Source: Fidelibacterota bacterium
GTDB taxonomy: Bacteria > Fidelibacterota > UBA2242
Direction: 5' to 3'
NCBI GenBank assembly: GCA_018002295.1
Contig: JAGNGI010000017.1
Span: forward strand, 1 to 33,755
Length of the DNA: 33,755 nucleotides
The notes beneath the pieces are model-generated. The model was not told where the DNA came from and did no database searches. It saw only the letters and a program-made list of their open reading frames with translations. Below are positions 1-33,755 of the stretch, piece after piece. Made by a program: the position numbers and the translations under genes. How positions within the stretch are numbered: position 1 is the first letter of the stretch; every line of letters begins with the position of its first letter.

Positions 1-2393
1 TCTTTTTTATATTATTATTTATTACAACAATAGGTGGGCAAATTTTTGCTCAGAATCAAAAACAAAAATTCCAGCCCAGTTTTGAATCTCTGGAGAAAGT
101 AAACCCTGTTCCAGAGTGGTTCAAAGACGCTAAATTTGGTATTTATTTTCATTGGGGAGTATATTCTGTCCCTGCATTTTCAAATGAATGGTATCCACGT
201 AATATATACATTGAAGGAACTCCTGAGAATAAGCATCATAAGGAGGTGTATGGGGATCCATCTGAATGGCCTTACCACTACTTCATTATTGGAGCTAAAG
301 ACAGGCAAGGCAACTTTGTGCAGTTTGCACCTAAGCTCAAATCGGAAGGAGGCAAATTCGATCCTGAAGAATGGGCACAGCTTTTTGCTGATGCAGGTGC
401 TAAATTTGCCGGACCTGTAGCAGAACATCACGACGGCTTTTCAATGTGGGCAAGCAAAGTGAATCCATGGAACGCAAAAGATATGGGTCCAAAACTTGAT
501 TTGGTTGGCTTGATTACAGATGCCATCCGTAAAAGAAACATGAAAGTGTTCCTCTCTATGCATCATGCATACAACATTACAGGATATTACGACCATGTAC
601 CTCCGACAAATGATCCAAAACTTCAGATGTTATACGGGCAGCAAGGAAAAGAAAAAAATGAAGCTTTTTGGTTAAGTAAGCACAAGGAAATTATTGATGA
701 TTATAAACCAGATATCATTTATCAGGATTTTAATTTACATGTCATCTCACAATCAGTTCTTCTTGAGTTCTTGTCATACTATTACAATAAAGCAGATGAA
801 TGGAACAAAGGTGTAGTAGCCACATTTAAAGATGGCTTGAATACAAAATGTGCTGTTCTGGATTATGAACGTGGAGGTCCTCCCGATATTACCGAAAACT
901 ATTGGCTTACCGATGATGCCATCAGTTCATCAAGCTGGTGTTATACTGAGGGGATCAGATATTATACTACAAAACAGATTTTACACAGTTTTATTGACAG
1001 AATAAGTAAAAATGGAAATATGATTCTCAATATTTCTCCTGAAGCTGATGGCTCTGTACCTCAGGAACAAAAGGATATTTTGCTTGCAATGGGAGCATGG
1101 CTCAAAAAATATGGTGAAGCAGTGTATTCAACACGTGCATGGGAAAAATACGGAGAAGGTCCAACAAAAATGGGGGCTGTGCACGGAACAATGATGTCCC
1201 CAACTGAAGGTACAGCACAAGATATTCGATATACAAGGTCGAAAGATAATGCTATTCTTTATGCAATTTTGCTCGGATGGGAAAAAGATCAAAAAGAAAT
1301 AATTCTCAAGTTATTATCTTCTGATAGAATCGATTGCAATAATTTAAAGTCAGTAGAACTTATTGATGGTGGAACAGGGAAAAACCTATCATTGACATAC
1401 GAACAGAAAAAAGAAGGATTGATAATTAATTTGCCTGAACGACCTTTCGAAGAGATGGCATACGTTATAAAACTAAGCTTCACTAACAAGATTCCGCCAC
1501 TCAATAAGTTTACTCAAATTAATTGTACGCCCCATTATTATATCGTACCCGGAGATAATATAGATAACAGTTTGGTACTTGGCTCAAACTTAACTTTAAC
1601 AAGCAAAAGAAAAAACTATTCAAATCAATGGAAACTGGAAGATGCAGGCAAAGGTATTTACAAAATCAGGAATCGTGAAGATCGTGAAAAAGTACTGGAG
1701 TGTAGAATGCCTGATCAGGTTCTTACAGTCTCAAATTATAAGGGAGAAGATAATCAATTCTGGAAAATTGAAGATACATACAATGGTTTGGTTAAGATAT
1801 CAAATAAACAATTCCCGGATAAGATTCTTTCCCTAGAAGTTGCTTCTATTGAAGGTAATAAAGTAGCATTGCTCAATTTTGGAAGCAGTTCTTTCATGGG
1901 TTGGAAACTTATAGAGGTCTGCGAATTGAAGCAGGAAGCTTTTAAACCACACACTGTTCCAGGAGTCTTAGAAGCTGAAGACTTTGACATTGGTTGCCCT
2001 GGTGATGCATACTATGACAAAGACAATTTGAATGAGGGAGGGCAATATAGGCTCAATGAAGGCGTCGATATTGAAAAATGTTCATCAGGTGGTTACAATA
2101 TAGGTTGGACTAATACCGGAGAGTGGATGGCCTATACGGTTAATATTAAAAAATCAACAAAGTATAAAGTTTCGTTTTATGTTGCATCATCTTATGATAC
2201 TGGGAAATTTCATCTTGAATGTGATAATGAAGACAGAACTGGAATTATTTCAGTACCAAATACTAAGGGATTTCAAAATTGGGCAATTGTAAACAAAACA
2301 ATTGAACTCGATGCAGGACAACATGTGTTGAAAGTGTTTGTTGATGGAGCTCTTTTGAATCTTGATAAAATACTTTTTGAAGAGGTAAAATAA
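1..2393 (+). CDS. GH29 alpha-L-fucosidase with RICIN and CBM6 modules (5' partial)
   Basis: Secreted or surface exo-fucosidase releasing terminal alpha-L-fucose from glycans. The reading frame is open from base 3, so the start codon lies just upstream; the first visible residues are a hydrophobic signal segment ending QIFAQ. A GH29 barrel follows: PEWFKDAKFGIYFHWG near the start, then EHHDGFSMW and the WNAKDMGPKLDLVG block. The likely nucleophile is the Asp of YQDF (codon 726-728), by comparison with the family's WFDW/WFDG position. About visible residues 525-640 form a beta-trefoil RICIN-like module with repeated QFWKIE/QWKLE motifs. Residues about 650-796 are a CBM6 module (LEAEDF, NIGWTNTGEWMAY). 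There is no T9SS tail. The GH43 gene follows after 25 bases. Family assignment is strong; exact linkage specificity is not visible. Confidence 0.93.
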   Translation, partial: FFILLFITTIGGQIFAQNQKQKFQPSFESLEKVNPVPEWFKDAKFGIYFHWGVYSVPAFSNEWYPRNIYIEGTPENKHHKEVYGDPSEWPYHYFIIGAKDRQGNFVQFAPKLKSEGGKFDPEEWAQLFADAGAKFAGPVAEHHDGFSMWASKVNPWNAKDMGPKLDLVGLITDAIRKRNMKVFLSMHHAYNITGYYDHVPPTNDPKLQMLYGQQGKEKNEAFWLSKHKEIIDDYKPDIIYQDFNLHVISQSVLLEFLSYYYNKADEWNKGVVATFKDGLNTKCAVLDYERGGPPDITENYWLTDDAISSSSWCYTEGIRYYTTKQILHSFIDRISKNGNMILNISPEADGSVPQEQKDILLAMGAWLKKYGEAVYSTRAWEKYGEGPTKMGAVHGTMMSPTEGTAQDIRYTRSKDNAILYAILLGWEKDQKEIILKLLSSDRIDCNNLKSVELIDGGTGKNLSLTYEQKKEGLIINLPERPFEEMAYVIKLSFTNKIPPLNKFTQINCTPHYYIVPGDNIDNSLVLGSNLTLTSKRKNYSNQWKLEDAGKGIYKIRNREDREKVLECRMPDQVLTVSNYKGEDNQFWKIEDTYNGLVKISNKQFPDKILSLEVASIEGNKVALLNFGSSSFMGWKLIEVCELKQEAFKPHTVPGVLEAEDFDIGCPGDAYYDKDNLNEGGQYRLNEGVDIEKCSSGGYNIGWTNTGEWMAYTVNIKKSTKYKVSFYVASSYDTGKFHLECDNEDRTGIISVPNTKGFQNWAIVNKTIELDAGQHVLKVFVDGALLNLDKILFEEVK

Positions 2394-2418
2394 TAAATAA
2401 AATCGAAAAACTGGGGAA

Positions 2419-4041
2419 ATGAGAAAAATTAATAATTTTTTTGTCTATTGTTTGGAAATTTACTTAAAGAAATTTGTCTTTATTGGTCTATGTTTTTTTA
2501 TGACTGCAATTGCAGTTTCGCAATCAACTTTTGAAAGTATTAATTGTAGAAAACTATCCAGCAAAGCTGTCAATCCCATTATCTTTGCGGATGTTCCCGA
2601 TATGTCTATTATTCGAGTGGGAGGTGTTTTTTATATGAGCAGTACTACAATGCATATGAGCCCTGGCGTGCCTATTATGCAGTCAAAAGACTTAACTAAC
2701 TGGAAAATAATAAACTATGCCTATAATATCCTTGAAGATATTGATGAAACTAATCTAACTAATGGTAAATGGGACTATGGGCGAGGCTCATGGGCTAGTT
2801 GTCTAAGATACCATAATGGAACATATTATGTTAGTACTTTCTCGCTTACTACCAATAAAACCTATATTTTTATTACGCATAATATTGAAAAAGGGCCATG
2901 GAAAAAAATCTCTTTTTCTCCTGCCTACCACGATCATACCATTTTTTTTGATGATGATAACCACATATATATTATCTGGGGCGCCGGGAAATTGCATATA
3001 GCAGAATTAAAAGAAGATTTGACAGGGATTAAAGAAAGAACCGAACATATACTTATTGAAAATGCAAGTGCTCCCGCTGGAGATAATATTGGATTACCTG
3101 CCGAAGGTTCACAGCTTTTTAAAATTAATGGTAAATACTATCTTTTTAACATTACCTGGCCCAGGGGTGGCATGCGTACTGTGCTTGTACATCGTGCAAA
3201 TAAAATAACCGGTCCATACGAAGGTAGGGTAGCATTTCAGGATAGAGGTATAGCACAGGGTGGACTCGTTGACTTGCCCGACGGTCGTTGGTTTGCTTAT
3301 CTATTTCGCGATTATGGATCGGTAGGACGTATTCCTTATCTGGTTCCTGTTTCATGGGTAGACGACTGGCCAATAATTGGAGTTAACGGGAAAGCTTCAG
3401 ATACTCTCGATCTGCCACCTAACAAAGGGTTGATACCTGGAATTGTAGCATCCGATGATTTTTCTCGCAAGAAGGGAGAGCCAGACCTTCCCCTGGTTTG
3501 GCAATGGAATCATAATCCTGATAATCGCTATTGGTCGGTATTTCAACGTAAAGGTTATTTACGGCTCATTACTGGAAGTATAGTAGATAATTTTGAACTG
3601 GTGCGGAATACATTAACTCAACGTACTTTTGGACCCAAATGCACAGGAACAGTTGAAATAGATGTTTCAAATATGAAAGAAGGCGATTTTGCTGGATTGG
3701 CTTTGCTTCAGAAAAAGTATGGACTGGTGGGTGTGAGCTTTGAAAATGGCCAAAAAAGAATTGTTATGGCAAGCGCACAAAATGAAAAATTTGAAAAAAT
3801 TGAAAGTATTCCTATCGACAGAAATATAGTGTTTTTGAAAGCACAATGTGATTTTACCAATCTTGCTGATACAGCGCAATTTTATTACAGTCTTGATGGT
3901 AAAGAGTGGAAGTCAATTGGCAATACCCTGCATATGAGTTACAGCCTGTCTCACTTTATGGGATACCGCTTTGGCCTTTTTAATTATGCTACTAAAGTTA
4001 CTGGTGGTTATGTCGATTTTAACTGGTTTAGAATTGAATAG
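2419..4041 (+). CDS. GH43 beta-xylosidase/alpha-L-arabinofuranosidase with C-terminal beta-sandwich
   Basis: Predicted exo-acting enzyme removing xylose or arabinose from hemicellulose. A long hydrophobic N-terminus ending AVSQS is a Sec signal peptide. The five-bladed GH43 propeller shows the expected triad: general base D61 (DVPDMSIIRV), pKa modulator D172 (YHDHTIFFDDDN) and general acid E229 (LPAEGSQLFK). After about residue 340 comes the concanavalin-like C-terminal domain (NHNPDNRYWS, GYLRLITG, GGYVDFNWFR) common in subfamily-12-type GH43 enzymes. The downstream gene at 16280 is a clear paralogue. The usual P-D-P of the base motif is P-D-M here, which leaves the Asp intact. GGGGAA sits very close to the ATG, so the ribosome site is weak. 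Subfamily placement is inference. Confidence 0.92.
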   Translation: MRKINNFFVYCLEIYLKKFVFIGLCFFMTAIAVSQSTFESINCRKLSSKAVNPIIFADVPDMSIIRVGGVFYMSSTTMHMSPGVPIMQSKDLTNWKIINYAYNILEDIDETNLTNGKWDYGRGSWASCLRYHNGTYYVSTFSLTTNKTYIFITHNIEKGPWKKISFSPAYHDHTIFFDDDNHIYIIWGAGKLHIAELKEDLTGIKERTEHILIENASAPAGDNIGLPAEGSQLFKINGKYYLFNITWPRGGMRTVLVHRANKITGPYEGRVAFQDRGIAQGGLVDLPDGRWFAYLFRDYGSVGRIPYLVPVSWVDDWPIIGVNGKASDTLDLPPNKGLIPGIVASDDFSRKKGEPDLPLVWQWNHNPDNRYWSVFQRKGYLRLITGSIVDNFELVRNTLTQRTFGPKCTGTVEIDVSNMKEGDFAGLALLQKKYGLVGVSFENGQKRIVMASAQNEKFEKIESIPIDRNIVFLKAQCDFTNLADTAQFYYSLDGKEWKSIGNTLHMSYSLSHFMGYRFGLFNYATKVTGGYVDFNWFRIE

Positions 4042-4136
4042 TTACAAATTATGTTAAAATATTTATTATTTAAAGTATAAATAAACAATATCATTTAGAA
4101 TGATAATTAAATTCAACAACATAAATACAAATTCAA

Positions 4137-6158
4137 ATGAAACAATCAAATTTCGTTAAAAGATTAATTTCAATAAAAGCAGTAACTTTAATAGGATGCT
4201 GTTTTTTAGTATCAACCACACTTTTATCCCAATCTGATAAAAGTGGGAAGAAAATCAGTCCCTTGCTATTTGGAATCTTCTTTGAAGATATCAATTATTC
4301 TGCTGATGGCGGTTTGTATGCAGAACTTGTTCAAAACCGTTCGTTTGAGTACAGCCCGACCGACCGCAAGGAATGGAATCCTTTTTCGTATTGGGAATAT
4401 ATTACCCCAGGTTATTCATATGGGAAGATTTCCATCGAAACCAGCAACCCTATTCATCCTAATAACCCTCATTACGTTGTTCTGGATATTGAGAATGTTG
4501 GTAATTATCCACAATATACTGGAGAATCGGGAGTTGGCATAAAAAACTCTGGATATGATGGAATTGTTATCAATAATGGTGAAACTTATAATCTTTCATT
4601 ATTTGCTCGTCTTCTATCTAATTCACCAGTAGATATTTCGGTAAGTTTCCAAAATCCGAAAGGAGATGCTTTGGCAAATGGAAAGCTTACTATTTCCTCC
4701 GACAAATGGCAAAAATATGCTCTTACATTAACTGCAACTGGAAGTAATGATACTTGTTCCTTGGTAATCCTTGCAAAAAACAGTGGTAAAATAGCTATGG
4801 ACGTTATTTCTCTTTTTCCTGAAAAGACATTTAAGAACAGGCCAAATGGTATGCGTTCAGACTTAGCTCAGGTACTTGCAGATATGCATCCCGGATTTAT
4901 TCGATTTCCTGGCGGTTGCCTTGTTCATGGTGATGGTCTTGGCAATATGTATAGGTGGAAAAATACTATTGGTCCAATTGAAGAAAGAATCGAACAGAAG
5001 AATATCTGGGGATATCATCAAAGTGCTGGATTAGGTTATTACGAATTTTTTCAGTTCTGCGAAGATATTGGAGCTAAACCGTTGCCAATATTGCCTGCGG
5101 GTGTAAGTTGTCAAAATTCAGGTGGTACATGGCGTATTGGTAGTACAGGACAAAAAGCCTTGCCAATGGATGAGATGCCTGCTTATATTCAGGAAGTATT
5201 GGACTTAATTGAGTGGGCAAATGGACCGATAACCTCACCATGGGGTTCTAAACGTGCTGATGCCGGTCATCCAGCTCCTTTCAACCTTGAATATATTGGG
5301 ATTGGCAACGAAGAAAAAATGACACCAGAATTTGAAGAACGTTTTAAAATGATATATAAAGCTGTAAGGAAAAAACATCCTGAAATTAAAGTTGTTGGCA
5401 CTGCCGGTCCTTTTCATAGTGGCGAAGATTACGAAAAGGGATGGAAATTAGCTAATGAGTTAAATATTCCAATTGTAGATGAGCACTATTATACTGAACC
5501 TGCTTGGTTTCTGGCTAATCAATATAGATATGATAAATACGACAGAAATGCTTCTAAAGTATATCTTGGAGAATATGCCTCCTGGGGTAATAAATTGTTT
5601 AATGCAATTGCCGAAGCTGCCTATATGGTTTCACTTGAACGAAATGGCGATATTGTTGTTATGGCTTCCTATGCTCCCTTACTGGCAAAAAAAGATTTTA
5701 CCCAATGGACCACTGATATGATATTTTTTGATAATACTCACATCTGTCTTACTCCCAATTATTATGTTCAGAAAATGTTTATGAACAATCAGGGAGATTT
5801 TTATTACAATGATGTTATTTCAAAAAATGAAAAAGATTCAACACTGGCAGCTTCGTGTGTTCGAGATAGTAAAACAAACGACATTATTCTAAAGTTTGTA
5901 AATGCAAGCATAGAGAAAAAGTCAATGAATATTAATCTTGGCAGATTTAAAAAAATTATTCCTGAGGCAGATTTAACAGTTTTATCAGGCAATGCCAATG
6001 ATGAAAACACTTTTCAGAATCCACAAAATGTTATTCCGGTAAAATCAACATACAAGGTAAATAAGAACTTTAATTATGAAGTTCCACCAATGTCACTTAC
6101 TGTAATCAGGATTAAAACAAAAAAAATAGCCAATATCAATAAAAATATAAAACCATGA
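4137..6158 (+). CDS. GH51 alpha-L-arabinofuranosidase (long form, secreted)
   Basis: Retaining exo-enzyme cleaving alpha-L-arabinofuranosyl side chains from arabinoxylan or arabinan. A signal peptide (hydrophobic stretch ending LLSQS) is followed by SPLLFGIFFEDINYSADGG, typical of GH51. A carbohydrate-binding-like beta domain occupies about residues 110-230. The barrel carries FIRFPGGCLVHG, the acid/base E392 in GIGNEEK and the nucleophile E479 in LGEYASW. A C-terminal beta domain ends with the PPMSLTVIRIK motif. No Shine-Dalgarno is visible ahead of the ATG. Its TGA overlaps the ATG of the GH97 gene (ATGA at 6155-6158), suggesting coupled translation. A second, shorter GH51 lies at 10912 and differs in lacking the inserted binding domain. 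Confidence 0.94.
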   Translation: MKQSNFVKRLISIKAVTLIGCCFLVSTTLLSQSDKSGKKISPLLFGIFFEDINYSADGGLYAELVQNRSFEYSPTDRKEWNPFSYWEYITPGYSYGKISIETSNPIHPNNPHYVVLDIENVGNYPQYTGESGVGIKNSGYDGIVINNGETYNLSLFARLLSNSPVDISVSFQNPKGDALANGKLTISSDKWQKYALTLTATGSNDTCSLVILAKNSGKIAMDVISLFPEKTFKNRPNGMRSDLAQVLADMHPGFIRFPGGCLVHGDGLGNMYRWKNTIGPIEERIEQKNIWGYHQSAGLGYYEFFQFCEDIGAKPLPILPAGVSCQNSGGTWRIGSTGQKALPMDEMPAYIQEVLDLIEWANGPITSPWGSKRADAGHPAPFNLEYIGIGNEEKMTPEFEERFKMIYKAVRKKHPEIKVVGTAGPFHSGEDYEKGWKLANELNIPIVDEHYYTEPAWFLANQYRYDKYDRNASKVYLGEYASWGNKLFNAIAEAAYMVSLERNGDIVVMASYAPLLAKKDFTQWTTDMIFFDNTHICLTPNYYVQKMFMNNQGDFYYNDVISKNEKDSTLAASCVRDSKTNDIILKFVNASIEKKSMNINLGRFKKIIPEADLTVLSGNANDENTFQNPQNVIPVKSTYKVNKNFNYEVPPMSLTVIRIKTKKIANINKNIKP

Positions 6159-8197
6159 AACGAGTATTTATGAGACTACACAAAAACACAAATGAACCAG
6201 ATTATCCAAATTCAATTCAACCCTCAAAAAAATTTTCTTTACGGTTAAAAACTATAAAATTACTTTCCTTTTCCTTCTTAATTTTATTCTGTGCCAGCAT
6301 GCATGCTATGGAGAAATATGAAATAAAAAGTCCTGATGCAAAAATTACAGCTAATTTCTGGCTTTTGCCTTCGGGCGAACCGGTTTATTCTGTTACTCAT
6401 TCAGGAGAACTTGTAATACTACCATCAAAACTTGGAATTGTAAGGAGTGATGAGGATTTTACTACAGCTTTAAAAATCGATTCGGTTTCAGTCGTAAAGT
6501 TAATATCGGATCAATACACTCTTCTGCATGGGAAAAGAGTAAATTGCAGTTATACGGGGAACAGACGAATTTTTTATCTTAGCAATGCAAATGAAAAGCC
6601 TATTGAAATAATATTTCAAATATCCAATGATGGCGTGGCTTTTAGATATCATTTTTCTGAAAAATCTGAGAAAAAAGTGAAAATATATAAAGAGCTTTCT
6701 TCCTACCATTTCAATCGTTCTACAAAGGCTTTTTTACAGCCGTGCGCTGATGCCCGTACAGGCTGGTGTTTTTCACAGCCTTCGTACGAAGAATTTTACA
6801 ATTTGGAAATCCCTGTAGGTACTTCTTCACCATATCAAGCAGGTTGGGTACTTCCAGCTCTATTTAATTACGGAAATTTCTGGATAAGTATTACGGAAAC
6901 AGCTGTCGATACTAATTATTGCGGATCTCGCTTAAGTCAATTTTCTCCCGATGGAGAATATTCTGTCCAATTTCCACAGCCACAGGAAGGCAGATCTTAT
7001 GAGCCGGTATTGCCTGAATCGACATTACCATGGTTTACTCCATGGCGTATTATTGCCATAACAAATAATTTAGCAGGATTGGTCGAGTCAACTCTGGAAA
7101 CAGACCTTGCAATTCCTTCAAAATATGATGTATCTGCCTGGCTAAAACCTGGTATTGCTTCATGGAGCTGGGTGATTCTTAAAGACGATTCAACTGAATA
7201 CTTTACCCAGAAACGATTTATTGACTTTGCTGCAAGTATGAATTGGCAATATTGCTTAATAGATGCCTATTGGGATAGGCAGATCGGATATGAAAAAATT
7301 AAAGAGCTTGCTGACTATGCCAGAACAAAAAATGTAAAAATTTTATTATGGTACAATTCAGCAGGCGACTGGAATACTACTCCATTAACACCTCGAGACA
7401 AGTTGCTTACAAGGAATTCCAGGAGAATAGAATTCCAAAAATTGAAAGATATGGGAATAAGTGGTATCAAGGTCGATTTCTTTGGTGGTGATGGCCAATC
7501 GATGATGAAATACTATATTGACATTTTGAAAGATGCTGCAGACTATAATCTTGCAGTAAACTTCCATGGAAGTACTTTTCCACGAAGCTGGTACAGAACT
7601 TACCCTAATTTGGTAAGCATGGAAGCAATACGAGGAGAGGAATACATTACTTTTACTCAGGAAGATGCAAATCATCAGCCTTCTCATTGTACTGTACTAC
7701 CATTTACCAGAAATCTTTTTGATCCTATGGATTTTACTCCAGTTAATTTTTCAGGGATTCCTAATATACAGCGTCGTACTACAAATGGCTTTGAAATAGC
7801 CTTATCCGTAATATTTACCTCTGGAATTCAGCATATTGCAGAAACTCCATCAGGAATGGCCAAACAACCAGATTTTGTAAAAGAATATATGAGCAGTTTA
7901 CCACAACATTGGGATGATGTGAAGTTTATCGATGGCTATCCTGGAAAATTTGTTGTGCTTGCGAGAAAGACAGGTGAAAAATGGTACATTGCAGGTATTA
8001 ATGGTGAAAATACAAAACGCACACTGACATTAAACATTCCTTTTATCAATAAAACTGCCAAAGGGATTCTTATTACAGATGCTGAAAATTCAAATGAACT
8101 GGTAAAAACCAATATCAGCCTTTCAAGTTCTTTTAATGTTACAATGAATCCAAATGGTGGATTTGTAATAGTAACTTTACCGTCACACAATAAATAA
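6155..8197 (+). CDS. GH97 alpha-glycosidase, retaining (alpha-galactosidase-like) type
   Basis: Exo-alpha-glycosidase of the SusB family. After an unusually long N-terminal region the hydrophobic signal (LKLLSFSFLILFCASMHA region) precedes the GH97 N-terminal beta domain (YEIKSPDAKI). The barrel has GIASWSWVILKDDS, IDAYWD and GIKVDFFGGDGQ. D441 in KVDFF and E496 in RGEEY are separated by 55 residues, the spacing I recall for nucleophile and acid/base in the retaining branch, whose characterised members are alpha-galactosidases; inverting SusB-type alpha-glucosidases lack that Asp. Activity on alpha-galactose is therefore inference. The ATG overlaps the GH51 stop. A second in-frame ATG at 6170 would shorten the n-region and may be the true start. 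Confidence 0.92.
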   Translation: MKRVFMRLHKNTNEPDYPNSIQPSKKFSLRLKTIKLLSFSFLILFCASMHAMEKYEIKSPDAKITANFWLLPSGEPVYSVTHSGELVILPSKLGIVRSDEDFTTALKIDSVSVVKLISDQYTLLHGKRVNCSYTGNRRIFYLSNANEKPIEIIFQISNDGVAFRYHFSEKSEKKVKIYKELSSYHFNRSTKAFLQPCADARTGWCFSQPSYEEFYNLEIPVGTSSPYQAGWVLPALFNYGNFWISITETAVDTNYCGSRLSQFSPDGEYSVQFPQPQEGRSYEPVLPESTLPWFTPWRIIAITNNLAGLVESTLETDLAIPSKYDVSAWLKPGIASWSWVILKDDSTEYFTQKRFIDFAASMNWQYCLIDAYWDRQIGYEKIKELADYARTKNVKILLWYNSAGDWNTTPLTPRDKLLTRNSRRIEFQKLKDMGISGIKVDFFGGDGQSMMKYYIDILKDAADYNLAVNFHGSTFPRSWYRTYPNLVSMEAIRGEEYITFTQEDANHQPSHCTVLPFTRNLFDPMDFTPVNFSGIPNIQRRTTNGFEIALSVIFTSGIQHIAETPSGMAKQPDFVKEYMSSLPQHWDDVKFIDGYPGKFVVLARKTGEKWYIAGINGENTKRTLTLNIPFINKTAKGILITDAENSNELVKTNISLSSSFNVTMNPNGGFVIVTLPSHNK

Positions 8198-8234
8198 TCA
8201 TTGAGATTGTTTCATTAAGATTGTTGAAGTTTAT

Positions 8235-8306
8235 ATGAAAACATTACGAAAAACAGTAACCCTTACTATGATAATAATATTTTCTATTCCTATATTTGGT
8301 GAATAA
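8235..8306 (+). other. Orphan signal-peptide mini-ORF, possible gene remnant
   Basis: A 23-codon frame starting with ATG encodes a positively charged start (MKTLRKTV) followed by a hydrophobic core and FGE, then stops. It looks like a Sec signal peptide without a mature protein. It lies in the 163-base gap between the GH97 and GH43 genes. The simplest reading is the front end of a deleted secreted-protein gene. A chance small ORF or a short leader peptide cannot be excluded. Confidence 0.35.
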
Positions 8307-8360
8307 GCTGTAATTAGTAGAAGATGAACCACAAAACAAAAATTTATAAATGGTCAATCT

Positions 8361-9707
8361 ATGAAAAATCGAAAGCTATATTTATTTCTTGTCTGCTTAA
8401 TTGTTACAATAACAAATGATGTAGTAGCACAAAATCCTATTATTCGTAATCAATTTACAGCCGATCCTTCTGCTCGGGTCTTCAATGATAAAGTATATTT
8501 ATATCCATCCCATGATATACCGCCTGAAAATGGGAGATGTAGAGACAATTGGTTTTGTATGGAAGATTATCATGTGTTTTCTTCTGAGAATCTTACTGAA
8601 TGGACTGATCATGGGATTATCGTAAGTCAGAATAAAGTTCCTTGGGTGGATTCTACATCCTACAGTATGTGGGCGCCTGATTGTATTGAAAAAAATGGGA
8701 AGTATTACTTCTATTTTCCTGCTCGAACTAAAGATACAAGTTTTGGTCGTGGATTTGCTATCGGTGTTGCAATTGCGGAATACCCAGAAGGTCCGTTTAT
8801 ACCACAACCCGAACCAATTAGAAATGTCCATGGTGTTGATCCTAATGTGTTTATTGATAAAGATGGTCAAGCATATTTGTATTGGTCAATGGGAAATATT
8901 TATGGGGCAAAATTAAAAGAGAACATGATTGAGCTTGCTTCTGAACCACAAATGATAAAAGGTTTGCCAGAAAAAGGACTTAAGGAAGGACCTTATTTAT
9001 TCCGAAGAAATGGCATTTACTATATGACGTATCCTCACGTTCAGACAACCATCGAAAGACTTGAATATGCGATGGGTACCAATCCAATGGGGCCTTTTAA
9101 GTATACAGGAGTGATAATGGATGAATCTCCTTCAGGTTGTTGGACTAATCACCATTCAATTATCGAGTTTAAAAATCAATGGTATCTTTTCTACCATCAT
9201 AATGATTTATCTCCACAATTTGATAAGAATAGATCCGTTAGAATTGACAGCTTATTCTTTCAGGAGGATGGTACTATTCAAAAAGTAAGTCCAACATTAC
9301 GAGGAGTTGGAATGACTGCTGCATCTCAAAGGATTCAGATTGATAGGTATAGTGATATAAGCAAAGAAGGTGCATCAATAGCTTTCAACGATTCCCTTAA
9401 TACGTTCGAAGGGTGGAAAGCAATGCTCGATCGTAAAGACGCGTGGATAAAATATAATAGTGTTGATTTTGGAAATAAGAAATTTACATCAGTGATAGTA
9501 AAAGCTTATTCAGAACATGGCGGTACTGTACAAATAAGATTGAATAGTGTAGCGGGTCCCATTGTTGCGGAGGTGAAAATTCCTGAAGGGAATAAATGGA
9601 ATATTATTACTGCACCTATATCCAAGCTGAAATCTGGTGTTCAAAATCTCGTTGTCATCTTAGAAGATAATAATCGAGTCGAAATAGACTGGATTAGCTT
9701 TGAATAG
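8361..9707 (+). CDS. GH43 arabinofuranosidase/xylosidase with C-terminal CBM6
   Basis: Predicted secreted arabinoxylan-active exo-enzyme. The signal peptide ends VVAQ, and the mature part starts NPIIRNQFTADPSARV. The triad is D35 (TADPSARV), D160 (HGVDPNVFID) and E209 (LKEGPYLFRRNGIYYMTYP), with SMWAPDCIEKNGKYYFYFPA as a typical blade motif. From about residue 340 a CBM6-like beta-sandwich follows (SVDFGNKKF, NLVVILEDNNRVEIDWISFE), matching the architecture of XynD-type arabinoxylan arabinofuranohydrolases. There is no ribosome-binding motif ahead of the ATG. The next GH43 gene begins after a 21-base gap. Substrate is inferred from family architecture and neighbours. Confidence 0.9.
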   Translation: MKNRKLYLFLVCLIVTITNDVVAQNPIIRNQFTADPSARVFNDKVYLYPSHDIPPENGRCRDNWFCMEDYHVFSSENLTEWTDHGIIVSQNKVPWVDSTSYSMWAPDCIEKNGKYYFYFPARTKDTSFGRGFAIGVAIAEYPEGPFIPQPEPIRNVHGVDPNVFIDKDGQAYLYWSMGNIYGAKLKENMIELASEPQMIKGLPEKGLKEGPYLFRRNGIYYMTYPHVQTTIERLEYAMGTNPMGPFKYTGVIMDESPSGCWTNHHSIIEFKNQWYLFYHHNDLSPQFDKNRSVRIDSLFFQEDGTIQKVSPTLRGVGMTAASQRIQIDRYSDISKEGASIAFNDSLNTFEGWKAMLDRKDAWIKYNSVDFGNKKFTSVIVKAYSEHGGTVQIRLNSVAGPIVAEVKIPEGNKWNIITAPISKLKSGVQNLVVILEDNNRVEIDWISFE

Positions 9708-9728
9708 CGTTCTTAGGAGAATATAATT

Positions 9729-10862
9729 TTGAGTTTTAAGTTGATCTCATTTTGGAATTTATTATTTTTTTCAACTTCCCTTTTTGCGCAGGTAAATCCA
9801 AATAATAGTACCTCATACAAAGGCGCTGCTACACGAAGTTTTTGTTATACCAACCCGATAACGAGAGATACTGCTATAGCTATGCGGGATCATTGCATTA
9901 TTAAGGTAGGCAGTAAATGGTATTGTACCGGAACCTCGATGCCATTTTGGACTGGACCAAATCCTGGTGTAAGATTATTGGTATCAGATGATCTTGTAAA
10001 TTGGAGACACCATTCGTGGCTTATTGATGCTAGTAAACTGCCCCCAGAATGTCCTTATAACGGACGATTCTGGGCGCCCGAGATTCACTACATTCAAAAT
10101 AAATACTGGCTAATGGTGAACAGCGGAAAAGTTACTGAAGATGATCCGAAGGGAATGAAAACCCATAGTATATGGTTGTTTTCATCTGACGAAGTTACAG
10201 GACCTTATAAACTCGTCAACGGTCCTTTAACACCTCGATATAATAACGATGCAACTTTATTCGAAGATAATGACGGGCAGACTTATCTTTACTGCAGTGG
10301 AGACGGACTTTTTCAGGCAAAAATAGATCTATCGACAGGTAAGCTTATTGGAAACATTCAGAAGTTTCTTGATAAAAGATCGCCTGGTAATCCAGATTGG
10401 GTGATCGGAGGCATCGAAGGTCCTTTCGTAGTAAAAAGGGATGGCATTTATTTTATGTTTTTTTCTTCATGGACTCGTGGGTATGAAGTTGGTTTGCTAA
10501 AATCGAAAAGTCCGCTCGGACCATGGGAACTAGCTTCGCGCGAACCGATCTTCGGCACTCGTAAAAAAGGTTATCGTTATGAACTTGCCCTTAGCGGCGG
10601 TTATTCAGATTTGAAATTCAATGACAGTGAAGATCCATATTGTGAAACTGGACATAATGCTTTATTTGAAGGACCGGATGGCAAATTGTGGAGTTCTTGT
10701 CATTACATTATGTACGATAAACGTCCTTATCCGTACTGTCCAACTCTCAAAGATTGGGAGCAAACCCCTCAATTAGGGATTGAACCTGTGTACTTTGTTC
10801 ATGGAATGTTTTATATCAATGGTCCTACATGGACTGAACAATGTATTGAGTATTCAAAATAG
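9729..10862 (+). CDS. GH43-like five-bladed propeller glycosidase, TTG start
   Basis: Secreted GH43-type exo-glycosidase; substrate unknown, probably arabinose or xylose side groups by context. The start is TTG at 9729, supported by AGGAGA at 9715-9720 (8-base spacing) and by the signal peptide that follows, ending SLFAQ. Candidate triad: D54 (MRDHCIIKVGSKWY), D174 (NNDATLFEDNDGQTYLY) and E230 (GGIEGPFVVKRDGIYFMFF). The base motif is R-D-H rather than the usual P-D-P, so this is a divergent branch. FWAPEIHYIQNKYWLMV is a typical propeller blade motif. The protein is a single catalytic domain of 377 residues with no accessory module. It ends 49 bases before the second GH51. Confidence 0.85.
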   Translation: MSFKLISFWNLLFFSTSLFAQVNPNNSTSYKGAATRSFCYTNPITRDTAIAMRDHCIIKVGSKWYCTGTSMPFWTGPNPGVRLLVSDDLVNWRHHSWLIDASKLPPECPYNGRFWAPEIHYIQNKYWLMVNSGKVTEDDPKGMKTHSIWLFSSDEVTGPYKLVNGPLTPRYNNDATLFEDNDGQTYLYCSGDGLFQAKIDLSTGKLIGNIQKFLDKRSPGNPDWVIGGIEGPFVVKRDGIYFMFFSSWTRGYEVGLLKSKSPLGPWELASREPIFGTRKKGYRYELALSGGYSDLKFNDSEDPYCETGHNALFEGPDGKLWSSCHYIMYDKRPYPYCPTLKDWEQTPQLGIEPVYFVHGMFYINGPTWTEQCIEYSK

Positions 10863-10911
10863 AGAATAAATATCTTTAATCAATAACTAATCACCATTAA
10901 GGAAATGTATC

Positions 10912-12450
10912 ATGAAAAAACTATTTTTTCTTTTATGCACACTTATTCCACTATCAACATTCGCTCAGACGGCAAAAATTAAAATTGATACTGATAGAAC
11001 AATAGGAGAAATCGATCCTAAAATCTATGGTGTCTTTATGGAACCAATTCAATTTAGTGGCAAGAGGATGGGATTACCAGACACTGCAAGCTTCAACACT
11101 ATGTATGGAAATTTATATGATCCAGCTTCACCTCTCGCAGATGAGAATGGATTCAGAAAAGATTATATCGAAGCAATGAGAGAGTTGAAAATCACCAATA
11201 TGCGTTGGCCTGGTGGAAATTACGTAATGGCATACAACTGGCAGGATGGCGTCGGACCTAAGAATCAGAGACCTTCTCGTATCAATCTTGCATGGAGTGG
11301 AATTGACAATAATCATGTAGGCACAGATGAGTGGATAGCTTTGAATAAATCCATTGGCAGTGAAAATGTAATATGCGTAAATCTCGGACTTGCCACAATA
11401 CAAGATGCTTGCTACTGGGTTGAATATTGTAATTTTCCAAAAGGAACCTACTACTCGAATTTGCGTGCAAAAAATGGACATTCCATACCTTACAATGTTA
11501 AAATATGGGATCTCGGAAACGAAGTTGATGGAGAGCCATGGGAATTAGGCCATAAAAATGCTGATGATTATGTAAAGATTGCAAGAGAAGCAGCAAAAGC
11601 AATGAGATCAGTTGATAAAAGTATCAAATTAGTCGCTTCTGGATCGTCTTATTACGAAAGTACAGGCAAATGGGTGGAATGGAATAGAAAAGTACTTGAA
11701 GGTCTCGGCGATATGGTAGATTATATTTCAATTCATCGCTACTGGGAAAATTCGCCAGATTATTATACCTATATGGGACAAAGTGCAGTAGATTTTGAAG
11801 AGAAAATATGCGTAACCGCTGCTACTATAGAAGCAGTGAGGACTATGAAAAATTATACAAATCCTGTTTATATCTCTTTTGATGAATGGGGTATAATGTC
11901 TAGAAATTTCCTGACAGTACTTCCAATAGCACAAAGCTTCAACTCTTTTATTCGCCATGCTGATATTGTTAAAATGACCAATTTTACTATGCTTACCTCA
12001 CTATTGAGTACGGATAAAGATAAAGGAAGCTATAAAACCCCCTTATTTTATACATTCAAATTGTTCTCGAACAATTGCTATGGCAATTCCATTGATACTT
12101 ATGTGCAGTGCGATACCTTTAATACTGAAAAGTATAAAGGCATCCCTTATCTCGATGTATCAACCGTGTACAATAATGAAACAAAAACTGTATTTATTAA
12201 TGTTGTGAACCGACACAAAGAAAAATCTATTGTAACTCAAATTAGAAGTATATCAGGCATTTTTACTGGGAAAGCTGAAGCTAGTGTATTAAACTGTGAG
12301 TCGCTCGATGCGCCTTTCACGTTCGATAAGCAAGAGCAATACAAACCAATAATAAAAGAAATCAAAGTGGAAGAGAATAATATTTCATATTCATTTCCGC
12401 CCCATTCATTTACACAAATCAAAGTCGCTGTAAAAAAAGTTGCAGAGTAG
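10912..12450 (+). CDS. GH51 alpha-L-arabinofuranosidase (short form, secreted)
   Basis: Retaining alpha-L-arabinofuranosidase for arabinose decorations. The short signal peptide ends STFAQ. The domain starts with IDPKIYGVFMEPI, then ITNMRWPGGNYVMAYNWQDGVGP, a hallmark of GH51. Acid/base is E204 in WDLGNEVDGEPW; nucleophile is E325 in SFDEWG. The C-terminal beta domain ends YSFPPHSFTQIKV. At 512 residues it matches the standard GH51 length and lacks the inserted binding domain of the 673-residue copy at 4137. AAGGA lies just upstream of the ATG. The two copies probably differ in preferred linkage or chain length, but that is inference. Confidence 0.95.
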   Translation: MKKLFFLLCTLIPLSTFAQTAKIKIDTDRTIGEIDPKIYGVFMEPIQFSGKRMGLPDTASFNTMYGNLYDPASPLADENGFRKDYIEAMRELKITNMRWPGGNYVMAYNWQDGVGPKNQRPSRINLAWSGIDNNHVGTDEWIALNKSIGSENVICVNLGLATIQDACYWVEYCNFPKGTYYSNLRAKNGHSIPYNVKIWDLGNEVDGEPWELGHKNADDYVKIAREAAKAMRSVDKSIKLVASGSSYYESTGKWVEWNRKVLEGLGDMVDYISIHRYWENSPDYYTYMGQSAVDFEEKICVTAATIEAVRTMKNYTNPVYISFDEWGIMSRNFLTVLPIAQSFNSFIRHADIVKMTNFTMLTSLLSTDKDKGSYKTPLFYTFKLFSNNCYGNSIDTYVQCDTFNTEKYKGIPYLDVSTVYNNETKTVFINVVNRHKEKSIVTQIRSISGIFTGKAEASVLNCESLDAPFTFDKQEQYKPIIKEIKVEENNISYSFPPHSFTQIKVAVKKVAE

Positions 12451-12485
12451 ATTCGATATAAAAACATAATAATAGGAGATAAACT

Positions 12486-13676
12486 ATGAAACAAATTTCA
12501 ATTTTTATTTTTTCTCTAATGATCTGTACCAATTGTTTCGGTCAGCAATACTCAAAAAGCTGGAAAGATCTGGATTATGGTGGTGATGAAAAGGTATATC
12601 ATAAAATGGATATTTATTTACCTCAAACTGAAAAACCAACTTATCCAGTTGTAGTTGTAATTTACGGTAGCGCATGGTTTAGTAATAACTTAAAAGAAAC
12701 AGTTCTTTCCTCTTTGGGCAAACCGCTTCTTGATGCAGGTTTTGCTATTGTAACGCCAAATCATCGTTCGAGTACGGATGCGAAATTCCCTGCACAAATA
12801 AATGATATTAAAGCTGTTATAAGATTTATAAGAGCTAATGCGGCAAAATATCAAATTGACACTTCGTTTATTGGCATTACGGGATTTTCATCTGGTGGAC
12901 ATCTGGCTTCTTTGGCTGGCACATCTGGAGGAGTTAAGCAATATACCATTGGCTCGGTAACTTTTGACATTGAAAGTAATGTAGGTCAGGACACTTCCTT
13001 TAGTAGTTCAGTCAATGCTGTTGTGGATTGGTTCGGACCTATTGATATATCGGTGATGGATTCTTGTAAAAGAAGTAAAGACATTAATTCTCCCGAAGCT
13101 ATTTTAATTGGTGGACCAATTGAGGAAAATCTCGATAAATGTGCACTTGCGAATCCTATCACCTACATTGACACAAACGATCCACCTTTTCTTATCCTTC
13201 ATGGTGATGCAGATCCATTAGTTCCTCTCTGCCAGAGTGAATTATTTTTTAATGCATTGCAAAAAGCTAATGTGCCAGGTCAATTTGTTATAGTGCCTGG
13301 TGGTCAGCATGGGCCAGGCTTATTTGATGAGAAATATTATAAAATGATGACGGATTTTTTCTTGAGGGAAGCTAATATAACTGCGGTCACTCATGAGGTT
13401 CATAATAGTCCACTAAACGTTTCAGTTTCTCAAAATTATCCCAATCCATTTAATCCAGTCACAGCTATAACATTTGTTTTGCCTGCAAAATTATTTGTAA
13501 CCCTAGTCATTTATGATTCTCTAGGTCGGGAAGTGTCGAAGCTTGTTTACGAAGAGTTACCCGCCGGAACATATACACGAGAATGGAACGCAGAAGGACT
13601 TTCGAGCGGAACTTATTTTGCTCGTTTGCAAGCCGGATCGTATATCGAAACGAAGAAGATTATTTTAGTGAAGTGA
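12486..13676 (+). CDS. Alpha/beta-hydrolase carbohydrate esterase with T9SS type A sorting domain
   Basis: Probable deacylase (acetyl- or feruloyl-type) acting on hemicellulose outside the cell. A signal peptide (ending NCFGQ) precedes an alpha/beta hydrolase of the BD-FAE/lipase-like type: HKMDIYLPQ, then nucleophile S135 in GFSSGGH, D243 in HGDADPLVP and H275 in GGQHGPG. From about residue 310 the protein carries NYPNPFNPVTAITF, LGREVSKLV and GLSSGTYFARL, the classical type IX sorting domain (FlgD-like beta-sandwich) used for outer-membrane export and surface anchoring. It is the only product in this island with that tail. AGGAG lies 10 bases before the ATG. Acyl specificity cannot be read from sequence. 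Confidence 0.9.
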   Translation: MKQISIFIFSLMICTNCFGQQYSKSWKDLDYGGDEKVYHKMDIYLPQTEKPTYPVVVVIYGSAWFSNNLKETVLSSLGKPLLDAGFAIVTPNHRSSTDAKFPAQINDIKAVIRFIRANAAKYQIDTSFIGITGFSSGGHLASLAGTSGGVKQYTIGSVTFDIESNVGQDTSFSSSVNAVVDWFGPIDISVMDSCKRSKDINSPEAILIGGPIEENLDKCALANPITYIDTNDPPFLILHGDADPLVPLCQSELFFNALQKANVPGQFVIVPGGQHGPGLFDEKYYKMMTDFFLREANITAVTHEVHNSPLNVSVSQNYPNPFNPVTAITFVLPAKLFVTLVIYDSLGREVSKLVYEELPAGTYTREWNAEGLSSGTYFARLQAGSYIETKKIILVK

Positions 13677-13713
13677 GGAACATTCAAATATATTTTTATG
13701 ATGAGGTAAAAAA

Positions 13714-14130
13714 ATTTACAAAAGAATAGTACCTTTAGTATTGCTTATTGTAATGACTTGTGCTTGTCTTGCACAGAACAATTATTTGTATAGGAATTCA
13801 AAACCAGCTTCAACAAATATTCCTGGAGCTGAATTTCCGAGAGTAGATATACAATTGAGAGCTATCTTTCGAGTCGATGCTCCAAATACTCAAAAAGTTC
13901 AGCTTGATCTCTTAAACGTATATGATATGGTAAAAGGAGAAGAAGGAGTCTGGACAGTGACAACTAAACCATTACCGCCGGGATTCCATTATTACTATTT
14001 AACGATGGATGGTTTTCGTTTTTCGGATCCTTCGAGCGAGTCATTTTTTGGTGTGGGGAAAAAGATGAGCAGAACTAAGATATTGGTACCCGACCAAAAT
14101 TTTTATTCCCCAATATTGAGCAATAACTAA
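13714..14130 (+). pseudogene. Truncated CE1-type feruloyl/acetyl esterase: N-terminal E-set domain only
   Basis: The encoded ~138 residues consist of a signal peptide (KRIVPLVLLIVMTCACLAQ) and a single beta-sandwich E-set domain: FPRVDIQLRAIFRV, YDMVKGEEGVWTVTT, PGFHYYYLTMDGF, DPSSESFFGVG. This domain normally sits in front of the catalytic domain of CE1 esterases. The frame stops right where that esterase domain should begin, and GH67 starts 15 bases later. GAGG at 13703-13706 is well spaced for a start at 13714, but that codon is ATT; the lysine/arginine n-region begins there, so ATG has probably mutated to ATT. TTG at 13741 is an alternative start but leaves a signal without basic residues. 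Likely a decayed gene; a functional stand-alone domain is possible. Confidence 0.65.
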
Positions 14131-14145
14131 CAAAAGGAATCTCAA

Positions 14146-16236
14146 ATGAAAAATATATCCTGCAAAATCGAAGTAACAATTGGCTTATTAATTCTATTGT
14201 TGGTCCCTTTTTCTCTCAATGCAGAAAATGGGCACGACCTCTGGTTACGCGGCAAAAGCATAGCTCAGATAAATGTAATTTGTTCCGAAAAATCACCGAC
14301 ACTTCAAATTGCAAAACAGGAATTGCAGCAGTGTTGGCAAGGAGAATCAAATGCTACAATATCACTCGTAATTAAAAATGATAAAGCTATTAAAGGCGAT
14401 GGCTTTAGAATTAGTGATAATAAAATTCAAGCCAAAACTGAGTTAGGAATTTTATATGGAGTTTATGAATTATTGCGTCGTCAGCAAACAGGTAGACCAA
14501 TATGTGAAGAAGTTTGCAATCCCTCATACGAACGACGGCTATTAAATCATTGGGACAATCTTGATGGTACTATTGAACGTGGTTATGCTGGGCATTCCAT
14601 ATTCTGGAGGAAAGGAAAAGATGCTTTTGAAGTCACTGAAACCGATAAGCAATTATGGCAGGAATATGCACGAGCCAATGCATCCATAGGAATAAACGGA
14701 ACTGTTCTTAATAACGTAAATGCTTCGCCCTCGGTTTTATCAACTGATTATCTTAAAAGAGTCAAAGCTATCGCCGATATTCTTCGACCGTATGGAATCA
14801 AGACATATCTTTCCGTCAATTTTGCTTCCCCGGCTGTACTTGGAAAATTAAAAACTTCAGATCCATTGGATCCCGAAGTTATAAAATGGTGGAAAGTCAA
14901 AGTTCAAGAAATTTATAGTCTGATCCCAGATTTTGGAGGTTTTTTGGTTAAAGCGAATAGTGAAGGTCAACCAGGACCACAAGATTTTGGTCGTACGCAT
15001 GCGGATGGAGCCAATATGATTGCCGATGCACTTCGTCCTTTTGGTGGCATTGTCATGTGGCGAGCCTTTGTGTATAATCCTTCAAGTGAAGATAGAGCGA
15101 AACAAGCGTATCTGGAATTTATGCCATTCGATGGCCGGTTTCGCGACAATGTTATTATTCAGGTAAAAAATGGACCGGTTGATTTTCAACCTCGAGAACC
15201 ATTCAGTCCACTTTTTGGTGGAATGAAAAAAACTTCTGTCATGCCAGAACTTCAAATCACTCAGGAGTATCTTGGGCAATCAGTTCATCTGGTATTTCTT
15301 GCAACCATGTGGGAGGAATTTTTACAAAGCGATACTTATCAAGAAGGCCAGAAAAGTACAGTAGCTCGTTGCACCGATGGAAGCATCTTTCCACAAAAAC
15401 ATACTGCAATCGCAGGAGTATCGAATATTGGATTAGATACAAATTGGTGTGGTCATCTTTTTGCACAGTCTAACTGGTACGCTTTTGGTCGTTTAGCATG
15501 GAACAATTACTTAACAAGTGAACAAATTGCCGATGAGTGGGTAAAACTGACTTTTGGGCAAAGTGCTGAGAAAAAGGATGAAGTTAGTTCAATAACGTTT
15601 GCCGATTGGAACATAAATTTTTTGCAACCTGTAAAACAAATGATGCTTAACAGTCGTGAAGCTGCTGTTAATTATATGATGCCACTGGGATTACATCATA
15701 TTTTTGCTGCAGATCATCATTATGGACCAGGTCCATGGTGGGCACCTGCAGGAGTACGGAAAGATTGGACGCCACCATATTACCATCAAGCCGATTCACT
15801 TGGCATTGGCTTCAATCGGACAGAAACAGGAAGCGATGCCGTAAGCCAGTACCACGAGCCACTCCAATCAATATTTTCCGATCCTAAAACCTGTCCTGAC
15901 ATTTATTTATTATGGTTTCATCATTTACCATGGAATTATATTATGAAAAGTGGGCGCACTCTATGGAATGAACTATGCTACCATTACGACGAAGGAGTGA
16001 ATCAGGTATGCGAATTTCAAAAAACGTGGGATAAAGTTCAACCTTACATAGATACAGAACGATTTATTCATGTTCAGAATAAACTTCGTGAACAGTGCGT
16101 AAACGCTCAGGTATGGAAAGATGCCTGCTTGCTTTATTTCCAGCAATTTAATGGACTGCCAATACCTTATGACATTGAACGTCCCATTCATAATCTAGAA
16201 GATTTGATAAAAAGTGATATGCAGAAGTATCCTTGA
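14146..16236 (+). CDS. aguA: GH67 alpha-glucuronidase
   Basis: Inverting alpha-1,2-glucuronidase removing (4-O-methyl-)glucuronic acid from the end of xylo-oligosaccharides. The signal peptide ends SLNAE. A small N-terminal alpha/beta domain leads into a large barrel with LLNHWDNLDGTIERGYAG. The likely general acid is E273 in KANSEGQPGP. The base pair is D346 (GPVDFQPREP) and E374 (QITQEYLG), whose 28-residue spacing matches the D364/E392 pair known in the Geobacillus enzyme. The helical C-terminal domain has HHLPWNYIMKSGRTLWNELCYHYDEGV. Length 696 is normal for the family. AAGGA lies ahead of the ATG. GH67 ties this island to glucuronoxylan, because the family acts on xylo-oligomers. Confidence 0.97.
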   Translation: MKNISCKIEVTIGLLILLLVPFSLNAENGHDLWLRGKSIAQINVICSEKSPTLQIAKQELQQCWQGESNATISLVIKNDKAIKGDGFRISDNKIQAKTELGILYGVYELLRRQQTGRPICEEVCNPSYERRLLNHWDNLDGTIERGYAGHSIFWRKGKDAFEVTETDKQLWQEYARANASIGINGTVLNNVNASPSVLSTDYLKRVKAIADILRPYGIKTYLSVNFASPAVLGKLKTSDPLDPEVIKWWKVKVQEIYSLIPDFGGFLVKANSEGQPGPQDFGRTHADGANMIADALRPFGGIVMWRAFVYNPSSEDRAKQAYLEFMPFDGRFRDNVIIQVKNGPVDFQPREPFSPLFGGMKKTSVMPELQITQEYLGQSVHLVFLATMWEEFLQSDTYQEGQKSTVARCTDGSIFPQKHTAIAGVSNIGLDTNWCGHLFAQSNWYAFGRLAWNNYLTSEQIADEWVKLTFGQSAEKKDEVSSITFADWNINFLQPVKQMMLNSREAAVNYMMPLGLHHIFAADHHYGPGPWWAPAGVRKDWTPPYYHQADSLGIGFNRTETGSDAVSQYHEPLQSIFSDPKTCPDIYLLWFHHLPWNYIMKSGRTLWNELCYHYDEGVNQVCEFQKTWDKVQPYIDTERFIHVQNKLREQCVNAQVWKDACLLYFQQFNGLPIPYDIERPIHNLEDLIKSDMQKYP

Positions 16237-16279
16237 ATCAGCAATAAGGATATTTTAAAACTCAACGGAAGAATTATTA

Positions 16280-17860
16280 ATGATAAAATCTAAAAATTTC
16301 ATCGCTTGTGCTTTTAGTTTATTGCTTGTAATAACGATATTATTGACGAATTTACAAGCCCAAAAGTGCCAAAAATATCACAGTGATAATGGGGATGGAA
16401 CTTTTACTAATCCAGTTATCCCGGCCGATTTTCCCGATCCTGATGTGATTAGAGTAGGCGATACCTATTATATGGTTACAACCACAATGTTTATTTTTCC
16501 GGGAGTAACCATTTTAAAATCAAAAGACCTTGTAAATTGGGAATATTGTTGCAATGCCGTTCCTCGTTTCGATTTCAGTCCTTGTTACAATCTTGATGGA
16601 TGTAACAGGTACGGTCATGGTCAATGGGCAACAAGTATGCGATATCATAATGGGACTTTCTACCTACTTTTTATTACTCTCGATGAAGGGGGATTCCTTT
16701 GTTCAGCAAAAAAAGCAGAAGGTCCGTGGGAAATAAAACAATTGCCGAAAGGATTTTATGACCCAGGATTATTTTTCGATGACGATGGAAGAATTTATGT
16801 AGCGTATGGCTATGGGAAAATTTATCTAACGGAGCTCGATCAAAATTTTGCGCCTATTAGCCAAGATTCTTTGATTTACACCGGAGACTTACGAAGTGGA
16901 CTTGAAGGTACTCATGTATATAAAATCAATGATTATTACTATTTGTATTGTACCTATGGCGGTGTTGATGGCATTCAAGTAACATTGCGTTCGCAGAATA
17001 TTTACGGACCTTACGAACAAAAGGTGGCAATTAGAGATACAATGCCCGGAGTAACGTATGGAGTTCATCAGGGAGCACTTATTCAAACCCAAGCTGGCGA
17101 ATGGTGGACTATGCTTTTTGTGGATAGCGGTCCCTTTGGCCGTTTTCCATCTTTACAGCCTGTAACCTGGGTTGATGGTTGGCCTATAGTTGGAGTTGAT
17201 GGGAAAGGCGTTGTTACCTATAGAAAACCTGATGTTGGCAAACAGCATCCGATAAAAGCATTGCCAACATCTGACGAATTCAAGGATAAAATATTAGGAA
17301 TGCAATGGGGTTGGAATCACAATCCAGACGACAGCAGGTGGTCACTGACGCAGAGGCCGGGTTATTTGAGATTAGTAACTGGCAAAGTGGTTGCTAGTTT
17401 GCCTGAAGCTCGGAATATGCTTACTCAACGTATATTTGCTTGCTATGATCAAACTATACCAACGATTGGCATCACTAAAATGGAAGTTGGAAAAATGAAA
17501 GATGGAGATGTTGCTGGACTGGCTGTCTTTCAGAAGCCCTATGCCTTCATTGCGGTCAAACAGGAAAATGGTATTAGGAAATTGATTATGGTAAACAACG
17601 GCGAAACTATTGCCGGAGCACCAATGAAAGGTGAGACAGTATTTTTACGCGCTATCGCATCAAATAGGACTAAAAAAGCATGCTTTGAATACAGTTATGA
17701 TAATATAGAATTTATCCAGCTTGGTAACGAATTATTAATGGAATTCAGTCTTAAGATATTTACTGGAAATAAGTTCGGACTTTTTAATTATGCAACCAAG
17801 GAATCTGGCGGATATGTTGATTTTGATTGGTTCAGAACCGCTATGGGATTGTCCAATTAA
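16280..17860 (+). CDS. GH43 beta-xylosidase/alpha-L-arabinofuranosidase, paralogue of the 2419 gene
   Basis: Exo-acting xylosidase or arabinofuranosidase with signal peptide (ending NLQAQ). The canonical GH43 triad is complete: D53 in FPDPDVIRVGDTYY, D161 in FYDPGLFFDDDGR and E209 in GLEGTHVYKINDYYYLY. The C-terminal concanavalin-like domain (NHNPDDSRWS, GYLRLVTG, GGYVDFDWFR) aligns motif by motif with the protein at 2419-4041, marking a duplication. GGAAG lies 9 bases before the ATG. It is the last gene of the island; 196 bases of non-coding sequence separate it from the convergent RNase G gene. Subfamily-12-like placement is by motif similarity only. Confidence 0.93.
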   Translation: MIKSKNFIACAFSLLLVITILLTNLQAQKCQKYHSDNGDGTFTNPVIPADFPDPDVIRVGDTYYMVTTTMFIFPGVTILKSKDLVNWEYCCNAVPRFDFSPCYNLDGCNRYGHGQWATSMRYHNGTFYLLFITLDEGGFLCSAKKAEGPWEIKQLPKGFYDPGLFFDDDGRIYVAYGYGKIYLTELDQNFAPISQDSLIYTGDLRSGLEGTHVYKINDYYYLYCTYGGVDGIQVTLRSQNIYGPYEQKVAIRDTMPGVTYGVHQGALIQTQAGEWWTMLFVDSGPFGRFPSLQPVTWVDGWPIVGVDGKGVVTYRKPDVGKQHPIKALPTSDEFKDKILGMQWGWNHNPDDSRWSLTQRPGYLRLVTGKVVASLPEARNMLTQRIFACYDQTIPTIGITKMEVGKMKDGDVAGLAVFQKPYAFIAVKQENGIRKLIMVNNGETIAGAPMKGETVFLRAIASNRTKKACFEYSYDNIEFIQLGNELLMEFSLKIFTGNKFGLFNYATKESGGYVDFDWFRTAMGLSN

Positions 17861-18021
17861 TCGTAAGGCAAGTCATTTGTTGCCGGGCTGAATCCCGAGC
17901 ACTTATATTTTCTCAACATTAACCTCGTCTTAGCTTGGAGTTTATTGCCTGCCTGTACTATTCTGCTCTGCGGGCGCAAGCAAGTCGCCAATATCCCTTG
18001 TAATGACATAACATTATCTAA

Positions 18022-18039
18022 GCGATTACGGGTAATCGC
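18022..18039. other. Perfect inverted repeat between convergent genes
   Basis: GCGATTAC and GTAATCGC flank a two-base centre. It sits 18 bases beyond the RNase G stop codon, in the gap between the convergent GH43 and RNase G genes. No clear U-run follows on the minus strand; on the plus strand a T-rich tract follows some 12 bases later. It may be a weak transcription end or an RNA-stabilising hairpin. The rest of the 17,861-18,056 gap contains only a second weak hairpin (17,867-17,884). Confidence 0.4.
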
Positions 18040-18056
18040 GAATTGTGGTTATTTTT

Positions 18057-19610
18057 TCAATACTCGTCTGTCACATCGCGTCCCGATTTTCGCAAATAAA
18101 CCCGAAATTCATCAATGTTGACATTGCTATCCTCGACTAATTTTATACGAAGTACATTTCGCCATTGAATTTTCCAGAGGATTTTATTGGTAGTATCTTT
18201 CAAATAATGCGCAAAATCGGGATTTACGTGTAAATCCAAGCGTCTTTCATTAGACTTGAGTTTGAAGCGCTGAAACCAGCTTTCGAGCTTGGTAACCATA
18301 GAACCTTTGGAAGTAATTCGACCAGAACCATGGCAAGTGGGACATTCTTCACTAACGGATTGGAGCAGATTCAAGCGGGTGCGCTGGCGCGTCATTTCGA
18401 GAATGCCATAATCGGAAATATTGGCGACGGATACCTTAGCCCGGTCTTTCTGGAGCTCGCGCTTTAATTCCTGAACTACTCGCCGTTTATTTTCTTCCAT
18501 CTCCATATCAATAAAGTCAATAGCGATTAAACCACCGACGTCGCGCAGACGCAATTGTCGGGCAATTTCTTTTGCCGCCTGCAAATTGATTTTAAGCGAG
18601 TTGACTTCTTGGTCATTTTTACCGATAAATTTGCCGCTGTTGACGTCAATAGTCGTCATCGCTTCAGTGTGTTCAATGACAATAAAACCACCGCTTTTTA
18701 GCCAGACCTTTTTATTTAAGGATTTTTCGAACTCCTTTTCAATATTATACTGCTCGAAAAGAGGATTCTTAGAGTGGTAATATTCCAATTTATTGACGAA
18801 TTCGGGAGAGGTGCTCTTGATATAAGACAAGATATTGCGATACAGGTCTTTAGTATCTACGATGATTTTATCAACATCCGGAGTCAGTAGATCGCGAATT
18901 ATCGTCGAAGATAATTCCATATCGGTATAAACGCAAGCTGGTGCTTTGCTTTTTTTTACTTTTTCTTCAAGTTGCTTCCATTTATCCATCAATGAATCGA
19001 GGTCAGCGCGTAAAGACTTAACGTCCTTGCCCGCGGCAACCGTGCGAATTATTAAGCCGAATTCAGGTGGTTTAATAGACTTGGCAATCCGTCGTAGGCG
19101 ACGTTTTTCATTGGGATTAAGGATTTTTTTTGAAATGCCGATATATTCGGCATGGGGAACCAGTACCAGGAAACGCCCTGGTAGAGAAATATTGGTCGTA
19201 ACGCGCGGCCCTTTTTTAGCAAAAGGTTCCTTGATGACTTGTACCAGAATTTCTTGATCTTTTTGTAAGTTGATGTCGCCCCTGCGCAGGTGAATTTTCT
19301 TCGTCGGTTTCAAATCATCTTCGATATCTTGCTCATCCTCTTCTTCGTCTCGGCTGATGTTTTCAATATATGCCAGCGAAGACGAGTCCTCGATCTCGGA
19401 AAACGGTAGGAATGCGTTGGATTCATAGCCGATATCAACGAATGCGGCTTGGATCCCTTCGATTACGTTTTCTACTTTGCCCTTAAAAATTGAGCCAACT
19501 AGGCGATTTTTATCTATTTTTTCAACGAAAAATTCGACCAGCTCGCCGTTTTCTAAAATTGCGACCCGGGTTTCTTTAGCCGTTTCGCTGATTAAAATTG
19601 TTTTTTCCAT
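18057..19610 (-). CDS. rng: Ribonuclease G/E family endoribonuclease
   Basis: Mg-dependent single-strand endoribonuclease for rRNA maturation and mRNA decay. An N-terminal S1 domain (residues about 37-130, FKGKVENVIEGIQAAFVDIGYESNAFLPF) is interrupted by an acidic insertion at about 72-100 rich in Glu/Asp. Catalytic aspartates are D322 (TTIDVNSGKF) and D365 (LIAIDFIDME). The Zn-link is C423-P-T-C426. The protein ends shortly after the small domain, as in RNase G, with no RNase E-type degradosome tail. AGGA sits about 8 bases before the ATG. It follows the radical SAM gene by 19 bases on the same strand. RNase G, the TIGR03960-type radical SAM protein, L21 and L27 commonly cluster in bacteria; here L21/L27 are 10 kb away. 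Confidence 0.97.
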   Translation of the reverse strand: MEKTILISETAKETRVAILENGELVEFFVEKIDKNRLVGSIFKGKVENVIEGIQAAFVDIGYESNAFLPFSEIEDSSSLAYIENISRDEEEDEQDIEDDLKPTKKIHLRRGDINLQKDQEILVQVIKEPFAKKGPRVTTNISLPGRFLVLVPHAEYIGISKKILNPNEKRRLRRIAKSIKPPEFGLIIRTVAAGKDVKSLRADLDSLMDKWKQLEEKVKKSKAPACVYTDMELSSTIIRDLLTPDVDKIIVDTKDLYRNILSYIKSTSPEFVNKLEYYHSKNPLFEQYNIEKEFEKSLNKKVWLKSGGFIVIEHTEAMTTIDVNSGKFIGKNDQEVNSLKINLQAAKEIARQLRLRDVGGLIAIDFIDMEMEENKRRVVQELKRELQKDRAKVSVANISDYGILEMTRQRTRLNLLQSVSEECPTCHGSGRITSKGSMVTKLESWFQRFKLKSNERRLDLHVNPDFAHYLKDTTNKILWKIQWRNVLRIKLVEDSNVNIDEFRVYLRKSGRDVTDEY

Positions 19611-19629
19611 TTACTTATTCCTAAAATTT

Positions 19630-22134
19630 TTATTCGACAGACGTAAGATAGGTTTTTTGCCGAACGATCCGGCAGTTAGTTCCATCAATGTTTAACGTCT
19701 GTAAAATTTCTTTAATCTTTGCTGTGCGTCCGTTGATTACTTTAGTGACTATCAGAAGGTTAGTACCTTCGCACCGGATGGTTTCAACGAACGAACGCAG
19801 GTTGATCTTTTGCTGACTTTTGCTTGTTTCGCGCTGGAACTCGATTTCCCGTGCCGTCAGGAATTCTTCTATTCTCCGTAATAGCTCACAATCAATACAT
19901 TCATTGATCTGGACTAAATACTGAAAACCAGTGGTAGCCGCAAATACCGACGGTAATTGCAAAGCAACTTCCGTGCTTTTGACCACCTCGAATCCGTCCG
20001 GTAAGGCTCGGTTCAGCGGATCAATGAGATTTTCGGTAGCGTTTTGCAAATAAATATCAAGTATCTCATCCTCCGAGGCATAGCCAAACGGGAGTGGGTA
20101 ACCAGCTGACAGCTTCGGGTGCGGGTTAAAACCCTGCGTGAAAATCGGCTCCAGCCCGGCGCGTCGGAGAATACCCGGCATTATACGCAAAATGTCCCGA
20201 TGGGAAGTGAACACAGCATTACCAAATTTACGATAATGTAAGCGGTATCGTATCGGAATTAATTCAGAATCGGTTTTTATAATAAGCGGATTGGTCTGAG
20301 GCGGCAACCATTCTTCGGCAAGAATCATTTCCGGACCGCCGTTAAAACAAACGCTGCATTGATTGCAACCATCGCGACAGTCGGAAGTGTTGCTCTCCTG
20401 TCCGGCTTTCCGGTATTCATCGAGTAAATATTCACGACTTACGCCGCAGTCAATATGTTCCCATGGCAATGCTTTTTCCGTTTTCAATTCTCCGGTAAAC
20501 ACTCGCTTATCGAGGTTATTAATGCGGAAAGCTTCGTCCCATTTTACTGGATCAAAATATTCCTGCCAACCGTCGAATCCAGCTCCTGCCTGCCAGGCTG
20601 TTTCAATGACGCCGGCGAGACGGCGATCTCCACGCGCCAATGCGCCTTCCAATTCCGATGCCCGCGGATCGCGCGCCATTACCTTGACATTTTTCAGGGC
20701 GCGTAAACGTGGTTTTAAATAATCAAGCTTACGCTGAATTGCGAGTGGTTCATCCATCGCCACCCATTGGAATGGCGTCATCGGCTTAGGAATAAAAGTC
20801 GAAAGCGTGATATTCAGTTCCAGACGTTTACCGCTAACTGCCAGAACCTTCCGAACAAGAGAAATTATCGCCTCCAGATCAGCCTCAGTTTCAGTTGGCA
20901 GACCAAGCATAAAATAGAGTTTCAGCAAGCGCCAACCATACCGGCAAGCCAATTCCACTGCTTTTAGTAAATTATCTTCAGTTATCTGTTTGTTGATTAC
21001 GCGACGTAATCGTTCCGAACCGGCTTCCGGCGCAAAGGTTAATCCCGAGCGGCGAGTAGCTGTCCCCAATCTGGCAACGGTTTCGCCAAAACTGTCGAGT
21101 CGAAGTGATGGATAGGAAAGCCCGATTTTCTGAGATTCCAAGGCTGGCTCCAGATAAATTAAGAGCGGCGTAATGCGACTATAATCGGAGGTGGATAACG
21201 ACAGAAGTGATACTTCGTCGTAACCGGTTTGGGGCAAAGATTGGTCAATTTGCCGGATAATGTCCGCCGGTTGGCGTTCGCGCACCGGACGATAAATCAT
21301 TCCAGCCTGGCAAAACCTACAACCCTCAGTGCAGCCCCGCATCAATTCGATTACTAACCGATCCTGAGCAATTTCAATCAATGGCATCAATGGAGCTTGT
21401 GGGTAATAACCATTCTGCAAAGTCCGAATTTTATTCGCCTGGATAACTCCTGGTGCAAAGGATGTCGCCGGAATAGTTCGTCCATTCTCAACTTTGTAAA
21501 ACGTCGGAACGTAGATTCCTGCAAAACGGTGGAGAGCTTCTTCCAATATCACCTGACGAGGTGTCCCTCGGCGCCGGCCTTCTGCCAGCAGACGCACCAA
21601 CGGCGCCACAATTTCCTCCGCATCACCAATTACAAATAGGTCAAAAAAGGGCGCCAGCGGTTCCGGATTGTAGGCTCCACTACCACCGCCGATGATGAAT
21701 GGATCGGACGGCTTTCTGTTAATAGCTTTCGGGGGAATTTGAGCCAGATCGAGCATTGTCAGAATATTGGCATAAGTCAATTCATGAGGTAAAGTGAATC
21801 CGATTACATCGAATTGATCAAGACTGGTGTGAGTCTCGAGGCTGAAAAGTTTGATCTGCCGAGATCGCATCTGCCGACTCATATCCGACCAGGGCCCATA
21901 AACTCGTTCCGCGGCTATATCGGTTTCCCTATTTAAAATATGATATAGAATCTGGAAGCCGTAATACGACATTCCGACGTCATAGAGATCGGGAAATGCC
22001 AGCGCAATGGTCGCCGCCGTGTGACTGTGATCTTTGCGAATAGCATTTAGTTCATTGCCGACATAGCGGCCGGGTTTTTCGACCTGCGTTAGAATAATTC
22101 TCATCAGGTCGTTCGAATTAGTAATGGTTTTCAA
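19630..22134 (-). CDS. B12-binding radical SAM protein fused to DUF2344 (TIGR03960/TIGR03936 type)
   Basis: Cobalamin-binding-type radical SAM protein; the reaction is not established, though the RNase G/ribosomal-protein neighbourhood suggests RNA or ribosome modification. Residues about 20-200 form the B12-binding-like domain (VEKPGRYVGNE, FPDLYDVGMSYYGFQILY, FIIGGGSGAYNPEP). The [4Fe-4S] motif CxxxCxxC is C268, C272, C275 (RGCTEGCRFCQAGM). A second Cys cluster (C586, C590, C593, C596) precedes the C-terminal DUF2344 domain (from about 628: RYRLHYRKFGNAVFTSHRD). The longest frame starts with TTG at 22134. An ATG at 22104 removes ten residues and begins just before the conserved part; neither has a good ribosome site, so the start is uncertain. 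Confidence 0.94.
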   Translation of the reverse strand: MKTITNSNDLMRIILTQVEKPGRYVGNELNAIRKDHSHTAATIALAFPDLYDVGMSYYGFQILYHILNRETDIAAERVYGPWSDMSRQMRSRQIKLFSLETHTSLDQFDVIGFTLPHELTYANILTMLDLAQIPPKAINRKPSDPFIIGGGSGAYNPEPLAPFFDLFVIGDAEEIVAPLVRLLAEGRRRGTPRQVILEEALHRFAGIYVPTFYKVENGRTIPATSFAPGVIQANKIRTLQNGYYPQAPLMPLIEIAQDRLVIELMRGCTEGCRFCQAGMIYRPVRERQPADIIRQIDQSLPQTGYDEVSLLSLSTSDYSRITPLLIYLEPALESQKIGLSYPSLRLDSFGETVARLGTATRRSGLTFAPEAGSERLRRVINKQITEDNLLKAVELACRYGWRLLKLYFMLGLPTETEADLEAIISLVRKVLAVSGKRLELNITLSTFIPKPMTPFQWVAMDEPLAIQRKLDYLKPRLRALKNVKVMARDPRASELEGALARGDRRLAGVIETAWQAGAGFDGWQEYFDPVKWDEAFRINNLDKRVFTGELKTEKALPWEHIDCGVSREYLLDEYRKAGQESNTSDCRDGCNQCSVCFNGGPEMILAEEWLPPQTNPLIIKTDSELIPIRYRLHYRKFGNAVFTSHRDILRIMPGILRRAGLEPIFTQGFNPHPKLSAGYPLPFGYASEDEILDIYLQNATENLIDPLNRALPDGFEVVKSTEVALQLPSVFAATTGFQYLVQINECIDCELLRRIEEFLTAREIEFQRETSKSQQKINLRSFVETIRCEGTNLLIVTKVINGRTAKIKEILQTLNIDGTNCRIVRQKTYLTSVE

Positions 22135-22234
22135 TTTTCAATACAATAATAACAATTCTGAATAGTAGATAGACAATAGAACTTTAATTACCGATAAAAT
22201 TTAGTGCTATCGAGTTGACTAAGAATTTCATATT

Positions 22235-22795
22235 TCAATTTCCAGCTAACCCCAATTCAACGGCGACACTTTTCAAAGCGTCAATGACATTTTGAATGTG
22301 TTCGGCTTCGTCCACGCCGAGTTCAGTGATGCCCTGTTTAATTTCCTCGCGATTGACTTTGGCGGCGAAAGCTTTGTCTTTGAATTTTTTCTGCACCGAA
22401 CGCGGCTCTACCTCGAATATGCTCTTAGAAGGACGCACCAGAGCAACAGCTATAATGAACCCGCTTAATTCATCTACCGCGAATAAGGTTTTGGCTAACA
22501 GAGATTCACGTTTGATGCCGGTGTAAGAAGCATGCCCCATGATTGCCGTTCGCATCTCTTCTGGGTAACCTTCCTTGGCTAAAATTTCATTACCGCGATA
22601 AGGATGATTTTGTTCATCAGGATACATCTCATAATCGAAATCGTGTAATAAGCCGGTAATTGCCCAGTATTCTTCATCTTCATTAAATATTCTGGCGTAA
22701 TGGCGCATAGCGGCTGAGACGGCTAGGGCATGTTTGCGCAAACTCTCAGTCTTGGTGTAGCGACAGAGCAATTCATAGGCATCTGGGTAGTTCAT
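22235..22795 (-). CDS. HD-domain phosphohydrolase
   Basis: Metal-dependent phosphohydrolase of the HD superfamily; the substrate is unknown, probably a nucleotide or other small phosphate. Metal ligands are visible: H22 (RKHALAV), the H51-D52 pair (GLLHDFDYE), H88 (MGHASY) and D108 (FAVDELSG). H64 in EQNHPYRG is a further family-conserved position. At 186 residues it is a single-domain protein. AGGAGA lies directly upstream of the ATG, giving a clear start. It sits 19 bases after the small unknown gene and 100 bases before the radical SAM gene, all on the minus strand. This type of protein is often annotated only as HDIG-domain hydrolase. Confidence 0.9.
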   Translation of the reverse strand: MNYPDAYELLCRYTKTESLRKHALAVSAAMRHYARIFNEDEEYWAITGLLHDFDYEMYPDEQNHPYRGNEILAKEGYPEEMRTAIMGHASYTGIKRESLLAKTLFAVDELSGFIIAVALVRPSKSIFEVEPRSVQKKFKDKAFAAKVNREEIKQGITELGVDEAEHIQNVIDALKSVAVELGLAGN

Positions 22796-22814
22796 TTTTT
22801 TCTCCTGAACAAAC

Positions 22815-23096
22815 TTAGTTTATTTCTCCGTTATCCATCGTTAGTGGTAAAAACAATCCGCGCCTTTGCAAAATCCTTTTAAAACGACGCTCGTAAATTA
22901 AGCAATAGGCTCTCTCTTTATCGGGAAAACGCTGGAGGACTTCTTGTTTGACTTGCTCGAGCAAGCTGACTGCTTCCGGTTCGTCTAACGACATAGTTTG
23001 AAGCTGGCGTATTATCCGGTCAGTATATACTCTCAGCCAGAGCATTCGTTGGTTTTCCAAATTTAATTCTTCCGGATTTGCTAAAGATTTCTTCAT
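22815..23096 (-). CDS. Small conserved-context protein of unknown function
   Basis: I do not recognise this 93-residue protein. It is soluble, charged and probably alpha-helical, with amphipathic stretches (YTDRIIRQLQTMSL, EAVSLLEQVKQEVLQRF) and a basic segment (YERRFKRILQRRG). No signal, membrane segment or metal motif is seen. Its ATG overlaps the stop codon of the nitrilase gene (ATGA), which argues that it is a real, translationally coupled gene rather than chance. The HD gene follows after 19 bases. A partner or regulator role for the nitrilase or HD protein is possible but unsupported. Confidence 0.7.
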   Translation of the reverse strand: MKKSLANPEELNLENQRMLWLRVYTDRIIRQLQTMSLDEPEAVSLLEQVKQEVLQRFPDKERAYCLIYERRFKRILQRRGLFLPLTMDNGEIN

Positions 23097-23896
23097 CGCG
23101 ACGATTTTCCCAGTTGATAAACTTCGGGGCGCCGATCCTCGAAAATATCATTGAGAGGTGTCAATGATTTGTCCAATGCCTCAGTCGGATCAATGTCGCG
23201 CACTAAAATGCCGGGGCGACCAGTTTTTAGTTGTCCCAACAGTTCCCCACACGGACTGGTTATCTGGCTTTTTCCGGTAAAAGTTAGCCTTTTTGCGCCA
23301 CACCTTTCACTGCCGATCCGGTTAGCGGTCGCGGTAAAAATGCGATTTTCCAGACTGCGGGTTAGCATCGCCGCCTGACAATAGGGCAACACCAGATTGG
23401 CGGGATGAGCAATGATTTGAGCGCCCGACAGAGCCAGAGTGCGCGCCATTTCGGGGAAAAACCAGTCAAAACAAATCATCACACCAACTTTAACACCTTG
23501 AATTTCAATAACCGGAGGCGTTTCTGTCCCAGCAGAAAACAAATTTTTTTCTTCATAAAAAAGGTGCACTTTCCGATAAACCGCCCGAATTGCGCCCTTG
23601 TCGAGCACCACGGCGCTGTTGAAGATTTGATCGCCGCTTTTTTCAGCCATTCCGAAAACCAGCGCAGTCTGATATTGGTGGCTTAATGCGCAGAGCGCTT
23701 TAACCGTGGCGCCTTCTTTGACATTTTCCGCATAAGGCTTTAATTCTTCCCCATTGCTAAAGACATAACCGGTAGTACATAATTCCGGTAAAATCCAGAG
23801 CTCTGCCGTTTGGCTGGCAATAGCACGGTTGATATTTTCTATATTATTATTAATCTCGCCCCAGATTGGCGCGAACTGATAAATGGCAATTCTCAT
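23093..23896 (-). CDS. Carbon-nitrogen hydrolase (nitrilase superfamily amidase)
   Basis: Cytosolic amidase of the nitrilase superfamily, probably of the omega-amidase or related deamidase branch. The Glu-Lys-Cys triad is complete: E38 (WILPELCTTGY), K109 (AVYRKVHLFYEEK) and C142 (GVMICFDWFFPE). Length 267 is normal for a stand-alone catalytic domain. IAHPANLVLPYCQAAMLTRSLENRIF is the usual C-terminal family block. It follows the TPR gene after 53 bases and overlaps the small unknown gene by four bases. Exact substrate (an omega-amide, carbamoyl compound or deaminated glutathione) cannot be settled from these motifs. Confidence 0.92.
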   Translation of the reverse strand: MRIAIYQFAPIWGEINNNIENINRAIASQTAELWILPELCTTGYVFSNGEELKPYAENVKEGATVKALCALSHQYQTALVFGMAEKSGDQIFNSAVVLDKGAIRAVYRKVHLFYEEKNLFSAGTETPPVIEIQGVKVGVMICFDWFFPEMARTLALSGAQIIAHPANLVLPYCQAAMLTRSLENRIFTATANRIGSERCGAKRLTFTGKSQITSPCGELLGQLKTGRPGILVRDIDPTEALDKSLTPLNDIFEDRRPEVYQLGKSSR

Positions 23897-23949
23897 AATT
23901 ATAAAAAAGTAGTACCAGGGACAAAATGAGCATTTGGGAAAAGTGTGAA

Positions 23950-24654
23950 TCAGCGAATTTTGACTTTAAGGCCTAATTTCGAGTAAATATTTTCCAAACC
24001 ATCACGGCTAAACTTGACATCTGGATGATTGGAAGACAAATGTTTCTTCAGTATTTTTAAGGAGCGGTTGTAACAATATTCAGCGCGCGCTAAATTGCCC
24101 TGTCGTTCGAAAAAAGCGCCAAGTTTAGCAAAAACGCGACCGGCGTTGGGATGGTCGAAGCCATAGTTTGCCTGCAAAAACGAAAGACTTTCCCAGAGTA
24201 AATTTTCAGCCTTGTCAGAGAAGCCGAGTTGTTCCTCCAGTTCTGCCAGCTGGCAAAGATAGGCACCTTTGCGTAAACGCCAGAGCTTGTTTTGCAATCC
24301 AGCCAAGTCTATCAATTTTACGAGGAATTCATACGCCCGAGCTAATTGATTATGATTAATTAAAAAATTAATGATGTTTTCCAGAGTAGGAATCAATTCG
24401 TGCGAAGTATTGCCGCAGACGGCGATTTTGACTTCCAGAGCCTTAAGATAATAGTCTTCGGCAGATTGTTCTTTATTGAGAACATCACAAATCCATCCCA
24501 GGTTATTAAGAACTTTAGCCGTTTCAAGATGTTCATGACCGTAACTGCTCTCGGCATAACACAATTCTTCTTCCGCAATCCAGAGAGCTTCATCATACCG
24601 TCCAGCGGCTATCAATTGGGTAATTTTTTTATCGTACTCGATTAGCGGTGTCAT
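23950..24654 (-). CDS. Tetratricopeptide-repeat protein
   Basis: A 234-residue helical-repeat protein, probably a protein-binding scaffold in the cytoplasm. Several TPR-like units of the kinesin-light-chain type are readable: YDEALWIAEEELCYAESSYG with the following AKVLNNLGWICDVL, then AEDYYLKALEVKIAVCG, and FAKLGAFFERQGNLARAEYCYNRSLKILKK. No signal peptide or other domain is seen. It is the first gene of the minus-strand run, divergent from the alkyltransferase gene across a 168-base gap. Function is unknown. Confidence 0.85.
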   Translation of the reverse strand: MTPLIEYDKKITQLIAAGRYDEALWIAEEELCYAESSYGHEHLETAKVLNNLGWICDVLNKEQSAEDYYLKALEVKIAVCGNTSHELIPTLENIINFLINHNQLARAYEFLVKLIDLAGLQNKLWRLRKGAYLCQLAELEEQLGFSDKAENLLWESLSFLQANYGFDHPNAGRVFAKLGAFFERQGNLARAEYCYNRSLKILKKHLSSNHPDVKFSRDGLENIYSKLGLKVKIR

Positions 24655-24762
24655 AAAAAAGCCTCTTGGGCGCGGTCTTTACTTATTGAACGTTCTACCA
24701 CAAGGCAAATTTAATATTACCACTAATAATAACTATCAATATTTTTCGGTCGAGTGGACAAT

Positions 24763-24792
24763 TTGACTTGTTGAATTAAATAGTCCTATTAA
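24763..24792 (+). promoter_or_regulatory. Candidate sigma-70 promoter for the alkyltransferase operon
   Basis: TTGACT at 24763-24768 and TATTAA at 24787-24792 are separated by 18 bases and lie about 30 bases before the ATG at 24823. The gap is divergent, so a promoter for each direction is expected here. Pattern match only; the AT-rich context makes chance matches likely. Confidence 0.35.
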
Positions 24793-24822
24793 ATTAACCT
24801 ATGTTGATTTATTTAAAGAAAA

Positions 24823-25518
24823 ATGACTAAACAACATCTCGCGAAGGACAAAATTACTCAATTGCTTGATCGTAGCCTTGATTACAAGGAAGAATCAACA
24901 GCGTTTGAACATTGGCGGACCTGTCCGGACTGCCAGGCTAAAATACGAACAGCAATTGATTGCGCCCCACCTTGGCTATATAATCTCCCCAATCATACTA
25001 ATCTCTGGGCGATTCCAGTTTCAGCCCGCTGGCAATTCTGGATAATCGGTTCGAAGGAAGTTGTGCTATCTTTAACGTTTTCAGAAAAAGCGCATCGCCG
25101 ACAAATTGAATTACTGAGAAAGCAAGGCTTGGAACTTGCGCGTTCGCCTGCGCCGATTTTCCTGACCAATACGGCTGAAATGATCTATGATTTTTTGGAA
25201 ACCGGTCAGCCTTATAAAGTTACGGCTCTTAATTTCTGTCTCGTTTCCACAGCTTTTGCTCGCCAGGTTTTGACTTGGACCGGCTTGGTGCCGTTCGGCA
25301 AAACTACCAGTTACGGCCGGATAGCTGAATGGATCGGTCGCCCACTCGCCGCCCGGAGTGTTGGCGGCGCCTTGCATTCCAATCCGCTAGGATTAGTTAT
25401 TCCCTGTCATCGAGTCCTCGGTATCAATGGTGCATTAGTTGGATTTGGCGGCGGATTAGAGATGAAGCAAAAATTGCTTGAACTTGAGGGTATCTACCCA
25501 AAAATGCAAACTGGATAA
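24823..25518 (+). CDS. ogt: O6-alkylguanine-DNA alkyltransferase with N-terminal zinc-finger-like domain
   Basis: Suicidal DNA repair protein that transfers the alkyl group of O6-alkylguanine to its own cysteine. The C-terminal half has the full family signature: FGKTTSYGRIAEWIG, ARSVGGALHSNP, acceptor Cys195 in IPCHRVLG, and GFGGGLEMKQKLLELEG. Residues about 55-135 correspond to the family's N-terminal RNase-H-like domain. The first ~45 residues are unusual: they carry H30-x3-C34-x2-C37 (EHWRTCPDCQAKI) preceded by an amphipathic helix, which resembles the zinc-binding anti-sigma (ZF-HC2) fold. The next gene starts 5 bases after the stop, so it probably heads a three-gene operon. Repair function is confident; the zinc-finger role is inference. 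Confidence 0.92.
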   Translation: MTKQHLAKDKITQLLDRSLDYKEESTAFEHWRTCPDCQAKIRTAIDCAPPWLYNLPNHTNLWAIPVSARWQFWIIGSKEVVLSLTFSEKAHRRQIELLRKQGLELARSPAPIFLTNTAEMIYDFLETGQPYKVTALNFCLVSTAFARQVLTWTGLVPFGKTTSYGRIAEWIGRPLAARSVGGALHSNPLGLVIPCHRVLGINGALVGFGGGLEMKQKLLELEGIYPKMQTG

Positions 25519-25523
25519 TTTAA

Positions 25524-27839
25524 ATGAGCCGTTATTTTAAGACAGCCTTTTCTAAGTATACGTTCTGGTATTTTTTCAATAATAAAAAACTTTTGTCTGT
25601 GATTCTGTTATTGAACCTTTGGCTAAGTCCAATGTTGATACCGATTGAAGCCGCCGAATTATCATTACAAGGTAATTGGCTTTTTCAGCTGGGCGACGAC
25701 TCGACCTGGTCAGCTCCCAGTTCGAACGATTCGAACTGGTTGCCTATTCGCGTTCCGGATTACTGGGAAAAGCAAGGCTTTGAAGATTATGACGGCTTTG
25801 CTTGGTATCGTTATCACTTTCAGGCTGATTCGGCTTTATTGCGGCAGGATTCGCTGATTCTTTATCTGGGAAAAATTGATGCCGCCAACGAAACTTTTCT
25901 CAATGGCGTCTGCATCGGACGTAGCGGAGCCTTCCCACCGGAATCGCTTTCTACTAAAAATAACGTCCGCCAATATGTATTTCCTGCCCATTTATTAAAG
26001 CCTGATAACTTGCTGGCGGTTCGTGTTTACGATGAAGGTGAAAAGGGCGGAATATATAGCGGTCCGTTGAAAATCGTGACGCTCGAAAAATCCAAAAGCC
26101 CTTCACCGTCAGGAAAGGTACTTCAAAATTCGATTAATATTATTCCTTTCACCAACGGGATAGCATCTTGTTGTTATAATTTGAAAACGCGGACATTCAC
26201 CAATTTTCAGCCTCATATTTATCGCAAATTTGATGAAAAAAGTGAGACGCCGAACCTTATCAGCCAGGCGAAAGTCGTCCTCTTTCGGAATCAGGAGGAA
26301 ATACCGCTAACTAATTTAGTGACACTCGAGGTCGGCTACTTGGAGGGTACTGGAATCGTTCGGCATATTCTGGGTGGTGATGGTTATAAGCTGACTATTT
26401 TTGGTTATTGTCCTTTCAATTTAAATAAGCCCTTTTGGGTGTTCTATGCTCTTTTAGAAGGTGAAAAGATTGATGATCTCAGTCTTAATTTTATCTACGC
26501 TTCTGAAAATCTCGATCTAGACATTGGCAAGTGGGCTTATCAGGAGAGTAACAGCAAATGGCTGACCGTTTATATTTTCTATAATCCTAATCCTTCTGCC
26601 GACGACGCCGACCAACTTTTCTTGAGGAAATATAAGAACGAACATCCCGGCTGGCAGGCTTTGATCGAAGAAATTGACTGGTGGCAAAAGTGGCAAGCCC
26701 AGACTTTATTGCCCGAAAATATTCAAGAGGATGCTCGGAAGGTTTATTTGCAATCGCTGGCGGTATTGAAAATGGCTCAATGCCGTGAGCCCTTCCCGGC
26801 AGGCGGTCAAATCATTGCCAGCCTGCCGCCCTCTACTCAGAATTACTGTCGGTCAAGAGATCAAGCCTTCGCAGTCGAAGCTCTTTTGCTATCCGGACAT
26901 AGTGAGGAAGCCCGCTTAGCCCTCCAGTTTATCATGAACAGTCGTTGTGGACGTTATAAAATTTACCAGAAGAAAGACCAAAACCAGGGGATTGGAGTAG
27001 ATTATGCCGTCTCAGTTTATCGCTATCTAGGCAATGGCACGGAGGAGAGCGTTAGCGATGAAAATGGACTGACTATTCATCTTGATAATTTCGGACTGAT
27101 GATCTGGAATATATATCGTTATGTTGAGGTTACGGAAGACCTCAAATTTCTGAAATATTACTGGCCAAAAATCTCGCGCAACCTGGCTGATGTTTTGCCG
27201 ACTTTAATTGACGTTAGCGGTCTGGTGCGCGCCGAGCCGGGTCCCTGGGAAAAATCTCTGCCTTACAAGCATTATACTTATACCTCAGCCTGCACCTATC
27301 GCGGCTTATTGGATGCCGCCCGTCTGGCGCGTCAAATGAATGACGAAAATCGCGCCCAATATTACGAAGAGACAGCCATTAACCTGCGAATTAATATTGA
27401 AAAAAAGTTGACCGATTCCCAATTAAAAGCTTTAAAGGGTAATCTCGAAGATTCCGATCCCAACTTGTATGCTGACGCTTCGAGTGTCGAAGCATTGAAC
27501 TGGATTTTCAATCCCCAGGATCAAATTACACGAAACACACTGGAACTTTTTAAGAATTACCTAACTCTGGCGAATGCCCAACGAGGCTATTGCCGAACCA
27601 GGCAACAATTAATTACAAATAGTCAAGAATGGGTTTTTGGTGATTTGCGGATCATTTCAGCCGCTCGGAAGGCTACTCGTTTCGAGGAAGCCGCTAACCT
27701 GGAAGCTTGGGTTACTCGCCAGGCTTTGAATAACTTCGGATTGCTTCCGCAATATTTTCATATTCGCAGTGCCGACTATCTCGGCGCCGTACCTCGCTGT
27801 GGTCTTGGTGCCGGAGCCTATATCATTAATTTCTGGTGA
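25524..27839 (+). CDS. Secreted GH15-like (alpha/alpha)6 glycosidase with GH2-type jelly roll
   Basis: Exported glycan hydrolase of unknown substrate. A long basic n-region leads to a hydrophobic segment at about 23-42 and a likely signal cleavage after IEAA. Residues about 45-180 form a GH2-type sugar-binding jelly roll (LQGNWLFQLGDDSTWSAP, GFAWYRYHF, ILYLGKIDAANETFLNGVCIG). A middle beta region follows. Residues about 400-765 resemble a glucoamylase-type helical barrel: GGQIIASLPPSTQNYCRSRDQAFAVEALLLSG in particular matches the GH15 entry motif, and EPGPWEKS may hold a catalytic Glu. The combination of GH2-like and GH15-like parts is uncommon. Its last codon overlaps the GTG of the next gene, implying coupling. 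Catalytic pair not securely identified. Confidence 0.75.
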   Translation: MSRYFKTAFSKYTFWYFFNNKKLLSVILLLNLWLSPMLIPIEAAELSLQGNWLFQLGDDSTWSAPSSNDSNWLPIRVPDYWEKQGFEDYDGFAWYRYHFQADSALLRQDSLILYLGKIDAANETFLNGVCIGRSGAFPPESLSTKNNVRQYVFPAHLLKPDNLLAVRVYDEGEKGGIYSGPLKIVTLEKSKSPSPSGKVLQNSINIIPFTNGIASCCYNLKTRTFTNFQPHIYRKFDEKSETPNLISQAKVVLFRNQEEIPLTNLVTLEVGYLEGTGIVRHILGGDGYKLTIFGYCPFNLNKPFWVFYALLEGEKIDDLSLNFIYASENLDLDIGKWAYQESNSKWLTVYIFYNPNPSADDADQLFLRKYKNEHPGWQALIEEIDWWQKWQAQTLLPENIQEDARKVYLQSLAVLKMAQCREPFPAGGQIIASLPPSTQNYCRSRDQAFAVEALLLSGHSEEARLALQFIMNSRCGRYKIYQKKDQNQGIGVDYAVSVYRYLGNGTEESVSDENGLTIHLDNFGLMIWNIYRYVEVTEDLKFLKYYWPKISRNLADVLPTLIDVSGLVRAEPGPWEKSLPYKHYTYTSACTYRGLLDAARLARQMNDENRAQYYEETAINLRINIEKKLTDSQLKALKGNLEDSDPNLYADASSVEALNWIFNPQDQITRNTLELFKNYLTLANAQRGYCRTRQQLITNSQEWVFGDLRIISAARKATRFEEAANLEAWVTRQALNNFGLLPQYFHIRSADYLGAVPRCGLGAGAYIINFW

Positions 27840-29833
27840 AAATGATCAACTACCGACTTGGATCCAGAATAATATCCGTAATTTTTTTATTAATATTTTA
27901 CCGGACTTGTTCGAAGCATCCTTTTACGCCGGAGATTCGGGAGATTCTCGTTCACCAAAACCGACGCACTCTGGAAAAGGTAGCCGATCAATACTTGAAT
28001 TCGCCCTCAGCTGAAACTCGTTATCGGCTTTGTTTGGCTATTGCTAATTGTCGGGATACATTGCTGGTTACTCAGCTCACTACTTTGTTAGATGATCAGT
28101 CGCCAACAGTGCGGACTGGAGCGGCTTTTGCCCTTGGTCAACTTGCTAGCCAAACTGCCGAAAGTCTGCTGGTTCAGCACTTGTCCAGCGAAACTGACGC
28201 CGAAGTGCGTCAGCAAACTGTTTTGGCACTTGCCCAAATTGGCGACCTCTCGACTTTGAATTTTTTGCTCGAAACACATCCAGAATTAATCGGACAGGCT
28301 TTGATTTATTTTTTTCAACGCCAAATTTATAATTCAGCCAGCTTGAATTATGCCGTTTCCCGTTTACAAAGTAATCAGCATTACGAATCTTATCAGGCGG
28401 CTTCAACTCTGAGTCGGGTGCAAAATCGAGCTATAATGCAGGAATACGCCGGGGCACTCCAAACGGCACTGCAAACCGCTGACCGAGACATTAAGATAAA
28501 ATTGGTGGCTGGCCTGGCGCCCTTGAATTTTTCCGGCAAGGTGGAAATCTGGACGCAATTATTGACCGATAGTGTTCCGGAAGTTCGTCTTGAAGCCGCA
28601 CGAAACATTCGCATTGTCGCTCACGATCCGCTAATTTTACATCAAGTTTTCAATGATTACTTTCCACAGGTAGTAGCAACGGCTATTGAGAACTTGCCCG
28701 ATTCATTGGAATTGACCCCAATTCTTCAAAGTGACTTCCGGGTTTTGGCGCATCACCCGTCAAGGGCAGTACGGAGTGCCTTGGTAAAATTTCTGAGTCA
28801 ATGCGGTGGTCAAGAGACACTGGCGAATTTTGGCCTCTGGCCAGTTGAGACCAATTTGCTACCGGCATTTGCCGAAGGCATTGCCGCCTCAGGCCAAATA
28901 TCTGGGCTTGCGGTTCTTGATAGCCTCTCCCGGCATCAATTTCGAGCAATATCTACCCCTGCCTATCTCGGTTTGATCAATTTGGCTGAGCAATTTTGCC
29001 GACAGGATAGCATCCCCTGCGAACAATTCTGTAATTATATTGCGGCTGGTTTAAAAAGTGACGATCCGGTGAAGATCGCCGTCGCCGCCGAATCTATGCG
29101 TGACTCTACCACAAAATGCGAAAATTTAGTGCCTTTGCTCTATCCTCCTCTGAAAAAATTCAAAAATGCCGAGTACGCTGACGCTGTTATCGAAATATTA
29201 AAAACGATAGCCGTTAGACACCCGCCAGATGCTGTGCCATTCATCCGGCTATTGTTGAACGCTCGCGATTTTCGCATTAGAGATTTGGCATATCAAATTT
29301 TACGAGAAACTTATGAAGCCAATGTGCCAGAAATAATCAATGATTACCGAGGTGCCGGGCGACCTTCAAATTTAAAAATGTTGAAAAAATATGGACTGCG
29401 CCCGACGATCTTGCTCGAAACCGAATGCGGTAATATCATCATCCGCTTAGATGGATATTATGCGCCGTTTACTACTGATGCTTTTCTATCCGCCATTGAG
29501 AGAGGTTTTTACAATGGATTGAATTTTCACCGGGTTGTGCCCAATTTCGTTGTACAGGGCGGTGATCCACGTGGCGACGGTTGGGGTGGTCCGGGTTATA
29601 CGCTTTTAACTGAACGATCGCCGATTGAATTTAATTGCGGAGCTGTGGGAATGGCGCGGACAGAATATGACACCGAAGGTTCACAGTTTTTTATTACTCT
29701 GACTGATCAGCCGCAATTGAATTACCAATACACGCGATTTGGAGAGGTCATTTGTGGAATGGATGTGGTCAAGCGCCTTGAAGCAGGCGACCGTATTCTG
29801 GCAATCTCCGTTGTCACAATGGATGAACGTTGA
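27836..29833 (+). CDS. HEAT-repeat protein fused to cyclophilin-type peptidyl-prolyl isomerase
   Basis: Predicted envelope-targeted prolyl isomerase. A hydrophobic N-terminus (IISVIFLLIFYRTC) followed by Ser may be a signal or an atypical lipobox. Residues about 60-500 are HEAT-like helical pairs, clearest at SPTVRTGAAFALGQLASQ, DAEVRQQTVLALAQIGD and VPEVRLEAARNI. Residues about 520-665 are a cyclophilin domain: TECGNIIIRLDG, FHRVVPNFVVQGGDPRGDGWGG, GAVGMARTEYDTEGSQFFITL. The catalytic-type Arg of FHRVVP is present. The start is GTG at 27836, overlapping the upstream stop (GTGA); ATG at 27842 is the alternative. Coupling with the secreted glycosidase suggests a folding or maturation role in the periplasm, which is inference. 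Confidence 0.88.
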   Translation: MKMINYRLGSRIISVIFLLIFYRTCSKHPFTPEIREILVHQNRRTLEKVADQYLNSPSAETRYRLCLAIANCRDTLLVTQLTTLLDDQSPTVRTGAAFALGQLASQTAESLLVQHLSSETDAEVRQQTVLALAQIGDLSTLNFLLETHPELIGQALIYFFQRQIYNSASLNYAVSRLQSNQHYESYQAASTLSRVQNRAIMQEYAGALQTALQTADRDIKIKLVAGLAPLNFSGKVEIWTQLLTDSVPEVRLEAARNIRIVAHDPLILHQVFNDYFPQVVATAIENLPDSLELTPILQSDFRVLAHHPSRAVRSALVKFLSQCGGQETLANFGLWPVETNLLPAFAEGIAASGQISGLAVLDSLSRHQFRAISTPAYLGLINLAEQFCRQDSIPCEQFCNYIAAGLKSDDPVKIAVAAESMRDSTTKCENLVPLLYPPLKKFKNAEYADAVIEILKTIAVRHPPDAVPFIRLLLNARDFRIRDLAYQILRETYEANVPEIINDYRGAGRPSNLKMLKKYGLRPTILLETECGNIIIRLDGYYAPFTTDAFLSAIERGFYNGLNFHRVVPNFVVQGGDPRGDGWGGPGYTLLTERSPIEFNCGAVGMARTEYDTEGSQFFITLTDQPQLNYQYTRFGEVICGMDVVKRLEAGDRILAISVVTMDER

Positions 29834-29843
29834 AAAGTCATTT

Positions 29844-29928
29844 GTCATTAGTAAAGAAATATAAGGCTAAAGTCGAAGTAAGAATAATGACTAAGACAAA
29901 GCCCTTAGCCTCAACTCCTGTCTTAGTC
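29844..29928 (+). promoter_or_regulatory. Structured leader upstream of rplU with competing hairpins
   Basis: Three inverted-repeat pairs overlap in this stretch. GTCATTA (29844-29850) pairs with TAATGAC (29885-29891). AGGCTAA (29864-29870) pairs with TTAGCCT (29905-29911). GACTAAGACA (29889-29898) pairs perfectly with TGTCTTAGTC (29919-29928). The first and third share bases, and the second and third interleave, so they are alternative folds or a pseudoknot. The last hairpin is not followed by a U-run, so it is not a standard terminator. The position, about 100 bases before the L21 start, fits a ribosomal-protein leader RNA. Confidence 0.45.
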
Positions 29929-30025
29929 TTCCCTATCAGACAAAAATATCCGACCGGCATCTTGCATTATTCAGTCTTTATATCTAAATTTCCCAGCCTT
30001 TTTTGATAGTAATCACGAGAGAATT

Positions 30026-30439
30026 ATGAATAACCAAAATTATGCAATTGCTGAAATCGCCGGTGATCAGGTGATTTTAGAACCAGGGAAAAACGTCGCA
30101 GTTCCCAAGATGGATCTTGAAGTTGGCGCTAAATTTCTGGCGAATAAGATCTTATTTATACATACCGGCAATGATATTAAAGTTGGCAAACCCTATCTGG
30201 AGGATTTTGCTATTGAAACCACTGTTCTTGAGCATAAGCGTAACAGTAAGGTTGTAATTTTTAAGAAAAAAAGACGCAAGGGATACCGCGTAAAAAAGGG
30301 GCATCGTCAACCATATACCGTTCTGCAAGTAAGCGAATTTGCCAAACCGGAAGCCGCCGCGCCGGTTAAAAAAAGTCGTGCGAAAACTAAAACTATAACT
30401 GAATCGGCTGAACCTGCCGAACAAGAGAAAAAGGAGTAG
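30026..30439 (+). CDS. rplU: 50S ribosomal protein L21 with C-terminal extension
   Basis: Large-subunit protein that binds 23S rRNA and contacts L20. The first ~103 residues are standard L21: [65 protein letters not shown] tail of about 34 residues follows, rich in Ala, Lys and Glu and probably disordered, beyond the usual end of the protein. GAGAG lies 4 bases before the ATG. L27 begins 5 bases after the stop, so the pair is co-transcribed, with the terminator after L27. Confidence 0.98.
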
Positions 30440-30444
30440 TAAGT

Positions 30445-30696
30445 ATGGCTCATAAAAAAGGCGTCGGAAGTTCACGCAATGGACGCGACAGTCGCGGTCA
30501 AAGGCTGGGTGTCAAGCGTTTTGGTGGCGAACGGGTATCGGCTGGTACAATTATTATCCGTCAACATGGTACGAAAATTCATCCGGGCGAGAATGTAGGA
30601 ATCGGCAGTGATGACACCCTTTTTGCTCTAATAGACGGCAAAGTGAAATTCTCACGTAAAGGACGGGATAAGAAAATAGTCAGCGTTTTAGCCTGA
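30445..30696 (+). CDS. rpmA: 50S ribosomal protein L27
   Basis: Large-subunit protein whose N-terminal arm reaches the peptidyl-transferase centre. [25 protein letters not shown] is the classic start, with no cleavable pre-sequence of the Firmicutes type. [26 protein letters not shown] is the conserved core. At 83 residues it is full length. A strong AAGGAG sits 8 bases ahead of the ATG, overlapping the end of rplU. Usual partner obgE does not follow; a terminator does. Confidence 0.99.
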
Positions 30697-30720
30697 TTAT
30701 CAAATCAAAAATTGCTCATT

Positions 30721-30750
30721 AATCCTCCTGCGTGGAGGATTTTTATTTTC
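30721..30750 (+). terminator. Rho-independent terminator of rplU-rpmA
   Basis: AATCCTCC (30721-30728) pairs perfectly with GGAGGATT (30734-30741) around a five-base loop and is followed by a T-rich tract. It lies 25 bases after the L27 stop. A convergent gene ends at 30761, so the hairpin may also help to end that transcript from the other side, although the T-tract favours the plus strand. Confidence 0.9.
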
Positions 30751-30760
30751 TGGGAAAACC

Positions 30761-31549
30761 TTAGCGGGAGTGAACCCAGAATAAAAATTTACTTAGCTCA
30801 GCGACATTACGCAGATAATAGCAAGCTTCCGTAGCACGTGGAATGCGATTATGAATGATCACTGAAAAGCCGACTTGATTTACATATTGAAAAGCCGCTT
30901 CGTCATTCTCCTCTACTCCGAAATAAATTACTAAAGGAGTTTGATTAAGGGGGTGGGGGATCAAATCCATCAGCTTTTGAATGACTTGACCGCGATCCCA
31001 TTTTATGAGGGGAACGATAGTCGTTTGATTACTTTGGGTTATGAGACGGAGATGCGCCGGGTTCTGCAGTTTGAACTGTTCAATCAATGATTTTCGGACT
31101 GCCTCCGCCCCCGGAGAAACCTTGAGCCAGAGTTCGCTTTGAGAAAAACCTAAATATTCCGGCTGAAGCTTAGCGCCAAGGGATTCACGAACCGCACAAT
31201 AAATATCGGTCAATTCCTGCCGGATCAAGTTAAGATTAGGTAAATTCCAGGAAAAATCAGCCGCGTAAATTTCAGTGCCGTTATTGGGTGCTAAAATTAT
31301 CTTGTGGTTGTCGAATAGAGTTTCGAGCTCATTAAGCGAACCATCGCTTAGAATGACGGTTATTATATCCGGTAAGTCGGCAATCCAATGAATGTGACGC
31401 TGGATCTCGGTGAGACCCGCGCCCGCCCGCCAACGGCGTGAACTCATAAGGCATTCGAGATTAAATACTAAACCAAGAGGTCGCCCATTTGCAAGGGACT
31501 GGCTTATCTCGGGAATTTTGTCAAAAAGTGAAATAGGCGCTGATTGCAT
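30761..31549 (-). CDS. Trehalose-6-phosphate phosphatase-like protein lacking catalytic aspartates
   Basis: The overall order of motifs matches the HAD-family OtsB fold, which dephosphorylates trehalose-6-phosphate. The motif I position is LVFNLECLM: the nucleophile Asp is N30 and the second Asp is E32, where active enzymes have DxDGT. Motif IV is GVEENDEAAF (211-220) where active enzymes have GDDxTDE, so both metal-binding Asp are V212 and E213, while D216-E217 and AAF remain. APNNGTEIY matches the cap entry motif and WDRGQVIQKL the KGxAL region. The protein is 262 residues, normal length, uninterrupted. It is therefore probably a pseudo-phosphatase with a binding or regulatory role, not a dead gene. 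No ribosome site is visible. Family assignment is motif-based. Confidence 0.72.
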   Translation of the reverse strand: MQSAPISLFDKIPEISQSLANGRPLGLVFNLECLMSSRRWRAGAGLTEIQRHIHWIADLPDIITVILSDGSLNELETLFDNHKIILAPNNGTEIYAADFSWNLPNLNLIRQELTDIYCAVRESLGAKLQPEYLGFSQSELWLKVSPGAEAVRKSLIEQFKLQNPAHLRLITQSNQTTIVPLIKWDRGQVIQKLMDLIPHPLNQTPLVIYFGVEENDEAAFQYVNQVGFSVIIHNRIPRATEACYYLRNVAELSKFLFWVHSR

Positions 31550-31774
31550 TTATTGAATTGATAAAGGATTTATAAGGCTTATTATAATCAGTCTTATTTT
31601 AAATAGCATTCTGTGGTTTAAAGAAAATCAGTAAAACTTTATAAGTGGTCTGAATCAGTTATTTGTCGGCAAAAACCCTAAGCCCAAATTCTGCCCAAAA
31701 TTAATAAACAAAAACGTGAATTCACTCTAATTCAAAAATATTTAATCCGGCTAAAGCCTTGAGGGCAAATTTAA

Positions 31775-31942
31775 TTATTCCGGATGTATAGCTTCGGAGG
31801 GGCAAACCTCGGCACAAGCCCCACAGTCAGTGCATAGATCGGGATCGATTTTATAGATATCACCCTCGCTAATTGCTTCAGCCGGGCATTCGTCAATGCA
31901 AGTCCCGCAAGCGGTGCAGTCTTCGCTAATTACATAAGCCAT
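31775..31942 (-). CDS. 2x[4Fe-4S] ferredoxin
   Basis: A 55-residue bacterial-type ferredoxin carrying low-potential electrons. Both cluster motifs are intact: C9-x2-C12-x2-C15-x3-C19-P and C37-x2-C40-x2-C43-x3-C47-P, with the usual two-fold internal symmetry. GAGGAG lies 8 bases before the ATG, a strong start. It is flanked by a 225-base gap towards the OtsB-like gene, in which I see nothing coding, and by a 171-base divergent gap towards the MFS gene. The redox partner is not identified in the window. Confidence 0.97.
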   Translation of the reverse strand: MAYVISEDCTACGTCIDECPAEAISEGDIYKIDPDLCTDCGACAEVCPSEAIHPE

Positions 31943-32113
31943 TACTATAACTCCTCGTAATTATTTCGTGAATCAAAAATCGCCCGAAATTTAAATAAAG
32001 CCAGCAATCCAGACAATATCCCGTCAGATTTCTTTGTATTGAAATAGGGTATGCTTAGATTAACTGCCGCTAAATTGTTATGATGGTGTGTGAATTTTAT
32101 GTAAGGACTGGAA

Positions 32114-33469
32114 ATGGACAAAATAGGAACGAATGTCGAACTGAAGCCGCCTAGCGCCCGATATCGCTGGTTAGTTTTCTTTTTTATCAGTATGGCGATG
32201 TTTGGAAATTATTATATCTATGACAGTATTAGCCCATTGGCTGACCTTCTGAAGGCTCAGCTGGGCTATAGTGATGCCAATATCGGGCTATTAAATGCTA
32301 TTTATAGCTTTCCTAACATTATCATGGTTTTAATCGGCGGACTGATTATTGACCGGATCGGAACTCGTAAATCGGTCCTAATTTTCACGATTTTGGTTAT
32401 GTTGGGCGCAGTTATTACTGCCCTGAGCGGCAATCTATTATTAATGGCGACCGGACGACTGATTTTCGGGTTAGGTGCGGAGTCAATGATTGTGGCTATT
32501 ACAACGATTTTAGCCCGCTGGTTCAAAGGCAAGGAGTTATCCTTTGCCTTCGGATTGAATCTAACCTTTGCCCGGTTGGGTTCATTTCTGGCGCTCAATT
32601 CGCCGACTTGGGGTCGTAGTCTTTATACCAGCTGGCAAAAACCGCTCATGGTAACGGCTGTAGCTGGGATGATGGCATTGTTTTTTATCGGTATTTATTG
32701 TTTGCTGGATTTACTGGCATCTCGCCGGTTGCTCTTGCCTCAAGAAAGTAAGCAGGACAAGATTGAATTACGCGAGGTTTTTCGATTTGGAGCCGGTTTC
32801 TGGTACATAACTGCCTTGTGCGTAACATTTTACTCTGCGATGTTTCCTTTTCAGACTTTTGCTATTAAATATTTTCAGGAGGCGCATGGTACGTCTCGCG
32901 AAGTTGGCGGTAATTTATCCAGTATGTTGACTTTAGCCGCGATGATTTTTACGCCGCTATTTGGATTGGTGGCAGATCGCACTCGTCGAAAAGCCTGGTT
33001 GATGGCGTTGGGCTCGCTGTTGATCATTCCGGTGTATCTGATAATGGCTTACCACGTTGATCTGGCGACTCCTCTGGGTTTTCATGATATAATAAATATA
33101 AAATTTAGTTTCTTCGGTATAAATTCAAGTATTCCAGCTTATTTGATAATTCCCATGGCGATGATGGGAATTGCCTTTTCGCTGGTACCAGCAGTAATGT
33201 GGCCAATGGTCGCCATCATAGTTGACAATAACCGACTGGGCACTGCCTATGGTCTAATGACAATGATTCAAAATATCGGACTGTTCAGTTTTAATATTAT
33301 AATCGGTCTGGCAAATGATTTTACCGGTACCAGCGCAGATAATCCGGGTGGTTATAATCTCGGAATGTGGATTTTTTCGATCCTTGGATTTTGCGGATTG
33401 CTATTTGCTTTTCGGTTGGGTAAATATGAAAAGTCAATGCATCATGAGCAAATAAAGGAGAACGGTTGA
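32114..33469 (+). CDS. Major facilitator superfamily transporter
   Basis: Inner-membrane secondary transporter with about 12 hydrophobic segments across 451 residues. The MFS motif A loop appears between helices 2 and 3 (G75-GLIIDRIGTRK-S) and again, degenerate, in the second half (FGLVADRTRRKAW), confirming two six-helix halves. A charged central loop (ESKQDKIELREVFRFG) joins them. AAGGA lies 6 bases before the ATG. The substrate cannot be told; the second-half layout resembles nitrate/oligosaccharide-phosphate-like and organic-anion porters equally. A weak hairpin with T-tract follows the gene. Confidence 0.9.
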   Translation: MDKIGTNVELKPPSARYRWLVFFFISMAMFGNYYIYDSISPLADLLKAQLGYSDANIGLLNAIYSFPNIIMVLIGGLIIDRIGTRKSVLIFTILVMLGAVITALSGNLLLMATGRLIFGLGAESMIVAITTILARWFKGKELSFAFGLNLTFARLGSFLALNSPTWGRSLYTSWQKPLMVTAVAGMMALFFIGIYCLLDLLASRRLLLPQESKQDKIELREVFRFGAGFWYITALCVTFYSAMFPFQTFAIKYFQEAHGTSREVGGNLSSMLTLAAMIFTPLFGLVADRTRRKAWLMALGSLLIIPVYLIMAYHVDLATPLGFHDIINIKFSFFGINSSIPAYLIIPMAMMGIAFSLVPAVMWPMVAIIVDNNRLGTAYGLMTMIQNIGLFSFNIIIGLANDFTGTSADNPGGYNLGMWIFSILGFCGLLFAFRLGKYEKSMHHEQIKENG

Positions 33470-33495
33470 ACAGCCTTGAACCGTTAGGTAGTTTG

Positions 33496-33522
33496 CCACT
33501 AAAGGAAGTGGATAATTTTTTG
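33496..33522 (+). terminator. Weak hairpin-T-tract after the MFS gene
   Basis: CCACT (33496-33500) and AGTGG (33507-33511) form a five-pair stem with a six-base loop, followed by ATAATTTTTTG. It sits 27 bases after the MFS stop codon. The stem is short, so termination may be partial. Confidence 0.5.
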
Positions 33523-33577
33523 TAGCACAATTTTGAGAATCAGTCGGAATTTAGTAGTTTTATGCAGTTAAAATACT

Positions 33578-33755
33578 ATGAGCCGAACGAGCAATTATTT
33601 AAAAAAACCATCTAAAATAGTCGAAAAACGTCACCGAGACGAAAAGAGACTGAATGCACTGTTTTCTACCGTCATTGGTATGCAGATAATTTTGCTTGTC
33701 TATTTTTTACCGAAAATGGCTCCTTCTCGGGCTAACCTTTTTTCTGAAGGTAAGA
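33578..33755 (+). CDS. Single-helix membrane protein, unknown (3' partial)
   Basis: The frame is open from ATG at 33578 to the right edge (59 complete codons). It has a basic N-terminus (KKPSKIVEKRHRDEKRL) followed by one hydrophobic helix (VIGMQIILLVYFLP) and the start of an outward segment. This topology occurs in TonB-like and other energy-transducing or periplasmic-anchored proteins, but nothing diagnostic is visible. No ribosome site precedes the ATG. A second ATG at 33562 in another frame stops at 33615; the two frames meet at a run of seven A bases (33601-33607). Confidence 0.55.
   Translation, partial: MSRTSNYLKKPSKIVEKRHRDEKRLNALFSTVIGMQIILLVYFLPKMAPSRANLFSEGK

Follow-up and report, generated by a model that had tools for sequence, protein, structure and literature searches.

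The window, i.e. the whole stretch of 33,755 nucleotides that was analysed, contains at positions 24823..25518 of the plus strand a gene with an ATG start, represented by full-length orthologues in other genomes, that encodes a protein of 231 amino acids in which a zinc module precedes an alkyltransferase. Residues 1-46 (24823..24960) were assigned by profile comparison to a ZAS/zf-HC2-type zinc module, presumably of three helices, with the probable zinc ligands His5 (24835..24837), His30 (24910..24912), Cys34 (24922..24924) and Cys37 (24931..24933). A short linker (residues 47-61, 24961..25005), delimited by the points at which alignments to plain Ogt proteins start, leads to a divergent Ogt N-terminal domain (residues 62-143, 25006..25251), across which the plain Ogts of the phylum align, and then to the Ogt/MGMT catalytic and DNA-binding domain (residues 144-224, 25252..25494), which is recognised by PF01035 and carries the alkyl acceptor Cys195 of PCHRV (25405..25407). 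Two genes follow on the same strand, one for a GH15-like protein (25524..27839), with relatives in 17 of 20 neighbourhoods, and one for a protein with HEAT repeats and a cyclophilin domain (27836..29833), with relatives in 15 of 20. A sequence-only reading of this DNA had reported H30-x3-C34-x2-C37 and PCHRV within the first of these open reading frames, and both motifs are present.

The same reading had placed a complete Ogt/MGMT behind the unusual N-terminus, and this was borne out. PF01035 matched the protein with 96.8 bits (E=6.5e-28, Pfam; cut-off 27) and TIGR00589 with 92.4 bits (NCBIfam; cut-off 46.4), and residues 126-223 were matched by solved Ogt/MGMT structures. The PCHR acceptor motif, the tyrosine, the arginine finger, the asparagine hinge and the glutamate of Ogt/MGMT proteins were all found and, in an alignment of orthologues, Y164, N187, P194, H196, R197 and E222 were identical in 20 of 20 rows and R178 and C195 in 19 of 20. 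Since these residues are conserved, alkyltransferase activity is expected, and the fusion protein is apparently a working guanine-dealkylating repair enzyme. PF02870, the Ogt N-terminal domain, gave no Pfam match in the protein, and most plain Ogts of the phylum aligned to a profile of the fusion only from about model position 51-72 onward. The one row deviating at C195 comes from genome G020 (L114), where PCHR is replaced by PRHR, with codon CGT for TGT, and all four zinc ligands are kept. With this codon, the G020 protein may have lost the acceptor and be a derivative of the alkyltransferase-like kind, or the assembly may be in error. Genomes G008 and G002 also encode short alkyltransferase-like proteins (L167 and L168; 105 and 111 amino acids) with PWHRV, which are typical ATLs.

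Conservation of H30, C34 and C37 among orthologues had been set beforehand as a test of the zinc site. All three residues were invariant in the 20 aligned orthologues, which come from four families of one order of uncultured bacteria and go down to 24% identity with the window protein (24-35% in the deep divergence). In addition, a fourth conserved residue, H5, which the sequence-only reading did not contain and which is the probable fourth ligand, was invariant in 18 of 18 rows; the two rows without it end at contig ends. In a 12-row alignment, H5, H30, C34 and C37 were the sole invariant positions of the first 127 residues. The H-x3-C-x2-C motif is not a chance occurrence, since 62,481 residues of other open reading frames of at least 150 amino acids from the same loci contain no case of it. 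In eight close pairs, dN/dS of the N-terminal stretch was 0.09-0.50, which indicates purifying selection. Zinc is therefore probably held by H5, H30, C34 and C37 in the N-terminal module. That the module is a product of chance or a vestige without a role of its own would agree with the fact that no function can be assigned to it directly; however, four ligands that remain invariant across 24-35% identity and purifying selection on the module make this highly improbable.

The arrangement H5-x24-H30-x3-C34-x2-C37 follows the ligand pattern of ZAS domains, H/C-x24/25-H-x3-C-x2-C (PMC6432622), and its spacing is exactly that of RslA, whose zinc ligands in the crystal structure are His25, His50, Cys54 and Cys57 (PMC2877774), His5 being the equivalent of His25 by spacing. 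In RsiW, the residues of the zinc motif are C3, H30, C34 and C37 (PMC5358783). A peptide of 46 residues, designed after helices 1-3 of ChrR, folds alone on zinc (PMC6432622), and residues 1-46 of the fusion have about the same length. When the module was compared by hhalign with ECF-linked ZAS domains of the same genomes, probabilities of 91% and 87% were obtained. Shuffling of all columns gave a mean score of 9.3 and a maximum of 15.6 versus 31.6 for the real alignment; when HWxxCxxC was kept and the rest was shuffled, the mean was 26.1 and 2 of 60 shuffles reached the real score. The profile similarity thus sits mostly in this motif, and the spacing of H5 is the main independent support. The proposal that the N-terminus is of the ZAS/zf-HC2 type consequently holds for the ligand pattern and the profile comparison and falls short for the single sequence: the suggested HMM search did return zf-HC2, at 13.9 bits versus a gathering cut-off of 22.2. 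This family was listed for only 1 of 15 members at E values up to 1, a match of the window protein to the RsrA family (E=0.013) and one of an orthologue to the ChrR family (E=0.0056) lay below the curated cut-offs, and neither Pfam nor NCBIfam gave a match to the N-terminal module that exceeded them. A structure model from the single sequence placed helices at residues 4-17, 25-33 and 35-46 with pLDDT below 50 and, at a mean pLDDT of 35, is uninformative on the fold. A three-helix fold can be inferred for the module, and the short helix that had been noticed ahead of H30 is plausible.

Each of the 15 other genomes of this family that were searched contained an orthologue, truncated at a contig end in two cases, and further ones came from three more families of the order (G017, G018, G020 and G021); the search for homologues with both parts that had been proposed was in this way answered positively, with 20 aligned orthologues from four families of one order. 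The N-terminal module was confined, among the matches listed from 245 genomes of the phylum, to the order of the window organism, and the matches listed from elsewhere in the phylum for the fusion profile started in or after the linker or crossed stop codons. When 41 genomes were scanned with a profile of just the module, only fusion proteins were retrieved, with the exception of a contig-end fragment in G012 and of a protein in G004 (G004:C2, E=0.001) that was already a zf-HC2 match. The sole match of the window protein in a named genome collection was a plain MGMT from an uncultured Bacilli MAG; in 392 genomes of the phylum of this unrelated MAG, no fusion was seen among the matches listed. 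A plasmid candidate was rejected: of two high-coverage records, the one examined was a plain MGMT beside an AlkA-type gene without the fusion, and four MGMT matches in viral contigs were all confined to the catalytic domain. The absence of the fusion elsewhere applies to the genomes searched, in collections that represent a part of all bacteria. In a tree built from the MGMT part, the 20 fused rows all fell into one group (support 93/89), and 92% of the bootstrap trees need one change, a result consistent with a single origin; the fusion probably arose once. Two f2 genomes had no MGMT match and G016 had a plain MGMT; losses or a replacement within the order are therefore possible.

The sequence-only reading knew of no standard MGMT with such an N-terminus. 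The architecture was likewise not found in an alkyltransferase review that was searched for fusions, and literature searches, including one for zf-HC2 together with methylguanine, revealed no ZAS-MGMT fusion in titles or abstracts. Judged from its sequence, the protein is a new domain architecture assembled from two known families, ZAS and Ogt/MGMT. With Ogt/MGMT (AGT) proteins it shares the complete catalytic and DNA-binding domain with PCHRV, arginine finger, tyrosine, asparagine hinge and glutamate, while it differs by the additional 46-residue zinc module and the divergent N-terminal Ogt domain. With RslA, ChrR, RsrA and RsiW it shares H-x24-H-x3-C-x2-C, with spacing identical to RslA, and the profile similarity to ECF-linked ZAS domains; unlike them, it is joined to a DNA-repair enzyme, has no sigma gene nearby and shows no evident canonical helix 4, and the second ligand is followed by tryptophan (HW) where ZAS domains usually have HL. 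In AGT-EndoV and other AGT fusions, an AGT is also joined to another functional domain, but the partner is an endonuclease or a histone-like domain and not a ZAS module.

A zinc domain ahead of an MGMT domain in one chain is also the layout of E. coli Ada, and zinc-bound thiolates are nucleophiles, so we considered that a thiolate of the module might accept a backbone methyl group from phosphotriesters and thereby switch the protein. Ada, however, combines a Cys4 site with an AraC-type HTH, whereas the fusion has an unrelated His2Cys2 motif without an AraC-type HTH. The Ada motifs CRPSC and PCKRC are absent from the protein, and Pfam detected no HTH regulator domain in it, in agreement with the earlier statement that the four-cysteine domain of Ada is unrelated. 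Neutral His2Cys2 zinc sites should moreover, from general chemistry, be far less nucleophilic than Cys4 sites, and we regard an Ada-like acceptor as very improbable.

The module is most closely related to ECF anti-sigma domains, and it had been suggested that the module tethers the repair protein to a sigma factor. As a damage-sensing anti-sigma factor, the module would bind region 4 of an ECF or housekeeping sigma factor, and alkylation of Cys195 would alter its grip, coupling damage to transcription. In RsiW, the three zinc-holding helices touch only sigma4 (PMC5358783), and a CHAT-domain protein in the PDB bears the same kind of domain, so that ZAS modules do exist on enzyme-like proteins. 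However, the 20 neighbourhoods showed no ECF gene next to the fusion; Pfam covered the genes of the window and clustering the other neighbours, and some contigs end near the gene. The proposed search for an ECF gene elsewhere in the genome did give matches: five ECF-like sigma genes were found in the genome of the window, which is 94% complete, but each already lies next to an anti-sigma candidate, four of which are of the ZAS type. The three zf-HC2 matches of this genome each adjoin an ECF gene. An 83-residue ZAS-type protein with HMEACPNC (L157, 1-348, minus strand) lies directly after an ECF gene; it is missing from the zf-HC2 matches and was read from the end of its contig. The protein beside the fifth ECF gene is small, not of the ZAS type and contains a hydrophobic stretch; it was taken as a candidate anti-sigma factor. 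A sixth match of the sigma search was rejected as ECF, being a LuxR-type response regulator. In addition, about 15 residues separate the predicted helix 3 from the Ogt domain in a low-confidence model of the window protein, a stretch that would hardly accommodate a canonical ZAS helix 4 ahead of the MGMT domain, while RsiW has a full fourth helix, and its helices 3 and 4 fill the sigma groove (PMC5358783). The lack of an ECF neighbour, the paired ECF genes and the short linker argue together against a dedicated sigma partner, and the surface of the module is variable; the tether is not supported, and a sigma-binding role appears unlikely. A housekeeping sigma factor or RNA polymerase as partner would be compatible with the neighbourhood evidence. 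The joint proposition that the protein is a previously undescribed alkylation-damage sensor, that it relays its suicide alkylation to transcription through a contact with sigma region 4 or RNA polymerase, and that it represents an independently evolved, sigma-based equivalent of Ada strikes us as quite improbable.

The zinc thiolates might also serve as an oxidation switch, in which their oxidation would unfold the module and change the repair enzyme in activity, turnover or location. An HHCC model peptide of ZAS domains unfolds after a fast reaction with singlet oxygen (at least 3.9e6 per M per s), yet its reaction with H2O2 is slow, at 0.030 per M per s (PMC6432622). RslA, with the same ligand set, loses zinc under oxidation, but ChrR (HHCC) was reported to be insensitive to oxidative stress except singlet oxygen, and RsiW with an oxidised zinc motif still holds its sigma factor (PMC5358783). 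The first ligand, furthermore, is a histidine here versus the sensing cysteine of RsrA. On balance, we consider this switch to be distinctly unlikely.

The explanation that we favour, with somewhat better than even confidence, is that the protein is a constitutive enzyme of suicide repair whose accessory module, folded on zinc, serves stability or docking, zinc binding and function both being predictions from sequence. The Ogt/MGMT part would act as a suicide O6-alkylguanine-DNA alkyltransferase that moves the alkyl group from guanine to Cys195. An ancestor within the order would have gained the N-terminal ZAS-type module, probably once, and one Zn2+ on His5, His30, Cys34 and Cys37 would staple its three short helices. 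The module would be a non-catalytic accessory domain that is packed onto the enzyme or anchors it to a partner which, if there is any, would be other than a dedicated ECF sigma factor. Besides the ligands, only a few core-type positions are fixed (E24, F28, W31) and the rest of the module varies freely, a pattern more in keeping with a structural or internal role than with a conserved contact surface; a docking partner that co-evolves fast would look the same as a purely internal role. Human AGT also has a zinc in its N-terminal part, bound by C5, C24, H29 and H85 and believed to be stabilising (alkyltransferase review), which provides a precedent for zinc as a stabiliser, although those ligands lie in the N-terminal domain of the AGT itself and those of the fusion in an added module.

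In the fusion, a zinc anti-sigma-type module is united with a suicide enzyme of DNA repair, and this union is conserved across the lineage. Should the module do no more than stabilise or dock the enzyme, ZAS domains would have been put to a new use beyond the control of sigma factors; should it contact the transcription machinery, there would be a second independent route, besides Ada, that links alkylation repair to gene expression. In either case, the protein offers a small test case for three-helix ZAS modules that lack the fourth helix.

The fusion gene, the GH15-like gene and the HEAT-repeat/cyclophilin gene form a block (24823-29833) that recurs across the family; in the window, a gap of 5 bases separates the first two genes and the last two overlap by 4 bases. 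Just upstream of the start of the fusion gene, a conserved stretch resembling GGYAATAAAAxCCRTTC...YGTATYTT was observed in nine genomes (G001, G002, G005, G007, G008, G010, G013, G014 and G015), with partial degeneration in G005 and G008. The YGTATYTT part stops only a few bases short of the ATG in several genomes, pointing to a leaderless or near-leaderless promoter. ATAAAAxCCRTTC was rejected as a regulon element, its other matches in the genomes appearing coding or scattered. Elsewhere in the window, positions 2419-17860 hold a cluster for xylan/arabinoxylan utilisation, with several GH43 proteins, GH67, alpha-L-arabinofuranosidases and a BD-FAE (feruloyl-esterase-like) protein.
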